Source of the DNA: a bacterium
GTDB taxonomy: Archaea > Micrarchaeota > Micrarchaeia > Micrarchaeales > CABMGC01
Length of the DNA stretch: 64,000 nucleotides
Direction: 5' to 3'
NCBI GenBank assembly: GCA_021829835.1
Contig: JAKBPE010000004.1
Coordinates: 1-64,000, forward strand
Shown: positions 1 to 64,000 of the stretch, piece by piece
Layout of the letters: every line of letters begins with the position of its first letter
Position numbering within the stretch: position 1 is the stretch's first letter
The notes under the pieces: model-generated
What the model saw: the letters and a program-made list of their open reading frames with translations, nothing else
Told to the model about the DNA's origin: nothing
The model's database searches: none
Position numbers and translations under genes: made by a program

Positions 1-117
1 ACATAGGCGGTGTATAGTATTGTTTCCGCCTCCGCCTACGCCTACCACAGCAATATTAGGCTTGAAGTAATCATAATCTGCATTTGGATCTTTTTGCATT
101 GAAGGTTCATCGTACAT
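1..117 (-). CDS. ftsZ: Cell division protein FtsZ, N-terminal fragment (gene runs off the window)
   Basis: Reverse-strand translation MYDEPSMQKDPNADYDYFKPNIAVVGVGGGGNNTIHRL carries the FtsZ GTP-binding start (IAVVGVGGxGNNT). Confidence 0.8.
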   Translation of the reverse strand, partial: MYDEPSMQKDPNADYDYFKPNIAVVGVGGGGNNTIHRLC

Positions 118-223
118 TTTACCCACTGATAATGTATGGACGATAAGAATAAAATACCTTACCGAAATTAGATTTCCAGTTTTAAAATCATGGAAAGCCG
201 TGGATATATTGAAAATTTCGGGA

Positions 224-1483
224 TTACAGTAATTTTGGTTCGTCAAGCATTTCGGATATGCTTGTGTTGTCATTCTTTGTTATCTCGTTTAGAAAGATTG
301 TAGCGTATGAACCTGAAGGAATTGAGAATTCAAGATTAAGATCGCTTGTGCCTACTATGTCCGTATAGCTGAAATCCTTGAACGGAGAGAGAATAGGCCG
401 GTATGCGCCTTTCATGCTCAATTCGGGAAGGCTCTTAATCTTGAACGAGTCTTTGTTTATCCCAAATCGTTCCATAATCTCCTTTGAATAGTCTGAGATA
501 TATTCCTCTTTTGTCTCATACCCTATAAGTGCGTCTACCTCGAAAGTCTTTTCCTTTGATTCGGAGACAGACTCGATGTCGGGAAAGCCGTGGAAGTTAG
601 CCTTGCATCCCAGCCTTGATTCGAGATCACCTTCCCTGATTCTCTTCTCCAGTACAGCGTTGAATATTGCATCCTCTACCGAGTGTATGAACATGATTGC
701 TATTCCGCGCTGCAGATTTCTTATTGCATTGTGGAAGTTCCTATATCTTGCAAGGTATGCTATCATAGCCCGCTCCGGGCGCAGATGCCTTGGGAAGTAA
801 TCTAATGCCTTTTGAAAATCCCTCTCTTCGGCAAGCCTTGCCCTCGCTTCGCGTGACTCCATGTCTGTCTCTTTGCCGCTATAGGTAAGAAATGACATTA
901 CAGCTTCTTCCATCTCATTGTGTAGTATATGCATGCCTATGCTGAAATTGTTTAGGCGGTATCCGAACCGCTGCCTGTCAAAATAATTTGGAAAGCGACC
1001 CATAGACTCCTCAATTATGGAAGGAATGCGTTCTATGCCTCCACTGAATCCATTAAGCTTTACAGAAAATGAGTTTCCCAGATTGCTTCCCAGGGTGGTT
1101 TCGCTGCCTTCCCACGCGCCGTTTATATGTATGTCCTTTATGCTTATCGAGCTTATGCTGGAAGGAGTGACACCGTAAATGGAAGCAAGCTGAACTGAAA
1201 TGGATCTTTTGTCCTTTACTCCAGCATAGCTTATGGATTTTCTTCCGCGGCCTGCTTTTTTTGCAATTGAGAGCAATGCGGATATAGTATCCCAGTTCTT
1301 CTTTTCCAGTATGAAGGTGGTAAACTTGCTTCCAGGCATAGGCGACTCTCCAAGTTCCTCAGGAAGGTATTTGCGGCCGGGTTCAAGCACCTTCCCAGAC
1401 TTTGTTATCTCTTTTACTATGAAATCTTCTGGTTCTGTTTTTACCTTCCCTCTGATGCCTTCTGCTTTCGTAATCGTAATCAT
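224..1483 (-). CDS. truD: tRNA pseudouridine synthase D (TruD/Pus7 family)
   Basis: MITITKAEGIRGKVKTEPEDFIVKEI..., KNWDT, AGVKDKRS, NYFDRQRFG motifs. Start set at the internal Met (1483) rather than 1621. Confidence 0.9.
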   Translation of the reverse strand: MITITKAEGIRGKVKTEPEDFIVKEITKSGKVLEPGRKYLPEELGESPMPGSKFTTFILEKKNWDTISALLSIAKKAGRGRKSISYAGVKDKRSISVQLASIYGVTPSSISSISIKDIHINGAWEGSETTLGSNLGNSFSVKLNGFSGGIERIPSIIEESMGRFPNYFDRQRFGYRLNNFSIGMHILHNEMEEAVMSFLTYSGKETDMESREARARLAEERDFQKALDYFPRHLRPERAMIAYLARYRNFHNAIRNLQRGIAIMFIHSVEDAIFNAVLEKRIREGDLESRLGCKANFHGFPDIESVSESKEKTFEVDALIGYETKEEYISDYSKEIMERFGINKDSFKIKSLPELSMKGAYRPILSPFKDFSYTDIVGTSDLNLEFSIPSGSYATIFLNEITKNDNTSISEMLDEPKLL

Positions 1484-1500
1484 GAAATCACTTATAAACC

Positions 1501-2340
1501 TTGGCGTTTGATTATATATGTGATACCTTGCAAAGGGATTCGCTAGTAGAAAGGCTAGCATATAGGCTGATAAAAAAGCACATAGCCGGGCCGACAATGA
1601 ATTCTGCAATAGAAAAGGCACAGTGGCTCAGCAGGGAAAAGATGCTTTCTTCCATAATGTTCCTCAGCGACGCCCCTGAGAATAAAACAAAGGCGAGGTA
1701 TATAACTACAACATACACGGAGTTGATAAGAAGAATATCCAGGTTAGGACTAAAGGCAAGCGTTCATGTGCCTGTAGACAGAATAGGTGGATTTATAGAT
1801 GGAGGTTTCGCCTCTGAGAATCTTATGGACATAGTCAGTGTAGGAAATAAGGCAGGTGTTTTTGTATGGGCAGCCTTCGATCAGGATTATGGAAAGGAAA
1901 TAGAACCTGAGAGGTTTATAGGAGCAAAAGGTTTTGGAATTGCTGCACCTGAGGATATAGAGCCTGAGATAGCAGACAGGTGGAATGCCAGCGCAGTAAA
2001 GATACTCTTCAGCGCGGAGCATGAGAAGGAGAGGATTTCACGTATTAAAGAAATAAAAGCAGCTATGGAAAAAAGAAAGACTGTTGTGATAGCGTCTCCG
2101 CCAAAAAAGCTTTTGTCGGAAATATCAAATCCAAAGTTCAAGAAAGGACTGGTGTTGGAATTTGGATTAGGATACAGCAGGAGAAAGATAGCAAAACTCG
2201 CAAAGAAAGGATTCACTACAAGCATGTGCGTGCCGTTTGGAAAGGACTGGACATCTTATGCAATAAGCATGGTACCTGAGAGCAAGGCAGGATTTATAGT
2301 AGGGAATCTGCTTAAGGAAGAGGAGAAGAGGATAGTATGA
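1501..2340 (+). CDS. Proline dehydrogenase-like (PRODH TIM-barrel) protein; start uncertain
   Basis: C-terminal VPFGKDWTSYAISMVPE resembles the PRODH VPYGxxWxxYxxRRLxE signature; overlaps the next gene by ATGA. Confidence 0.6.
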   Translation: MAFDYICDTLQRDSLVERLAYRLIKKHIAGPTMNSAIEKAQWLSREKMLSSIMFLSDAPENKTKARYITTTYTELIRRISRLGLKASVHVPVDRIGGFIDGGFASENLMDIVSVGNKAGVFVWAAFDQDYGKEIEPERFIGAKGFGIAAPEDIEPEIADRWNASAVKILFSAEHEKERISRIKEIKAAMEKRKTVVIASPPKKLLSEISNPKFKKGLVLEFGLGYSRRKIAKLAKKGFTTSMCVPFGKDWTSYAISMVPESKAGFIVGNLLKEEEKRIV

Positions 2341-3305
2341 AGTCATCCAAGAAGGAGATAGTTCTTGTTACAGGAGGCACAGGCAGGCTTGGAAGACATA
2401 TCACCACTTCGCTGATAAATAAAGGAATGGAGGTAAGGGTGCTTGTTCAGACCAAGGAGGACACTGTACGCGCAAAGGCAGGAAGCATACCATACCTTGG
2501 AGACATCACTGATGAGAAGGCAATAGAAAAAGCATGCGAAGGCGCAGATACAGTGATACATCTTGCAGCGATGGTAAGCCAGTACAAGACAGGGCTTAAC
2601 GAAATAATGAGGATAAATACGCTTGGAACCAGAAAACTTGCGGAGACAGCTAAGGAATCTGGGGTCAAGAAAATAATATTCGCCAGCACAATCAATGTTT
2701 ATGGAAGAGTTCGGAAGGAGGAGCTTTCTGAAGAATCGAAATTGATGCCTACTGACAGTTATGGCCAAAGCAAGCTGCTTGCCGAAAAAGAGATAATAAA
2801 TTCAGGCTTGGATTATACTATACTTAGAATGGCCACAATATATGGCCCTGGATTTGAGAGCTCCTTTCTTAAGGTCTTCAAAGCAGTGAAAGAAGGCAAG
2901 GCATTTATAATAGGAAACGGAAAGAACAACCTCTCGCTTGTGCATATAGCGGATGTGGTCAGGGCATTTGAGCTTGTCCTTGAGAATAGGGAGAAGAGCC
3001 GGAATAAGATATATAACATAACTGATGGAAGGATATACACCCAGAAGTATCTTCTAACCCTGGCAGCGAATACACTGGGAGTTGAGGCTCCTGAAAAGCA
3101 CGTGAATACGCTTGTGGCTAGAATGGTCGCAAAGGCCAGAGGTTTGGATACCGACGAATTAAGGTTCATAACCAGCGACAGGAAGATAGACATATCGAAA
3201 GCCAGGAAGGAACTGGGGTTCAAACCTACCGAGAGTGTAGAATCGGGCGCAGGATATCTGCTTAGTAAGTTCAATATTTCAGACAGGAGAAAGGTGGATA
3301 AATGA
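2337..3305 (+). CDS. NAD-dependent epimerase/dehydratase (extended SDR)
   Basis: VTGGTGRLGRHI Rossmann motif, YGQSKLLAE (YxxxK), HIADVVRA. Confidence 0.85.
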   Translation: MKSSKKEIVLVTGGTGRLGRHITTSLINKGMEVRVLVQTKEDTVRAKAGSIPYLGDITDEKAIEKACEGADTVIHLAAMVSQYKTGLNEIMRINTLGTRKLAETAKESGVKKIIFASTINVYGRVRKEELSEESKLMPTDSYGQSKLLAEKEIINSGLDYTILRMATIYGPGFESSFLKVFKAVKEGKAFIIGNGKNNLSLVHIADVVRAFELVLENREKSRNKIYNITDGRIYTQKYLLTLAANTLGVEAPEKHVNTLVARMVAKARGLDTDELRFITSDRKIDISKARKELGFKPTESVESGAGYLLSKFNISDRRKVDK

Positions 3306-4084
3306 AAATAGGAAAAATAGAGAAATATATACAGGATAACCTTGACAAAGAAGGAGCGCTGCTCTTCGTGCTTATCGACCCTGTTGATTACAAAGATTCG
3401 GATGATGCGGTAGCTACAGCGTACAACGCGGTAGAGGGAGGAGCGGACATAGTCCTTATAGGGGGAAGTACTGGCGCTCAGGGAGAACTTCTTGAGGAAA
3501 CCACCAAGAGGATATCGGAAAAAATAAATGTGCCGGTAGTCCTCTTTCCTGGGAATATAGCCACAGTAACTAAGTATGCTGATGCTGTTTATTTCATGTC
3601 GTTGCTAAATGCAAGGAATCCTTACTGGATAACGCAGGCGCAGATGCTTTCAGCTCCTCTTGTAAAGTCGCTCAATATAGAACCTCTTCCCGTAGGATAC
3701 ATAGTAGTACAGCCTGGGGGAACAGTGGGTTGGGTAGGCGATGCCAACATGATACCACGAGAGAAGCCAAAAATAGCCGCGTCTCTTGCTCTTGCTGGAG
3801 AATTTTTAGGCAATAGGATCATAGTCACAGATGCCGGATCAAATCCACAACTGCAGGGATACTCTGGCGTGCCTCTCGATATGATAAGAGAAGTCAGAAG
3901 AGTAATATCCGTTCCTTATATTGTAGCAGGAGGCATCAAGACAGTCGACGATGCCAGGAATGTTATAAAAAACGGGGGAGACATAATACAGGTAGGCACT
4001 GCCATAGAGAAATCAGGAAACCCTAAAGAAAGAACTCTTGCCCTTTCCAAAGCCATAAAAGAAGAGGGAAAAAGGAGAAGATGA
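3302..4084 (+). CDS. Geranylgeranylglyceryl phosphate synthase
   Basis: LIDPVDY, GGADIVLIGGSTG, PVVLFPGN, YIVVQPGGTVGWVGDA, PYIVAGGI match archaeal GGGPS/PcrB-like proteins. Confidence 0.92.
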   Translation: MKIGKIEKYIQDNLDKEGALLFVLIDPVDYKDSDDAVATAYNAVEGGADIVLIGGSTGAQGELLEETTKRISEKINVPVVLFPGNIATVTKYADAVYFMSLLNARNPYWITQAQMLSAPLVKSLNIEPLPVGYIVVQPGGTVGWVGDANMIPREKPKIAASLALAGEFLGNRIIVTDAGSNPQLQGYSGVPLDMIREVRRVISVPYIVAGGIKTVDDARNVIKNGGDIIQVGTAIEKSGNPKERTLALSKAIKEEGKRRR

Positions 4085-4122
4085 TCTCCTGGTTTTGTCT
4101 TGTGTTTGAATGAGCAATAGAT

Positions 4123-5238
4123 ATGCGAGAGATAACTTCAATAGAGATAAGCAGGACATTGGATGAGCTTAGAGGAAAACTTGAAGGAAGCCGCCTAAGG
4201 AAATTCTATGATTTTGGAGAGGGCTCTTTTAGGATACTTTTTTACAAGAAGGAAGGCAATGTACAGATATACTGCAAACTTCTTGGAACATTTAATGAAA
4301 CAAAATTCGTAGAGCCTGCTGAAGAAGCTTCAACTTTTGCAATGGGAATCAGGAAGAGAATAGAGAACTCCAGAGTTACATCACTGAAGCAGCATGATTC
4401 CGACAGGATGATAATTATCGAGTTCAGTGCGGATGGTTACAGGCTGATAATCGAGATGTTTGGAAAGGGAAACGTAATACTCATAAATAGCAGCGGAGTT
4501 ATAGAGCAGTGCTATAAAACAATCAGATACAGGGATAGAAGCGTTGCTCCTGGAAACCACTATGAGTTTCCGAAAGGCAATGTTCTTCCCATAGGTAAAC
4601 TTGACAAAGATACATTCAGGAAGATTCTTGACGATGCCCCGCCAGGTAAGAAGCTCATAAGGCATCTTTCAGATATCATGAACATAGGCCCGATATATCT
4701 TGAGGATATTATAAGGAGGAGCGGGCTTGAACCTGGAGTTGATGCTTTGGCTCTGGATGAAAATTCAAAGAATATGCTGGTCAGCCAGATGCTTCTTTTC
4801 AGTGAAAGGGAAAAGGCGGAGAAACCCAGAATCTATCTTGAAGAAGGCTCGGCAAAGGATTATTCCATTGTAGATGTAGTTAGATACAAAGGGCTGGAAA
4901 GCAGAGAATATGAAAACCTCAATGAACTGCTTGATGATTTCTGGATCGAGCCTCGGATGGAAAACGCCGATACTGCAATGAATTCTGAAAAGAAGAAGAT
5001 AGAGTCAAGCATGGAAGCACAGAAGCAGTTGATAAAGAGCGCAATGGCAGAATCGGATTACTATTCAAAAGGAGGGATGAAGATATTTGAGAAAATGCAG
5101 GAGATAAATATGCTTATAGAGTATCTAAAAAAGAACAGGAATGCCAAACTGGACGAAGTGCGCAGAGTATTTCCACACATGAATATAAAAGAACTTGAAT
5201 TAAAAAACAAGACGGTGAAGATAGAGATAGAAGATTGA
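4123..5238 (+). CDS. NFACT-N (FbpA/Rqc2-like) protein, apparently lacking NFACT-R
   Basis: N-terminal MREITSIEISRTLDELRGKLEGSRLRKFYDFG..., GNVILINSSGVI; ends at 371 aa after a coiled-coil stretch. Confidence 0.8.
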   Translation: MREITSIEISRTLDELRGKLEGSRLRKFYDFGEGSFRILFYKKEGNVQIYCKLLGTFNETKFVEPAEEASTFAMGIRKRIENSRVTSLKQHDSDRMIIIEFSADGYRLIIEMFGKGNVILINSSGVIEQCYKTIRYRDRSVAPGNHYEFPKGNVLPIGKLDKDTFRKILDDAPPGKKLIRHLSDIMNIGPIYLEDIIRRSGLEPGVDALALDENSKNMLVSQMLLFSEREKAEKPRIYLEEGSAKDYSIVDVVRYKGLESREYENLNELLDDFWIEPRMENADTAMNSEKKKIESSMEAQKQLIKSAMAESDYYSKGGMKIFEKMQEINMLIEYLKKNRNAKLDEVRRVFPHMNIKELELKNKTVKIEIED

Positions 5239-5256
5239 TTGCTGGATGATGGATAT

Positions 5257-6147
5257 ATGATTGAGATAACAATACTCGGATCGTCAGGATCTTCTCCTGC
5301 CAAAGATAGAAATCTTCCTTCTGTTGCATTGCGTAGGGAAGGTGACGTATTTCTTTTTGACTGTGGCGAAGGCACCCAGATGCAGATGATTAAGTATGGT
5401 ATAAACGCTTACAGGATAAAAGCCATTTTTGTAAGCCATTCCCACGGAGACCACATAATAGGCATCGCAGGCCTTGTCAGGACGCTGGCGATGAGCAACA
5501 GGGATAAGCCTCTTGGGATATTTGTGCCGAAAGGCCAGGAGAAGATAATAAAGGCACTTGTTATGTTTGACAAGGCAATGATAGGCTACGACATAAATAT
5601 AATAGGAATAGGAAAGGGATTGGCATACACAGGCAAGGATTTCAGAATTTCGGCCTTCAGGCTTAACCACACTATAAACGCACTTGGGTATATTTTCCAA
5701 GAGAATGATAAAAAGAATTTCATAATGGAAAGATGTAAGAAACTGGGAATTGAGGGGAGGATGTTCTCTGAACTCCAGAAAAATGGCAGGATAAAATTAG
5801 GCAAAAGGATCATTTATGCTAAAGATCTTCTAGAGGTTAAACCAGGAAAGAAGATAGTATATGCGATGGATACCAGGCCGACTGCTGAGACAGTAAAGGC
5901 CGCAAAAGATGCCGACCTGCTTATACATGAGTCTTCATATACTGAAGAGTTCGGAAGGCTTGCGCGTGAGAGAAAGCATTCCACAGCTTTGGAAGCGGCG
6001 GAGATTGCAAAAAAAGCGAATGTGAAGAGGCTGGTTTTAACACATATAAGCACAAGATTTAAAACTGCGAAGCCACTAATAGATGAAGCAAGGAAAGTCT
6101 TCAAGGAAGTTTCAGTTGCAGAAGACGGAGAAAGAATAATAGTATGA
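5257..6147 (+). CDS. rnz: Ribonuclease Z
   Basis: MIEITILGSSGSSPAKDRNLPS, FDCGEGTQMQ, FVSHSHGDHIIGIAGL, YAMDTRP, LTHISTR. Confidence 0.93.
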   Translation: MIEITILGSSGSSPAKDRNLPSVALRREGDVFLFDCGEGTQMQMIKYGINAYRIKAIFVSHSHGDHIIGIAGLVRTLAMSNRDKPLGIFVPKGQEKIIKALVMFDKAMIGYDINIIGIGKGLAYTGKDFRISAFRLNHTINALGYIFQENDKKNFIMERCKKLGIEGRMFSELQKNGRIKLGKRIIYAKDLLEVKPGKKIVYAMDTRPTAETVKAAKDADLLIHESSYTEEFGRLARERKHSTALEAAEIAKKANVKRLVLTHISTRFKTAKPLIDEARKVFKEVSVAEDGERIIV

Positions 6148-6148
6148 A

Positions 6149-6219
6149 GAGGGTATCGTCTAGTGGTAGGACGACAGATTGACATTCTGTAAGCAGGAGT
6201 TCGATTCTCCTTACCCTCA
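6149..6219 (+). tRNA. tRNA-Val (anticodon GAC)
   Basis: Hand fold: acceptor GAGGGTA/TACCCTC, anticodon stem ACAGA/TCTGT with loop TTGACAT, T arm AGGAG-TTCGATT-CTCCT, discriminator A. Confidence 0.93.
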
Positions 6220-6282
6220 TTCACCTTGAAGACCGATTAATACAGGTATATCTTTATATATCTTTTCTTTCTAGATATAAGC

Positions 6283-7491
6283 ATGACATACGCTGAAGCT
6301 GCAACAAAAAGAAGCGCAAAACTAATCGATGCCATAGCTTTAGATCCTAACATACCGAAAAGTAACAAGAAACTGGCTGCTGAGTATGCGGACTTTATGC
6401 GCGCAAGAGGCCTGACGGAAAGATCGGTATCCAAAAATCTCTATTGCCTCTCCACCTTTTTCAAGTTCGCAGGAAAGAAAGACATATTGAAGCTGACAAA
6501 GGAAGAGGTTACTAGGGCCGTTGCCGGGATTGAGGGCAGCGGATACTCCACGAAGACCAAACAAGGCATACTTATAGCGATAAAGTCGCTGTATAAACAC
6601 TTCCTCGGCAATGACGACCTCTATCCAGACCAGGTGCGCTGGATAAAAACGACAATGAAAGGCTCCAAACGAGTCCTTCCGGAGGACATACTTGTCGAAC
6701 AAGACATACTAAAGATGATAAAGGCCTCGAACAGTGTAAGGGACAAGGCCATAATAGCACTTCTCTTTGACAGTGGAGTCAGGATCGGAGAGCTTCTGAA
6801 TATGAAAGCTAGGGATGTCAATCTCAAGACTGAACCCGTTCATGTAACCGTGGATGGTAAAACAGGCATGCGCCAAATCCCGATAACATTCAGCGCGAAA
6901 TACCTTGCGCTGTATTTGGACATGCAGACGGAAAGGAAGCCAGGAGATTACCTATGGAACATGAAGGGCAGCTGGTCCAATTCAAATGCGCCCTTGGACA
7001 GGGCAGGCGTGGCCAAGATGCTGAACCTCGTGGCGAAGAAGGCAGGGATAGAGAAACGAGTTAATCCACACTCTTTCAGGCACGCACGAGCCACTCATTA
7101 TGCCAACAAACTCACAGAACAGCAGCTCAAGGTCTTTTTCGGCTGGACTGGAAGCAGCAATATGGCAAGCACATACGTGCATTTGAGTGGGAGGGACATA
7201 GATAATGCGATACTCCAGGCAAATGGAATGAAACCCGTAGAAGTAAACGAGGAGTCCAAACTCATAGAGAAGACATGTCCAAGATGCCAGAATACCAATA
7301 CAGTCAGCTCAACCTATTGCAGCAGATGCGGTTCCGCCCTTGACATTTCAATAGCGATTAGAGATGAGGAGAGGCGCAAGACTGTCGAAGAGGCTGCAGT
7401 CGCTGAGATGGAGAAGAAGTTTCAGAAAAATGAACTCGCAAAGAAGATAAAGGGAAAAAGGGCTTCAACAAGTCAGGTTAATAAACCTTAA
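6283..7491 (+). CDS. Tyrosine recombinase/integrase with C-terminal zinc ribbon
   Basis: RIGELLNMKARDV, HSFRHARATHYA, TYVHLSGRDID catalytic segments; CPRCQ...CSRCG at the C-terminus; 63 nt after tRNA-Val. Confidence 0.93.
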   Translation: MTYAEAATKRSAKLIDAIALDPNIPKSNKKLAAEYADFMRARGLTERSVSKNLYCLSTFFKFAGKKDILKLTKEEVTRAVAGIEGSGYSTKTKQGILIAIKSLYKHFLGNDDLYPDQVRWIKTTMKGSKRVLPEDILVEQDILKMIKASNSVRDKAIIALLFDSGVRIGELLNMKARDVNLKTEPVHVTVDGKTGMRQIPITFSAKYLALYLDMQTERKPGDYLWNMKGSWSNSNAPLDRAGVAKMLNLVAKKAGIEKRVNPHSFRHARATHYANKLTEQQLKVFFGWTGSSNMASTYVHLSGRDIDNAILQANGMKPVEVNEESKLIEKTCPRCQNTNTVSSTYCSRCGSALDISIAIRDEERRKTVEEAAVAEMEKKFQKNELAKKIKGKRASTSQVNKP

Positions 7492-7506
7492 TTTCGTGGT
7501 ATTATC

Positions 7507-8346
7507 ATGCACGGACGCCAAAAAGTCTTATTGTACCTTGTCCTGCAGCTTAAGAAGCGCGAGATCCACATTTCCAAGACCAGCCTCAACAAGTTTCTAT
7601 TTGTGATGGGAAAGGAGTCAGAGATATCAGAACAAGTCCGATTTTACAGTTTTTATCCATATCTTTATGGTCCGTTTTCAAGCCAGCTTAATCTGGACAT
7701 AGCAGACTTGCAGAGCAGGGCATTCCTTGACGAAAAACTGGACTTGAAGATAAGCGAGGAGGAAACAAGTCGTATGGTCAACAGAAAGACCATTGAAATT
7801 GTGGATAATTTGCTGGCTAGAAGAATGGGCGAAAACATAGTGTCGTACGTATATGGAACCTATCCAGAATATACAAGCAGAAGCCGTTTGAGAAGGCATC
7901 CGCAAACCAAGAAGGAGCCTGGCATATTTTCCATAGGATATGAAGGCCACAACATAGATTCGTTCCTTGATCTGCTCATACAGAACGAGATAGAGACAGT
8001 AGCAGACCTAAGACATAATCCATTTAGCATGAATATGGTCTTTACAAAGTCAAGGCTTTCAGGTTACCTTGGAAAGATAGGGATAAATTACCTCCACATA
8101 CCTGAATTAGGAATAGATGGTAGATACAGGAAGAACCTCAATGATGATGAAGATTACCAGAAACTTTTCGCCTTTTACTCCAGTGAGATACTTCCGAAAC
8201 AGGAAGATAAAGTTAAGCGGATTGTTGAAATGGGTAAGACGAATAGGGTGGCAATGCTTTGTTTTGAGCATGACAAGGACCACTGCCATAGGGGAGTCGT
8301 AAGCAAGGAACTTGAGAAGGACTCGGTCATGGTGAAACACTTATGA
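7507..8346 (+). CDS. DUF488-family protein with an N-terminal phage-associated (Panacea/DUF4065-like) domain
   Basis: C-terminal SIGYEGHNIDSFLDLLIQNEIETVADLRHNPFSMN...LCFEHDKDHCHRGVV is DUF488; N-terminal KVLLYLVLQLKKREIHISKTSLNKFLF...YGPFS is Panacea-like. Confidence 0.75.
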   Translation: MHGRQKVLLYLVLQLKKREIHISKTSLNKFLFVMGKESEISEQVRFYSFYPYLYGPFSSQLNLDIADLQSRAFLDEKLDLKISEEETSRMVNRKTIEIVDNLLARRMGENIVSYVYGTYPEYTSRSRLRRHPQTKKEPGIFSIGYEGHNIDSFLDLLIQNEIETVADLRHNPFSMNMVFTKSRLSGYLGKIGINYLHIPELGIDGRYRKNLNDDEDYQKLFAFYSSEILPKQEDKVKRIVEMGKTNRVAMLCFEHDKDHCHRGVVSKELEKDSVMVKHL

Positions 8347-9101
8347 AGGAACGGCTTCTTGTTCTTGCCAAGGCGGTTCCCGAGATCAGCAGCAAGTACG
8401 AGAGTCTTGTCTGCGTTGCAGGAATAACCGACTCTGGGGAATGGAGAAGGATTTATCCGATTCCCTGGAACATATTCTGGGGAACAAGTAGCAGGAATTT
8501 CAAGAAGAAGTACTGGATTGAATATGAGACTGCCGGTTCTGGAGATTACAGACATGAGAGTATGAAGATAAAACCTGAAACAATAAAACCTATCGGAGAG
8601 GCAAGCTTTAGTGAAATAGAAAGTATGTTGAAAGACAGACTTACAACAATAGAAGAATTGGAAGAACTTGGACCTAAGAAGACTTCTCTCGGTGTCGTAG
8701 AACCCAAGGAATTGATTGACTTCGTGCCTACCTCTAACAAGCACTATGAGGAACTTACGCAGATGTCCAAGCAGAAGGACCTTTCCGGAGGCAAGGCAGT
8801 AAAACTAGACATACCGGAGTACAAATATCGCTACATATTCAAGGATGTGATAGGAGAGAAGAGGAACCATGAGAATCTTTGCGAAGACTGGGAAGTTGGA
8901 GAACTCTATAGAAACTGCAAACGTTATCTCGAACAGGGAAAATACAAGAATGAGGAGGAATTACACCAGAAGGTTAAGGAGAAGATGCTTACTAAGATAA
9001 CCAAGAACGGACATTTCTATTTCATAGTAGGATCACACTTTATATTTCCTACATATATGATAGTTGGAGTCGTTTATCCTAGAAAAGAAGATATTGAATA
9101 G
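8343..9101 (+). CDS. Uncharacterised protein paired with DUF488 ('LVCVAGITDSGEWRRIYPIPW' family)
   Basis: 252 aa ORF, 4-nt ATGA overlap with the DUF488 gene; distinctive LVCxAGIT..GEW.RIYPIPW N-terminus. Confidence 0.7.
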   Translation: MKERLLVLAKAVPEISSKYESLVCVAGITDSGEWRRIYPIPWNIFWGTSSRNFKKKYWIEYETAGSGDYRHESMKIKPETIKPIGEASFSEIESMLKDRLTTIEELEELGPKKTSLGVVEPKELIDFVPTSNKHYEELTQMSKQKDLSGGKAVKLDIPEYKYRYIFKDVIGEKRNHENLCEDWEVGELYRNCKRYLEQGKYKNEEELHQKVKEKMLTKITKNGHFYFIVGSHFIFPTYMIVGVVYPRKEDIE

Positions 9102-9141
9102 GTGCGCATGTCCGAATACCATATATTGAAGTAAAAGCTTA

Positions 9142-9190
9142 TATACTTGAGTATAAGATTTAATGGCCGTAGGAAGAGATTTATATCTCT
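9142..9190. promoter_or_regulatory. Putative promoter/operator of the divergent TFB gene: two short palindromes
   Basis: TATACT-tg-AGTATA (9142-9155) and AGAGAT-ttat-ATCTCT (9175-9190); the second spans a TATA-like box ~25 nt before ATG 9209. Confidence 0.45.
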
Positions 9191-9208
9191 TCTAAACCAA
9201 ATCCAATT

Positions 9209-10075
9209 ATGGGGGAGAAGGCTGGGGAGCCTAACCCAAGGTTATGCATTGCCTGTGGGAAAGGCCAGATAGTGCTGGATGGACTACTTGGCGAGTATTA
9301 CTGCGGAATCTGCGGCTTGGTAGCCGAAGAGGGCGTAGTGGATTTCTCTGATGTCTCATTCCTTTTTGATGAGGACAATCTATCATCACAATCTCCTACG
9401 AGCTTCACAAAAGTAAACAAAGGACTGGGCACGCTTCTGGATGCGAAGGATGCCATCTTTTCAGGCATAGATAACAAGAACTTATTAAGAGAACCGATGG
9501 AAAATGAGGAGAGAAACTTCTCAAAGGCACTTCACTATTTACACATTGTCTGGGATGGACTATCGCTTCCTGGAGATTTGAGGAGCAGCTCCGCGATTCT
9601 GTATCGGAAATGCATAAAGAGGGGCATAACTAACGGGAGAAAGATGGAGGTCATGGCCCTTGCCACAGCCTCAATGATGTGCGAAGAGGCTGGAATAACT
9701 CGTAGTACAGATAAGTTGATTGAAGCATTCGAATTAAAGTCAAACGAGATAACTGCATGTACGAAGGCAATTAAAGAAGGGTTTGGAGTAATTGAGAAAC
9801 ACCAGCAACTTAGAACCTTATTATCTGATGGCCTCATCAAGGTTGAAGCTGCGGAGGAATTGAAGAATAAGGCCTCCAGGATGATGGAAGCCGTAATAAT
9901 GAACAAGCTCTATTCAAGGAAGAAGCCGGAGGTGGTGGTGATGGTGGTTCTGATGCCGGTCCCGATGGCTGAGGGGCTTAGGCTAGCCAGGCTCGGCCAA
10001 ACAGACAATCCAACCACAAGGCGTGCCAGAGGGCTCGCTCCGCAATCGCTCGCCAGCTCGGCACGCCGCTTGTAG
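9209..10075 (+). CDS. Divergent transcription initiation factor B-like protein; C-terminal frame uncertain
   Basis: CIACGKGQIVLDGLLGEYYCGICGLVAEEG zinc ribbon plus helical cyclin-like region. Another frame gives LFKEEAGGGGDGGSDAGPDG* ending at 9972. Confidence 0.7.
   Translation: MGEKAGEPNPRLCIACGKGQIVLDGLLGEYYCGICGLVAEEGVVDFSDVSFLFDEDNLSSQSPTSFTKVNKGLGTLLDAKDAIFSGIDNKNLLREPMENEERNFSKALHYLHIVWDGLSLPGDLRSSSAILYRKCIKRGITNGRKMEVMALATASMMCEEAGITRSTDKLIEAFELKSNEITACTKAIKEGFGVIEKHQQLRTLLSDGLIKVEAAEELKNKASRMMEAVIMNKLYSRKKPEVVVMVVLMPVPMAEGLRLARLGQTDNPTTRRARGLAPQSLASSARRL
10016..10073. repeat. GC-rich inverted repeat
   Basis: ACAAGGCGTGCC (10016-10027) pairs with GGCACGCC-(gc)-TTGT (10060-10073). 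Confidence 0.6.
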
Positions 10076-10190
10076 GTTTACATAGATTATAAGGTTCCCG
10101 AAGAAGTAAACACAATGTTTCAGAGATAAAAATAGAAGAAAGGTTTACCCTAAAATAAAAAATGGTGAACCTTTCTTTGGCTGTGGGGGC

Positions 10191-10424
10191 TTATATGCCT
10201 CCAAAACCACTGGTATTTTCGAATAGGTCGTAGATGAACATGCCCAGACTTACCGTACCTATGATCCCCGCCACCGCTAGGATTATGACCACCACAGCAT
10301 AGAAGAGGTCCATGTTTATGCCTGCTGCGGCAAATGCGCCTGCCAACATGCACAAAACTGCGATTACTATCGCCAGTTTTAATGTTTCTATTCCGTCTTC
10401 GACCACTTTCCCATATGGATTCAT
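10191..10424 (-). CDS. Small protein with two predicted transmembrane helices
   Basis: 77 aa; LAIVIAVLCMLAGAFAAAG and FYAVVVIILAVAGIIGTVSLGMFIY segments. Confidence 0.55.
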   Translation of the reverse strand: MNPYGKVVEDGIETLKLAIVIAVLCMLAGAFAAAGINMDLFYAVVVIILAVAGIIGTVSLGMFIYDLFENTSGFGGI

Positions 10425-10566
10425 TTTCTCGCCTTTATATTTTAGGTGGCTCTTTTCCTATTTATTGCTTTTGTACGAAAAAATTCTGGAGGCAATACTT
10501 TTTATTTTTAAAAGTTCTAACTATTAATCTACGGATCTGAGGTATATGTTATCGACCATACAAAGC

Positions 10567-10634
10567 GAATCGGCTTTGACGACGGGAGAACCTTACCCCC
10601 AAAGGATAGCATTTGATAGCGTTTGTCATGGTTT
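10567..10634 (+). repeat. att-like direct repeat R1 (core CCTTACCCcCA at 10591-10601)
   Basis: Aligns ungapped with R3 at 54/68 positions (hand count); core matches the tRNA-Val 3' end at 10/11. Confidence 0.75.
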
Positions 10635-10693
10635 TACATGCCTCCTAGAAGGCTTTTATATGTGAACAGAGCCACCTATCTTGGAAGGATAGA

Positions 10694-11908
10694 ATGAAAT
10701 TAAGCAAGTTGCCATACTCACAGGCTATACTTCCACCAGATAGCTGGAGGGAGATGACTTTCGCTGAACTAGTGAGAAAGGCACATCTGGCTTATGACAT
10801 GAGCCAAGGGATTTGCTTCATACCTGCTGTGCTTACCAGAACTTATCGAAGAATGGATTCTATCATACGTGAGGCCTGCCTGGAAGAGAGTTTTTCTGAG
10901 GTTCAGGTACCCTTACTAATGAGAACCGAACTTGTGAGAAAGAGTGGTAAATATGAAAAATATGGAAGCGAGTTCTTTGAAGTTGGAAGGGATTCCAGGT
11001 ATATTTTATCCGGAACAACCGAAGAGATGTTTTTGCAATATCTGTCTCGAGGAGGCCTAGAATCTTATAATCAGCTTCCAATCAGGGCGTTCTATTTTGG
11101 TGAGATATTCAGAAATATAAAAAGGCCTGAAGGATTGTACAAAGGCAGGGAATTCTATGGCCATTATGCCTTGTCTCTGGATGCAGATAGTGAAGGTTAT
11201 ATTAAGAGCCTTGCTGCCTTTGAGGCTATGTGCGAGAAGGTATGGAGACTACTCGGTATACAGAATGTAGTATATAAGATAAAGAGCAATGACGGACTTG
11301 CTGTAGAATACCTTTCAGAAAGCCTTTCAGGAGACAGAACTTTTGATAAGAGTGTTGTTATAAAACGTGGTGAAGGCCAGCATTCTGACAAAACATTATC
11401 TTCTGACAAAAAGCTAAGTAGTCTAGCCATGGCGTATATTTTCAGTGAGGCAGATAATTTTGGACTAGCCTTTACCAACTCAGAAGGAAGAAAAGCTATT
11501 CCTGTTGTAGGTACCTATGCGATAGGCATTCAGAGGTGTCTTGCTACAATGTTTGACAACCTTAGAGATGAATCAGGAATCAATCTGCCTAAACAGGTAA
11601 GACCTTTTGATATAGCAATTATACCAATTGATCCAAACAATCAGAGTCAGAACGAGATTCTTGAAAGGCTTTATATATCATTATCAAAGGCAGGCTTATC
11701 TGTCGCATTGGATGATAGACGCTTGATGCTCTCCGAAAGACTTAGATTTGCAGACTTTGTAGGGATTCCATACAGGATGGTGTTTGGTGTAAGAGATATG
11801 AAAAGGCAGGTAATTGAAATTAGAGAGAGGGGAGATCGAGACAAATTTGACTATATATCACTTACAGAAGCGGTGGAATCTGTCAAAAAATTAGTGCGAG
11901 AAGAATAA
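10694..11908 (+). CDS. Class II prolyl-tRNA synthetase-like protein (no editing insertion)
   Basis: SGTTEEMFLQ, FYFGEIFRNIKRPEGLYKGREFY, GTYAIGIQRCLATM (motif 3), C-terminal PFDIAIIPID...DDR...ERLRFADFVGIPYRMVFG anticodon-binding-like domain; 404 aa. Confidence 0.8.
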   Translation: MKLSKLPYSQAILPPDSWREMTFAELVRKAHLAYDMSQGICFIPAVLTRTYRRMDSIIREACLEESFSEVQVPLLMRTELVRKSGKYEKYGSEFFEVGRDSRYILSGTTEEMFLQYLSRGGLESYNQLPIRAFYFGEIFRNIKRPEGLYKGREFYGHYALSLDADSEGYIKSLAAFEAMCEKVWRLLGIQNVVYKIKSNDGLAVEYLSESLSGDRTFDKSVVIKRGEGQHSDKTLSSDKKLSSLAMAYIFSEADNFGLAFTNSEGRKAIPVVGTYAIGIQRCLATMFDNLRDESGINLPKQVRPFDIAIIPIDPNNQSQNEILERLYISLSKAGLSVALDDRRLMLSERLRFADFVGIPYRMVFGVRDMKRQVIEIRERGDRDKFDYISLTEAVESVKKLVREE

Positions 11909-12082
11909 ACATGGAATCAACCTATAAAAGAGCATTAATGGGAGTTTACGGTGCGCATAAACCTAGAAATTTAGATATTAGAAAGGACATAAATCTCGCA
12001 GTTACTTGTCTATTAATAGTGTAAATGCAGATAATGTATTTATATATAATAGAACTACTAAGATATTAGATCGGGTGGAAGT

Positions 12083-13213
12083 ATGAATTCATTATATTTG
12101 CCGAATGAAGATCATACGCTAGGGTATGCTGGGAATAAGATTTTCAAACCTATAAAAAGCATATCTAATGACATTAGTATAGACTTGTTCAGAAGTAGGT
12201 TGAAGGAACTTCATAACGACGAAATGTGGGATCATATCTCAAGAATAAATCACACAATTAATATGGCTACTCACGAGTATTTCGATAAATTGGGTAGCCT
12301 TTTCGTTTTATTGCCACTCACCACAAGAATGATCTCATCTCCTGGGGCATTGTATGGTAAGGAAAAACTTGATTATACGCAGGACACGGTTCCCGTAAAG
12401 TTAAACTGGTTTGAACTCAAAAAAGATATCTTCCTATCAGAATCTTCTCAGATATATCTTGAGCTTTATCTTGCTATGAAGAACATAAAAGGAGTTTATG
12501 CAGTCTATAATTCCTTTAGAAAGGAGCCTTCAGATTCAACTCACCTTTCAGAATTCCACCATATTGAATATGAAGGAAAGGTATCTCAGAAGGAAAATAA
12601 AAAAGTAATAATAGATCTGATAGGAAAAATTATCGACAAACTTCTGAAATTAAACGCAGATGACTTATCATTCTTCATCTCAGATGGAGATATATACTTC
12701 CTTAAAGATTTCGCTAAAAACAGAAGAATAACTGAGATTACATTTGAGCAGGCTTTGGATGTACTTTATAGCAAAACAAAGAATAATAAGTACAAGGAAT
12801 TCACCAGCAAGAATTTTGGGGCTTGGGAGGAAGTCAAACTAACAAGTGAAACTGGGAACATCACTGCGATCTCAGAATTTCCTCTTTATGAGGTAGCGTT
12901 TTATCACGCTCCTATTGATAATGATGGAAAATCAGTTGCAGATAATACTGATTTTATATGGCCTTATTACAGGGAATTTGTAGGCTCAGGACATAGAGTA
13001 AGATCTTTGGACGAGTTGCTTGTAAAGGCTAAAAAGTTTAACCTTCCTGAGCAGGATTATAGGAATTATCTGGCATCACGCCAGTTTGATGATTATTCAG
13101 AGACTTCAGGATTCGGATTAGGCTGGGAGAGATTTTTGCAGGGACTGCTAAAGATGCCCTTTATATATTCTGCTTCTGCATTCCCCAGAGTTCATAATAC
13201 AATAGAGCCGTAG
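12083..13213 (+). CDS. AsnRS/AspRS-like class IIb catalytic core without the N-terminal OB anticodon domain
   Basis: YNSFRKEPSDSTHLSEFHHIEYEG (motif 2) and SGFGLGWERFLQGLLKMPFIYSASAFPR (motif 3). Confidence 0.8.
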   Translation: MNSLYLPNEDHTLGYAGNKIFKPIKSISNDISIDLFRSRLKELHNDEMWDHISRINHTINMATHEYFDKLGSLFVLLPLTTRMISSPGALYGKEKLDYTQDTVPVKLNWFELKKDIFLSESSQIYLELYLAMKNIKGVYAVYNSFRKEPSDSTHLSEFHHIEYEGKVSQKENKKVIIDLIGKIIDKLLKLNADDLSFFISDGDIYFLKDFAKNRRITEITFEQALDVLYSKTKNNKYKEFTSKNFGAWEEVKLTSETGNITAISEFPLYEVAFYHAPIDNDGKSVADNTDFIWPYYREFVGSGHRVRSLDELLVKAKKFNLPEQDYRNYLASRQFDDYSETSGFGLGWERFLQGLLKMPFIYSASAFPRVHNTIEP

Positions 13214-13218
13214 ATTGG

Positions 13219-14052
13219 ATGGATATCAGAAATCTCAAAGTTGAAGACATTCAGAAGATGAATTACAATGAGTTAATAGGTATTGTTAAAGAGACGAACA
13301 GGCCGCCTGGAGGAATTAAAACAATAATGGAAGTTTTGAATACTGTCAGTCTGGATGAAAACTCCAAAATACTCGATATAGGCACAAGCACAGGATTTAC
13401 AGCTATAGAATTTGCAAGACTGACAAAATGCAATGTTGTAGGTATAGATATAAATCAAATGTCTTTGGATGAAGCAAAGAAAAGAGCCGAAAGATTAAAG
13501 TTAAACACCGCATCATTTTTAAAAACTGATGCGACAAATCTTCCATTTAAAGAAAATGAATTTGATCTTGTTTTTTGTGGGAATGTGACATCTTTAATTC
13601 CTAATAGAAAGAAGGCATTTTCGGAGTATATTCGTGTTTTGAAGGAAGGAGGTTTCCTTGTAGCTACACCTATGTATTATAGAAGAGATCCGCCGTCTCT
13701 TTTGATTGAGAAGATTTCTTCTGCCATAAGAACAGAGATTAAAATAGACCGAAAAGGATATTGGTTATCATTTTTCTCAGATAATAATCTACAACACATA
13801 TCGATTAAAGATTTTGTTTTTGACACTATAAATTCAGATAGGATAGATCTATTTATCAATAATATCCTAAGCAGAGAACATCTGGGAGATCTTTCAGAGC
13901 AGGTTATGAAACTCTTAAAAGAAAAATATGGCAATTATATATCGCTCTTTTCAGAGAATCTCAGATATATGGGTTACTCTCTTATCATTCTAAGGAAAAA
14001 GGATTCTGAGATTGATGAGGAATTATTTACATCAACTGCTTGTGACTCCTGA
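13219..14052 (+). CDS. Class I SAM-dependent methyltransferase
   Basis: ILDIGTSTGFTAIEFARL, VVGIDIN, LPFKENEFDLVFCGNV; 3' end overlaps the convergent peptidase gene by 21 bp. Confidence 0.85.
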   Translation: MDIRNLKVEDIQKMNYNELIGIVKETNRPPGGIKTIMEVLNTVSLDENSKILDIGTSTGFTAIEFARLTKCNVVGIDINQMSLDEAKKRAERLKLNTASFLKTDATNLPFKENEFDLVFCGNVTSLIPNRKKAFSEYIRVLKEGGFLVATPMYYRRDPPSLLIEKISSAIRTEIKIDRKGYWLSFFSDNNLQHISIKDFVFDTINSDRIDLFINNILSREHLGDLSEQVMKLLKEKYGNYISLFSENLRYMGYSLIILRKKDSEIDEELFTSTACDS

Positions 14053-15069
14053 CTCGGATAACTCAAATGAATTAGAGTGTGAGTCGATAAGAGCTCTTAC
14101 CCCCAACGGTAAGGTCAATATGGGATCCGTATGCCCTATATCTGCACCATATAGAATTGGTATGTTATAAGTTACAGTGTTCTCCAACAGAATCTTTTTC
14201 AATTCGGTTACCTCCTCGGCGCTATAATGTGTAGGTCTTCCTACTATGAGTCCCTTTATCTGAGAAAGTGTTCCATACAAATCGAGATCTGTGAGTAGTG
14301 AATCGACCTCAGATACAGGTTCACCTTTTGTAAAATCGTGGCTCTCTGGAATATCTAAAAACATGATTGCATTTTTATGATTAGGCCAGAATTTTGTGCC
14401 TTTAAGATGCATTATTGAAGGTAGGCAGCCGCCCATAAGAATTCCTTCCGCTTTTCCTTGCCTTAGCCATTCATAACCGTTATTTTTTATCATCTTCCTT
14501 GATCTTTCCAGATCAAGTCTTTGCATCCAGTCGAGTATTTCATCTGTCCATTTATCAGAAGGCTTTATCTTGCCAACAGGCTTGGAGGAGCATACCGCTT
14601 TATTGAAATAATCAATTGTGTAAGGAAGGGGTTTTGGTTGTTCTGCAAACTGCGTCATTATACAGGGGCCATAAAAAGTCATTAGATTTGACTGTGTATG
14701 AAGAGCATAATGTAGTACAGATATGTCAGAATACCCACAAAATATCTTTGGATTATCCTTTATAGTACTAAAATCAAGGTATTTCAATGTTTGATTGGCA
14801 GTATACCCTCCTATATTACAGATTATTGCCTTGATCTCATCGTCATTGAAAGCCTCATTGATGTCTTTTGCCCTGTTCTTGGCAGTATCTGAGCTGTGGC
14901 CCTTTGAACTTGTTGCTGTTGGAAATAATTTGATCTTATAGCCCTCATTCCTAAGATACTCTGAGGCATTTTGTAAGCGATGTGGCACGAAGGCCGAGAA
15001 ACCCGAAGATGGTGCAACTACACCTATTGTATCCCCTTTTTCAAGCAGACTCGGCTTTGATAAAGACAT
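14032..15069 (-). CDS. MccF-like S66 serine peptidase / LD-carboxypeptidase family
   Basis: LLEKGDTIGVVAPSSG, NIGGYTANQTLKYLDF, KIFCGYSDISVLHYAL, MTFYGP. Start set at the internal Met (MSLSKPSLLEKGD). Confidence 0.85.
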   Translation of the reverse strand: MSLSKPSLLEKGDTIGVVAPSSGFSAFVPHRLQNASEYLRNEGYKIKLFPTATSSKGHSSDTAKNRAKDINEAFNDDEIKAIICNIGGYTANQTLKYLDFSTIKDNPKIFCGYSDISVLHYALHTQSNLMTFYGPCIMTQFAEQPKPLPYTIDYFNKAVCSSKPVGKIKPSDKWTDEILDWMQRLDLERSRKMIKNNGYEWLRQGKAEGILMGGCLPSIMHLKGTKFWPNHKNAIMFLDIPESHDFTKGEPVSEVDSLLTDLDLYGTLSQIKGLIVGRPTHYSAEEVTELKKILLENTVTYNIPILYGADIGHTDPILTLPLGVRALIDSHSNSFELSESGVTSS

Positions 15070-15109
15070 AAATATGAAGATTGACCTCAATATATATAAA
15101 ATAAGCTGG

Positions 15110-17143
15110 GTGCTTAATCTGGACAATCCCGATGTACTTGTTAAGGGAAATGGTATGTTCGTTGATGACATTACATTTCCCGAAATGTTACATATGGCAG
15201 TGATAAGAAGCCCTTATGGCAGAGCAAGAATTTTGAGTATTAGCGGCGGCCTCAATGCAGCAGAATTTAATCCAGCTCTTGCTACGGTGCTAGAAACTGC
15301 AGGTAAGGGAAGAGAAGCGTATATCCAACATGTTTTTGCGAATGGTAGTGTTAACTATTATGGTGAACCAGTCGCTGCAGTATTTGGAAATAGCATTTAC
15401 GAAGCCCTAGACAATTCAGAAAAAGTTAGAGTAGAGTATGATCCTATGAAGGCTATTGTAAGCATAGATGATGCTCTTATTAGAGAACCGTTGTATCCAG
15501 GACTAAATAATAACATAATGGTGGAGAATTATGTAGGGCAGAATTTTGAAATGTTAGATGCACCGGTGATGATAAAGGACACATTCTTTAATGATAGAAT
15601 ATCCCCAAATCCTATAGAAACAAGAGGGCTTATCGCATCTTATAAGTCAGGTCTATTGGATATTTGGATGTCTGTTCAGGCGGCTTCTAGTTTGAAGATA
15701 GACATATGCAAAACACTAGATTTGGATCCAGACAAAGTGAGGATAATCCAAGCCGATACCGGAGGTGGCTTCGGTTCAAAAGGGGGAATTATGTATCCAG
15801 AGTATGCTATGGCAATATACGCCTCAATGAAATCAGGAAAGCCAGTCAAATGGATAGAAACAAGGGAAGAGCATCTTAAAGCGACATGTCAAGGGCGTGG
15901 CGTGCGTGGAGAGATGACACTTTATGCTAATGAAAATGGAAGGGTACTGGGAATAAAAGGGACTGTGACTGTAGATGGGGGCGCATATGCAGGAGGAATG
16001 GCAGAATTTGCACCTGCACATATCGTAAGGCAACTTACAGGCGTGTATCAGATTGAGAATGCCTATTTTAGAGCAGTAAGTGTTTATACGAATAAAGTAC
16101 CTCATGGACCTTATAGGGGTGCAGGTATGCCTGAAGCCTCTTTCTTTATAGAAAGAATGATGGACAGGCTGGCAGACAAACTGAATATGGACCCAATTGA
16201 GATTAGATTAATTAATGCGACAAAAACTGAGTTTAGATCTCCTCTGGGCATGGAGATTGGGCCCTCAGCTCGATTCGTAGCTGAAGCTGCAAAGGAATTT
16301 GATTATGATCGACTTAGAAATACAAGTACGGGATTCTCTTGTTTTGTACTTGTCCCCCAAACAGATTTTGGAGAAAGTGCACGAATAAAGATAGAAAACG
16401 GAAAAGTAAATGTCTGGTTAGGTTCAAATACACATGGACAGAGACATGAGGTTGTTGTGAAGCGATTACTTAGGGAGGAGCTCGAAGTTAGTGAAGATAT
16501 AATAACTTTGCTCAGAGGAGACACGAGCAAAATTAGAGATGGTTTTGGGAGTGGAGGGAGCAGATCGATTATGATGGGAGGCACAGCATTGATATTTGCA
16601 GCAAGAAAAATCAAGGACCAAATAAGGAAGACTTCGGGTAAATACAGTAGTGATGTTTTACTTTCCAGCAATTTTGATGTTTCCTATAATTATTCACATG
16701 AAGGAGAAATAAACTCTTTTGGTGCAAACTTTGCTAAGGTGAGTATAGATGAATCTGGAGGTATTAAAGTCGAAGAAGTTAAGTCTTATTATGATGTTGG
16801 AAGACTAATCGATCCTGAAGGCGCAAAAGCACAGGTTATGGGAGGAGTTTTGCAAGGAATAGGTCAGGTCTTATCTGAAAGAATTATATATGATGAAAAT
16901 GGACAATTACTAACTTCAGGTATAGCTGAAGCAGGATTACTGAGAGCAGATAATACACCTAGATTTGTTGTAAATTTTGTTGAGAATCCTTCTTGCCTTC
17001 CACACGGAGCTAAAGGATTAGGTGAATCTCCAGCTATAGGAACGCCGACTGCAGTAGTAAGAGCGATAGAAAATGCCATTAATGACAAAATAAGCAACAC
17101 CCCGATAAGCCTAAAACAGATAAGGAAATTGAAATCAGGCTGA
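15110..17143 (+). CDS. Xanthine dehydrogenase/CO dehydrogenase-type molybdenum hydroxylase large subunit (orphan); start ambiguous (ATG 15074 or GTG 15110)
   Basis: GGGFGSKGG, GPYRGAGMPEASFFIERMMDRLA, AQVMGGVLQGIGQ, AKGLGESPAIGTPTAV. Confidence 0.85.
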   Translation: MLNLDNPDVLVKGNGMFVDDITFPEMLHMAVIRSPYGRARILSISGGLNAAEFNPALATVLETAGKGREAYIQHVFANGSVNYYGEPVAAVFGNSIYEALDNSEKVRVEYDPMKAIVSIDDALIREPLYPGLNNNIMVENYVGQNFEMLDAPVMIKDTFFNDRISPNPIETRGLIASYKSGLLDIWMSVQAASSLKIDICKTLDLDPDKVRIIQADTGGGFGSKGGIMYPEYAMAIYASMKSGKPVKWIETREEHLKATCQGRGVRGEMTLYANENGRVLGIKGTVTVDGGAYAGGMAEFAPAHIVRQLTGVYQIENAYFRAVSVYTNKVPHGPYRGAGMPEASFFIERMMDRLADKLNMDPIEIRLINATKTEFRSPLGMEIGPSARFVAEAAKEFDYDRLRNTSTGFSCFVLVPQTDFGESARIKIENGKVNVWLGSNTHGQRHEVVVKRLLREELEVSEDIITLLRGDTSKIRDGFGSGGSRSIMMGGTALIFAARKIKDQIRKTSGKYSSDVLLSSNFDVSYNYSHEGEINSFGANFAKVSIDESGGIKVEEVKSYYDVGRLIDPEGAKAQVMGGVLQGIGQVLSERIIYDENGQLLTSGIAEAGLLRADNTPRFVVNFVENPSCLPHGAKGLGESPAIGTPTAVVRAIENAINDKISNTPISLKQIRKLKSG

Positions 17144-17248
17144 TAAATCTTGGTATAGACCATCATTCTATTTTGTCTATCATAGTGATATTCTTCGATA
17201 TCATTTACTATAATTTGTAGTCATTTCATATCATTTTACATCGAAAAT

Positions 17249-17316
17249 GATTCGGCCTTTACCGCCTAAGAACCTTACCCTCACTTGTATGCATTTGTCT
17301 GCTTGTGACAGTGTTT
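17249..17316 (+). repeat. att-like direct repeat R2 (core CCTTACCCTCA at 17273-17283)
   Basis: 11/11 match to the tRNA-Val 3' end; ungapped 49/68 identity to R3, strongest in the left half. Confidence 0.75.
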
Positions 17317-17455
17317 GGTATAGAAAGTGAAGTAGATAGATATAGATGATTGACATTTATCTACCTAACTAATATATGGCACTTGTAGTCAAAAAGGATA
17401 ATATCAAAGCAGCTATGTTACCAACCAGGAACTCCCTTATTTGCTAGCATTCTGG

Positions 17456-17471
17456 ATCGAAAATAATTCGG
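17456..17471 (+). repeat. Partial copy of the sequence leading into R2
   Basis: ATCGAAAATAATTCGG vs ATCGAAAATGATTCGG at 17240-17255 (15/16). Confidence 0.5.
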
Positions 17472-17531
17472 GGTTCTTGGCTTGGAAGAAGTCAGGAAGG
17501 TTTAAAATTCCGAATGTGCAATATATATTTG

Positions 17532-17753
17532 ATGAAGGACATGCAGACGCAGCAGATGCTTGAAAGACAGATTAACACTAAGCTTGACAGGATTGCGAAA
17601 ATGCTGAGCATAGTGCTTGAGAAGATGGACGAGGCCGAGCCAGACAAGAAGCTCATCAGGAGGATAGCGAAGGAATGGAGGGAGATTGATTCTGGAAAAG
17701 TGAAGGTACATCATTACAAGAACCTTGCGGAGTTCAAGAGAGCAATAAGCTGA
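17532..17753 (+). CDS. Putative antitoxin of a RelBE-type toxin-antitoxin pair
   Basis: Small charged protein (MKDMQTQQMLERQINTKLDRIAKML...) directly upstream of a RelE-like gene. Confidence 0.65.
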   Translation: MKDMQTQQMLERQINTKLDRIAKMLSIVLEKMDEAEPDKKLIRRIAKEWREIDSGKVKVHHYKNLAEFKRAIS

Positions 17754-17761
17754 CTGATCCT

Positions 17762-18013
17762 ATGATATACAAGCCTGCCTTCACCGAGAAGATGCAGGAA
17801 GAGCTTAGACACAGAAAGGAACGTGATAGGACAACCTACGAACAAGTGATGAAGAAGATAGCGCAGATTTTGGAGAACCCAAAGATAGGCAAGCCGATGC
17901 GCAGGCCGCTAACTGGCATACGAAGGTTTCACGTTGGCTCTTTGGTAGTAACATATAGGATAGACGAGCAAGCCCATGAAGTCATCTTTACTTCCTTTGA
18001 GCACCATGAATAA
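17762..18013 (+). CDS. RelE/ParE-family toxin
   Basis: FTEKMQEELRHRKERDRTTYEQVMKKIAQILENPKIGKPMRRPLTGIRRFHVGSLVVTYRIDEQAHEVIFTSFEHHE. Confidence 0.85.
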   Translation: MIYKPAFTEKMQEELRHRKERDRTTYEQVMKKIAQILENPKIGKPMRRPLTGIRRFHVGSLVVTYRIDEQAHEVIFTSFEHHE

Positions 18014-18068
18014 GCTAAAGAGCTGAATTGTCCATTTTGAGCCGAATTGATGCGTTCTCCCCAAAAAG

Positions 18069-18136
18069 GATTCGGCCTTGACGGCCTGGGAGCCTTACCC
18101 TCAAGTGGTAGTATTTGTTAGCGTTTGTTATGGTTT
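18069..18136 (+). repeat. att-like direct repeat R3 (core CCTTACCCTCA at 18093-18103)
   Basis: 11/11 match to the tRNA-Val 3' end; best-preserved copy. Confidence 0.75.
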
Positions 18137-18384
18137 GATACACTTCCTGGATTTGCACATGAACACATTAAAAATCAAAAACCATCGAGGTAAAATCCGG
18201 ATGCAGCGGCTTGTCTGATATTTTGTGCATGAGGTAGTTTGATTGATTCGTTATTCTTTTCCACTCCATTTGGGATCGTAAAAAGGTATTATAATTTTTA
18301 TTTAAATTTGAAGATTGTAGATAATTATGAAATAATGGAAACTGGCTAGTCTGTTTTTTATAGTTTCCCGTGCTTAGACTGTTG

Positions 18385-20781
18385 ATGGAGAAGGATGAAT
18401 TTAAGGATATCAGCATAAATGAAGCGCTTGAGAAACTGAATAGCAACAGGAAAGGATTGTCTGAACAGGAAGCGAAAAAAAATATAGAGAAATATGGTTA
18501 TAACGAGATAAGTGAGGAAAAAGAAAACTATCTGCTCATGTTTCTGAAGAAGTTTGGCGGACCTGTGCCGCTTTTGCTCATAGTTGTAATAGTAATATCA
18601 TACATTCTCCGCAACTTTAATGACATGTACATAATACTGGCTCTGCTTTTTTTCAATACGATAATTGCATTTTATGAGGAATATAGGGCCGATCTCTCAA
18701 TACAGGCATTGAAGCAGAGACTGAGATCCAATGCAAGAGTCTTGAGATCAGGCTCTTGGAAAGAGATGTCTTCCAGAGATATAGTCCCTGGTGACATAAT
18801 AAGGATAAGGTTTGGAGACATAATACCTGCGGATGTGAAGATAATCGATTGCGACTATCTGGAGATAGACGAGTCGGTAATAACTGGAGAATCTCTGCCT
18901 GTAGCGAAGAAGGAGTCGGAGATGGCTTATGCCGGGGCTGTGGTCAGGGTTGGAGAGGCAACATGCTTGGTTGTCAGAACCAGGGAGGGTACAAGCTATG
19001 GGAGGATAGCAACTTTGATGGAATCCGCCAAGCCTAAACACCATCTTCAAGGTACAATAATGCATATTGTAAAATATCTGGTTTTGATAGATATTGCAAT
19101 AATAATTATATTATTCGGGTATGGAGTACTTGACTTGCATGCAGGAATAGCTGGACTATTGCAGTTTCTCTTGATTGTATTCCTGGCATCAGTGCCGGTT
19201 GCGCTTCCTTCTGCATTTACTGTTGCAATGGCTCTTGGAACAGAGAAACTTCAGAAGAAATCAGTCCTTGTCAGAAAGCTTGATGCTGTGGAAGACACCG
19301 CAACAATGGATGTGCTCTGCATGGACAAGACTGGAACCCTTACCAAAAACCAGATAGTCGTGAAGGAGCTTGTCGCATTTGGTTCGAAAAAAGATGCGGA
19401 TGTGATTAAATATGCTGCAGAAGCTTCAAGGGAAGATGACAAAGATCCGATAGACAACGCAATACTTAATTATGCAAAAAATATGCAAGTGAAGAGAGGC
19501 AAGCAGATTAAATTTACCCCTTTTGACATGTCAACGAAAAGGACAGAAGCGATAATAAAGAGCGGGAATTCCGAGTATAAAGTAATCAAGGGAGCAGTAG
19601 TGGTCGTGCTTGAGCTCTGCAAATCTGATAAAGGCGAAAAGAAGAAGATTACAAAGCTTGTAGCTGATTATGCCAAAAAAGGATATAGAAGCCTCGGAGT
19701 TGCTGTCGGGAGTGGAAAGGGCTTCAAGCTTGCCGGAATCATAGCCCTGTATGATGAACCCAGGGAAGATGCTGCAGAACTGATAAAGGAGCTCAATGAT
19801 ATGGGAGTTGAAACCAAGATGCTTACCGGAGACAATATAGCAGTTGCAGTTGAGACCGCAGCAAATCTGGGCCTGAAAGGAGAAATAATAGACATGAGTA
19901 CCCTGAATAGGAATAACAAGGAGAATTATTCGAGTATAGCCAAGGCTGGTGGATTTGCAAATATCTACCCTGAAGATAAGTATACCATAGTAAAGGCACT
20001 TCAGAGCCATAGGAAGATAACAGGCATGACAGGAGACGGAATAAATGATGCTCCTGCACTAAAGGAAGCGGAAGTAGGCATCGCGGTGAGCAATGCAACT
20101 GATGTCGCAAAGAGCGCAGCGGCAATGGTAATAACTGAGAAAGGCATAGAAGTCATAATAGAAGCAGTGAAAGAGAGCAGAAGGATCTTTGAGAGAATGC
20201 TCACATATGCCATGACAAAGATTTATAGAGTGGTGCAGACAGTTGGTTTCATAGCCATACTCTTTCTCGGCATGCATGGATTTATAGGAATAACACCTTT
20301 CCTGCTGATACTTCTGCTCTTTACAAATGACATAGCCAACATAACCATAGCTACAGATAATGTTGCTTATTCTATGTCTCCAGACATATGGAAGGTAAAA
20401 GCAGTAATGTATACCATGGTGCTTCTGGGAGGAGTCATGATATTTGAAATGCTTCTTCTCGTTCCGCTGAAGCTTGCGCTTGGCCTTACATTGCTGCAAT
20501 TCCAGACATGCGCCTTCCTTTTATTGGACATATCAAACAAATTTGGCATATTTAATATGAGGACAAAGAAGCTATTCTGGAGGGCGCCAAAGCCAAGCAT
20601 TGCTCTGCTTGTAGGCTCTGCTGCAGGTGTAGTTGCAGGGCTTGTCTTTGCATTCTTTGGCATACTTGTACCGAAAGTAGGCGTTGAACCGATACTTGCG
20701 GTTATTGGGATATCTGTGCTCTTCCTTTTCATTGTGGACTTCATAAAGGTAGCATTATTTAAAAGATTTAAGATAGAATAA
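18385..20781 (+). CDS. Plasma-membrane-type H+-transporting P-type ATPase (P3A-like)
   Basis: DKTGTLTKNQ, TGESLPV, MTGDGINDAPALKEAEVGIAV, PVALPSAFTVAMALGTEKLQKKSVLVRKLDAVEDTATMDVLC. Confidence 0.92.
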   Translation: MEKDEFKDISINEALEKLNSNRKGLSEQEAKKNIEKYGYNEISEEKENYLLMFLKKFGGPVPLLLIVVIVISYILRNFNDMYIILALLFFNTIIAFYEEYRADLSIQALKQRLRSNARVLRSGSWKEMSSRDIVPGDIIRIRFGDIIPADVKIIDCDYLEIDESVITGESLPVAKKESEMAYAGAVVRVGEATCLVVRTREGTSYGRIATLMESAKPKHHLQGTIMHIVKYLVLIDIAIIIILFGYGVLDLHAGIAGLLQFLLIVFLASVPVALPSAFTVAMALGTEKLQKKSVLVRKLDAVEDTATMDVLCMDKTGTLTKNQIVVKELVAFGSKKDADVIKYAAEASREDDKDPIDNAILNYAKNMQVKRGKQIKFTPFDMSTKRTEAIIKSGNSEYKVIKGAVVVVLELCKSDKGEKKKITKLVADYAKKGYRSLGVAVGSGKGFKLAGIIALYDEPREDAAELIKELNDMGVETKMLTGDNIAVAVETAANLGLKGEIIDMSTLNRNNKENYSSIAKAGGFANIYPEDKYTIVKALQSHRKITGMTGDGINDAPALKEAEVGIAVSNATDVAKSAAAMVITEKGIEVIIEAVKESRRIFERMLTYAMTKIYRVVQTVGFIAILFLGMHGFIGITPFLLILLLFTNDIANITIATDNVAYSMSPDIWKVKAVMYTMVLLGGVMIFEMLLLVPLKLALGLTLLQFQTCAFLLLDISNKFGIFNMRTKKLFWRAPKPSIALLVGSAAGVVAGLVFAFFGILVPKVGVEPILAVIGISVLFLFIVDFIKVALFKRFKIE

Positions 20782-20798
20782 CAGTATAGGAGATTATA

Positions 20799-21452
20799 AT
20801 GGAATTCGATTTTCTAAAATGGATAGGGCATGCCTCTTTTGTTCTTGATGTGAATGGAAATACAGTATACATAGATCCTTTCAGGATACCTGAAAATTCG
20901 AAAAAGGCAGATGCTATACTTATAACGCATCCGCATTTCGACCATCTTAATATGGAAGACATAAGCAAGATTGCAGGAAACAATACTGAGATATTTGTAA
21001 CGAAGGATAGTGTTGACAAGATAGGTGTAGGAAAGGTTGTTGGCGTAGAGCCAAATAAGAGCTATTCGTCTAAGATAATCAATTTTAGCACCATACCCGC
21101 ATACAATACAGCTCCTGATAGGCTTGATAAGCACCCAAAGGCAAACAGATGGGTAGGATACATCATTGACACAGGCAGTGCCAAAATTTACCATGCAGGA
21201 GATACAGACTTCGTGCCTGAGATGGAGAAGATAAAGGTGGATCTTGCACTTCTGCCGATGAGCGGTACATATACCATGGATCCTGAAGAGGCCATGAGCG
21301 CCGCTTTGAGAATAGACGCGAAGAAGGTTGCACCGATGCATTACAAGGCAGTTCTCGGTCTTGAGAAAGCGGCTGAAGCCGAAGATATGTTTAGAAGAAA
21401 AATAAGCAATAGCTGGATAATGAAGGAGATTCAGGAGCCTTTTGTCTTCTGA
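20799..21452 (+). CDS. MBL-fold metal-dependent hydrolase (UPF0173-like)
   Basis: WIGHASFVLDVNGNTVYIDPF, ILITHPHFDHLN, KIYHAGDTDF, VAPMHYKAV. Confidence 0.88.
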   Translation: MEFDFLKWIGHASFVLDVNGNTVYIDPFRIPENSKKADAILITHPHFDHLNMEDISKIAGNNTEIFVTKDSVDKIGVGKVVGVEPNKSYSSKIINFSTIPAYNTAPDRLDKHPKANRWVGYIIDTGSAKIYHAGDTDFVPEMEKIKVDLALLPMSGTYTMDPEEAMSAALRIDAKKVAPMHYKAVLGLEKAAEAEDMFRRKISNSWIMKEIQEPFVF

Positions 21453-22231
21453 TATGCTATTATGCGCCTGGCAAGAACCAGGAGCTCTTCCGGACTCATG
21501 GAGAATACGCGCCTTTTAGAGTAGTTCTCTTCTTGGGATATCATATCTGCGATTTTCTTTCCTGTGTTGAGATATGATTCGGAATCGAGTATGGCTCTTC
21601 TTACTGTCTTTTTCTTGTGCTGCATCAGCGCATTTATAACCTTCCACTCTTCTTCAGATATGTTGTTGCCTTGCTTCGGCCTGATGTAGATTATCTCTGA
21701 GTCTATTGAAGGTATTGGATTGAAGTTGCCCTTGTCTACAACCATTATCTCGCTTATGCTTAACGCGAGGGCCGAAAAGACACTTAGCTTGGTATACTTC
21801 CTTGTCCCTGAAGCTGCCATCATATGTTCCACAAATTCCTTCTGCAGGCAGAGTACTGCTTCTTTCTTATACTTGACAAGCCATGCTATTACCTCGCTTG
21901 ATATCACATAGGGTATATTGGATATGACTATGTCTATTGAGCTGTAATCAACATCCTTGTCAGTAAGATCTAAAAAATCGGCATTGATAAGCTGCAGGTT
22001 CTCCAGGTTATAATTTCTTTTGAGTTCGTCATACAGAAGTTTGTCCTTTTCTACAGCTATGACCTTTTTTGCCTTTTTGCATAATTCAAGTGTAAGAATA
22101 CCGTGGCCTGGGCCTATCTCAAGGACAGTCTTTTCATAAGCATGCTCTGCCTCGTTCATGGCTATATCGCGATTTACCAGGAATACCTGACCCATTTTAG
22201 TTGCTTTCAGCTTTGTAAACATATTTAGCAA
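21431..22231 (-). CDS. ksgA: Ribosomal RNA adenine dimethyltransferase KsgA/Dim1
   Basis: VLEIGPGHGILTLELCKKAKKVIAVEKD, DIVISNIPYVISSEVI. Confidence 0.9.
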   Translation of the reverse strand: MLNMFTKLKATKMGQVFLVNRDIAMNEAEHAYEKTVLEIGPGHGILTLELCKKAKKVIAVEKDKLLYDELKRNYNLENLQLINADFLDLTDKDVDYSSIDIVISNIPYVISSEVIAWLVKYKKEAVLCLQKEFVEHMMAASGTRKYTKLSVFSALALSISEIMVVDKGNFNPIPSIDSEIIYIRPKQGNNISEEEWKVINALMQHKKKTVRRAILDSESYLNTGKKIADMISQEENYSKRRVFSMSPEELLVLARRIIAYQKTKGS

Positions 22232-22313
22232 TTGGGATTTGAAGCTTATAGTTTTTTGTTTTTCCTGCAGGATAAGTGCGATGATAGTATTTTTAAGATG
22301 AGCTTTCCATTAC

Positions 22314-23366
22314 TTGATGATGGCTAAAGAGAAAAAGGCGCAGTCTGCAATAGAATTCATGACTACGTATAGCTTTGTGATTATAATACTCATATCCGCG
22401 ATACTTGTCGTCTTCTTTCTTGTTTCAACCACAAGGACGGATATAGGTGCTCAATGCACAGGTTACGGCTCTATTTCCTGCAGTCTTATGAGTGTATATT
22501 CCAAAAAAGGGAGCGATCTCTCGCTTGTAACTCTGGTTGTGGACAATGGGCAGAACTCTCCGGTAGATGTCTCGAATGTTATAGTAAGTTATAAGGGAAG
22601 CACCTATACTGGAATATGTTCTCCTGAGAGATTGACGCAGGGGGAGTATGCAGTCTGCTTGACTGAGATGAATATAGGATTCGGAGTAGGCCGCGCAGTT
22701 GAAGGCGATTATGAAATAAATGCGGAGTATTGCAATTCGCAGCTCGTCAATCTGGGATCATGCAGCCAGAGTGTAAGTTATGGAGGTTCATTTTACGCTT
22801 ATGCTGAACCTTTCCAGACTCCCGTATATAGCGTAATAGCAGGTTATGGAAATTACACATCGCAATTGCCCGAATACACAGGGCAGCCTTATCTTCCTTA
22901 TGGATATGTGGTAGTCAACAACGGATACTGGACGCCTCAAACCAAAGATAACTCATTTACATATGCATATGCAACCCCTGTGACTTCAGGCAGTTACTTG
23001 GGAGTTTCTTCTTCGGAATTTCCAAGTGACCTTTATTATCTGAATAGCAATTCAGTTTCATGTTCGCCTCCTTACAACACGACAATATCGATGGCTTCTA
23101 CAAACATATACCTGACTTCGCAGACTGCAGTTACATTCAATGCTTACGCTGACAACGCAATAGCCGCATGGTATCTTCCGGAAGGATCTGGCACATGGAA
23201 TAGCATATTTGGAGGTAGTGGATGGAGCAATGCTCCAAGTTTCGGCCCAGAAAGCAATACAATAACTCTTGGAAAAGGTCTTTATTCGATAGATGTGGAG
23301 TGGGCAGACACATGCGGCGGCGGAGTCCAGGCATTCCAGATCTCCGGAAGTGGAGTTACAGGTTAG
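22314..23366 (+). CDS. Secreted surface protein with a class III (type IV pilin-like) signal peptide
   Basis: KKAQSAIEFMTTYSFVIIILISAILVVFFL matches the QxSxEF...hydrophobic class III signal; remainder Ser/Thr/Tyr/Asn-rich. Confidence 0.75.
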   Translation: MMMAKEKKAQSAIEFMTTYSFVIIILISAILVVFFLVSTTRTDIGAQCTGYGSISCSLMSVYSKKGSDLSLVTLVVDNGQNSPVDVSNVIVSYKGSTYTGICSPERLTQGEYAVCLTEMNIGFGVGRAVEGDYEINAEYCNSQLVNLGSCSQSVSYGGSFYAYAEPFQTPVYSVIAGYGNYTSQLPEYTGQPYLPYGYVVVNNGYWTPQTKDNSFTYAYATPVTSGSYLGVSSSEFPSDLYYLNSNSVSCSPPYNTTISMASTNIYLTSQTAVTFNAYADNAIAAWYLPEGSGTWNSIFGGSGWSNAPSFGPESNTITLGKGLYSIDVEWADTCGGGVQAFQISGSGVTG

Positions 23367-23436
23367 GCATTCGCCCGAAGTTCTAGGCTGAATACCTTCA
23401 GCATGTTTTTTATAGCTTCCAAATCATTAGATAAAC

Positions 23437-24381
23437 ATGGCAGTTTCCGAAGATGAGAGGCTAGATCGTGCCTATAAATATCCATTCCTCAAGGATTCAA
23501 AAAAGATAATTGAAGAGATTAATCCGCCTTTCAGTTACAAGCATATGGAAGAAGGGAAATTACGGGTTGAGAAGGCTCTTCTTGAGAAGAGAATAGCGTT
23601 CTACAAAACAAATATAAGAGAAGTAAAGTATGCACACCTCATGAGCTATGTCTATGCGAGAATGTTGGTAAGCGCTATAGGCCGCAGGGGAGAGATAATG
23701 TCATATGCAGATGCAGAATCGAAGAGGTCTGCTGAGGCACTTAGGCTTGATGGTGAGAGGGAGATTCTCAGCGTGTCCGCAGAGCTCGGCGGAGGCTTGG
23801 CCAAGGACGAGTATAATTTTTCAATGCCGTTTGAGAAGTATCTGGAATTTGCTCCTGACAACAGTACTTTTGGTCTTTCTATGCAGGAACTTGATCATGG
23901 CAGGGTAATAATGAATGAAGGCATTGCTGTGGGAATCCTCAGGCGAGTTATAAGGAAGGAGATACTGAAGAATCTGCCCATTCCTCGAAAGGAGCTTCCG
24001 AGAGAGATAATAGCCGCAGCTTCAGGAATAAAGCTTCCTGAAGTGAAATTGGAAGGAGCTGTGGAAGGTCCGCGGAAATACATATGGATAGAGAAACTTC
24101 TTGCAACTCCGATACCGGACGTCAGGCATAGAACAGTTAATCTGATACTTGCCCCATATCTCACAAATGTCAGAAAGATGGGAGAGGCTGATGCGGCGAG
24201 AGTGATAATAGAATATATAAACAGATGCAAGGAGATTGAACCGAATACAAATGTAAATGAAAGTTATATAAGATACCAATGCAAATATGCTAAGAGCAGA
24301 GGGATGAAGCCTATGTCTTTGGAAAATGCCAGGGAACTTTTCGGCGGAGTCATAGACCTTGATGAGCTCTCTAAAAGTTGA
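23437..24381 (+). CDS. DNA primase large-subunit-like protein with a C-terminal noncontiguous-finger/PriX-like domain
   Basis: N-terminal YPFLKDSKKIIEE...AHLMSYVYARMLVSAIG; C-terminal IPDVRHRTVNLILAPYLTNVRKM...YIRYQCKYAKSRGMKPMSLENARELF. Confidence 0.72.
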   Translation: MAVSEDERLDRAYKYPFLKDSKKIIEEINPPFSYKHMEEGKLRVEKALLEKRIAFYKTNIREVKYAHLMSYVYARMLVSAIGRRGEIMSYADAESKRSAEALRLDGEREILSVSAELGGGLAKDEYNFSMPFEKYLEFAPDNSTFGLSMQELDHGRVIMNEGIAVGILRRVIRKEILKNLPIPRKELPREIIAAASGIKLPEVKLEGAVEGPRKYIWIEKLLATPIPDVRHRTVNLILAPYLTNVRKMGEADAARVIIEYINRCKEIEPNTNVNESYIRYQCKYAKSRGMKPMSLENARELFGGVIDLDELSKS

Positions 24382-24385
24382 GATT

Positions 24386-24535
24386 ATGACAGGACTATGC
24401 TATATATGCGGTAGAATTGCCGATAATGTCTGCTCAATGTGCGGAAGGGTTGTATGTGATGCTGATTACGACAAGGAATCGGGAACGTGTAAAATTCATA
24501 AAAAAGGCAGAAAGATAGAACACGTGAAAAAATGA
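24386..24535 (+). CDS. Small zinc-finger protein (HIT-type-like), 49 aa
   Basis: MTGLCYICGRIADNVCSMCGRVVCDADYDKESGTCKIHKKGRKIEHVKK; ATGA overlap with the next gene; below the ORF-track length cutoff. Confidence 0.75.
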   Translation: MTGLCYICGRIADNVCSMCGRVVCDADYDKESGTCKIHKKGRKIEHVKK

Positions 24536-25293
24536 ATATTGAAGATGCGGTATACAGGATACTCGGCTGGAAGATACTCGGAAAGGGAGAGATAGAGGGA
24601 AAGGATGTAGTGGTCGTAAGGAAAGGCGAGAGAGTTGAGGTAGTTTACGACCACATTATACATTCGGAGATCTTCGATGGAAGAGTATTTACAGGACAAT
24701 ACTGGGATTATATGATGGCGGCCCCGGCACTTTTCAAAAAGTCGAAGGTGTTGGTTATGGGGCTGGGAGGAGGCACGGTCCCGTACCAAATGAAAAAAGT
24801 TTTTGGAGGAAGAATTGATTTGGATGTAGTTGAAAAAAGCCAGAAAATGATAGAACTCTCAAAGATTTTTCTTCCTGAAAAGCTAGATATGAATATCATT
24901 AATGCAGAAGCAATAAGATACATAAAGGGAGTTAGTTCCACATATGACATAATAATATCAGATATATATGTAGGGGGAAAGATCCCCGAAGAGCTTTTTA
25001 TGAATAAGAATGCAGAGCATTTCAATATGGCACTTAAAAAGAATGGAATTCTTATCATAAATTATGCCCTGACTGTAGATTCGCTTGCAAGAAAATCAGA
25101 GCTGGTCAGAAAATTAGGAAGATTCTTCAAAGTTTACCAGATGAGTTATCCGGGTGCAAGGGGAAATCTTATACTGGTCTGCTCCAAGGGCTTTACTGCA
25201 AAGGAGATATCTGATAAGATATGCAGATACTTTGAGAGAATCAAGGAAAAAAACAGGATATCTTCTGCATATTCGGGATTAAGAGAGGCTTAG
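24532..25293 (+). CDS. Spermidine synthase-like methyltransferase-fold protein
   Basis: VLVMGLGGGTVPYQMKKVF, DLDVVEKSQKMIELSKIF, YDIIISDIYVGGKIPE. Confidence 0.75.
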   Translation: MNIEDAVYRILGWKILGKGEIEGKDVVVVRKGERVEVVYDHIIHSEIFDGRVFTGQYWDYMMAAPALFKKSKVLVMGLGGGTVPYQMKKVFGGRIDLDVVEKSQKMIELSKIFLPEKLDMNIINAEAIRYIKGVSSTYDIIISDIYVGGKIPEELFMNKNAEHFNMALKKNGILIINYALTVDSLARKSELVRKLGRFFKVYQMSYPGARGNLILVCSKGFTAKEISDKICRYFERIKEKNRISSAYSGLREA

Positions 25294-25319
25294 TTTGAGG
25301 AATGTTTTACGTTGCTGGA

Positions 25320-25601
25320 CTATAATCCCTGAAAGTCTGATGCGGACGATCCTTCTGGGAAGGCTCTTCCGTTTTGAGATTCGACAGGAAGCCCGGTCTC
25401 TTTTGCTAAGCGGAGAAGCTCTGAAGTATCCATTATGCGGTCTATAAACAGCTCGGTATACTCGATATTCCCTGATTTTACCTTGCGAATGCTGAAGGTC
25501 ATCTGCTGGAACATGCCGCTGCGCATGACCCTCATCTTCGTGTATCCTATTCTTATTATCTCTTTTGCCTTTTCTGGAAGAGTATATGCCATAACCGACA
25601 C
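25320..25601 (-). CDS. Conserved hypothetical protein
   Basis: 93 aa ORF with plausible composition between two genes. Confidence 0.55.
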   Translation of the reverse strand: MSVMAYTLPEKAKEIIRIGYTKMRVMRSGMFQQMTFSIRKVKSGNIEYTELFIDRIMDTSELLRLAKETGLPVESQNGRAFPEGSSASDFQGL

Positions 25602-25661
25602 CGATAAAAATTCTGCAGTTGCTATTTATTCGGGACAAAATATTATTAAACTATTTATTCT

Positions 25662-26027
25662 ATGTTACTTATGGCTTCAAATTATCTCACATTGGTAGTA
25701 TTTGCAGTATTCTCTTTCTTGTTTCCAGTTTCGCTTCTTCTCTTTTCAAAGATGGTAAGGATAAGAAAACCTCAGAACAAAATAGCTACCTTGAACTTTG
25801 AGAGCGCGGAGGAGAGTACAGGTAACAGGCTTACCATCATGAAAGAGTATTTCCATTATTTTTCGGCATTCCTCGCATTCGAGGTAGTTGCAGCAGTGAT
25901 TCTTGCCTGGGCAGTAGTAGCGAGAGAGCTTACTTCGGGAATAGACATCGCAGTTATGGCTTTTGCAGTTTCAGGAACAGTACTGGAGATATTTTCGATA
26001 GCTTTAGCAACAAAGAGGCAGATATGA
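25662..26027 (+). CDS. nuoA: Complex I subunit NuoA-like
   Basis: 121 aa three-helix protein; first gene of an A-B-C-D-H-I-J-K-L-N cluster; FSAFLAFEVVAAVILAWAV. Confidence 0.85.
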   Translation: MLLMASNYLTLVVFAVFSFLFPVSLLLFSKMVRIRKPQNKIATLNFESAEESTGNRLTIMKEYFHYFSAFLAFEVVAAVILAWAVVARELTSGIDIAVMAFAVSGTVLEIFSIALATKRQI

Positions 26028-26600
26028 ATGGTTGATGAAATAGATCACGAAAGCGAGGAATTTATGAATGCGAAGAAGGAGATGGACAAGCTTGTTGCTG
26101 ACTCTCTCAAAAACAGGGAGACAAAGCCTAATGTCCTCTTTTCGAAGCTTTCTGATCTTACTAAAATGGCTTCCGGAGGAGTTGTGAAATGGTCGAGAAA
26201 TAATTCAGTGTGGCCGCTTCAGTTCGGGCTTGCGTGCTGCTCCATCGAGTTGATGGATTTCGGTTCATCGAGGGTTGATGCCGAAAGGAAAGGTTACCTT
26301 CTCTTTCGCGCTACTCCGAGGCAGTGTGATGTCATGCTCGTCGCGGGATGGGTCACAAAATCGATAATACCGGAACTTAAAAGAATGTATGAACAGATGG
26401 CAAGGCCCAGATACGTGATAGCTTTCGGGGAGTGTGCAACATGCGGCGGGCCGTGGTGGGAGAGTTACAACATAGTAAAGGGAATAGACCAGGTTCTTCC
26501 CGTTGATGTTTATGTTGCAGGATGCCCTCCGAGGCCTGAGAACCTTTTCGGTGCAGTAATGAAACTTCAGAAGAAGTTAGGTGGATCGATTGAAGATTGA
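26028..26600 (+). CDS. nuoB: Complex I subunit NuoB
   Basis: SVWPLQFGLACCSIELMDFGSSR, GECATCGGPWWESYNIVKGIDQVLPVDVYVAGCPPRPE. Confidence 0.95.
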   Translation: MVDEIDHESEEFMNAKKEMDKLVADSLKNRETKPNVLFSKLSDLTKMASGGVVKWSRNNSVWPLQFGLACCSIELMDFGSSRVDAERKGYLLFRATPRQCDVMLVAGWVTKSIIPELKRMYEQMARPRYVIAFGECATCGGPWWESYNIVKGIDQVLPVDVYVAGCPPRPENLFGAVMKLQKKLGGSIED

Positions 26601-26952
26601 TAGAGAAGCTGTTGAAGAGACAATAGAGACCATGAAAAAGCAGGGATTCGAGTATCTTGTGAAAATAACCGCTGTCGATTATGTAAAGAACATAGAGGTG
26701 ATTTATTTCCTTAGAAATATCGATAAAAATCAAGACTTTACATTGGAAGTAGACCTCGATCCTTCAGACCTATGGATCCCTACAATAATAAAGATACATA
26801 GATCAGCAGACTGGTATGAGAGGGAGATGAGTGAGATGTTTGGAATAGAGATAAAAGGCAGAAAGGCCAAGAGGCTCCTGCTTGAAAAATGGGATGGCAG
26901 GCCCAGTCCTCTCAGGAAGAATTTTGTCTGGGGTCAGCCTTATGAGTCATAG
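26581..26952 (+). CDS. nuoC: Complex I subunit NuoC
   Basis: FLRNIDKNQDFTLEVDLDPSDLWIPTIIKIHRSADWYEREMSEMFGIEIKG. Confidence 0.9.
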   Translation: MDRLKIDREAVEETIETMKKQGFEYLVKITAVDYVKNIEVIYFLRNIDKNQDFTLEVDLDPSDLWIPTIIKIHRSADWYEREMSEMFGIEIKGRKAKRLLLEKWDGRPSPLRKNFVWGQPYES

Positions 26953-27043
26953 ACATGATAAGAGCAAGATATTTGGAATAGAAACCGAAGGCAGGATGCT
27001 TATGAATGGATCCTGTTGTACTGAAGAGTAGATAGTAGATAGA

Positions 27044-28138
27044 ATGGCAATAACAAAAATCAATGTAGGCCCGATACATCCAAGCACACACGGAGTGCTC
27101 AGGCTTGTTGTCCACCTTGATGGGGATACGATAGTGAAGGTTGAGCCCCATATAGGATTTCTGCATAGGGGAGTTGAAAAACTTGTAGAGACTAGAATGT
27201 ATATGCAGAGCCATCCTTACATGGAAAAGATAGATTATATGGCACCCATGAGCGTTGACGAGCTCTATGTTGCAACTGTCGAAAAGGCCATGGGAATCGA
27301 GGTAAACGAGCGTGCACAATATGTGCGAGTAGTACTGCTTGAATTGCAGAGGATTGCAAGCCATCTCTTCTGGGTAGGCAGCATATGCAATGACCTTGGC
27401 CAACTCTTTACGACATTTATGTGGGGATTTAGGGACAGAGATATGGCATTAAGGCTTCTTGAAGTGGCCACAGGCCAGAGGATGTTTTATGTCAACATGA
27501 GGCTGGGAGGCCTGGCCAGGGACATACCGGAAGGATTTGCAGAGGAAGTCATTGAATTCCTTGATTATCTGGAGAAGAGACTTAAGGATTATGAAAAATT
27601 CATAGAAAAGAATCCCATTTTCATACAGAGGATGAAAGGTATAGGAAGGCTTAGCAGGAGCGAGGCGCTTGACCTCGGAGTTACAGGACAGGTGCTTAGG
27701 ACATCTGGAGTCTCTTATGATGTAAGAAAGAACAACCCCTATTATGTATATGAAAAACTCAATTTCAACCCTGTAGTACTTACTGGTGGAGACAACCTTG
27801 CCAGATATAAGGCGCGTGTGCTTGAGATAAAGGAGAGCATAAGACTGATAAGAAATGCACTTGGAAATATGCCTGAGGGGAGTGCGCTCGGAATGCCTGT
27901 TAAGCTTGTCTCCCCTCCTTTAAAGAACAGGATGGTGACAGTCAGCAGGGAGAATCCCAGAGGAGAAGAGATGATGTATATGGTCGGTGATCCGCAGAAG
28001 CCTTACAGGCTCTCTATAAGGGCACCTACATTCATAAATCTCTCAGCGCTTGATTACATGGCAAGGGAAAACAGGTTCGCTGACCTATTCTCCATAATGG
28101 GAACCTTGGATTTGGTAATGGCAGATGTCGATAGATAG
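27044..28138 (+). CDS. nuoD: Complex I subunit NuoD
   Basis: NVGPIHPSTHGVLRLVVHLDGD, VEPHIGFLHRGVEKL, ELQRIASHLFWVG, C-terminal IMGTLDLVMADVDR. Confidence 0.95.
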   Translation: MAITKINVGPIHPSTHGVLRLVVHLDGDTIVKVEPHIGFLHRGVEKLVETRMYMQSHPYMEKIDYMAPMSVDELYVATVEKAMGIEVNERAQYVRVVLLELQRIASHLFWVGSICNDLGQLFTTFMWGFRDRDMALRLLEVATGQRMFYVNMRLGGLARDIPEGFAEEVIEFLDYLEKRLKDYEKFIEKNPIFIQRMKGIGRLSRSEALDLGVTGQVLRTSGVSYDVRKNNPYYVYEKLNFNPVVLTGGDNLARYKARVLEIKESIRLIRNALGNMPEGSALGMPVKLVSPPLKNRMVTVSRENPRGEEMMYMVGDPQKPYRLSIRAPTFINLSALDYMARENRFADLFSIMGTLDLVMADVDR

Positions 28139-29117
28139 TATAATAGAAAATGCAATAAATTCACATAGCCTTGCAGTAAGCCTTGCAGGACTGATAGCAT
28201 ACGGCATAGTCATAGCCATACTCATATTTGCATTCTCTTATTTCTTCGGCTGGTTTGAGAGGAAGCTCATAGCAAAATCACAATACAGGCATGGCCCCAC
28301 ATATGTAGGCAAATATGGGATACTTCAGAATTTTGCTGACCTTGTGAAGCTTCTAGCCAAAGAGATAATAATACCCGAGAATGCAAACAAGGTTCTCATA
28401 TCCCTTGCGCCTGTTGTTCTTGTTGCATTGAATGTCTTCATAATATTCCTTATACCGTTCTCCCCAGCGCTCCAGGCAAGCAACCTGGGGCTTGGGCTCC
28501 TGCTCATATTTGTAGTGCTTGGTTTTACACCGATAATACTCTTTATAATAGGATTTGCGAGCGGAAACAAGTTTTCCGATATAAGTGCACAGAGATCTGT
28601 GCTCATGCTTATAAGTTATGAACTGCCAATGATAATAGTGGTTGCAACACTTGCGCTTTTTACCGGAAGCTATAGCATAAACGGCATTATTGCTGCACAG
28701 GCCAGGCTTCCATTTGCAATTTTGATGCCTATAGGATTTTTTGTTTTCTTTGTAGCAATGCTTGCAGAGCTGGAAAGGCCTCCGTTTGATACGAGAGAAG
28801 CTGATTCTGAATTGATAGCCGGATGGCTTACAGACCTAAGCGCTCCTTATTACGCGCTTGCCCTTCTATTGGATTATACGAGGATGCTTCTGGGAGGCCT
28901 GCTGATATCAATACTCTTCTTGGGAGGGTGGGATGGACCTTTCCTTCCCGCTCCGCTCTGGCTCTTAATCAAGGCATTCTTAGTCGCTGTATTCATAACA
29001 ATCATACGCATAACCACAATGAGAATGCGGGTAGACAAGATCCTTAAATTCGGATGGATATGGCTGATGCCGCTTGCGCTTCTGAATATGGTGATAACAT
29101 TCTTTTTGTTCTTATGA
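28125..29117 (+). CDS. nuoH: Complex I subunit NuoH
   Basis: FGWFERKLIAKSQYRHGPTYVGKYGILQNFADLVKLLAKE, ELERPPFDTREADSELIAG. Confidence 0.95.
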   Translation: MSIDSIIENAINSHSLAVSLAGLIAYGIVIAILIFAFSYFFGWFERKLIAKSQYRHGPTYVGKYGILQNFADLVKLLAKEIIIPENANKVLISLAPVVLVALNVFIIFLIPFSPALQASNLGLGLLLIFVVLGFTPIILFIIGFASGNKFSDISAQRSVLMLISYELPMIIVVATLALFTGSYSINGIIAAQARLPFAILMPIGFFVFFVAMLAELERPPFDTREADSELIAGWLTDLSAPYYALALLLDYTRMLLGGLLISILFLGGWDGPFLPAPLWLLIKAFLVAVFITIIRITTMRMRVDKILKFGWIWLMPLALLNMVITFFLFL

Positions 29118-29248
29118 ATAGAAATTTGGATCAGGAGAAGGATGTGAATGGAATGCACGTTAGATATATAAGCTTGGCATTCAATTCAAGAGATATAAAG
29201 GATATCTTACCGGAAGCACTCTGGAAGAGTCTCTTTTCATGGTGTTAA
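29114..29248 (+). CDS. Small ORF between nuoH and nuoI (44 aa)
   Basis: MNRNLDQEKDVNGMHVRYISLAFNSRDIKDILPEALWKSLFSWC; ATGA overlap with the nuoH stop. Confidence 0.4.
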   Translation: MNRNLDQEKDVNGMHVRYISLAFNSRDIKDILPEALWKSLFSWC

Positions 29249-29251
29249 AAA

Positions 29252-29614
29252 ATGATAGAGCCCCTTATTGAGACAGTAAAAGCGCTTGGAAAGAAGAGAT
29301 TCACAGTAGAATACCCAGAGGAGCGGGAGTCCCTTCCGGATGACTACAGAGGCATGCTGAAGCTTGACATTGAGACATGCATAAGCTGCTCTGCGTGTGC
29401 GATTATCTGCCCTAACAAAACCATAACGATGGTCGAGATAATGACAGACAAAGGGCTCAAGAAAATGCCGCAGATAGGAATAGAGAGATGCCTTTTCTGC
29501 GCACTCTGTGAGGAGGTATGCCCACCAAAATGCCTTACTCTTGGAAAGAATACAGATGTTTATGAGACTTACGACAAGAGGGATCTTATAAAAAGACCGG
29601 AGGAATTAGTTTGA
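29252..29614 (+). CDS. nuoI: Complex I subunit NuoI (2x[4Fe-4S] ferredoxin)
   Basis: CISCSACAIICPNKTI and CLFCALCEEVCPPKCL. Confidence 0.95.
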   Translation: MIEPLIETVKALGKKRFTVEYPEERESLPDDYRGMLKLDIETCISCSACAIICPNKTITMVEIMTDKGLKKMPQIGIERCLFCALCEEVCPPKCLTLGKNTDVYETYDKRDLIKRPEELV

Positions 29615-30087
29615 TTGTATCAGAAGTTTATATTTTAATAGTAGCTGCATTGGCCTTATCCGGAGGCCTGCTTGTCTTCCTTTCCAGAAGGCTTCTTCAT
29701 GCGGTTCTGGCCCTGACCTTTGTCTTTATAGGGAGCGCACTTGTCTTTGTATTCCTAGGGGAGGTTTTCATAGCGCTTCTCCAGTTGTTTGTCTTTGTCG
29801 GAGGATTTTCGACATATCTGATAGTTGCAGTGGCATCTGAGACTTCGCATGACAGCTTCTCTAAAGCAAGATTCCTCTCTGCCTTGGTGATAATAGCAAT
29901 AGGAATTGCATTGATTCTCGCTTGGGCAGGAGCAGGAAGCTTCACGCATGGAAGCAGTTTCCCGAGTATAGCCGCAGCTGCAATTTCAGAATATTACGTA
30001 GTATTCTTCATGATGCTTCTTTTATTATTCTCTGCAGTAATAGGCAGCGTCTTGATAATGAGAAGATTTGTAAAATTGATAGTATGA
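29611..30087 (+). CDS. nuoJ: Complex I subunit NuoJ
   Basis: Membrane protein at the nuoJ position; LFVFVGGFSTYLIVAV, IGSVLIMRR. Confidence 0.88.
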   Translation: MIVSEVYILIVAALALSGGLLVFLSRRLLHAVLALTFVFIGSALVFVFLGEVFIALLQLFVFVGGFSTYLIVAVASETSHDSFSKARFLSALVIIAIGIALILAWAGAGSFTHGSSFPSIAAAAISEYYVVFFMMLLLLFSAVIGSVLIMRRFVKLIV

Positions 30088-30395
30088 TAATACCTGCATA
30101 TTATGTATTGGCTCTCGGATTTGCTCTTGTGGCTATAGCACTTGCAGGGATAGCCGCAGACCGAAACCTGATAGTTGTAATGCTTGGCATAGAACTTATA
30201 CTTGCTGCGAGCACCATAATTCTTGTCTCGTTCATAAGCGGAATGCAGAATCCCGATCCGAGCGGGGTTGTCATGCTCTTCGCCATCTGGGCAGTGGCAT
30301 CAGCTGAAATAATAACAGTAATTGCCCTTTATATCTATATGAAATCAAATGGAAGAAGCTTTGATATCTCGAAGCTATCTAAGATGAAGTGGTAG
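30084..30395 (+). CDS. nuoK: Complex I subunit NuoK
   Basis: RNLIVVMLGIELILAASTIILVSF; start overlaps the nuoJ stop (ATGA). Confidence 0.9.
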   Translation: MIIPAYYVLALGFALVAIALAGIAADRNLIVVMLGIELILAASTIILVSFISGMQNPDPSGVVMLFAIWAVASAEIITVIALYIYMKSNGRSFDISKLSKMKW

Positions 30396-30400
30396 TGAAT

Positions 30401-32164
30401 ATGTTGCCTTTCCTTCTTATACTTCCTCTTCTGCTTGGAGTTGCATTGATTGCATTCCTGCCAAGCACCTCTTTGCCCAGATATATCGCCTTGGCTGCGG
30501 CTATAGCAAGCCTCTTCATGCTTTTCTTAATTCATTACGGAGCATATAATATAGGATGGTTTAACATAGGTGGAGCGTCAGTAGGCTTCAGTGCGAGCAT
30601 AACTCCGGTAAGCCTTCTCCTTCTTGCCATAGTATTATTGATAGCTCCGGCAATATTCTTCTATTCTTTTGGATACATGAAGAAACCGAGCGAACAGCGG
30701 AGATACTACATAGAGATGCTTATATTCGAGTCGGCCATGCTTGTCTTCGCGATGAGTGGAAATTACATAACACTTTTTGTTGCCTGGGAATTCCTGAGCT
30801 TCATGAGTTACATGCTTATAGGATTTTACAAGGAGAAAGCAAGCGCTGCGAGATCCGCGAGAAAGGCCATATCTACAGTCTTGATAGGTGACATAGCCAT
30901 AATAGCGGCAATAGCCATAATCTGGACGGCTACCGGAAGCTTCAGCATAGGCTCGATACCATCAAATCCGACATATCTGCTCGCATCTGCACTTCTTCTC
31001 TGTGTAGCAATACTTACAAAGTCTGCGCAATTTCCATTTCAGGAGTGGCTTCCTGATGCAATGGAGGGACCTACGCCTGTCTCGGCGTTCCTTCATTCCT
31101 CAACAATGGTTAAGGCAGGAGTCTTTGCTTTCATAATACTTTATCCATTATTCTCCGCTGCACACATCCTTTATCTATTCATGATACTTAGCGCCATAAC
31201 AGTAGTGATATCTACACTTGGAGCCGCCAAGGAGATGCAGATAAAGAGGGTAATAGCCTATTCCACCACGCAGGAGCTTGGCCTGATGATATTTGCAGCA
31301 AGCATAGGCAGCATAACTGCAGCACTATATTTCTTCCTGGTGCAGAGCTTCTACAAGTCTCTTCTCTTCTTCAGCTCAGGAACAGTTATGGAAGCCACAG
31401 GTGAAGATTCCCTGGACAAAACAACAGGGCTTAAAGAAAACAGGCTTATTTATATTACAACGATAATAGGCGTGCTCTCCCTTGCCGGATTCTTGCCGTT
31501 CTCAGGATTCTTCGGAAATATAGGCATAAGCTCCAGTGCAAATTCACTTGTAGTCTATGCCTTCCTCTCGATAATAGGATTTTCCACGAGCTTCTTCATA
31601 ATCAGATGGGTTATGCTCGCTTCCAAAAAGGCTGACAGTCAGAAGACCAAGCTTGCTTATAAGAAGATGCCGAAAAGCATGGTAATAAGCATGATCTTCC
31701 TTGCTCTTCTAGCATTGCTCAGCTCCATCGCTTTCTTCTACATCGGAGGCTTCCTAAGAGGAGATACATACTTCCTTGAGGGATATGTCTCACTTCTTGG
31801 AATCAAGCTTTATGATGTAGTCATTGAGACAGTTCTTGCCTTCCTTGGACTCTTTGCAAGCTACTATGCATTCTCTCATAAAAAAAGCATAAGCGGCTGG
31901 TTTGCACACATAATCCATAATAGCGACATATTCAATGCCTTGTACATATATTTTGCAGATGCCCTGCTTGCCATAGCCAGCGGAGTAGCCATATTTGACA
32001 GGTTCTTAAGCGTCGGGTTCGAAGACATCGGTAATGGGATAAGCATATCCGGAAGAGGGCTCAGAAGATTTGCAGTCGGAGACATAAATGCATACGTGTT
32101 CGTGCTTATAGCTGCCATTGCAGCTGCACTCTGGTACGCGTATGCGCTAGGTGTTATCAAATGA
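30401..32164 (+). CDS. nuoL: Complex I subunit NuoL
   Basis: LFVAWEFLSFMSYMLIGFYKEK, TKSAQFPFQEWLPDAMEGPTPVSAFLHSSTMVKAGVF. Confidence 0.95.
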   Translation: MLPFLLILPLLLGVALIAFLPSTSLPRYIALAAAIASLFMLFLIHYGAYNIGWFNIGGASVGFSASITPVSLLLLAIVLLIAPAIFFYSFGYMKKPSEQRRYYIEMLIFESAMLVFAMSGNYITLFVAWEFLSFMSYMLIGFYKEKASAARSARKAISTVLIGDIAIIAAIAIIWTATGSFSIGSIPSNPTYLLASALLLCVAILTKSAQFPFQEWLPDAMEGPTPVSAFLHSSTMVKAGVFAFIILYPLFSAAHILYLFMILSAITVVISTLGAAKEMQIKRVIAYSTTQELGLMIFAASIGSITAALYFFLVQSFYKSLLFFSSGTVMEATGEDSLDKTTGLKENRLIYITTIIGVLSLAGFLPFSGFFGNIGISSSANSLVVYAFLSIIGFSTSFFIIRWVMLASKKADSQKTKLAYKKMPKSMVISMIFLALLALLSSIAFFYIGGFLRGDTYFLEGYVSLLGIKLYDVVIETVLAFLGLFASYYAFSHKKSISGWFAHIIHNSDIFNALYIYFADALLAIASGVAIFDRFLSVGFEDIGNGISISGRGLRRFAVGDINAYVFVLIAAIAAALWYAYALGVIK

Positions 32165-33546
32165 TATTTGTTCTGATATTTTTGGCAGTGTCTGTCATAC
32201 TGCTCATAGGCAATCTTGCCCTTGGCATTTTAGAGAAGAAGAGGATTCAACTTGCATACAACATAGCAGTGTTGGCAATTCTGGTGCTTCTCTCTCTTGC
32301 AGGGCTTGCATATGGCATAGAGACAACATTCCTGAATGTTGTTTCAGTCAATCCGTTCTCGCTCTTCTTCATTGCAATTTTCAGCATGGGAATGCTTCTG
32401 GTAAATCTCTTGGCATATGCCTATTCTGACAATTATGGAGATTTTGCCATACTCTCTGTGTTTGCATTGGCTGGAATGTATATGCTTTCAATGTCTAATT
32501 CTCTGATAACCGTATTCATAGGATTGGAGCTTGCGAGCCTGCCTTCCGTATTCATAATACTGCTTTCGAAGAAGAGTGTTGAGGCCGCAGTAAAGTTCTT
32601 CATTATGGCCTCAATTGCTATATCGCTCCTCTCCTTGGCTATTGTGCTCTTCTATGGAGGTTCTGGAAGCCTCACCCTTACAAATACCACACATAGCGAG
32701 ATGCTTGCCTTTGCAGCTGTCCTCTTTATTGTCTCGCTGGGCATAGACGCTTCGGTATTCCCTTTCAATCTCCTGATACCTGATGTTTATGAAGGATCTC
32801 CGGCATATGTCACAGGCATGCTCGGAGGCCTCAACAAGAAAGTTGCATTCGCTGCTTTAATACAGATACTCATACTTGCGTTTATAGGATACAGGTCGGT
32901 ATTTGATCTTCTCGCTGTGTTTTCAGTCATAACCATGTTCTTCGGCAACATAGTGGCAATAATGCAGAAAAACCTGAAAAGAATGCTTGCCTACTCATCA
33001 ATATCCCAGGCAGGGTATATACTTATAGGAATGGCCACGGCAGGAACTGCAGGGCTTATGGGGTCTCTCTTTCAGATATTCGCACATGCGTTCGCATTTA
33101 TAGGCATACTTGGAGTTGTGGCATGGCTTGAGAGCAAGCAGATGCATACAATAGACGACCTGAATGGGCTTTCTAGAAAGAACAGGTTTGCCGCCTTAGC
33201 TATGAGCCTCTTCATGCTTACATTCGTGGGCCTTCCGTTTACAACTGGATTTGTAGGAAAATTCCTCATATTTCTTGGAGCCGCATCTGCCGGACTGGCA
33301 TGGCTTGCGGTTCTGGGAATAATAAACAGCGTGATATCAATCTATTATTACTCAAGGCCAATAATGGCTGCCTACAGCGTAGAGAATAAAGGCATGGGCT
33401 CCAATGCAATTAGACATATTAAGATGGAAAAGCCTGTAGTTCTGGCTATTTCGATTGCAATTATAATAACTGTAGTGTTTGGAGTATATCCACAACCGCT
33501 GATAGCTATAGCGCATAATGCAGCAACTTATCTGCTTGGAGCATGA
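32161..33546 (+). CDS. nuoN: Complex I subunit NuoN
   Basis: FIGLELASLPSVFIIL, FPFNLLIPDVYEGSPAYVTGMLGGLNKKVAF, AYSSISQAGYILIG. Confidence 0.92.
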   Translation: MIFVLIFLAVSVILLIGNLALGILEKKRIQLAYNIAVLAILVLLSLAGLAYGIETTFLNVVSVNPFSLFFIAIFSMGMLLVNLLAYAYSDNYGDFAILSVFALAGMYMLSMSNSLITVFIGLELASLPSVFIILLSKKSVEAAVKFFIMASIAISLLSLAIVLFYGGSGSLTLTNTTHSEMLAFAAVLFIVSLGIDASVFPFNLLIPDVYEGSPAYVTGMLGGLNKKVAFAALIQILILAFIGYRSVFDLLAVFSVITMFFGNIVAIMQKNLKRMLAYSSISQAGYILIGMATAGTAGLMGSLFQIFAHAFAFIGILGVVAWLESKQMHTIDDLNGLSRKNRFAALAMSLFMLTFVGLPFTTGFVGKFLIFLGAASAGLAWLAVLGIINSVISIYYYSRPIMAAYSVENKGMGSNAIRHIKMEKPVVLAISIAIIITVVFGVYPQPLIAIAHNAATYLLGA

Positions 33547-33651
33547 AACTTGTACTACAGTAAAAACTCGTCCAGCTGAATTTTAACTTCCGGATTACTC
33601 CGTGGCGTTGTTCATATTTAGAGCATACACATCATATGCATAGGAATTGTA

Positions 33652-34236
33652 TTATCTTCTGCGTCCGGATGGATTCGCAAAACTGTTGTATATATTTCTG
33701 TATAGTGCAAAGACAGTGACAACAAATACCACCACTATCAGGAGTATTGATTCTGTAAGATAGTGTAGGTGTTGAACCCCGTTTATAGGCAATGTGGCAT
33801 AAGTTATTACAATTTCAAGTGCTGCGATATATAGTGCTGAGAGCGCGTGTATGGTAAAAACCTTTGAAAATATTCTGCCTTCGGTCTCGGAATTCTTTGC
33901 CATGCCTAACCGATATACAAATGAGGGCATGCTTATCAGATATGGATATTTTTCAAGCAGAGTGTATCTGAAACGCAATATAAGCAGGAAGAGAAGAAAC
34001 ACTAAAGTAAATATCAGGGGAGTAATGAAGAATAAACCGTAATTTTTTACTGAAAGTGTTGGATAATAATACATTACTGCAAACCATGCCAGTATATTGA
34101 GAAAGAGCGCAATAAGAAGAGCGGCTCTTGCAATATTTGAAAGAGGGTAGTGTTTTACCTTTAGTGGTGCGATTGCCATATTTAGAATGGATAATGTGTA
34201 TTCATAATACTTTGCAGTTTTGCTGAAGCCTTTCAT
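33652..34236 (-). CDS. Hypothetical multi-pass membrane protein
   Basis: 194 aa with several hydrophobic segments. Confidence 0.6.
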   Translation of the reverse strand: MKGFSKTAKYYEYTLSILNMAIAPLKVKHYPLSNIARAALLIALFLNILAWFAVMYYYPTLSVKNYGLFFITPLIFTLVFLLFLLILRFRYTLLEKYPYLISMPSFVYRLGMAKNSETEGRIFSKVFTIHALSALYIAALEIVITYATLPINGVQHLHYLTESILLIVVVFVVTVFALYRNIYNSFANPSGRRR

Positions 34237-34288
34237 ATGTTGGAATAAATAAGAGTCTTTCTGAAGAGGATGGATTTTTTATCATTGG

Positions 34289-35695
34289 TCAAATAAGTAG
34301 ATATGGAAAGAGCCCCAGGAATACCGATGAGACTGCCAAGATTATAGCTCCTGCAATTACTATTTTGTCTATGTGGTAGCCAATGTTGGTTTCAGGGTTT
34401 GATGCGAAGGAACGTTCAAAAAGCCAGAATAGGAGGAAACCTATCAGAAGTACTCCCAGCAGTGGAATTATTCCGAATATTCCGAACGAGTGTACAGATG
34501 CAAGGAAAATAAGAAGATCCCCTATGAATCCAGTAGTAAGAGGAATTCCCACCAACGCTATGGCTCCAAAAATAAATAAGTAAGTAAGCCCAGGGAAGTT
34601 CTTCATGACTCCTTTTATCTTGTCTATCTGTAGGGTACCGTAAAGCTCTGCTATTGTTCCGGCTATCAAGAATAGAAGGGAGATAATTATGCCATGGCTC
34701 AGCATTGCATATAATGCACCATTATTACCAAGTATGCTGTATGCTGCGGCTCCGATGCCTACTATGCCCATGTCAGTTATGCTAGTATATGCTATTGCAC
34801 GTTTAAGATTTTTCTGGCGGAGTGCGGCTACTCCTGCATATATCGCGGAGAATCCGAAAAGGATTGCGAGATATTTTGTGTAATGCAAGGATACAGGCAG
34901 CATCATGAACATAAGTATCAGTACGTATCCTCCGAATTTTAGGAGTACCCCTGCAAGAATCATGCTGCCTGTTGTTGGTGCCTCAGTATGTGCATCTGGA
35001 AGCCAATTGTGCAGTGGAAATACCGGCATCTTTATTAAAAAGGAGATTACAAGCATTGCCATTATTATGAGCTGGTATGCCACTGGAATGGTTGACGCGT
35101 ACTTTATTATCGAGAATATATCAAAAGTGTGGGGGGTAACATTGAGATATAACAGTATTATTGCGATAAGAAGCATTAGGCTTGAAACAAGTGAGTATAT
35201 TATAAATTTTATTGCTGCCTTGCGCCTTCCTTCGCCGCCGAACATGAATATCATGAAAAACACAGATATCTCAGCAAGCTCCCAGAATACATAAAAGAGA
35301 AAGAGATTTCCAGACAAAAATAAGGCAAGTGATGATCCTTCAGTCACAGCGAAGATTAGGTTGTATTTCTTATGATTGTCTTTTATGAAGTAGCTGCCTA
35401 CCAGAGAAGATGCAAAGAATACTATGGAGGTCATTACCAGAAGAATCAGGTTAACGCTTGTAATCTCAAAATTCAGGTTTATATTGAAATAGCTTATGTA
35501 TGGAAAGCTGAATGCAAGTGCGACTCCGGCGTGTGAGAGGTATACAACCAAAGCAACCAAAGCAAGAGATATCCCTGATGCAAATATTGATATGGTGTAG
35601 GAATGTTTTCTATCTAAAAATAATATGGGAAGTATGGACAGGTATGGAATTAGTATTATGAGAGGAAGCAGAAGCGAGTTGAGATTTGCTGCCAT
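34289..35695 (-). CDS. nuoM: Complex I subunit NuoM
   Basis: FYVFWELAEISVFFMIFMFGG, LIKMPVFPLHNWLPDAHTEAPTTGSMILAGVLLKFGGYVL. Confidence 0.94.
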   Translation of the reverse strand: MAANLNSLLLPLIILIPYLSILPILFLDRKHSYTISIFASGISLALVALVVYLSHAGVALAFSFPYISYFNINLNFEITSVNLILLVMTSIVFFASSLVGSYFIKDNHKKYNLIFAVTEGSSLALFLSGNLFLFYVFWELAEISVFFMIFMFGGEGRRKAAIKFIIYSLVSSLMLLIAIILLYLNVTPHTFDIFSIIKYASTIPVAYQLIIMAMLVISFLIKMPVFPLHNWLPDAHTEAPTTGSMILAGVLLKFGGYVLILMFMMLPVSLHYTKYLAILFGFSAIYAGVAALRQKNLKRAIAYTSITDMGIVGIGAAAYSILGNNGALYAMLSHGIIISLLFLIAGTIAELYGTLQIDKIKGVMKNFPGLTYLFIFGAIALVGIPLTTGFIGDLLIFLASVHSFGIFGIIPLLGVLLIGFLLFWLFERSFASNPETNIGYHIDKIVIAGAIILAVSSVFLGLFPYLLI

Positions 35696-35919
35696 TGATT
35701 ACACCGAAGTAAATACATCTGGTATTATGCTTGCAGAAACGCGTCTTTTGCTTGAGAGTATGTGTTCTATCTGTTCTTCCATTGCCATTAACTTTTATTC
35801 GAATATATATGTATTTATATTTTCCAGTATTTACTCTTCTGCAGCATATCTGGTTGAAATTTAGCTGTGTTATTCTTGAAATGACAAGAATAATAAATAA
35901 GAATGTGCCGGTGTGAACT

Positions 35920-36696
35920 TTGATAGATCTCGAACCCGATAAAATTTCAGATAAGGTGGAGAGAATTATGAAAGAGCACGGATGGCTCATAAGCAGGAAA
36001 AGAGCAGAGGTCCTTGCCAGATCCGGAGAAGATCATTTGGAAAGAAGATTAAAAATACCAGAGATATTATCAGGAGCAGTACAAGGCAGTCGTATTACAT
36101 ATATTGAAGGAAGAGTAGATAGAGTTCTTGGCAAATTTCATGTAGGAGAAGGCCGAAACAAAATATTCAGAAGGTCAATGATATTGGCAGATGGAGATGA
36201 GAGCATTACTTTTACTTTATGGGGTAATTCTGCAGATATTGTTGATTGCATTCCAGTAAGGAGAGGGGATACAGTTGGTATCAGGAATCTCAGTCTTGAT
36301 AGAATTGGTAAGGAGTATGAACTCCAAAGCACTGGAGACACATCAATTACAAAACTTGCTGAAGGAGGAAGTGTAGTGACAGATTTCTCAACACTGGGAT
36401 ACGTTGAAAGAGACATAGACATAGGAGGAAGGCTTGTGGTTGTAGAAAATGCAGAGCGGTTGGGAGCCGGTTTTAGTGAAGCAAGATCTATGATAATAAG
36501 TGATGGAAAGAGAGAGGCAAGGCTTCTCGTCTGGAGATCTCTTGGCAGGGCCTTTGAAGATATACCTATAGGAAGCAGAATAATAGCAGAATCGATATCA
36601 GTGAGGAAAGGAAATCATGATATAGAGATGAACGCTGGAAGTAGTTCAAGGTTATTAGTGTTGGATAATATCCAAGAAAAAAGCAAAGATTTATAA
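35920..36696 (+). CDS. OB-fold single-strand DNA-binding (RPA-like) protein
   Basis: GRVDRVLG...RRSMILADGDESITFTLWG and second OB-like RLVVVENAERLGAGFSEARSMIISDGKREARLLVW. Confidence 0.8.
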   Translation: MIDLEPDKISDKVERIMKEHGWLISRKRAEVLARSGEDHLERRLKIPEILSGAVQGSRITYIEGRVDRVLGKFHVGEGRNKIFRRSMILADGDESITFTLWGNSADIVDCIPVRRGDTVGIRNLSLDRIGKEYELQSTGDTSITKLAEGGSVVTDFSTLGYVERDIDIGGRLVVVENAERLGAGFSEARSMIISDGKREARLLVWRSLGRAFEDIPIGSRIIAESISVRKGNHDIEMNAGSSSRLLVLDNIQEKSKDL

Positions 36697-36870
36697 ATGG
36701 AAAGGGATAAAAGATAATTGGAGGACTAATGAGAATAGTTTTCTATTTTATCCCCACCCAAATCCCACTTTTCTCAAGTACGCTTAACGGCGTGCTAGTC
36801 CCCCACATAGAATATATCCTTAGCATATGCCTTAGTTTATTTTCTTGGTGCAAAGCGGATTTAATTTTGC

Positions 36871-37563
36871 TTATGCTCTTAACTTGATTTGGCTGGGTTT
36901 TATGGCTGTATCGATAACTATTGTATTGATACCCAACGCTTTTTTAGCCAAATCTATATCGACATCTGCAAGGGCGATTCTGGGCATTTGTAGAATGTAA
37001 AACTTCTTCTCATCTGGATTAAAACCTGCAACTCTTCTGTTCATTGCAGAGGTTGCGTTTGCTATCAATATTGAAGGAGGAATCTTTGTGTCTTCTGATA
37101 CTATCAATAGGTTTTCAAGATTGCCATGTTTTCCTATTCCGGATACATCTACCAATTCAGAATGGAATCGGGTTCCGAATTCCTTTCTAAGCCTTTGTTC
37201 CCCTTGGCTTACTTGTGTTGAAACAAACCGGTCAAGAGTTATGTTAGTATCATCAGTATGGTCCCTTAATGCTTCTTTCAGTATTTTTGCAATATGGGAA
37301 GTTATAGGATGCATTGGGAAGATGCTCTGCCCATTGATTTGAGAGTGTGCGAATTTCAATGCTCCACAATCGTTGTGTGGCATCCATACTACTTCCCTGG
37401 GATCCAGGGAGTTTATCTCTTCCACAAGTGCACGGTTAAGCCTTCCTCCAGCTGTCCTGAATGTTTGTATCTCTGGGAATTCTTTGAACATGCCATCTAG
37501 TACTGGATTCATCCTGTAATCCATACAGGATACAACTATTTTAGGTTTGACTAAGTCTGCCAA
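36871..37563 (-). CDS. Beta-carbonic-anhydrase-like protein
   Basis: VVSCMDYRMN, RTAGGRLNRAL, WMPHNDCGALKF (Cys/Asp/His/Cys pattern). Confidence 0.68.
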   Translation of the reverse strand: MADLVKPKIVVSCMDYRMNPVLDGMFKEFPEIQTFRTAGGRLNRALVEEINSLDPREVVWMPHNDCGALKFAHSQINGQSIFPMHPITSHIAKILKEALRDHTDDTNITLDRFVSTQVSQGEQRLRKEFGTRFHSELVDVSGIGKHGNLENLLIVSEDTKIPPSILIANATSAMNRRVAGFNPDEKKFYILQMPRIALADVDIDLAKKALGINTIVIDTAIKPSQIKLRA

Positions 37564-37584
37564 ATTATCATCTAGAAATATTAA

Positions 37585-38271
37585 TTATTTGAATGGGTGG
37601 CCTTCCTCATTTATTATGTTCATGCGTTTTATACCCAGGCTTATTGCAAGATTTATGTCGGGATTTAAATCCTTGAGATACGGGCCTTGTATTATATAGC
37701 AGGATTTGAGGTCTGCCTTTGCCTTTGAAGCTATTTCACTTGATTTTGAATTTGTTGCACTTGATATTACAAGGCGCCTGTTGTCTTCTGTAACATGGTT
37801 TTCATTATGTTTCAATATATTTAATTTTGAGAGGTCTATAACATCAAGTTTTACCTCTATATAATTGTTAGCTAGTTTTTCCCTGAGAAAGATTTCTTCC
37901 TCTGAATTTACGAGATCATCAAATTCTTCCCTTGTTGCAAATGAGTGTGCGCCGACGAGATGCAATGCCTGATCGACTATTTCATCCTCATATTTATGCT
38001 CGTCTTCTTTTATCGATTCGGCATGGAATTTCTTCAGGTCTTCAATAAGAGTCTTATACATGTGTTCCTTAGCTTTGCAATCAGTATGTGGAGACAGTAT
38101 TACTCGTTTGGCACCGCTTAGTATGAGCTCTTCGGCTGGAGGAAGCCTGCCGGAAGCATTTCTCCAGATTTCAACTTCACCATATAATTTCTTTGCCTCT
38201 TCACTATAATATTTTTTGTCAAGATATTCGTTCAGTCTGGGATCCATGCAGGTTAAGACTATTGTATCCAA
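37585..38271 (-). CDS. Second beta-carbonic-anhydrase-like paralog
   Basis: VLTCMDPRLNEYL, WRNASGRLPPAEE, SPHTDCKAKEH. Confidence 0.62.
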   Translation of the reverse strand: MDTIVLTCMDPRLNEYLDKKYYSEEAKKLYGEVEIWRNASGRLPPAEELILSGAKRVILSPHTDCKAKEHMYKTLIEDLKKFHAESIKEDEHKYEDEIVDQALHLVGAHSFATREEFDDLVNSEEEIFLREKLANNYIEVKLDVIDLSKLNILKHNENHVTEDNRRLVISSATNSKSSEIASKAKADLKSCYIIQGPYLKDLNPDINLAISLGIKRMNIINEEGHPFK

Positions 38272-38616
38272 GGAATTACCAATTTTAGGTTAATTGCAAT
38301 CTGATTATATGATGGAAGGATGAGGGGAAGAATTTTGAAAAAATAGTTTTTTGGAGAGCTATGTTTTGAAAAAAGGAGAGCATTCAGATTCAGCCTTGTC
38401 AAAAAGCCTATCTGAGTTTGCACATTACCACCATGGTGGTCTGAAACAATTCCTAACTGTAGAAATATTAGTGTATAGTCTGATTTATAATACTTTTCAT
38501 TGTGGCATACTACAGCGAGTAAAAAGGTTGCCACTTATATTTGCTCGGATTTGGGGATAGGATTACGATTGGATATATGATTATAGAATTTGTATTGTTC
38601 TTCTGCAGTTCGTTCT

Positions 38617-38681
38617 CATTCCACTTCTAGAGAGTGTGGGATTTCTCGCTCACGTTGTTAAGGAATCCTACAAGTGGAATG
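38617..38681. repeat. Nested inverted-repeat element in an intergenic region
   Basis: CATTCCACTT (38617-38626) / AAGTGGAATG (38672-38681) perfect 10 bp; inner GTGGGATT / AATCCTAC (7/8). Confidence 0.65.
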
Positions 38682-38725
38682 TGTGTAGTTTATATATGAA
38701 GATTTTGAAATAGATATATGATAAA

Positions 38726-39259
38726 ATGGTTTTGGTTACTAAGGCAGAGATATCTGATAATAAGCCACGTAGTATTAAACATGCAAAAAGTGCATTGGAC
38801 TCTGTGACAATGAGGAAAATTGCAATTGGAAAGCTTACGGAGTCTGATGCGGAAATTGCAATGAAAAACCTGTTGCGTGAAGGAAGCATGAGCACAGCAG
38901 GAATTGTTGCTGATTTTCTAGGGCTTCAGGAGATAACTAGGATAAGATTAGGCATACTTGGGGCTAGGGAAAAATGGATGAAATACACAATTTTATCTGT
39001 TGCATTATTCAGGGCAGGCAACTCAAACACAACGGCAGAGAGAAAGGAAAATGAAGTAGTTGAATGCTTGAAACTCCAATTCAGGTATGCTGGGAGAGAA
39101 GGAGTATTGCGTCTAAAGGAGAGTGTTAAGTCAAGAATGTCAGATACAGTTGAAAGAATAACGGCAGGTGTAGATGAAGATCGGTCTAAAAAAGTTAAGC
39201 ATTTGGTTTTAAAGGCGCTTGGAATTTTAAATTCGGAAGAAATAGAGAGAGAAAAATAA
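38726..39259 (+). CDS. Hypothetical protein
   Basis: 177 aa ORF, helical, coding-like composition. Confidence 0.6.
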   Translation: MVLVTKAEISDNKPRSIKHAKSALDSVTMRKIAIGKLTESDAEIAMKNLLREGSMSTAGIVADFLGLQEITRIRLGILGAREKWMKYTILSVALFRAGNSNTTAERKENEVVECLKLQFRYAGREGVLRLKESVKSRMSDTVERITAGVDEDRSKKVKHLVLKALGILNSEEIEREK

Positions 39260-39279
39260 AGTGAATTTTTATAGGATAT

Positions 39280-39813
39280 GTGATCGATATGGTTGTTAAA
39301 GCAAACACAAATACTGTTTTCTTCAGAAAGGAAGCCAATGATAATGAAAAACCAAAAGACCAGGATATAAAAAAGATTAGTCAAGATACTAATCCGGAAA
39401 GATCAAAACAGAAAAGCATAGATAAGGTAAACTTCTGGCTTTTGACAGAAGAGCAGATAAGAAAGGGTGTAAGCTATTTTATAAAAAACAAGAATATCTT
39501 AAATGCTTCAGAGTTCGCATATAAGGCAGCTATTACATACGAATCAAAAGCCAGGGAAGGAATACCTGGAGCTGAGGAGTCTAAAAAAAGGTTTCTGGTT
39601 CTGGCTAAAACCTTGTTTAGGCGATATAATAATCTAGAAGGTGCCAGATGGGCAGAACAGAAACTTTTGGGATTTAGCCCTGCAGAAATAAAAATGGAAA
39701 TGGAGCTGCATAAAAGAGAGGATGCACTCAGAATGATGTTTAAACACGGGGAGATTAATAACAGAGAAGAGGTGGAAGAGTTTTTACGGGAATTTAGAAA
39801 GGAAAAATATTAG
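39280..39813 (+). CDS. Hypothetical helical protein
   Basis: 177 aa ORF in tandem with the previous gene. Confidence 0.6.
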   Translation: MIDMVVKANTNTVFFRKEANDNEKPKDQDIKKISQDTNPERSKQKSIDKVNFWLLTEEQIRKGVSYFIKNKNILNASEFAYKAAITYESKAREGIPGAEESKKRFLVLAKTLFRRYNNLEGARWAEQKLLGFSPAEIKMEMELHKREDALRMMFKHGEINNREEVEEFLREFRKEKY

Positions 39814-39996
39814 ACATTAGATGGCTAATTTGAATTTTGCTAGTGCTATGCTTTCTGAATCTCTGCAGAAGTGGTAGTTTTTTTGAAAAGATGAAGAAGT
39901 TCTGGAGTTTGTACCTCTAAGTCTAGATATTTATACAGGGTAAATTAACTTATTTTATGAGAACTATTGGTGCATGAAAGTCTGCATCTTCATAAA

Positions 39997-41313
39997 TTAA
40001 GGCACAAGGCGCTCTGGAGCTCTTGGGAATAATGAAGCTTCTCGTATATTCTGGAGATTGAGTATCTGCATTACAAAGCGTTCCATACCTATGCTGAACC
40101 CTCCGTGTGGCGGGGCGCCATATTTGAAGAAGTTTGTAAACCATTCAAGTTTCTCAGTTTCAAGTCCTTTTTCCTTCGCCTGCGATATTATCTTTTCGTA
40201 GCGGTGTTCTCTCTGGCCGCCGCTGCTAAGCTCCATTCCTTTATATATCAAGTCTATGCTTCTTGCCCATGTTGGATCTTCATCTACTTTCATGACATAA
40301 AAAGGTTTAACTGCAAATGGAAACCGGTTGACAAAGAAAAAGTCAGAATCATATTTTTCCTTCACATAATTTCCAAGAGCCATCTCTCCTTTTTTGTCAT
40401 AGTCCTCTCTGCCTCGCTGATACTTGAAACCTAGTTCTTCAAGTATGTCATATACTTTAGGAAATTCTAGAACAGGAAACGGAAGTTTTGGAACATTCAA
40501 CTCGACGCCTAATGTCTTGAGTTCCTCCTGGCAGTCTTCGACTACTTTTTTCAAACCGTGCATGATAAGGTTTTCTTCAACTTTAATTATATCATGCTCA
40601 TCCTCTATGAATGATATCTCAGCTGCACATGTTCTGTGTTCAGTCAGATGCTGTGGTGTATTGCTTAGTTCTGCTCTCCAACTTGGACCTATTTCGTATA
40701 TCTTTTCGAAGCCTGCAACCATGAGAAGCTCCCTATGCAGTTGTGGATCCTGACGAAGGAAGGCATTCTTCCCGAAGTGCTTTAGATTAAAGACTTCTGA
40801 ACCCCCTTCAGAAGACACACCCATCAGACTTGGAGTGAAGACTTGCATGAATTTTTCAGAATAGAGATACTTCTGCATTCCTTCCATAAGCTTTGATTGT
40901 ATAAGGAAGATTGCAGTAGATCTGGAATTTCTTAGGTCTAATGCTCTCCAGTCTAGGCGTTTGTCCACACTTGTTTCGTTGAAGCCGTCTATATCTATAG
41001 GAGATGGTCCCATTGCCTTGCTGACAATCCTTACAGAATCCGGTATTATCTCCAGGCCGGAAGCGGCCTTTACCTCTTCAGGTATATGTCCATCTATAGC
41101 AACAAAATCATTAGGCATTAGGCTCTCAAGGGTAGCTAGCAGGTCTGTTGATGTCTTCTTCTTTATTACAGTTACCTGTAGTGAACCTGAAACGTCCTTT
41201 ATCCAGATAAATCTTGCGCTCTTTAGGTCATTTATCCTTGACACTCTTCCCCCTATATGCACCTTTCGATTAGGCTCTTTTGGAATATCTCTTATGTAAT
41301 CAATTTTGATCAT
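39997..41313 (-). CDS. aspS: Aspartyl-tRNA synthetase (archaeal, possibly non-discriminating)
   Basis: HIGGRVSRINDLKSARFIWIKDVSGSLQVTV, GVSSEGGSEVFNLKHFGKNAFLRQDPQLHRELLMVAGFEKIYEIGPSWRAE, GFSIGMERFVMQILNLQNIREASLFPRAPERLVP. Confidence 0.94.
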   Translation of the reverse strand: MIKIDYIRDIPKEPNRKVHIGGRVSRINDLKSARFIWIKDVSGSLQVTVIKKKTSTDLLATLESLMPNDFVAIDGHIPEEVKAASGLEIIPDSVRIVSKAMGPSPIDIDGFNETSVDKRLDWRALDLRNSRSTAIFLIQSKLMEGMQKYLYSEKFMQVFTPSLMGVSSEGGSEVFNLKHFGKNAFLRQDPQLHRELLMVAGFEKIYEIGPSWRAELSNTPQHLTEHRTCAAEISFIEDEHDIIKVEENLIMHGLKKVVEDCQEELKTLGVELNVPKLPFPVLEFPKVYDILEELGFKYQRGREDYDKKGEMALGNYVKEKYDSDFFFVNRFPFAVKPFYVMKVDEDPTWARSIDLIYKGMELSSGGQREHRYEKIISQAKEKGLETEKLEWFTNFFKYGAPPHGGFSIGMERFVMQILNLQNIREASLFPRAPERLVP

Positions 41314-41385
41314 TAGACCACTGACAGGATTCGTATAATTATCTCAATAAACTATTTTATAGATATGCTCTGCAAAATATAAACC

Positions 41386-41658
41386 ATGGATAACCTTGAA
41401 TTTGAAAGGCTTTTAAAAACAACAAGGCTAAAACTTGACGAGAAGGAAAAGATAGCTATACAGAAGGACATTGAGGAAGTCATAGGTTATTTTGAGAAGA
41501 TAAGTGAGATAGACACAGAAGGAGAGGAAAAGGCATACCATCCTATAAAAGTAGACCCTAGATTTAGGGAGGATTCGGTCTCTAGATTCGCAGATGTAGA
41601 TATGCTTAAAAGACAGTCTAAGCTGCAGGATGGATATATAATAGGTCCAAAGCTATGA
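41386..41658 (+). CDS. gatC: Asp/Glu-tRNA amidotransferase subunit C
   Basis: 90 aa, EVIGYFEKISEIDTEGEE; directly upstream of gatA. Confidence 0.88.
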   Translation: MDNLEFERLLKTTRLKLDEKEKIAIQKDIEEVIGYFEKISEIDTEGEEKAYHPIKVDPRFREDSVSRFADVDMLKRQSKLQDGYIIGPKL

Positions 41659-43016
41659 AGAGTCATATTGAGGAATTTTTAGATATAGATAAACCTAAGG
41701 ATTACTATAGTAATCTTGTTGCCGAGATAGAAGAGAGAAACAGGGAGCACCATTTTATCACAACGCTTAACAGTAACATAGCTTCAGAAGACAGGGGAAG
41801 ACTTCCGTTTACAGTAAAGGCAAATATATGTGTGAAAGGCTTTGAGACTACAGCAGGCTCTAAGATGCTTAAAGGATATCTTCCTCCTTTCGATGCCACC
41901 GTAGTTGAACGAATGAAAAATTCAGGTAATTTCTCATTTTTAGGCGAAACAAACATGGATGAATTCGGTTTTGGCACTTTTGGATTGAATACAGAGACTC
42001 CTGCAAAAAACGCATTTGACAGCAGTTATGTTGCAGGAGGATCCAGTGCAGGTGCTGCTGTTGCCACTGCGATGCTTAAATACCATATAGCAATAGCCGA
42101 ATCGACTGGAGGCAGCATATCTACGCCTTCGGCGCTGAACGGTGTGGTTGGTTTTACGCCGACATACGGCACTGTGTCTAGATATGGGCTCATAGACTAT
42201 GCGAATTCGCTTGACAAGATAGGAGTTATTGCAAGAAGCGCCGCTGACGCCAGGATCGGATTCGATGTGATTAAAGGCAGAGATGCTTATGATACCACAT
42301 GCTCGATTGAAAAGATTGAAGACTCCAAGAAGAAGAAACTCTTTCTGATAAAAGAGCTTATGGATAAGGCTGAAGAGCCTGTAAGGTCTTCATTTGGTAG
42401 GCTTCTTGACAAGCTTGGAGAAAAGTATGAAATAACAGAGATAAAATCCAGTATAATCGAAAAATCAATAGCCCCATATTATATAATAGCAATGGCAGAA
42501 GCCTCGACAAATCTTGCGAAGTATAACGGATATAAGTATGGTATGCAGTATGAGGAGACAAATAAGAGATATAATAATTTCTTTACAGAAGCCAGGGCCG
42601 AATTCGGAAGCGAGGCCAAAAGGAGGATAATACTTGGGACTTTTATAAGGAGTGAGAGCGTTAAGGAGAGATATTATGCTAAAGCAACTCAAGTAAGAAG
42701 CATGGTTATAAAGGAGATGCGGAAGATACTCAAAGAAGGATTCATAATATCCCCTGCGTTGCCAATATTCACCCCTAAAATAGAAGATGCCGTTAAGCTA
42801 ACACCTACCCAGAATTATGCAATGGATGTCTTTACTGTGCCTCCAAACTTGGGAGGCTTTCCACATATAACCTTCCCTTATGATTATCATGATGGAATGC
42901 CTTTGGGGGCTCAGCTAGTAACTGAACATGCGAATGATTATGCACTTTTTGATTTTGTCTCTGAGTGGGAGGAATCCTTCAATTACAGATTCAGATATAA
43001 CCTGGGAGAATTATGA
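41655..43016 (+). CDS. gatA: Asp/Glu-tRNA amidotransferase subunit A
   Basis: FTVKANICVKGFETTAGSKML, GETNMDEFGFGT, VAGGSSAGAAVATAM, ESTGGSISTPSALNGVVGFTPTYGTVSRYGLIDYANSLDKIGV. Confidence 0.94.
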   Translation: MKSHIEEFLDIDKPKDYYSNLVAEIEERNREHHFITTLNSNIASEDRGRLPFTVKANICVKGFETTAGSKMLKGYLPPFDATVVERMKNSGNFSFLGETNMDEFGFGTFGLNTETPAKNAFDSSYVAGGSSAGAAVATAMLKYHIAIAESTGGSISTPSALNGVVGFTPTYGTVSRYGLIDYANSLDKIGVIARSAADARIGFDVIKGRDAYDTTCSIEKIEDSKKKKLFLIKELMDKAEEPVRSSFGRLLDKLGEKYEITEIKSSIIEKSIAPYYIIAMAEASTNLAKYNGYKYGMQYEETNKRYNNFFTEARAEFGSEAKRRIILGTFIRSESVKERYYAKATQVRSMVIKEMRKILKEGFIISPALPIFTPKIEDAVKLTPTQNYAMDVFTVPPNLGGFPHITFPYDYHDGMPLGAQLVTEHANDYALFDFVSEWEESFNYRFRYNLGEL

Positions 43017-44314
43017 AGATAGGACTTGAAGTGCACGTGGCTCTTCCTACAAAATCAAAGCTCTTCTGCTCATGCAGCATGGAAGAATCAGAATACCCCA
43101 ACCAGAATATATGCCCTATATGCATGGGTTTTCCCGGCTCAAAGCCTATGCTCAATGAAACCGCAGTGAAGTCTGCGCTTGGAATAGCTAATGCGCTACA
43201 TTGTGAAATAAACAGAAAGATTTCTTTCGTGAGGAAGGTTTACTTTTATCCTGATCTTCCGAAATGCTATCAGATAACACAGATGGAAGAATCAATAGGA
43301 AAAGAGGGGTATCTTGAAATAGAGAATAAAAAAATAAGGATAAGAAGAGTACAGATAGAAGAAGATCCTGCGCAGATAGTCAGGCAGGGGATGCTTACAC
43401 TTCTGGATTTCAATAGGTCCGGAACGCCTCTTGTTGAGATTGTTACGGAGCCGGATATAAACACAGAAGAAGAGCTTAGAGAATTTATAGCTAACCTGAG
43501 GAGCATACTTTACTATCTGGGAGTTGATATAAACAGGGAGATGAAAGCAGACCTGAATATTTCATTGGCAGAAACAAGAGTAGAAATCAAAAACGTCACA
43601 GGAATAAAGAGTCTTATAGAGGCAACAAGATTTGAAGTTGAAAGGCAGAGCGAAGCAATTAAGAATAATGAGAAGATAGAGCGTGAAACGCGTGGCTACA
43701 ATGAGAAATCCAGGGCTACAGAATCTATGAGAGAGAAGGAGACTGATGAGGAATATGGATACATATATGAGCCTGACCTTGCAACTTTTGATATATCTAA
43801 AATGAAGTATGTTGAACCCGTCTATATAACTAATGTTTCAGATGAACTTGGCAGAGGAAGCGGAGTAAATCCTAAGACTATAAAAGAGATAACAATGCTG
43901 AATAGGGATGCTCTTGCAATGATATACAAGTTCAAGGAAAGATACAACATGAAGAGCATACTGCATGGAATACAGCGTTTTGAAAAGTACAGCAATAAAA
44001 ACATGGAAGCAGAAGACGCGGTGAAAATCGAGAGACTTGTAAGGCTCATAGAGGAAGGCAAAGACATAAGCAGGGAGGCCGCCGAAAAGATAATAGCTGG
44101 GGAGGAAGTAAATATTCAATACTCAGAAGTTACTGAAAAGGAAATAGAGAAGTTGGTAGAGAAATTTGTTGCTGAGAATCCTGAGATTCTTGAAGAATAC
44201 AAGAAAAACAAGAAAACCATAAATCTCATTATAAAGGAGATATCCTACAAGAATAATATGCATCCGAAGGATGTCGCAACAGCTGCGAATTCCGTATTAA
44301 ACAGAAGTTCTTGA
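43013..44314 (+). CDS. gatB: Asp/Glu-tRNA amidotransferase subunit B
   Basis: MKIGLEVHVALPTKSKLFCSCS, CPICMGFPGSKPMLNETAV, DFNRSGTPLVEIVTEPDI. Confidence 0.94.
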   Translation: MKIGLEVHVALPTKSKLFCSCSMEESEYPNQNICPICMGFPGSKPMLNETAVKSALGIANALHCEINRKISFVRKVYFYPDLPKCYQITQMEESIGKEGYLEIENKKIRIRRVQIEEDPAQIVRQGMLTLLDFNRSGTPLVEIVTEPDINTEEELREFIANLRSILYYLGVDINREMKADLNISLAETRVEIKNVTGIKSLIEATRFEVERQSEAIKNNEKIERETRGYNEKSRATESMREKETDEEYGYIYEPDLATFDISKMKYVEPVYITNVSDELGRGSGVNPKTIKEITMLNRDALAMIYKFKERYNMKSILHGIQRFEKYSNKNMEAEDAVKIERLVRLIEEGKDISREAAEKIIAGEEVNIQYSEVTEKEIEKLVEKFVAENPEILEEYKKNKKTINLIIKEISYKNNMHPKDVATAANSVLNRSS

Positions 44315-44331
44315 TTTTTGATTGAAGAGAA

Positions 44332-45579
44332 TTATGAGGGTATTTTTATACGGCTTGCTGGAGTTTCGCGTCTTACAGTTCCCAGAAGTGCCAACTTTGA
44401 ATATTCCTCTGCACGCCTGTGATTCATATCCCTTGCCATAGTTAATGCGTGGATATACTCCATACCCATCCTACGCTCAAGATCTATTGGGATTACGTTG
44501 CGATGGAAATTTTCTAGATGTGATCTTAGGACCCCATCCATAAATGCCTCCCTGGGATTTTCACTTCCGCCTATTGCAGCTCTTGCTATTGCGATATCAA
44601 GAAATGGTTGGCCAGTACCAGGATAAATGCCCATAGAGTATAATTTTCGGCTTGTTTGATATGAGCCTATGCCTTCAGCGTATGGAAACGTGGGATAGAA
44701 GGACGTTACAAATACTGGGATTTTTTTTGCAATTCTTTCAAGTGTAGGATGAAAATCTTCTCTGGCTGACATATCATGATTTGTCTGTAGTACCAGAGCA
44801 GGAAATTCTTCTGCTGCTCTCTCCAATATAAAAGACGTGGATTTCCTGTCAACTCCTGAAATAATAGGTATTAAAGGGACATTTTCAGCCATTGCTGAAT
44901 ATAGAGTTGAACAGCTTATTCTGAGGGTTTCATCCATCTTCAAGTCTCTTTCTTCTCCATTTAGCGTCAGAATATCCTTATTAAAAGAACCGAAAATTTG
45001 ACCTTTAAATTCACGTATGTCATAGAAGGAAGAGTCCATTTCAACAACGCGAGTTGCAGGAATCAGCCTGCGGTTGAAACTCAGATATATTCCACTGATG
45101 CCCATGTTTGAAAGCTCATAAGCTGCAATAATTGCTTTTTTCATATTCCGGTATGCATCTGTAGATTTTTCATCATGGGATTTTTCTGAACCTACAAATA
45201 TTACTGGCATGTGGGTTTCAACCATCAATGGCATTGTATTGATGGTTTCATTTAGTTTTGCTGTTCCTGTTGTCACAAGTATAGACATTACCCCATCTTC
45301 AATACTTGCATTGAATATAGCTCTTGCGACTTCCAACTGTGTTTTAGGAGTAGTGTTTCCACTATCTATAAGCATCAGATTTCTTATTTCAAAGGATATA
45401 CTTTGCCGCTCAAGATTTAGGCACGTTTCAGCCCCTATACTTTGTATAGCAACATCAGTTACATGTTCTATTACACCACGTACTGGTTCTTTTATGCCGT
45501 CATTGTTTTTTTTCTGGCCTATAGTGCCTCCGGTAGTTATTATGACTATCTTTTTTGTCTCGGGTATATTTATGTCCAT
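44332..45579 (-). CDS. Asparaginase / GatD-type amidase family
   Basis: KIVIITTGGTIGQKK, SILVTTGTAKLNETIN, VFVGSEKSHDEKSTDAYRNMKKAI. Confidence 0.82.
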   Translation of the reverse strand: MDINIPETKKIVIITTGGTIGQKKNNDGIKEPVRGVIEHVTDVAIQSIGAETCLNLERQSISFEIRNLMLIDSGNTTPKTQLEVARAIFNASIEDGVMSILVTTGTAKLNETINTMPLMVETHMPVIFVGSEKSHDEKSTDAYRNMKKAIIAAYELSNMGISGIYLSFNRRLIPATRVVEMDSSFYDIREFKGQIFGSFNKDILTLNGEERDLKMDETLRISCSTLYSAMAENVPLIPIISGVDRKSTSFILERAAEEFPALVLQTNHDMSAREDFHPTLERIAKKIPVFVTSFYPTFPYAEGIGSYQTSRKLYSMGIYPGTGQPFLDIAIARAAIGGSENPREAFMDGVLRSHLENFHRNVIPIDLERRMGMEYIHALTMARDMNHRRAEEYSKLALLGTVRRETPASRIKIPS

Positions 45580-45734
45580 AAGTACATTACCTGCTTAATC
45601 AGTAAAATTTCGAAAATAAACAGTAGTATTTAACCTCTTAAGCTTTATAATCTTATCCATTTATTTTTGTAGAAGATTCAGTATGATTTAAATATCTTAT
45701 AGTGTATGTTGTATTTATCTAATAAGATGACTCT

Positions 45735-46262
45735 ATGTCATTTAAATGGAAGATCTCTTCCGTAGGGCATGTGCTACAGACAGACACAGTACATACGGCA
45801 ACTGCCGCTGCCGCTTCAGCTTCTGGGCATGCGAATTTCTTTGGATCACTTCTAAGGAATACTTTGGATTATACTACAAGTGTAGTTACCACAGATGAAG
45901 TTCAGATGAGTTTATTCTGCACTGCTGTTGTGATGCCGACTACTGTACTTCTCCTGCGCTCTCTTGTAAGGGGTATAAAACCTGATGAAATAATCTCTAT
46001 TAAAGACCGGATTAAGATCGAGGAAGATAGGGAAAAAGGAAATTATATAACTGAAGAGCAGATGACGGAGATAAAAAATGCTTCATCTGCACTTGGGCTG
46101 AGTGTCAGTAATGTTGTAAGAAGGCTTGATTTCGGTAGAGAGAGTTTTATTCCGAGGAGTTTGCAGGATATTACGAGACACGAAGGAGATATATTACTTA
46201 AGATGCTTGATGAAGAAAAGGCAATTAGAGATAGTAGTATACTTGAAAAAGGACAAGCGTGA
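45735..46262 (+). CDS. Hypothetical protein
   Basis: 175 aa ORF with a plausible C-terminal helical domain. Confidence 0.5.
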   Translation: MSFKWKISSVGHVLQTDTVHTATAAAASASGHANFFGSLLRNTLDYTTSVVTTDEVQMSLFCTAVVMPTTVLLLRSLVRGIKPDEIISIKDRIKIEEDREKGNYITEEQMTEIKNASSALGLSVSNVVRRLDFGRESFIPRSLQDITRHEGDILLKMLDEEKAIRDSSILEKGQA

Positions 46263-46404
46263 AGGAGTTCTTTGTATAAAAAATCTATCGATTACCTCTT
46301 TTAGTTATATAATATACCAGAGTTATAATGGCTTATTGTAAAAAATACAACAAAGCAACTAAAATTCATCAAGATTTTTATATGTTTACTGTTAGAATTT
46401 AAAC

Positions 46405-46836
46405 ATGGATAGCCTTGATGAAGAACTCATAGCAAACGTTGATTCTGGAATAATAAAATACACAGCACTTTCTAAGAAGATGAATGTTCCTCTCTCCACA
46501 GTGCATTTCAGGATGAAGAAGCTTGAAAAGGAGAAAGTGATAAAATATTACAAGGGTGAAATAGATTGGAAAAGTGCCGGCTTTTCCATAATGGCGTTTG
46601 TCCTTGTCAGCGTTGACAAGGTAATCCTACGAGAGAGGAATAGGACACAGGAGATGATACTTAAGGAATTGCAGTCTATACTTTACGTTAGGGAAGGATA
46701 CATAATAACAGGAGAGGGTGACATAATGATTAAGATAATAGCCAAAGATACTTCACACCTTAAGGACATAATATTCAATTATATAGATCCTAAAGAAGGA
46801 ATTGTAAGGACATCCACAATGGTAGTACTTGGTTGA
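46405..46836 (+). CDS. Lrp/AsnC-family transcriptional regulator
   Basis: IIKYTALSKKMNVPLSTVHFRMKKLEKEKVIKYYKGEIDW HTH plus RAM-like C-terminal domain. Confidence 0.85.
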   Translation: MDSLDEELIANVDSGIIKYTALSKKMNVPLSTVHFRMKKLEKEKVIKYYKGEIDWKSAGFSIMAFVLVSVDKVILRERNRTQEMILKELQSILYVREGYIITGEGDIMIKIIAKDTSHLKDIIFNYIDPKEGIVRTSTMVVLG

Positions 46837-46930
46837 TTAGAAAGGAATGTTCTTGATAGATAATGCAGAAGAAAAGAGAAATGTATTATAGAATTAGTTA
46901 CAGGATTTCAATCTGTATCCGAAAAGAAAA

Positions 46931-46956
46931 CCTTCTGCCATTATAATAGCAGAAGG
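46931..46956 (-). terminator. Hairpin terminator-like element
   Basis: Perfect 8-bp inverted repeat CCTTCTGC...GCAGAAGG followed on the minus strand by a T-rich tract (gttttcttttc), just 3' of the small basic ORF. Confidence 0.6.
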
Positions 46957-46970
46957 CAGAATTTCTTTTC

Positions 46971-47099
46971 TTATCTCAGCTTTCTTGATCGCTGGGATTT
47001 CAGGGTTTTCCTCATAACTTTTTTCAATTTTGAGGATTTGGCAACCTTTCTGTAGGTTTTGCCTACCCTTCTCGTTTTCTTGCTTTTTGTTTTTTGCAT
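46971..47099 (-). CDS. Very basic 42-aa protein
   Basis: MQKTKSKKTRRVGKTYRKVAKSSKLKKVMRKTLKSQRSRKLR (20/42 Lys+Arg); followed by a terminator-like hairpin; below the ORF-track cutoff. Confidence 0.6.
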   Translation of the reverse strand: MQKTKSKKTRRVGKTYRKVAKSSKLKKVMRKTLKSQRSRKLR

Positions 47100-47302
47100 G
47101 TTAATCAATATCTATAAAATACAAATTTTTATAAATTGAACAGTATTTTAACATTTTTCCATAGGATTTGGTTTTGTTGTGCAGATTATATTGATTTGCT
47201 TATCTTACGCATGTTGATTGCTCATAATGCCTTAAAAATACAAAGGCTTTAATATTCTTCTGAGTAATAATTAAGGTAAAACCAATGAGATGAGGTATTA
47301 CT

Positions 47303-47755
47303 ATGACTAAATCTTCGAAAGAAATATCAGACAAGGCATTAGAGGCAGTAAGGCTTTCAAAGCAGAGCGGAACCATAAAAAAGGGAGTTAATGAGGTTAC
47401 AAAAAGCATAGAACGCGGACTTGCTTCATTAGTAGTTATGGCAGAAGACGTAGAGCCTGAAGAGATTCTTATGCACATACCTAAACTGTGCGATCAGAAA
47501 AAGATAGTCTATTCGTATGTTCCGACTAAAATGGATCTTGGAAAGGCAGTAGGCATAAATGTACCATGCTCTGCAGTTTCGATTGAGAAGGCAGGAGAGG
47601 GAGAAGCTGCAATAAAAAGTATAATGGGAATGACTACAGGAAAAGTACAGCCGGAAGAGAAGAAGGAAGCTGAACCGAATAAAGAGCAGCAGCATAAGGA
47701 ACATAAACCAAAAAAAGAAGTTAAGAATGAAGCTAGTGGAGAAGCAGTCAAATAA
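47303..47755 (+). CDS. rpl7ae: Ribosomal protein L7Ae (eL8) with a charged C-terminal tail
   Basis: SGTIKKGVNEVTKSIERGLASLVVMAEDVEPEEILMHIPKLCDQKKIVYSYVPTKMDLGKAVG. Confidence 0.94.
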   Translation: MTKSSKEISDKALEAVRLSKQSGTIKKGVNEVTKSIERGLASLVVMAEDVEPEEILMHIPKLCDQKKIVYSYVPTKMDLGKAVGINVPCSAVSIEKAGEGEAAIKSIMGMTTGKVQPEEKKEAEPNKEQQHKEHKPKKEVKNEASGEAVK

Positions 47756-47778
47756 ATAAAAGGAAAAAGTGATAATGA

Positions 47779-48114
47779 ATGGCAGTGGAAAACGATAAGG
47801 AGAAGACACACCTGCCAGCTGATGCTGGAAAACAGAGCCAGGATAAGGCTACTCCTGCAACAAATCCGGCAGGAGGATCCCAGAATGTGCATGCAGAAGG
47901 GGCTAGATTCGAAGGATTTATGGCAGAGATAGTAGGGCTTGAAAAAGTAAGGACAGGTATATACGGAGAGATAAAGCAGGCTATGTGTAAAATTCTCGAA
48001 GGAAGAGATAAAGGAAGAGTAATAAGGAGGAATTTTGCCGGTAGGATAAAGAAGGGAGACATAGTAAGGCTTCCAGATACGAGTAGAGAAGACAAGAGAA
48101 TAGTTGCAAGATGA
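47779..48114 (+). CDS. rps28e: Ribosomal protein S28e with an N-terminal extension
   Basis: EGRDKGRVIRRNFAGRIKKGDIVRLPDTSREDKRIVAR; ~45-residue low-complexity N-terminal extension. Confidence 0.88.
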   Translation: MAVENDKEKTHLPADAGKQSQDKATPATNPAGGSQNVHAEGARFEGFMAEIVGLEKVRTGIYGEIKQAMCKILEGRDKGRVIRRNFAGRIKKGDIVRLPDTSREDKRIVAR

Positions 48115-48124
48115 GTTGCTTTGG

Positions 48125-48298
48125 ATGAAATGTTCATACTGTTTAAAAGAGATAGAGAAAGGCACAGGGTTTGCATTCGTAAACAGAAATGGGACAACGA
48201 GATACTACTGCACTAACAGGTGCAAAAAGCTGAATCTTGACTATAATAGGAAGCTTAGGATCAGGGAAAATAAGCCTACTGCTGCAACAAAAACATGA
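48125..48298 (+). CDS. rpl24e: Ribosomal protein L24e
   Basis: MKCSYCLKEIEKGTGFAFVNRNGTTRYYCTNRCKKLNLDYNR. Confidence 0.88.
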   Translation: MKCSYCLKEIEKGTGFAFVNRNGTTRYYCTNRCKKLNLDYNRKLRIRENKPTAATKT

Positions 48299-48454
48299 TT
48301 CCGCATCTGCAATTTTAGAAGGGTTTGCAGTTCTTCTGAAGTTAAAGCCAAATTTAGATAGGCATAAGATATGGTTGCGGTTCGGAAATTGGCTTTCTGA
48401 TAGAAGTCCAGTTAGCTTTTTTCTGAAGTTATCAGTATTATTTTATTATAATAC

Positions 48455-49135
48455 ATGGAAAGAAATTTCATGCTTTTTTCGATAAATACTAAATATCTTA
48501 GCTGTGCATCTATTCCGGTGGGTGTGGAGAAGAATTATTCTTTGAATGAAGGCATAATTCTTGTAAAGGCAGCAAGAGATGCCGTAGAGTTGAATATAAT
48601 GTCTCCTAGATTTAAAGAAGATATAATTGAACAGAATATATCTGAATTTAATCATGAACATGGAGTTTTTGTAAGACTTATGCATTATCCTACAAATTCT
48701 AACAGAGGACATTCTTTTCTTTTAGGTGGGAGAGTTCCACTAAGGAAGTCTTTATTGGCCACAGCTCTTCATGCCTCAAAGAACGATAGATTTGTACCTG
48801 TTTCACATCTTGAGTTTAAGGATATGATAGTAGCAGTAGGCATCATACTTGATTACAGAGAGATAAAGGAAAAAACTTTGCATGCGGTTAAAAAAGAGAT
48901 AGATGGAGGAAGAAGAGGCCTTGCCATACAATCCGGATATAGTGAAGGTTTTATCTTGGCTGATAATTACAACGGATTTGATGCTACTGAGGATCTTTTG
49001 CATGAACTTTGTGAAGATGCCGGGCTTTCGGCTTACTCGTGGAAGAATCCGGAGACAAGATTATACGGATTCGAAGCGCAGGTATTTATGGAAAGAGAAC
49101 CTGATGGAAGTGTGGAAGAAATAAAGATTAGATAG
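48455..49135 (+). CDS. AMMECR1-family protein (divergent)
   Basis: GVFVRLMHYPTNSNRGHSFLLGGRVPLRKSLLATALHASKNDRFVPVSHLEFKDMIVAVGIIL. Confidence 0.65.
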   Translation: MERNFMLFSINTKYLSCASIPVGVEKNYSLNEGIILVKAARDAVELNIMSPRFKEDIIEQNISEFNHEHGVFVRLMHYPTNSNRGHSFLLGGRVPLRKSLLATALHASKNDRFVPVSHLEFKDMIVAVGIILDYREIKEKTLHAVKKEIDGGRRGLAIQSGYSEGFILADNYNGFDATEDLLHELCEDAGLSAYSWKNPETRLYGFEAQVFMEREPDGSVEEIKIR

Positions 49136-49150
49136 CCTTGTGGTGGCATA

Positions 49151-50209
49151 ATGCGCACTATAATGCTAATAGATATGGATTATTTTTTTGTTGCGTGTGA
49201 AGAAATAAAACGTCCAGAACTGAAAGACCGGCCAACAATAGTAGGCGCAGATCCTAAGGAAGGGAGAGGGCGTGGCGTAGTAATGACATGTAATTATGTC
49301 GCAAGGAAACTTGGAATACATAGTGCAATGCCTATTTCTTCTGCTTATAGAATGGCGCCTGATGCTGAATTTCTGCCTATGGATTACCCATACTATGAAC
49401 GCAAATCAAACGAAGTGTTTGGCATAATAAAGGATTTTTCAGAGAAGACTGAACAGGTAAGCATTGATGAATTCTTCATAGACGTATCATCTAAAATAGA
49501 TAATAACAAGGAAGCATTATTGCTTGCTGGAAAGATAAAATCAAGGATAAATTCAGAGGCAAGGCTTCCCTGCTCCGTTGGGATAAGCGACACAAAATTA
49601 GTCGCCAAGATGGCATGCGAGAGTGCTAAGCCAGATGGAATAAAGCTAGTCGGTAAGGAAGAATCTCTCAACTTCATATGGCAGCTTCCAGTAGGCGAGC
49701 TTTATGGAGTAGGCGCAAAGACTAAGGAGAGACTTGAAAAGATGGGCTACAGAACCATTGGGGACCTGGCAAAAGCCAATATAATGCTTCTCATGAAAGA
49801 GTTTGATTCGTTTGGCATAGAACTACATGATTTATCAAACGGCATAGATCCCAGAGAAGTTGTGGAAAATTACGAAGTTAAATCGATAAGCAAGGAGTAT
49901 ACATTCGATAGAGATACCAGTAAGGATGAAGAGATAATAAAATCGATAAGGAAACTTTCTGCAGATGTAGGTAAGGAAATATCCGACAAGAGGCTCTCTT
50001 ACAGAACAGTTACAGTAAAGCTTAGGTATATGGATTTTATAGAACACCTGCATAGCAGAAGCATAAGACCTACAGGAAAATCGGAGGAGATAGAAAAAAC
50101 TGCTGTGGAACTTTATAGGGAGAATGTGGAGAAAAACAAGAAAGTTCGCAAGATAGGAGTCAGGGTTTCAGGCCTGCAGGATTATAAAAATCAGAAACTG
50201 CTTTTCTGA
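49151..50209 (+). CDS. dinB: Y-family DNA polymerase IV (Dpo4/DinB)
   Basis: MLIDMDYFFVACEEIKRPELKDRPTIVG, MTCNYVARKLGIHSAMP, EQVSIDEFFIDVS. Confidence 0.94.
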   Translation: MRTIMLIDMDYFFVACEEIKRPELKDRPTIVGADPKEGRGRGVVMTCNYVARKLGIHSAMPISSAYRMAPDAEFLPMDYPYYERKSNEVFGIIKDFSEKTEQVSIDEFFIDVSSKIDNNKEALLLAGKIKSRINSEARLPCSVGISDTKLVAKMACESAKPDGIKLVGKEESLNFIWQLPVGELYGVGAKTKERLEKMGYRTIGDLAKANIMLLMKEFDSFGIELHDLSNGIDPREVVENYEVKSISKEYTFDRDTSKDEEIIKSIRKLSADVGKEISDKRLSYRTVTVKLRYMDFIEHLHSRSIRPTGKSEEIEKTAVELYRENVEKNKKVRKIGVRVSGLQDYKNQKLLF

Positions 50210-50226
50210 TAATATAGGGTTTGGTT

Positions 50227-51171
50227 TTATTCGGAGTTCTTCTTCTCCGTCTTATAATATAAGTCTGTGAGGTACTCCCTGGCCCGAAGCGCACATTTGA
50301 CTCCGCTTGCGCTTGCAGTTACAGCCTGCCTGTATATTTTATCAGCGACATCCCCTGCTATATATACACCTTCTATATCAGTGAGCACCTCGTCCTTTGT
50401 GATTATATATCCGGCAGCATCAAGTTTCAGCTTTCCGTTGAATGTCTTTGTATTTGGAGAGTGGCCTATTGCAACAAAAACCCCGTCTATTGGCATCTCC
50501 TGCACCTCTCCGCTCTTGATGTTTCTAAGCTTAACTGCCTCAACCTTGTCCTTGCCTAGAATCTCAGTGACTTCTGAGTTCCATATTATCTTTATTTTTT
50601 TGTTGGAGAAGACCTTTTCCTGCATTATCTTGCTTGCCTTGAACTCTTCCCTTCTGTGAACTATCGTTACGGTATCTGCAAATTTAGTTATAAAGTTAGC
50701 ATCTTCCATTGCAGTATCTCCGCCTCCGACTACTATCACGTTTTTATTTTTGAAGAAAGGACCATCGCATGTGCCGCATGTTGATACTCCCTTTCCTATA
50801 TACCTGTTTTCCGAGTCTATTCCCAGATTTTTGGCATTTGCGCCTGTGGCTATTATTATACTGTCCGCTTCGTATGTTTTGCCCCCGGCAAACGCCTTTA
50901 GTGGCCTTGAAGTAAAATCTACGTCCGTAAGATCATCGTATACAAATCTTGTTCCGAACTTTTCCGCCTGTAACTTCATTTTATTCACAAGATCAGGACC
51001 CTGCACTCCTTCCGGAAATCCTGGAAAATTCTCTACTGTCGTAGTTAGTTCGAGCTGGCCGCCTCCGCTGGATCCTGCTATTATAAGAGGGTCAAAACCC
51101 TCCCTGGAGGCATATATTGCAGCAGAGAGTCCTGCAGGACCTGAACCTATAATTATTATTTTTTCAACCAG
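50227..51171 (-). CDS. trxB: Thioredoxin reductase; no standard in-frame start (CTG at 51171, or frameshift from ATG 51182)
   Basis: STCGTCDGPFFKNKNVIVVGGGDTAMEDANF; upstream in-frame codons encode LVEKIIIIGSGPAGLSAAIYASREGF...GGQLELTTTVENFPGFPEG, the missing FAD-binding N-terminus. Confidence 0.85.
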   Translation of the reverse strand: MVEKIIIIGSGPAGLSAAIYASREGFDPLIIAGSSGGGQLELTTTVENFPGFPEGVQGPDLVNKMKLQAEKFGTRFVYDDLTDVDFTSRPLKAFAGGKTYEADSIIIATGANAKNLGIDSENRYIGKGVSTCGTCDGPFFKNKNVIVVGGGDTAMEDANFITKFADTVTIVHRREEFKASKIMQEKVFSNKKIKIIWNSEVTEILGKDKVEAVKLRNIKSGEVQEMPIDGVFVAIGHSPNTKTFNGKLKLDAAGYIITKDEVLTDIEGVYIAGDVADKIYRQAVTASASGVKCALRAREYLTDLYYKTEKKNSE

Positions 51172-51256
51172 AGAAACACCATATAGTATTTTGTCTGAAC
51201 ATCTATATAAATTTGACAGATTAACTATCAGATTAATAAGATTAGAAGGTCAGGTT

Positions 51257-52228
51257 ATGGCAGTTGTTGTAAATGGGCATTTGATAGCAGTAGATTGCTG
51301 GGATCCTGAATCAACATTGAATTTTGTTTCACATGCTCATTCCGACCATATTTCCGGAATAAGAAAAAACAAGAAAGTAATAGCCAGTAGGATAACCAAG
51401 GAGTTGATTGAGAAGCGGGATCATCGCAAGAGAGTCGATCTTTCTGAAGATCTTGAAGGGATAACTATGCTTAACGCAGGGCATATTTTAGGATCTAAAC
51501 AGATGTATGCTGAATCAATGGAACTCGGTGCTTCTATATTATATAGCGGTGACTACCAGATGGAGAGTGTTGCAGTGGCAGAGCCTATAGAACTGAAAGG
51601 CTCAGATATACTCATAATAGATTCTACATATCCTGAACCTTCTGATGTTTTTGGAGACAGACAGGATATAATACTCTCAATACAGGAGTTCATCAAAAAT
51701 ACATTAAAAAAAGGAATAATATTATTTAGCTCTTATGCGCTTGGGAAAGCACAGGAGATAAACAGGATAGCCAATGAGATAGGAATACTGCCATTGGTTG
51801 ACCGCAAAATAGCTTTAATTAATGAGGTTTATGTGAAAAATGGAATAAAGCTTGAATATCTCTCGGCTGAAGATGCAGATGACAAACTAGAATCTGCTCT
51901 TAGAGGCAACTTTTTAGCAATAACCAGCATGCGGAACTTCAATGAGATAGCATCAAGGCTATCAGATACATACTGCAGGAGAGTCTATACTGCGGTTGCA
52001 AGCGGTTTTGCTAAGAACTTCAATATGGGTTCTTATGCACAATTTCCGCTTAGCGACCATTCGGATTTTAAGCATGCGATTGAGTATATAGATGCATGCT
52101 CACCCTCGAAAATATATACCAGGGGGAATAACGAAAGCTCTTCGGTATTTGCAAAGAATCTCTCAAAGCTTGGCTATTCCGCCGAGGTATTTAATGGCTC
52201 GGTGCCGCCTGGATGGCATAAAAGATAA
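51257..52228 (+). CDS. MBL-fold/beta-CASP-like nuclease (mRNA 3'-end-processing-factor family)
   Basis: FVSHAHSDHISGI, LNAGHILGSKQM, ILYSGDYQ, LIIDSTYP, FPLSDHSDF. N-terminal part of the 50750 ORF is antisense to trxB and excluded. Confidence 0.85.
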   Translation: MAVVVNGHLIAVDCWDPESTLNFVSHAHSDHISGIRKNKKVIASRITKELIEKRDHRKRVDLSEDLEGITMLNAGHILGSKQMYAESMELGASILYSGDYQMESVAVAEPIELKGSDILIIDSTYPEPSDVFGDRQDIILSIQEFIKNTLKKGIILFSSYALGKAQEINRIANEIGILPLVDRKIALINEVYVKNGIKLEYLSAEDADDKLESALRGNFLAITSMRNFNEIASRLSDTYCRRVYTAVASGFAKNFNMGSYAQFPLSDHSDFKHAIEYIDACSPSKIYTRGNNESSSVFAKNLSKLGYSAEVFNGSVPPGWHKR

Positions 52229-52455
52229 TAGCATAAGGCAAGATAGATGTGAAAGCAGAGGTTTTTGATGTAATTTTAGATAGAAGGCTATAATCTACTG
52301 CAAGCTTGTTTTGCTTGTCAGAGTCTGCAGATTTTGATACTTATTCCTTATATATTTTTATATGGCAATATGGAATTATAGAGAGTTACCATAATTTTGA
52401 TTATTTGAAGGAAGATGTGTGGGATTTCAAAGCTGTGTTAGTAGATAGGGTTTGG

Positions 52456-53409
52456 ATGGAGACTGATGAAGAGAATATAGTTAAAGAGAACCAAAAATAC
52501 GGAAGTAGAGATGAGTTAGGAAAGATATTAAAAAAAGCAGTATCTGAAGGGTCAAAATCAAAGGCTATACTCTTTCTGGATGAGCTTAGAACTACACTTG
52601 AGGCCAAAGGCATGCATACCGAAACAGGGATAGGCTTGCTTAACTATTTTTTCGCATTGGGTGCACTTTCATTCACATGCAAATACATAAGTTATGAAGA
52701 GATAAAGAAGATGCTCGCGGCTGTGGATATCCAGACTGAGCCTCGCCTCAATCAGAGAATGCAGTATTTGCGTTATGACAATTACGGGGCGTACATGAAT
52801 GCGATATACTTCTTGGTTTCTCTTGGAATGAGACCAGATATTGAGAATATATTCTTAGTTATGGAATCGATGCAGATGAAGCCGGAAGTAAGCCTTGCTG
52901 AGAGAGCTATCAGATATTTTGATGAATTCAGTCAAGGAAAGATTACTTATGAGATTCATGAACCGGAGCGCGAGACTTCTGTAATATTCAACAAGGTAGC
53001 ACAGATGATATTTTCCATATCATCGGAAACATCCGATTTTATCTCCTTGCAGATAGATGCTATGCTGAAGAGCAAAGAGGCAGAAGCATACTTGAATAGA
53101 GATCTCTTCTTATATCTTGCCATAGTAGGCCTGCTAACATATTCGGGAAAAGAGAGTACAGCAGAAGCCATACTTAATGTTGCACATTCCGTGAATAGGG
53201 AGATGGATGAAGTAATGATAAGGAATCTCCAGGATATGCATGCCAGTCCCCATGTATTCTACCTTGCAGCTATATATTTCATAAAAGCGATAGGCAAAGA
53301 AGCATCTCTAGACAGAATTTCGAGAGTTGTGCAGATTATGGGCATCTCTCCTGATTACAATACTGCAGGTGCTGCAGTGGCGTTCTTCAAATCAAGGAAT
53401 GCTATATGA
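52456..53409 (+). CDS. Conserved hypothetical helical protein
   Basis: Start set at METDEENIV; the upstream part contains a TATA-like tract and looks non-coding. Confidence 0.65.
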   Translation: METDEENIVKENQKYGSRDELGKILKKAVSEGSKSKAILFLDELRTTLEAKGMHTETGIGLLNYFFALGALSFTCKYISYEEIKKMLAAVDIQTEPRLNQRMQYLRYDNYGAYMNAIYFLVSLGMRPDIENIFLVMESMQMKPEVSLAERAIRYFDEFSQGKITYEIHEPERETSVIFNKVAQMIFSISSETSDFISLQIDAMLKSKEAEAYLNRDLFLYLAIVGLLTYSGKESTAEAILNVAHSVNREMDEVMIRNLQDMHASPHVFYLAAIYFIKAIGKEASLDRISRVVQIMGISPDYNTAGAAVAFFKSRNAI

Positions 53410-53488
53410 ATGCAGAAGGGCCGGATTCTGCAATGATCTTTATAGGTATATTTTTATATTTTTAATATATTGGTAGTGAAATTGTCCA

Positions 53489-54763
53489 TCAGAGATTATT
53501 GCTCTTTTTGAAGAATTTCTTTTCGAAGCGTGCATACCTTTTTATCATGGTTAGTGTATCTTTCTTTATCTCTTTCCTGTTTTTTGATATCCTTGCGACT
53601 CCTGAATCCATAGCTGCTATTCCCACTGCGGCTGCTATCTCTGAAGCTATTTTGGGATACTCTTTGTCAAAAACACTGTTTAATATGAATTCAGTATTGA
53701 GCTTATTTCCAACCCCTTTGGATAGAGCCAGCGATGCAGCATAAAGCATCTCCATATTTATCTTTTTTGCCCTGACATCGAGTAATCCGCGCATTATTCC
53801 GGGAAAAGCGACTACATTGTTAACCTGGTTAGGCCTGTCGCTTCTTCCTGTCGCTACTATATAAGCGCCTGCGGCCTTTGCTTCTTCATAATCTATCTCA
53901 GGTTCAGGGTTTGCAAGTGCGAATATTATAGGCTTCTCATTCATACTCGAAATTATCTCTTTGGTAAATATGCCTTTTTTTGATAGGCCTATAAGGACAT
54001 CTGCACCTCTGGCTATCTCAGGAAGGCTGCCTCGCTCTTTGGATAAGTTTGTCTTTGATGCTATCTCCCTCTTGAATTCGTTTTGTTCGCTGTCTCTACC
54101 TTCGTATATGGCCCCGCGGCTATCAAGCACCACTATATTAGTGAAACCTGCATGCATGGCAAGCTTCACTACACCTATTCCTGCAGTTCCTGCGCCGTTT
54201 ACCACTATCTTCGCATTTCTGCCCTTGCCGGATAATTTTATCGCGTTCATCAGAGCAGCTACAGCTACAACAGCTGTACCCTGCTGGTCATCATGGAATA
54301 CAGGTATCTCTAGCTCACTCTGAGCCCTGTTTACAACATTGAATGCCTTTGGCGATTCTATATCTTCTACGTTTATTGCTCCAAAAGAGGCGGAGATATT
54401 CTTCATGAAAGCTACTATCTCATCCTCATTTGTAGTGCCTATGCAGATAGGCACGGCATCCACTCCTCCGAATTTCTTGAAGAGTGCAGCCTTTCCTTCC
54501 ATTACCGGAAGGCCTGCCTCTGGACCTATGTTGCCTAGTCCGAGTATCCTTGTGCCGTCTGAGACTATGGCTATAGTATTAGACCTTCCCGTATATTCGA
54601 ATGAGAGATCCTTGTCTTCCTTTATAGCCAGGCTTGGGTATGCTACGCCTGGAGTGTAAAACGTTGAGAGATCCTCACTGCTGGATAACGGCACCTTGGG
54701 CATTATCTCTATCTTGCCTCTGTTCTTTCTATGTTCTTCCAAAACCTTGTCTCTTTCTACCAT
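53489..54763 (-). CDS. NAD(P)-dependent malic enzyme
   Basis: FYTPGVAYPSLAIKEDKDLSFEYTGRSNTIAIVSDGTRILGLGNIGPEAGLPVMEGKAALFK, IPVFHDDQQGTAVV. Confidence 0.95.
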   Translation of the reverse strand: MVERDKVLEEHRKNRGKIEIMPKVPLSSSEDLSTFYTPGVAYPSLAIKEDKDLSFEYTGRSNTIAIVSDGTRILGLGNIGPEAGLPVMEGKAALFKKFGGVDAVPICIGTTNEDEIVAFMKNISASFGAINVEDIESPKAFNVVNRAQSELEIPVFHDDQQGTAVVAVAALMNAIKLSGKGRNAKIVVNGAGTAGIGVVKLAMHAGFTNIVVLDSRGAIYEGRDSEQNEFKREIASKTNLSKERGSLPEIARGADVLIGLSKKGIFTKEIISSMNEKPIIFALANPEPEIDYEEAKAAGAYIVATGRSDRPNQVNNVVAFPGIMRGLLDVRAKKINMEMLYAASLALSKGVGNKLNTEFILNSVFDKEYPKIASEIAAAVGIAAMDSGVARISKNRKEIKKDTLTMIKRYARFEKKFFKKSNNL

Positions 54764-54795
54764 ATTATCATCTGATTCTATTCTATCTCTTTATT

Positions 54796-55209
54796 CTATT
54801 TCTTTCTCTTGGCCTTTGAAGGAGTTACATATCTCATGAACCTTAAAAGCAGAAGCCCTGATATTATTGTAAATATCAATGCTCCTAAAAACCCATATCC
54901 TCTGTATAGGGTTATGTTGCTGTACGCCTGGCGTGCTGAGCTTATGGCAAGCTTGGAGTATAATATGGAGCTTCCGGGAGTGCTGTTCAGTAGCTTTCTT
55001 GCTTCTCCCAGATATGAGTAAGACTGATTGAGATTTGGGGAGAAGATAAGATAACTGCTCTGATTTACCATGCTTACATAGGCAGTCGCATTGTTGAGCG
55101 ATGCGTTAGCTTCGCTGAAATTATACTCTGCAGTATGTATGCTTGCCGCATTGGCAAGCACTGGCAGGGAAAGGATAGCCAGAATCACTAAAAAAAGATA
55201 CCTGGCCAT
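54796..55209 (-). CDS. Small secreted/membrane protein
   Basis: Signal peptide-like N-terminus and one C-terminal TM segment. Confidence 0.6.
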   Translation of the reverse strand: MARYLFLVILAILSLPVLANAASIHTAEYNFSEANASLNNATAYVSMVNQSSYLIFSPNLNQSYSYLGEARKLLNSTPGSSILYSKLAISSARQAYSNITLYRGYGFLGALIFTIISGLLLLRFMRYVTPSKAKRKK

Positions 55210-55226
55210 TTAGATTCCATGTTTGT

Positions 55227-56321
55227 TTAGAGGTTCACGTCTATAGCAAGCTCCTGCTTGAGCTCTCTGTATCTGTTCCTTATAGTAACTTCCGTTACTC
55301 CGGCGACATCGGCTACCTCCTTCTGGGTTCTGCGCTCTCCGACAAGCGCTCCTGCTATGTATACTGCTGCTGCAGATACTCCAGTAGGGCTTCTTCCGCT
55401 TATCAAGCCTTTCTTCATTGCCTGCTTCAGCAGAGCCATTGCTTTTTCCTGTGCTCCTCCGCTGAGCTTGAGCGCTGCAACATACCTTGGGACGTAGGCT
55501 GATGGATCTGTAAGAGGTATCTTGAGGTTGAGCTCGTGTGCTATTATCCTGTAGGTTCTTCCTATCTCCTTCTTTGAAACATTGGATATCTGCGAGATCT
55601 CATCCAGGGTTCTCGGCATACCTGCGCTTCTGCATGTTGCGTATAGTGCTGCATTGACCACAGTCTCGATAGGCCTTCCCCTTATGAGATTGTTCTTGAC
55701 ACACTGCCTGTAAAGCAGTGCAGTCTGCTCTCTTATGTTGTCAGGAAGCCCCAGATAGCTTGCCACTCTGTTGAGTTCAGGCAGAGCCACCAGGTAATTC
55801 CTCTCGCTTGAGCTTGCTATGCTTGCTCTCCTGTGCCATTTTCTCATTCGGTATAGCTGCGCCTGCCTCTTGGATGAGAGCCTGGTTCCCCTTATGTCCT
55901 TATTGTACATGTCTATTTCAGTTACAAGCCCCTTGTTAGGCTTCATGTATTTTATCGGAGCTCCGGTTCTAGCTCTGGCGCTTCTCTGGTCCGCATCAAA
56001 AGCCCTCCATTCTGGACCTTCGTCAGCCATATTCTCTTCTATTATAAGTCCGCAGCTGTTGCAAACGTTCTCTCCGCGTTCATTATCGAATATTATGTCA
56101 GAACTTCCGCAGCTTGGGCATTTCTTTATTGCCGGCTGTACACTTCCAAGCCTTGAGGTTGCCTTTTTTGCAGGGATTTCATCCAGTATAGGATCCGGCA
56201 TCTCGTGCGAAGGCATAGCAGCTTGGGTTACTACATCAACAGTTCCTAGTTCTTCCTTATGGCTTCTGCCTGCAGCATACTCTGGTACTTCCTTTTTTTG
56301 ATTTTTGTTGTGTTTGGCCAT
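55227..56321 (-). CDS. tfb: Transcription initiation factor TFB (canonical)
   Basis: CPSCGSSDIIFDNERGENVCNSCGLIIEENMADEGPEWRAFD, two cyclin repeats, EVTIRNRYRELKQEL. Confidence 0.95.
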   Translation of the reverse strand: MAKHNKNQKKEVPEYAAGRSHKEELGTVDVVTQAAMPSHEMPDPILDEIPAKKATSRLGSVQPAIKKCPSCGSSDIIFDNERGENVCNSCGLIIEENMADEGPEWRAFDADQRSARARTGAPIKYMKPNKGLVTEIDMYNKDIRGTRLSSKRQAQLYRMRKWHRRASIASSSERNYLVALPELNRVASYLGLPDNIREQTALLYRQCVKNNLIRGRPIETVVNAALYATCRSAGMPRTLDEISQISNVSKKEIGRTYRIIAHELNLKIPLTDPSAYVPRYVAALKLSGGAQEKAMALLKQAMKKGLISGRSPTGVSAAAVYIAGALVGERRTQKEVADVAGVTEVTIRNRYRELKQELAIDVNL

Positions 56322-56820
56322 CTATTCACCATGATTAAAGATAATGTCGCATATTAATGGTTGCAAAAATAAGTGACAATTAATGGAATATCAATAATAA
56401 GATATATAAAACTTCCTATGGATTTCGGCGGCAAAGAATACAGTGCATTTATATATTTACGTATTGGGTTCTGCCTCCTTTGTGGATTAGAGAAGATGCA
56501 GTTATTTAGTATATTATAGATTGCACCAAATAAAGAATTTTGAACTTCGGAGATTAGATTTTGTCAGGGCAGGAACTGCCTAAGCTATATTCTCTGGCGT
56601 GGAGTAGTTCAATCCCAATAGAAGGAAGTAGGACTTTATCCTAAGAAGTTTCTTAAGAAGTTGGGATATATTCTCAGACAGATACATAGGGAAAGCCATT
56701 GACGTTTAGCTAGTCATGAATACTGGAGATTCTTGCAATATGCTAGTAAGTTCTAACATGATACTAGATTTATAACAGAGTTTTAAATAGCTTTAAATAC
56801 CTTACACTCTTATTATTTTC

Positions 56821-58881
56821 TTGATTGGTATTAGTATGGACAATACAAATAACCCTATATTAAAAGAAAATATGGAGATGGTGGATGGAAGGCAGCCTAA
56901 GGCGGAGAACCCTATACTTGCTCCTTATCACAGGACTATAGAAGAAGTAAACCGCATGCCTGTTCTGGAGGTTACTAAGACAGTATGCCCTGAATGCAAA
57001 CTGATAATAGACGGAACCATATACAAGGACGAAGAGAATGTTATGATCAGGAAGAACTGCCCTGAACATGGCTGGACCGTGGAAAAGTACTGGGAAGACT
57101 ACGACATGTATATGAAGATGAGAAATTACAACTATTTCGGAAGGGGCTTTGATAATCCCAACTATGTCAACAAGGGAGAGAACTGCCCTTTTGACTGCGG
57201 AATATGCGAAAGGCACAAGTCACATACTGGTCTTGCCAATGTAGTAATAACTAACAGATGCCACCTCTCATGCTGGTACTGCTTCTTCTATGCAAAAGAG
57301 GGAGAGGCAATATACGAGCCTACTAGAGATGAGCTTAACAAGATATTCGTGGAGCTTAAATCGCAGAAACCTATACCTGCAAATGCGCTTCAGATAACAG
57401 GAGGAGAACCGCTCATGAGAAGTGATATAGTAGAGATAATCTCAAGCGCAAAGAAGGCCGGCTTTGATCAGATACAGCTCAATACCACAGGTATAATCCT
57501 CGCTGAGAATCCGGAGCTTGCCATGAAGATAAGGCATGCCGGAGTATCAACATTATATATGAGTTTTGACGGAGTCTCCAAAAGGGCAAACCCCAAGAAC
57601 CACTGGGAAGCTCCGAAGACGCTTGTGGCCGCAAAGAAGGCCGGCATCGGAATAGTACTTGTGCCTACAGTAATAAGGACAGTAAACGACGGCGAGATGG
57701 CAAACATAATAAACTTCGCCCTTAACAACAACGATGTGATAAAAGCAGTAAACTTCCAGCCTGTATCGCTGGTAGGAAGGATGCCTTCCAGGATGAGGGA
57801 GAGGCAGAGAATAACAATTCCGGGCGCAATAAAGCTCATAGAGGAGCAGACTGGAGGAGTTATAACCAAGGAAGATTGGTTCTCAGTGCCTTATGTAGGA
57901 GGAATAAATAAGTTTATAGAAGCACTTACAGGAGAATACAAATACGATCTCTCTATACACTTTGCATGCGGAGCAGGATCATATATATTCCAGGAACCTA
58001 ATGGCAAGATAATACCATTGACGAGATTCGTTGATGCGCCTGGCCTGCTTGAACATCTACAGAATGCAGTAAATGAGATGTCAGGAAAAGGCAAGCTTCA
58101 GAGAAGGTTGATAGCATTGAAGGCAGTAAGCCAGATTAATAGATACATAGACAAGGAGAAGCAGCCTAAATCGATAAATTTCAGCAAGCTTCTTGCCTCG
58201 CTGATATTCAAGCACGATTTCCAGACAATGGGAGCATTCCAGCTCAAGTCTATGTTCATTGGAATGATGCACTTCCAGGACGAGTATACCTATGATATAA
58301 AGAGGGTGGAGAAGTGCGACATACATTACTCGATGCCTGACGGCCGTGTGCTTCCTTTCTGCACATTCAATGTCTTCCCTGAGGTATATAGGGACAAACT
58401 ACAGAGGCAGTATGCAATACCTTCAAAAGAATGGCAGGAGATGCACAACGACTGGACATACAGGAGCGATAAGTACATGAGAGACGTAAAGGCTCTTGAA
58501 TCTTCTGAGATTTATAAGAAGGCATACGAACAGGCAACCGATTACTTCAAGCTTCAGGTAAACCTTGATGAAGCCGCAAAGATAAGAGCGGCACGCGGAA
58601 GGGGAGAGAAGGTTGAGGCAAAGGCAGTCATAATGGCCTCATCTTCAGGATCACAACACTCGCATCAGCATGGCAAGGCAGCAGGAAGCAGCGGAGTCTC
58701 TGAGACATTCGCTGCAAAGCTTGCAGCTGCAAGAAGCAGTGCGCCTGCACCACAGAGCGAGGTTCCTCACGAAGAGGGAAGCGAAGGCTGCGGATGCGGA
58801 GGAGCTGGGGGCTGTGGATGTGGAGGAGCTTCCAAAGGAGATTCTTGCGGAAGCGGAGCCGGAAGCTGCGGTTGCGGTTAG
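56821..58881 (+). CDS. Radical SAM protein resembling tetraether lipid synthase (Tes), with a Cys/Gly-rich tail
   Basis: CPFDCGICERHKSHTGLANVVITNRCHLSCWYCFFYAKEG, LQITGGEPLMRSDI, extra N-terminal CPEC/CPEH; C-terminal EGCGCGGAGGCGCGGASKGDSCGSGAGSCGCG. Confidence 0.82.
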   Translation: MIGISMDNTNNPILKENMEMVDGRQPKAENPILAPYHRTIEEVNRMPVLEVTKTVCPECKLIIDGTIYKDEENVMIRKNCPEHGWTVEKYWEDYDMYMKMRNYNYFGRGFDNPNYVNKGENCPFDCGICERHKSHTGLANVVITNRCHLSCWYCFFYAKEGEAIYEPTRDELNKIFVELKSQKPIPANALQITGGEPLMRSDIVEIISSAKKAGFDQIQLNTTGIILAENPELAMKIRHAGVSTLYMSFDGVSKRANPKNHWEAPKTLVAAKKAGIGIVLVPTVIRTVNDGEMANIINFALNNNDVIKAVNFQPVSLVGRMPSRMRERQRITIPGAIKLIEEQTGGVITKEDWFSVPYVGGINKFIEALTGEYKYDLSIHFACGAGSYIFQEPNGKIIPLTRFVDAPGLLEHLQNAVNEMSGKGKLQRRLIALKAVSQINRYIDKEKQPKSINFSKLLASLIFKHDFQTMGAFQLKSMFIGMMHFQDEYTYDIKRVEKCDIHYSMPDGRVLPFCTFNVFPEVYRDKLQRQYAIPSKEWQEMHNDWTYRSDKYMRDVKALESSEIYKKAYEQATDYFKLQVNLDEAAKIRAARGRGEKVEAKAVIMASSSGSQHSHQHGKAAGSSGVSETFAAKLAAARSSAPAPQSEVPHEEGSEGCGCGGAGGCGCGGASKGDSCGSGAGSCGCG

Positions 58882-59014
58882 TTAATTTTTGAATCGACAA
58901 GAAGAGCTGCAGGAGTATTTTATTCCTGCAGTCTCTCATTCTATTTCTTTCTTTTTGTTTTTATGGTTAGCAGGATTTTCTAAATAGCGGAGCCGTAGCT
59001 GGAGAATCAAAAAT

Positions 59015-59088
59015 TGCCGCAGGCAGTATTTGAAACTGCGACATTCCGCTCTTCAGGCGGACGCTCTCCCGGACTGAGCTACTGCGGC
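59015..59088 (-). tRNA. tRNA-Phe (anticodon GAA)
   Basis: Minus strand GCCGCAG-TAGCTCAGTCCGGGAGAGCG-TCCGC-CTGAAGA-GCGGA-ATGTC-GCAGT-TTCAAAT-ACTGC-CTGCGGC-A. Confidence 0.95.
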
Positions 59089-59182
59089 ATCATTTCTTAT
59101 CAGCATTCTTTTTAGGCAGACTCTTTCTTTAGGCTTTGCTTTTCCTAATGTTATGTATGTCTGAATGAGGGCTTTGAAACAC

Positions 59183-59884
59183 TCAGACCCCATGGAACCA
59201 GAAGCCTTTCTCTCCCTCCTTTTTCTTCTTTCCGAATATTCTTTCGGTTAATCCCTTTTTCTTCACTGCTGTTGAGGAGATGCTCTCTCCTAGTACATTA
59301 GGATGCATGCTTGCATATGAGTCCTGCCATTCCTTGAACTTCTGGTAGTTTTTCTCCCTGCCTTCCGATGCATTCTTGTTGTATTCATCGCGCATCTTAC
59401 GCCACTCATCCATGGTGTAACCATAAGGAGGCCTCTCCCTTATTGAAGGAGGATTGAACTGATAGGTATACATCTCCTTGAAGTAATCGAAATCTCTCTC
59501 ATTCATCTTGTTTATATCTACTTTGACTCCTTCACCTTCCATGAAGCTTATGAGGTCTTCCTTGGTGGACTTGGGCTTGTTGTTTTCTGCACCTATAGGA
59601 TTGTATACTATAATTATCTTGCGCTTGACAAACTCTACTTTTGCCCTTATGACGCTTTCCTGAAGCATAAGGCGGTATTGCAGTCTTGCAGCATGCTCCA
59701 TGTCTATGAGCTGGTCTTTGCTTACATCGCTGAATTCTATCTCCCTTATTATTTTGTAAGGAACCCTGTAAGCCTTCCCGTCTATCAGCACCTGGTCGTT
59801 GTATATTTTCTGCTTTCCGCTAAGCTGTTCCTCTAACTCTTTCTGGTATAGATTCTGGTTTGCCGGGTCATCTCTGCGATCCAT
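59183..59884 (-). CDS. Conserved hypothetical protein
   Basis: 233 aa ORF with coding-like composition. Confidence 0.65.
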   Translation of the reverse strand: MDRRDDPANQNLYQKELEEQLSGKQKIYNDQVLIDGKAYRVPYKIIREIEFSDVSKDQLIDMEHAARLQYRLMLQESVIRAKVEFVKRKIIIVYNPIGAENNKPKSTKEDLISFMEGEGVKVDINKMNERDFDYFKEMYTYQFNPPSIRERPPYGYTMDEWRKMRDEYNKNASEGREKNYQKFKEWQDSYASMHPNVLGESISSTAVKKKGLTERIFGKKKKEGEKGFWFHGV

Positions 59885-60034
59885 AAAAATACTCGTATTA
59901 TTATAGGCATGTTAGCTTTATAGCTTTATCGCGGCTACGCGTCCTTCTATGAGTTTTAACGTCGTCGGGTTGTAGGAATTGCAGGTATACATATATATAG
60001 TTTAATATGCATCCATAATTAATTAGTGATATAT

Positions 60035-60772
60035 ATGGCAAAATTATTCAGATTTGCTGCATCTTTTGCAGTTCTCTTTGCTATCTTTGGATTTGCTTTG
60101 GTTTCTGGCGCTGGAGCTGCATTAACTGCTTCAACGCAGGGATATACGTTCAATGTGGCATATAACAGTACAGTTGGCAATTACCTTGTAACCTCTCAAG
60201 GATATACCTTATATAACAATGGAAACAGCCCGTGCAGTGGAGGCTGTGCAAGCATATGGATCCCTTACTACAATTCCAATGCCATTTCACTTCCGCCTGG
60301 ACTTAATTCCAATGACTTCGGAATCGTAAATCTTACTTCTGGAGGAAAGCAGTTTACATATCTTGGAAAGAGGCTCTATACATATTATGAAGATACGGCA
60401 CCTGGGCAGATAAACGGCAACGGAGTATTTAATATTTGGCATGTTATAACAGTCTCGAATTACACTGGAGCATCAGGAAATTCATCTACAGCTGCAAAGA
60501 ATATAGTAACAAATAGCACTGCTCCGAACGCATTGAAGACCAACACTACAGCTACAACATCCAACACAACTGCAGGAAAAGTTGTAAATACTTCAAAGGG
60601 CAGTACTTCCTCTTCGGCAAACTCTTCAGTGCCTACACTAAGCAGTTCGAACTACACCTCGCTTCCTTCACAGGGAAAACAGAATAACTCCAACACAGGA
60701 TTGTACATAGCAGTGATTGTGATTATCATCATAATAGTCATACTCGCCTATGTTTACATGAGGAAGAAGTGA
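60035..60772 (+). CDS. Secreted-repeat (COG4315-like) protein with signal peptide and C-terminal TM anchor
   Basis: GYTLYNNGNSPCSGGCASIWIPY...FTYLGKRLYTYYEDTAPGQINGNGVFNIWHVI; Ser/Thr/Asn-rich linker; terminal TM helix. Confidence 0.75.
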   Translation: MAKLFRFAASFAVLFAIFGFALVSGAGAALTASTQGYTFNVAYNSTVGNYLVTSQGYTLYNNGNSPCSGGCASIWIPYYNSNAISLPPGLNSNDFGIVNLTSGGKQFTYLGKRLYTYYEDTAPGQINGNGVFNIWHVITVSNYTGASGNSSTAAKNIVTNSTAPNALKTNTTATTSNTTAGKVVNTSKGSTSSSANSSVPTLSSSNYTSLPSQGKQNNSNTGLYIAVIVIIIIIVILAYVYMRKK

Positions 60773-61164
60773 TGCGTAGCAGAATGCATGCAACGAAAGA
60801 TGATGCACGGCACCTACTCACAAGGATTGCCGTTGCCCTTGTCTTCATAACATTCGGCATCTGGGAGATAACCGATCCCAAATACTGGGCTGCGTTCATG
60901 CCTGCTTTTGTGGCTGGCATACTCAGCCCTTCAACTGCAGTGCTTATCCATGGCATACTGCTTCTTGCCATAGGCGCGGCTCTCCTTACAGGATTCTATT
61001 TGAGGATTGCATCGGCATTAGCAGTAATAATGCTGCTCCTGATAGTGCTATCGCTGATGTATCTTACAGGATACATACAGATAGTGATAAGGGATACTGC
61101 AATAATGCTTCTGGCGCTCTCGATATTCTTTGATGACACCAGATATCTCTGCATGAAGGAATGA
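60769..61164 (+). CDS. DoxX-like membrane protein
   Basis: RIAVALVFITFGIWEITDPKYWAAFMP..., four hydrophobic segments. Confidence 0.65.
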   Translation: MMRSRMHATKDDARHLLTRIAVALVFITFGIWEITDPKYWAAFMPAFVAGILSPSTAVLIHGILLLAIGAALLTGFYLRIASALAVIMLLLIVLSLMYLTGYIQIVIRDTAIMLLALSIFFDDTRYLCMKE

Positions 61165-61240
61165 AACAGCATTAGGAAGAATTATTTCAGATATGTTTCC
61201 TTATGTTAGAATAATGAAGAAAGGTTGCACACCCATTTTT

Positions 61241-61528
61241 TTAATGGCGTGAAATGTTTCTTTGAGACATCCTTGAGAGATATATCCGTATGAGATTGGC
61301 TGCTAGAAGAGCATAAGTATTGCCTTCGGTCTCTCCTGATGCCTTGAACGCTTCCGATTGAAGATTGCCTATTGCGGATTCGAGCTCCCTGATATTTGCC
61401 TTGAAAGGATCTTTTAATACAGAAAAGGGATATTTTTCTATGGAGTGTGAAGAGTTTCTTGCGGATGTCGCATTTTTGGGTTTTTCATGAGGCATTTTAT
61501 CACCTGGCATATAGTTTAAGCATACCAT
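61241..61528 (-). CDS. Hypothetical protein
   Basis: 95 aa ORF; true start may be the internal Met (MPHEKPKN). Confidence 0.45.
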   Translation of the reverse strand: MVCLNYMPGDKMPHEKPKNATSARNSSHSIEKYPFSVLKDPFKANIRELESAIGNLQSEAFKASGETEGNTYALLAANLIRIYLSRMSQRNISRH

Positions 61529-61682
61529 TACTTAGATATTATCTGGAAGTGAGCATTTTTGTTTCTGAATTCAGAAATGCTGCCTGAATATTCAAGATGT
61601 GTAGTAGGGCTGAAATTCGCTGAAAGCCTTATGCCATCGTATAGTATATTAATTAATAAGAAGGAATCTAAACTGATGATTT

Positions 61683-62732
61683 ATGGCAGGAATAGTCGGC
61701 TATGGAGCATATGTGCCTAAGCTTAGGATAAAGGTAGAGGAGATAGCCAGAGTATGGAACGAGGACGGAGAGGGAATTAAGCGCGGCCTCAATATAAAGG
61801 AGAAGAGCGTCCCTGCGTTTGATGAAGACGCTGCGACTATCGCAGTTGAGGCTTCCAGGAAGGCAGTCTACCATGCAGGAATAAATCCCAGAGAGCTTGG
61901 AGCAGTATATGTCGGTTCTGAATCACATCCTTATGCAGTAAAGCCTACAGCCACAATAGTTGCTCAGGCAATAGATGCAGGACATAAGCTTACCGCAGCA
62001 GACTTGGAGTTCGCGTGCAAGGCAGGCACTGCAGGAATACAGATGCTTATGGGCATGACAGACAGCAGTATGATAAAATATGGAATCGCAGTAGGCAGCG
62101 ATACCTCGCAGGGAAGGCCTGGAGATGCGCTTGAATACACTGCAAGCGCTGGAGGCGCAGCATTCATAATAGGCAGGGAGAAGAGCGAGAATATAGCAGA
62201 GATACTTAAGACAGTAAGCTATACCTCTGACACTCCTGATTTCTGGAGAAGGGAGGGCGCAAACTTTCCATCGCACGGAGGAAGGTTTACAGGAGAGCCG
62301 GGATACTTCAAGCATGTTGTAGGTGCAACCAAGCTTCTCTTCGAGGAGACAGGTTTCAAGCCTTCTGATTTTGATTATGCAGTCTTCCACCAGCCTAATG
62401 GAAAATTCCCGCTTAATGCGGCTAAGATTCTAGGTTTTGAAACAAAACAAGTAGAAGAAGGGCTTCTTACGCCGATAATAGGCAATACATATTCAGGAGC
62501 CTCTATGCTCGGGCTCTCGGCAGTTCTCGATAAGGCTGAGCCAGGCCAGAGAATAATGGTAACAAGCTTCGGCTCCGGAGCCGGAAGCGACTCTTTTGCA
62601 ATAGAGGTTAGCGAACATATAAATGAGAAAAGAGTGAGAAGCCCGCAGATAAGGGAGACGCTTAGCAGAGATAAACAATACATAGATTATGCAGTCTACC
62701 TCAAAAACAGGAATTCGATAGTTAGGACTTGA
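61683..62732 (+). CDS. Hydroxymethylglutaryl-CoA synthase (archaeal)
   Basis: [56 protein letters not shown]. Confidence 0.94.
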
Positions 62733-62736
62733 TACC

Positions 62737-63900
62737 ATGAGAGATGTAGCAATTATAGGAGTGGGCCTTACAAGATTTGGAGAGAGATGGGAGCATGGCC
62801 TTAGAGACCTTATGGCTGAAGCCGGGCTTAATGCGCTCAACGATGCTGGAATATCCAGCGATGATGTTGAGATGCTCTTTGGAGGCGTTATGGCATCCGG
62901 AAGATTCATAGGGCAGGAGCACATAGCTGCACTGCTTTCAGACCAGTTAGGCTTCAAGAATATACCTGCAGTCAGAGTGGAAAATGCATGCGCAAGCGGA
63001 GGCACCGCACTGCGCCAGGGTTATATGGCAGTTGCAAGCGGAATACACGACATAGTCGCTGTTGGAGGAGTGGAGAAGATGACTGACGTTACACCTTCTG
63101 AAGCGACAAGCGCGCTTGGAGGAGCAGGAGACCAGGAATGGGAGCTCGGACAGGGAATAACTTTCCCGGGATTGTACGCTTTGATGGCAAAAAGGCATAT
63201 GCATGAGTTTGGAACGACAGAGGAGCAGATGGCTGCTGTCTCTGTCAAGAACCACAGCAATGCTGCAAAGAACAAATATGCACAATTCAGAAAAGAGATA
63301 ACGATAGAGGATGTCATGAATTCTAAGCCTGTTGCGGATCCTCTCAAGATTTTCGACTGCTCGCCTATATCTGACGGAGCTGCTGCGCTTATACTTGCAC
63401 CTCTTGAGATAGCCAAGAAGTACAACGATACACCCATAAAGATATCTGCAAGCACCCAGGCTACAGATACGCTCAGCCTTGCTGAACGTGAGAGCATAAC
63501 CGCTATAAAGGCTACACAGATAGCTGGAGATAAGGCTTTCAAAGCTGCAAAGATGGAGAGAAAAGACATAGATGTAGTAGAGGTTCATGACTGCTTTACA
63601 ATAGCTGAGATACTTGCAATGGAGGATCTTGGATTCTACAAGAAAGGAAGCGCTGCTAAAGCCATTGCGGATGGAGAGACTGCGCTCAATGCAAAGCTCT
63701 CAGTCAATACAAGCGGAGGGCTCAAGGGATGCGGACATCCGGTAGGCGCTACAGGAGTCAAGCAGGCGGTGGAAATAACATGGCAGCTTAGGGGAGAAGC
63801 GGGAGAGAGGCAGGTTAAGGGAGCGGAGATAGGAATGACACACAACGTTGGAGGAAGCGGAGCGACGGCAGTGGTCCATATAATGGAGAGAGTGAATTGA
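62737..63900 (+). CDS. Acetyl-CoA acetyltransferase / thiolase (archaeal)
   Basis: VENACASGGTALRQGYMAVASG, EVHDCFTIAEILAMEDLG, GGLKGCGHPVGATGVKQ. Confidence 0.93.
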   Translation: MRDVAIIGVGLTRFGERWEHGLRDLMAEAGLNALNDAGISSDDVEMLFGGVMASGRFIGQEHIAALLSDQLGFKNIPAVRVENACASGGTALRQGYMAVASGIHDIVAVGGVEKMTDVTPSEATSALGGAGDQEWELGQGITFPGLYALMAKRHMHEFGTTEEQMAAVSVKNHSNAAKNKYAQFRKEITIEDVMNSKPVADPLKIFDCSPISDGAAALILAPLEIAKKYNDTPIKISASTQATDTLSLAERESITAIKATQIAGDKAFKAAKMERKDIDVVEVHDCFTIAEILAMEDLGFYKKGSAAKAIADGETALNAKLSVNTSGGLKGCGHPVGATGVKQAVEITWQLRGEAGERQVKGAEIGMTHNVGGSGATAVVHIMERVN

Positions 63901-63911
63901 GGTTTATTATT

Positions 63912-64000
63912 ATGGAAAAAGCATCTGCGAGCATGTGGAGGAAGATAGACACAAGATACAATATGGTAGGTAATGAGTGCGAAAACTGCAACACATTATA
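63912..64000 (+). CDS. DUF35 OB-fold/zinc-ribbon protein, N-terminal fragment
   Basis: MEKASASMWRKIDTRYNMVGNECENCNTL..., downstream of HMGS and thiolase as in the known archaeal operon; runs off the window. Confidence 0.8.
   Translation, partial: MEKASASMWRKIDTRYNMVGNECENCNTL

Follow-up and report, generated by a model that had tools for sequence, protein, structure and literature searches.

The tRNA-Val locus

The window (the whole 64-kb stretch of DNA that was analysed) contains a gene for tRNA-Val(GAC) followed by a variable region of 12.06 kb, which begins where the tRNA ends and reaches about position 18276. Three att-like sites, R1 to R3, divide this region into modules M1, M2, and M3, the first of which lies next to the tRNA and carries an integrase. 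The features of the locus are as follows.

6149..6219, +: tRNA-Val(GAC), putative target gene (ARAGORN, Rfam tRNA)
6209-6219, +: attachment core (attL), CCTTACCCTCA, the last 11 nt of tRNA-Val(GAC); genome-wide only here and in R1–R3
6283..7491, +: XerA-like tyrosine recombinase/integrase, 402 aa, M1 (Pfam PF00589 3e-22; PDB 4a8e XerA 8e-21; NCBIfam XerA-type below cutoff)
7507..8346, +: DUF488 protein, PDC-M19A of a candidate defence pair, M1 (PADLOC PDLC04505 3.6e-70; Pfam DUF488)
8343..9101, +: PDC-M19B, partner in the candidate defence pair, M1 (PADLOC PDLC04508 2.6e-39)
9209..10075, +: TFIIB-like protein, M1 (NCBIfam PRK00423 1.7e-21, below cutoff; Pfam TFIIB just below cutoff)
10562..10638, +: R1, att-like site (core 10591-10601, one mismatch)
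10694..11908, +: ProRS-like class II synthetase, 404 aa, M2 (Pfam tRNA-synt_2b, HGTP_anticodon; NCBIfam ProRS below cutoff)
12083..13213, +: AsnRS-like catalytic domain protein, M2
13219..14052, +: SAM methyltransferase, M2
14032..15171, -: S66 peptidase, MccF/MccC-immunity-like, M2 (Pfam PF02016/PF17676; PDB MccC-family 6e-63, MccF 6e-44)
15074..17143, +: molybdopterin-binding oxidoreductase subunit (glyceraldehyde/CO dehydrogenase alpha-like), M2
17244..17320, +: R2, att-like site (core 17273-17283)
17439..17471, +: half-site, left arm without core; also upstream of the toxin-antitoxin (TA) pair in the same-genus genome G004
17532..17753, +: antitoxin-like ORF, 73 aa, M3
17762..18013, +: YafQ/RelE-type toxin, 83 aa, M3 (Pfam ParE_toxin 1.7e-8; NCBIfam YafQ family below cutoff)
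18064..18140, +: R3, att-like site (core 18093-18103)
18141..18276, unstranded: variable sequence past R3, not in the same-genus genome G002; synteny is back at 18277, before a P-type ATPase

A tyrosine recombinase just after the tRNA had been noted in an earlier, sequence-only reading of this DNA, and the gene is indeed an open frame that starts 64 nt behind tRNA-Val(GAC). Its XerA homology aligns across the conserved catalytic regions, and a zinc-ribbon-like motif is present at the C terminus. A search of viral contigs revealed no integrase relative, no M1 circle junction, and no R-site pattern. Neither M2 (6.7 kb) nor M3 (0.82 kb, one TA pair) contains an integrase, and the low GC content of M2 (34–41%, against 42–45% in M1) counts for separate modules. 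The ProRS-like synthetase of M2 has no match at E<=1e-30 among 60 relatives, and none of the genes scanned here was identified with conjugation or mobilisation. A possible link between the M2 oxidoreductase and tRNA-Val in genome G043, where the two lie about 6 kb apart, was dropped because no core copies were found there.

Attachment sites

R1–R3 are same-strand repeats of 77 nt with a pairwise identity of 64–75% in ungapped comparison; the three same-orientation boxes of about 68 bp described by the sequence-only reading fall within them. Each repeat carries the last 11 nt of tRNA-Val, as had also been read from the letters, with the core exact (CCTTACCCTCA) in R2 and R3 and present as CCTTACCCCCA in R1. 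The earlier impression that the core regions hold no further copies extends to the whole assembly: across its 992,079 bases, CCTTACCCYCA occurs four times on the forward strand and never on the reverse, all four copies being at the tRNA-Val locus. In a weight-matrix scan of both strands of the 64 kb, R1–R3 score 86–94 bits and the next best position 12 bits.

The arms on either side of the core agree among R1–R3 at 19–23 of 30 positions on the left and 16–24 of 30 on the right, whereas they match the tRNA flanks at only 4–5 of 30; thus, R1–R3 are not tRNA fragments but sites that bring their own arms. A search against Rfam returned tRNAs as the only matches.

Comparison within the genus

All genomes compared at the tRNA-Val locus are draft assemblies. 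In G002, both flanks are syntenic (87% nucleotide identity), and the locus measures 2.96 kb, against 12.06 kb here. M1 is missing from it, and this absence falls at the tRNA border. The G002 locus is not a clean empty site: it holds a transposase and a degenerate R2, with the M2 tail reduced to an eroded remnant, and its degenerate core reads TTTATCCTCA. R3, taken as core plus right arm, shares 93% identity with the G002 sequence flanking tRNA-Val. Since homology with this sister genome returns only at 18277, about 170 nt past R3 belong to the variable region. G004 contains a different set of modules—only the TA module is held in common—and no integrase was detected in it. The TA module shows 82% nucleotide identity between the two genomes, against 67% for the flank, and the YafQ/RelE-type toxin 89% identity.

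G002 and G004 differ by modules exactly at the core sites, so that the case named in the earlier reading as one that would refute it, in which relatives share the entire 6.2–18.1 kb with no module difference, is not what these genomes present. No excised circle, no empty/filled pair within one strain, and no perfectly empty same-species site was seen among the genomes compared.

Recurrence across the phylum

Similar stacks lie behind other tRNA genes across the phylum. Relatives of the integrase occur in 99 of 303 genomes, and within the same order they are situated behind a tRNA, of many isotypes, at 32 of the 44 loci examined. Downstream of integrase-linked tRNAs, 10-mers of the tRNA end were counted 23 times on the same strand (19 without double counts, as two arrays had been counted twice) and once on the opposite strand; for other tRNAs, the figures are nine and zero, and no copies were found upstream of tRNAs. 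The integration target, the tRNA end, differs between loci.

Eight arrays hold two or three sites. Across the cores of G091, the left arms run A, B, A and the right arms X, Y, Y, which is the pattern expected of site-specific recombination junctions. Integrase-less, att-bounded modules adjoin integrase-bearing ones not only here (M2 and M3) but also in G055, G039, G091, and G150; arrays without any integrase are present in G004 and G028. Small integrase-less modules of about 0.8–2.2 kb recur with one or two genes, namely TA, PNP_UDP_1 phosphorylase, AAA_14/DUF4143, or Fic, and are found at Val, Cys, Glu, Arg, Thr, and Leu tRNAs. A related TA pair occurs after the tRNA genes for Val, Cys, Leu, and Gln.

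Probable serial integration at tRNA 3′ ends

These arrays very probably arose as elements integrated site-specifically, one after another, at tRNA 3′ ends and integrase-less modules accreted there, and the earlier suggestion of tandem accretion by elements with one site specificity finds good support in relatives across the phylum. The 3′ end of tRNA-Val(GAC) would be the integration target of elements using XerA-like tyrosine recombinases, with recombination taking place at the 11-bp core, i.e., the tRNA end made up of the acceptor strand and the T-stem junction. Because the core equals the tRNA end, the tRNA would stay intact, and each insertion would add a core copy at its far end. R1–R3 would accordingly represent the far-end sites of insertions, each with its own arms, and serial integration would have stacked at least three modules, M1, M2, and M3. 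M2 and M3 would be of the cis-mobilisable type, having kept their sites while needing an integrase from elsewhere, and may still be able to move.

Under simple serial integration, the right arm at the tRNA, the first in the array, should be like the others. G150 fits (20/30), as does G091 weakly (14/30), but the tRNA-Val array does not: its M1 right arm matches those of R1–R3 at 4–5 of 30 positions; hence, the resident integrase may not have moved M2 and M3. Its family probably acts on these sites.

Alternative explanations

M2 and M3 could instead be once-autonomous elements whose integrases were deleted and which are now immobile. Such decay would leave degenerate sites like the half-site at 17439 and the G002 core TTTATCCTCA, as well as the eroded M2 tail of G002. 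It is nevertheless a somewhat doubtful explanation, as several small modules are compact, with intact cores on both sides, complete genes, and no integrase remnant noted, and the identity of the TA module exceeds that of its flanks.

That the locus is an integron-like cassette platform, the other possibility offered by the earlier reading, in which a tRNA-side integrase captures and releases small integrase-less modules and the array functions as an adaptive store, is rather unlikely. The recurrence of such modules at six tRNA isotypes, the related TA pair behind four, and the similar left arms of M1, M2, and M3 would suit a platform of this kind; however, no array has more than three sites, those of G004 and G028 are without integrase, and the M1 right arm differs from the other right arms. 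Furthermore, the cores differ per tRNA, so that a cassette cannot pass freely between tRNAs, and the TA copies at tRNA-Leu, a second tRNA-Val, and tRNA-Gln (in G047, G049, and G248) have no recognisable far core, exact second cores having been sought there and not found. R1–R3 also do not fold: as single-stranded DNA, they give z-scores of -0.3 to 1.2 on both strands, with no attC-like or conserved fold. It is also unlikely that archaea of this phylum keep integron-like stores on many tRNA genes, with capture and release in trans of one- or two-gene cassettes (toxin-antitoxin, phosphorylase, ATPase, and Fic) through an 11-bp tRNA-derived core, missed by standard island finders.

A single composite element that entered once and had its attachment site duplicated internally by unequal recombination would explain the similar arms of R1 and R3 (left 20/30, right 24/30), but is very improbable given the differing module GC, the modest identity of the R copies, and the relatives G004 and G002, which hold modules separately. 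The repeat as a dispersed terminator, MITE, or regulatory motif matching the tRNA by chance, the other case that would have spoken against the sequence-only reading, is rejected with near certainty, since the core lies at one locus of the 992-kb assembly, there is no conserved fold, and tRNA-end copies show a same-strand excess phylum-wide.

Significance and comparison with known systems

Small-genome archaea are often seen as reduced and static. About a third of the phylum's sampled genomes carry integrase relatives, and tRNA 3′ ends would be docking points for defence-like and TA modules. With the 11-bp core, searches have a simple key, and an uncharacterised archaeal integrase family gains a set of substrates for testing.

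Tandem accretion is familiar from the ICEs, IMEs, and CIMEs of streptococci and other bacteria, in which integrase-less, att-bounded modules are stacked with an integrase-bearing neighbour; the modules here differ in being very small and without identified conjugation or mobilisation genes among those scanned. Integrons, including archaeal ones (PMC9668308), likewise combine an integrase with several same-orientation sites bounding gene modules, whereas the integrase here is not IntI, the sites are without the attC fold, and the core comes from the tRNA and varies from one tRNA to another. Assignment to the integrons was rejected in view of the absence of IntI (TIGR02249 55.6 bits, cutoff 265) and of a folded attC; in place of a single constant attI beside intI, the target is a tRNA end that varies by locus.

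Archaeal class II (pNOB8-type/XerA-related) elements resemble the array in having an intact XerA-related integrase beside a tRNA, and archaea are known to integrate elements in tandem at a single locus (PMC8371274, PMC6563490); the passages found there describe whole elements in tandem and do not mention small integrase-less modules or DPANN hosts. With tDNA islands, the tRNA-Val array shares a tyrosine integrase, a tRNA 3′ fragment, and crossover at the T-stem/acceptor-stem junction (Islander, PMC4383910). For Islander, a tandem array counts only when every member brings an integrase of its own, and candidates below 2 kb are discarded (PMC4383910); modules such as M3 would therefore go uncalled, and this portion of the mobile genes, the unusually small integrase-less modules, is probably undercounted.

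The ssrA-specific genomic islands of Dehalococcoides lie in tandem downstream of an RNA gene in a strain-variable region, with 20 bp of the 3′ end of that gene copied at the boundary of each, and 15 of them are without an integration module and were termed possible cis-mobilizable elements (PMC3146451). Tandem modules, RNA-gene 3′-end copies, and members without an integrase are thus features of both systems. In Dehalococcoides, the target is tmRNA, many sites lie at a single gene, the reductive-dehalogenase cargo is larger, and the recombinases are treated alongside the Ccr (serine) family (PMC3146451), whereas the system described here is archaeal and combines a tyrosine recombinase with an 11-bp core, many tRNA isotypes, and modules down to 0.8 kb.

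Three attachment-like sites behind tRNA-Val

The tRNA-Val locus is divided by three att-like sites, R1 to R3, into modules M1 to M3.

Layout of the tRNA-Val locus
6149-6219: tRNA-Val(GAC), immediately downstream of the tRNase Z gene
tRNA to R1: M1, a 402-aa tyrosine recombinase (start 64 nt downstream of the tRNA), a DUF488 protein and partner matching candidate defence pair PDC-M19A/B, then a TFIIB-like gene
10562-10638: R1
R1 to R2: M2, 6.7 kb, low GC; ProRS-like, AsnRS-like, methyltransferase, MccF-like S66 peptidase and molybdopterin oxidoreductase subunit genes
17244-17320: R2
R2 to R3: M3, 0.82 kb, a toxin-antitoxin (TA) pair
18064-18140: R3
beyond R3: chromosomal P-type ATPase gene

The best PDB match of the integrase is archaeal XerA (4a8e, 8e-21). 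A small hydrophobic ORF, below the length cutoff of the ORF list, occupies 10187-10424 on the minus strand, between the TFIIB-like gene and R1. Within M2 (10694-15171), the ProRS-like and AsnRS-like proteins accompany an S66 peptidase near MccF/MccC immunity proteins (6e-63 to 6e-44), and this gene set looks like one for resisting or making inhibitors that target tRNA-synthetases; the ProRS-like protein had zero matches at E<=1e-30 across 60 relatives.

The same-orientation repeats carrying the tRNA-Val 3′ end, described in the sequence-only reading, are borne out as 77-nt copies, all on the same strand, which score 86–94 bits in a weight-matrix scan of the window against 12 bits for the next best. 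The core, CCTTACCCYCA, occurs four times forward and never in reverse in the 992-kb assembly, every copy lying at the tRNA-Val locus, and the repeat is thus not dispersed genome-wide. The 30-nt arms flanking the core agree among R1–R3 (left 19–23/30, right 16–24/30) but match the tRNA flanks at just 4–5/30; therefore, each site is a tRNA-derived core in an element-specific frame rather than a scrap of tRNA, which is the build typical of attachment sites. The sites fold no better than shuffled DNA.

Module turnover in same-genus relatives

Comparison of relatives for module presence or absence at these sites upheld the proposed modularity. G002 (same genus, 87% nucleotide identity) shares synteny with the window on either flank (1-6219 and 18277 onward), but only 2.96 kb separates these flanks, versus 12.06 kb in the window. 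M1 is missing. The right arm of R3 stands immediately 3′ of the G002 tRNA core (93% over 44 nt of core plus arm). Next come about 100 nt resembling the M2 tail (window 17107-17210, 80%), and after them a degenerate core (TTTATCCTCA) and two ORFs, the first transposase-like and the second of 459 aa. G004, of the same genus with 67% identity in the tRNA flank, holds another set behind the same tRNA: a 258-aa ORF, core CCTTACCCTCA, a broken ORF, a TA pair (82% nucleotide identity to that of M3), and core CCTTACTCTCA, with a chromosomal neighbour beyond the last core that differs from the window's. No integrase relatives were detected at either locus. These differences indicate that modules are gained and lost at the cores.

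tRNA-end arrays across the phylum

Of 303 genomes of the phylum, 99 encode relatives of the integrase. In the window's own order, 32 of 44 examined copies (own count) lie downstream of a tRNA gene (Val, Glu, Gly, Asp, Gln, Ala, Thr, Ser, Asn, His, Arg, or Pro). Same-strand copies of the last 10–11 nt of integrase-linked tRNAs lie downstream in 23 cases (19 without the double count of two arrays on one contig), versus one on the opposite strand; for other tRNAs the figures are nine and zero. Upstream of tRNAs, 345 kb contained no such copies. Eight loci carry two or three cores. Successive cores in G091 carry left arms A, B, A and right arms X, Y, Y (27–29/30 identical), the assortment that recombination at the core would leave. 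The window's array is real, well delimited, and one case of a phylum-wide pattern.

Besides M2 and M3, small integrase-less modules stand behind tRNA genes elsewhere.

Small integrase-less modules behind tRNA genes of other genomes
G028, tRNA-Cys (L221:3372-5200, G028:C30): 0.80 kb (TA pair) and 0.96 kb (PNP_UDP_1, phosphorylase-family)
G004, tRNA-Val: 1.0 and 1.3 kb
G055, tRNA-Glu: 1.6 kb (AAA_14/DUF4143)
G039: tRNA-Arg, 0.9 kb; tRNA-Thr, 1.0 kb
G091, tRNA-Leu: 1.3 kb and 11 kb
G150, tRNA-Leu: 2.2 kb (Fic)
G040, tRNA-Thr(TGT): 1.0 kb

At the G028 tRNA-Cys locus, which is without an integrase, each of the two modules is closed by CTCTCCCGGCT and the TA pair is in reverse orientation. Related TA pairs lie downstream of Val, Cys, Leu, and Gln tRNAs in G004, G028, G047, G049, and G248 (72%–89% amino acid identity among complete copies and about 75% for the split copy in G248); a second core was not found in three of these five genomes (G047, G049, and G248). 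The nearest TA relative outside the genus (L217, G053:C22; 82% amino acid identity) lies, by eye, about 300 nt behind the apparent C-terminus of another tyrosine recombinase.

Several further observations concern the integrase family. The window's genome encodes two more relatives, at G000:C19:66702-67829 (just past the window end) and G000:C1:304-1335, one of them immediately behind tRNA-Asp(GTC). In G150 (G150:C1:341001-418977; L181-L185), three identical copies of a 25,989-bp unit with an integrase relative follow one another; either tandem integration happened recently, or the assembly turned a circular element into a concatemer. Many draft contigs from relatives, L084, L088, L092, and L105 among them, end within a few hundred bases past the integrase, a pattern to be expected of a strain-variable or multi-copy locus. 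Several tRNAs have a T-arm mimic within about 25 nt downstream, often TCGACGACA plus GGTTCAAATCC (right flanks, e.g., at L036:1379-1415, L221:9372-9410, and L222:8104-8140), perhaps the element-side arm of an integrase site.

Probable serial integration

The best-supported reading is the tandem accretion suggested earlier, with tyrosine recombinases integrating elements one after another at the tRNA 3′ end. Each integration would leave the tRNA whole and push the older far site outward, and M1, not found in G002, is the module adjoining the tRNA. The similar left arms of M1–M3 argue for a shared specificity, and the M1 right arm, unlike the others, argues that the resident integrase may not be the sole actor. 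Integrase-less modules may have moved in trans, may be what is left of complete elements, or both. The right arm past R3 matches that of R1 at 24/30 and such an arm directly follows the G002 tRNA; hence, either it belongs to the old flank of the chromosome, or the interval from R3 to 18277 once contained a fourth module that has decayed.

Comparison with known systems

An integron is ruled out: the definition of archaeal integrons calls for IntI and for attC sites that fold (PMC9668308), whereas the window array, tested for both, has neither. A candidate tRNA-based cassette platform is an interesting possibility. Text searches of a partial collection, combining Micrarchaeota/DPANN with integrases and tRNAs, yielded no description of such arrays; the Islander method discards any candidate shorter than 2 kb, as well as arrays in which members have no integrase of their own (PMC4383910). 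Tandem integration is known among archaeal elements (PMC8371274 and PMC6563490). The ssrA islands of Dehalococcoides follow the same logic as the window array, being tandem and bounded by 20-bp copies of the RNA gene's end, with 15 lacking an integration module (PMC3146451).

Follow-up and report, generated by a model that had tools for sequence, protein, structure and literature searches.

Microcin C gene clusters encode a ThiF-family adenylating enzyme, MccB, a short ribosomal precursor peptide, MccA, whose 7-residue ORF is of a size that also arises by chance, and a dedicated exporter. In the SB-203208 pathway, SbzA is said to be an IleRS-like transferase, i.e., a synthetase-like enzyme of a natural product pathway, and we know of no MccF- or MccH-type hydrolase in that system. 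Nor, to our knowledge, has any small-molecule antibiotic pathway been assigned to DPANN archaea; the literature that we searched describes none. Immunity to microcin C is hydrolytic: MccF, MccH and MccG detoxify aspartamide-nucleotides, with MccF and MccG cleaving the carboxamide bond and MccH the phosphoramide bond (PMC9239234, PMC7157772), and the MccH clade of HIT proteins is marked by the motif ExxxxxHxHxKxx (PMC7157772). In the ascamycin pathway, AcmF, which has lost its ATP-binding residues, aminoacylates a nucleoside sulfamate, and AcmD supplies Ala-tRNA and is itself resistant (PMC12945691).

Here, we analyzed a window, i.e., the whole stretch of 64,000 nucleotides (contig 19 of an archaeal metagenome-assembled genome (MAG), 992 kb, 89% complete), from a genome whose relatives in the GTDB scan carry the label Micrarchaeota. 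The five ORFs that a sequence-only reading had placed here as one cassette are all present (Table 1), and four of them, encoding a ProRS-like protein (P0001), an AsnRS-like protein (P0002), a methyltransferase (P0003) and an S66 peptidase (P0004), form a conserved, undescribed cassette. Like microcin C clusters, cassettes of this type fill the immunity position with an MccF-type S66 peptidase, an MccH-type HIT protein or an S51 peptidase; a shared Asn/Asp-centred chemistry is implied, and the location of the window cassette on a lineage-specific island is a further point in common. However, they have stand-alone synthetase paralogs instead of MccB and are mostly archaeal. The ThiF-family profile (PF00899) gave no match in the window genome, and none of the cassettes in the 24 carrier genomes contains one, the nearest lying 7 kb from a cassette (genome G210); the cassette is therefore not an mcc cluster.

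By analogy, the ascamycin cluster (AcmF/AcmD/AcmE) is the nearest logical precedent: some cassettes likewise combine a hydrolase with a diverged synthetase and its full-strength counterpart, yet they use other synthetases, a constant AsnRS-like enzyme and MccF/MccH-type hydrolases. While AcmF lacks ATP-binding residues, most cassette paralogs keep their adenylation motifs, the exceptions being loci L034 and L048. SbzA shares a synthetase-like nature with the cassette paralogs but belongs to class I. The asparagine synthetases AS-AR and AS-A, like P0002, consist of an AsnRS/AspRS-like core without the anticodon domain; P0002, however, scores far below the level of AS-A models and sits in a multi-gene cassette.

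Table 1. Coordinates of the island, its repeats and the genes of the cassette region in the window
Feature	Coordinates	Strand	Basis or remark
tRNA-Val	6149-6219		directly before the tyrosine recombinase gene
Lineage-specific island at tRNA-Val, cassette-bearing	6220..18276	.	comparison with genome G169
Tyrosine recombinase, first gene past tRNA-Val	6283..7491	+	Pfam
Direct repeat R1	10562..10649	+	
P0001, ProRS-like, interchangeable second synthetase	10694..11908	+	Pfam HGTP_anticodon + tRNA-synt_2b
P0002, AsnRS-like core without OB domain, constant cassette gene	12083..13213	+	Pfam tRNA-synt_2
P0003, class I SAM methyltransferase, cluster MT2	13219..14052	+	Pfam
P0004, MccF-type S66 serine peptidase, putative self-immunity	14032..15069	-	Pfam Peptidase_S66 N+C
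P0005, molybdenum-hydroxylase large subunit, island cargo	15074..17143	+	Pfam MoCoBD_1/2
Direct repeat R2	17244..17320	+	
Direct repeat R3	18064..18151	+	R2-R3 brackets the ParE-like gene

Distribution of the cassette and its genomic island

A search of the phylum (196 genomes) recovered four orthologs of P0002 with 64-67% identity, whose neighbourhoods again contain a second synthetase, a methyltransferase and an S66 or other hydrolase. A GTDB-wide scan extended the AsnRS-like orthologs to 27 loci at 46-67% identity, mainly in DPANN archaea. The archaeal carriers belong to Micrarchaeota, Woesearchaeota, Pacearchaeota, Nanoarchaeota and Parvarchaeota, with one haloarchaeon represented by a complete genome; the bacterial carriers are Actinomadura sp. 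NBRC 104425, on a contig of 333 kb, and MAGs that bear the labels Zixibacteria, Patescibacteria and Microcoleus, of which the Microcoleus MAG may be misbinned. Two carriers, the Actinomadura strain and Halomicroarcula sp. SYNS111, are cultured. Viral contigs and plasmids yielded no relative of the cassette.

Locus layouts were scored by profiles at 29 loci (the 27 GTDB loci, genome G010 and the window). An S66 gene adjoins the AsnRS-like gene at 16 of them, against a chance expectation of about 0.3% per locus from a rough background rate, and the four-gene grouping is thus not due to chance. An MT2 methyltransferase or its alternative, MT7, does so at 22/29 loci, never both together; a second synthetase paralog is found at about 20/29, a HIT protein at 6/29 and an amidohydrolase at 5/29, the last never together with S66. 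Not every locus is complete: a hydrolase, methyltransferase or second synthetase gene can be missing, in part because many cassettes run off the end of a contig, and L052 carries just the AsnRS-like gene and a methyltransferase gene. The molybdenum hydroxylase P0005 has no homolog near any other cassette locus. Hence the proposed five-gene cassette holds for the four genes that co-localize in relatives, and P0005 is a bystander. S66 presence alone was rejected as a cassette marker, with S66 genes occurring in 36 of the 196 phylum genomes, and 20 control S66 loci showed no such cassette. The literature searched, which excluded subscription papers and preprints, describes no AsnRS-like pathway of this type.

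In the window genome, the cassette lies on a lineage-specific island. A genome of the same genus, G169, is collinear with the window (87%) as far as position 6219, precisely where tRNA-Val ends, and collinearity resumes at 18277; in G169, the space between these flanks is occupied by roughly 3 kb of different DNA that includes remnants of the R2/R3 region. The methyltransferase and AsnRS-like genes are AT-rich, with 33% and 36% G+C, respectively, versus 41% for the window. The repeats R1 and R2, previously noted as flanking the five genes, are indeed imperfect direct repeats, and a third copy, R3, was found. R1-R3 were considered as integron attC sites and rejected, given that they show no palindromic folding; likewise, a tRNA-Val-derived att site was not recovered, the window holding no exact copy of at least 13 bases of tRNA-Val elsewhere. 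The island also encodes a TFIIB-repeat protein (9209-10075; weak Pfam match) and, between R2 and R3, a ParE-like toxin (17762-18013) preceded by a 79-residue ORF (17514-17753) that could be its antitoxin.

The constant AsnRS-like enzyme and its interchangeable partners

P0002 aligns with AsnRS from the core onward and lacks the N-terminal OB anticodon domain, as the sequence-only reading had proposed. The 25 AsnRS-like proteins compared form one clade (support 100/100) on a stem of 3.33 changes per site. In all 25, the motif 2 Arg (R146), the motif 3 Arg (R350), the AsnRS-type Glu (E127) and Arg R305 are invariant; we take E127 and R305 to be side-chain recognition residues from what is known of the AspRS/AsnRS family. 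The retention of motif 2/3 residues claimed for both P0001 and P0002 was confirmed. An AF2 model of P0002, built from 32 sequences, has a pLDDT of 91, and its best PDB match is P. horikoshii AsnRS with Asn-AMP (1x54; TM 0.79). The only PF00152 proteins of the window genome are LysRS, AspRS and P0002; its AspRS is non-discriminating and is followed by candidate GatC/A/B-like ORFs (39997-44314). Given this gene set, P0002 probably does not act as a tRNA synthetase. Canonical AsnRS is present as well in carriers such as G058 and G115. In a Zixibacteria MAG (L050, 8484-9881), an AsnRS gene adjoining the AsnRS-like gene is interrupted by an in-frame TAA that separates the OB domain from the core.

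The similarity of P0001 to bacterial-type (family II) ProRS is confined to the two ends of the latter, which bears out the claimed absence of the editing insertion; the HGTP domain is kept. P0001 scores 173 and 136 bits against curated ProRS equivalog cut-offs of 558 and 306.7, and no ortholog of it occurs elsewhere in the phylum (195 further genomes). A separate canonical archaeal ProRS (L003; TIGR00408, 547 bits, cut-off 437) answers the question of whether P0001 is the only ProRS of the genome: it is an extra, bacterial-type relative. The ProRS-like proteins of the window and of L034, L035, L037, L041, L043, L044, L048, L053 and L056 group together as family II relatives, apart from archaeal housekeeping ProRS (support 89/94), and this clade includes proteins from Woesearchaeota, Pacearchaeota and Nanoarchaeota.

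Across loci, the second synthetase is of Pro, Lys, Asx (AspRS/AsnRS-like), His or Leu type, and many score far below housekeeping cut-offs; the His-type assignment is weak (E 0.007; 0.37), and the diverged ProRS-type protein of Actinomadura is supported at E 9e-4 only. The cassette AsnRS proteins of L031 and L039 are sisters set apart from housekeeping AsnRS. At L033, L037, L043 and L046, a synthetase near or above the cut-off accompanies a diverged one of the same type, a pairing that resembles AcmF/AcmD of ascamycin (PMC12945691). The L037 and L043 genomes additionally hold an archaeal ProRS, whereas the LysRS of L033 is the sole class II LysRS detected in its genome and may therefore be housekeeping. 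The MetRS in the Actinomadura region and the ThrRS in L045 were rejected as cassette members and taken as housekeeping, the former being the sole clear MetRS match of its genome and the latter the sole clear ThrRS-type match there. Some cassettes have tRNA genes nearby that are cognate to their synthetase type, at L033 (8321-8391, Lys) and L050 (8192-8265, Asn) and, further off, at L035 (5253-5325, Pro), which may reflect chance or dedicated tRNAs; a G115 tRNA scoring equal to the cassette tRNA-Lys proved to be tRNA-Cys. At L040 (1986-3083) and L047 (6664-7869), the gene after that of the AsnRS-like enzyme encodes not a second synthetase but a PLP-dependent ornithine/arginine-type decarboxylase. 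In Actinomadura (L051/L097), the S66 gene is followed by the diverged ProRS-type ORF, a PhyH dioxygenase, an FkbM methyltransferase and a radical SAM/SPASM protein, and in this cultured strain the region resembles a biosynthetic cluster of larger size.

Cassette hydrolases and the proposed product

P0004 matches structures of MccF and of the MccC family along its length; homologs begin at the internal ATG at 15069, although the longest ORF reaches 15171. The best PDB matches of the S66 proteins are MccF and MccC-family entries (216-145 bits, versus 38 for P. aeruginosa LdcA), and P0004 scores 101.5 bits against the NCBIfam LdcA equivalog cut-off of 378; the peptidase is thus MccF-type and not LdcA-type, in agreement with the sequence-only reading. 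The catalytic Ser and His are conserved in 15 aligned cassette S66 proteins. Loci without S66 may instead have an amidohydrolase, an MccH-type HIT protein, an S51 peptidase (L041) or an isoaspartyl peptidase of the Asparaginase_2 type (L049). The MccH-clade motif, in which Lys replaces the third His and Glu stands six residues before the first His, is present in 6/6 cassette HIT proteins versus 4/17 other readable HIT proteins of carrier genomes (Fisher p about 0.002; 0.003 when computed with 4/16). Outside the cassettes, a cassette-like S66 (454 bits) lies within 3 kb of an MccH-type HIT gene at L069 (G063:C15, ~535-4777), which lacks an AsnRS-like gene and is possibly a stand-alone resistance island, and another (506 bits) lies beside ABC-transporter-like ORFs at L075 (G186:C28, 3809-6066), which lacks a synthetase paralog.

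Other microcin-C-immunity families thus replace S66 in other copies of the cassette, and this filling of one slot by several independent families is the main argument favouring an aspartamide- or asparaginyl-nucleotide product. We consider it an even question whether the cassette makes a small amino-acid-nucleotide antibiotic and protects its owner from it. The product would be an Asn-derived inhibitor of the aminoacyl- or dipeptidyl-nucleotide kind, assembled by synthetase paralogs that stand alone, and would be accompanied by self-immunity. This proposal builds on the observed cassette conservation, intact active sites, hydrolase types and island placement, and takes substrates and product from homology and neighbourhood. 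The AsnRS-like enzyme would activate asparagine or an Asn-derived residue with ATP, independently of tRNA, and form a warhead akin to the payload of microcin C, either an aspartamide- or an asparaginyl-nucleotide. The second synthetase paralog, ProRS-like here, would activate another amino acid, or move it from tRNA, onto the warhead, and the methyltransferase would decorate it. A cassette hydrolase, in the window the MccF-type S66 and elsewhere an MccH-type HIT protein plus amidohydrolase, an S51 or an isoaspartyl peptidase, would cut the aminoacyl-nucleotide link inside the producer, a role suggested by its specific family membership; the full-strength synthetase of the same type at a few loci could be a resistant target copy. 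In a more specific version, the constant AsnRS-derived enzyme would make the Asn-nucleotide warhead without ribosome, tRNA, NRPS or ThiF and swappable paralogs would add different amino acids, a version that we consider possible but less likely than not.

As to the earlier proposal of an aminoacyl-nucleotide- or amino-acid-derived toxin or immunity to it, the hydrolase families fit, and a putative Asn-derived nucleotide is better supported than the unspecified product first suggested. A toxin acting jointly on Pro, Asp and Asn charging is not indicated, because the ProRS-like gene is interchangeable and the AsnRS-like gene constant. Counting against the antibiotic reading are the Asp of P0004 in place of the catalytic Glu, the loss of the motif 2 Arg in the ProRS-like proteins of L034 and L048, the incomplete loci, the weak His-type assignment, the possibly housekeeping LysRS of L033, and the absence of a transporter or exporter gene from the window cassette by ORF list and Pfam.

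Alternative functions and implications

A possible but unlikely alternative is a small amide- or peptide-linked metabolite (a dipeptide, chelator, osmolyte or signal) whose synthesis would involve aminoacyl-AMPs solely as intermediates, with the S66, S51, HIT and isoaspartyl hydrolases as turnover enzymes or proofreaders of stray adenylates. Class II synthetase paralogs known to make amides (AS-A, EpmA; PMC9437257), the PLP decarboxylase of L040 and L047, and the dioxygenase and FkbM methyltransferase further along in Actinomadura are consistent with it, but the hydrolases are of the specific MccF and MccH kinds and not general LdcA or HinT. We regard as improbable an ascamycin-like route, in which the second paralogs would be tRNA-dependent aminoacyl transferases onto a nucleoside and the full-strength copies, themselves resistant, would supply aminoacyl-tRNA. 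The AcmF/AcmD precedent (PMC12945691), the paired copies in four loci and the cognate tRNA genes near L033 and L050 and further off at L035 agree with this route; however, most cassette paralogs retain motifs 2 and 3, unlike AcmF, and most cassettes have neither a full-strength copy nor a nearby cognate tRNA.

Very improbable is a pure resistance island, in which resistant synthetases would be combined with hydrolases that detoxify aminoacyl-nucleotide antibiotics of other producers: MccF-type and MccH-type genes do stand alone in carrier and related genomes, but the constant AsnRS-like enzyme, without its OB domain, is too diverged for a working tRNA synthetase, the methyltransferase is tightly linked, and carriers such as G058 and G115 have a canonical AsnRS. 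That P0002 is an AS-AR-type asparagine synthetase with incidental neighbours, as its domain loss and its weak similarity to the asparagine synthetase A models of NCBIfam might suggest, hardly deserves credence given its best score of 105 bits against a cut-off of 389 (PRK06462), its AsnRS-type Glu, the ranking of AsnRS structures above AS-AR in the PDB comparison and a neighbourhood conserved across phyla.

If the antibiotic reading is true, this family would make aminoacyl-tRNA synthetase inhibitors by recombining cut-down synthetases. It would also explain the MccF- and MccH-type genes in DPANN genomes, and the cultured carriers, Actinomadura sp. NBRC 104425 and Halomicroarcula sp. SYNS111, would offer a route to new synthetase inhibitors. 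Should the reading with swappable paralogs be true as well, exchanging one gene would yield a new antibiotic, and the cassettes would represent the first archaeal aminoacyl-nucleotide antibiotic family, a weapon of DPANN ectosymbionts.
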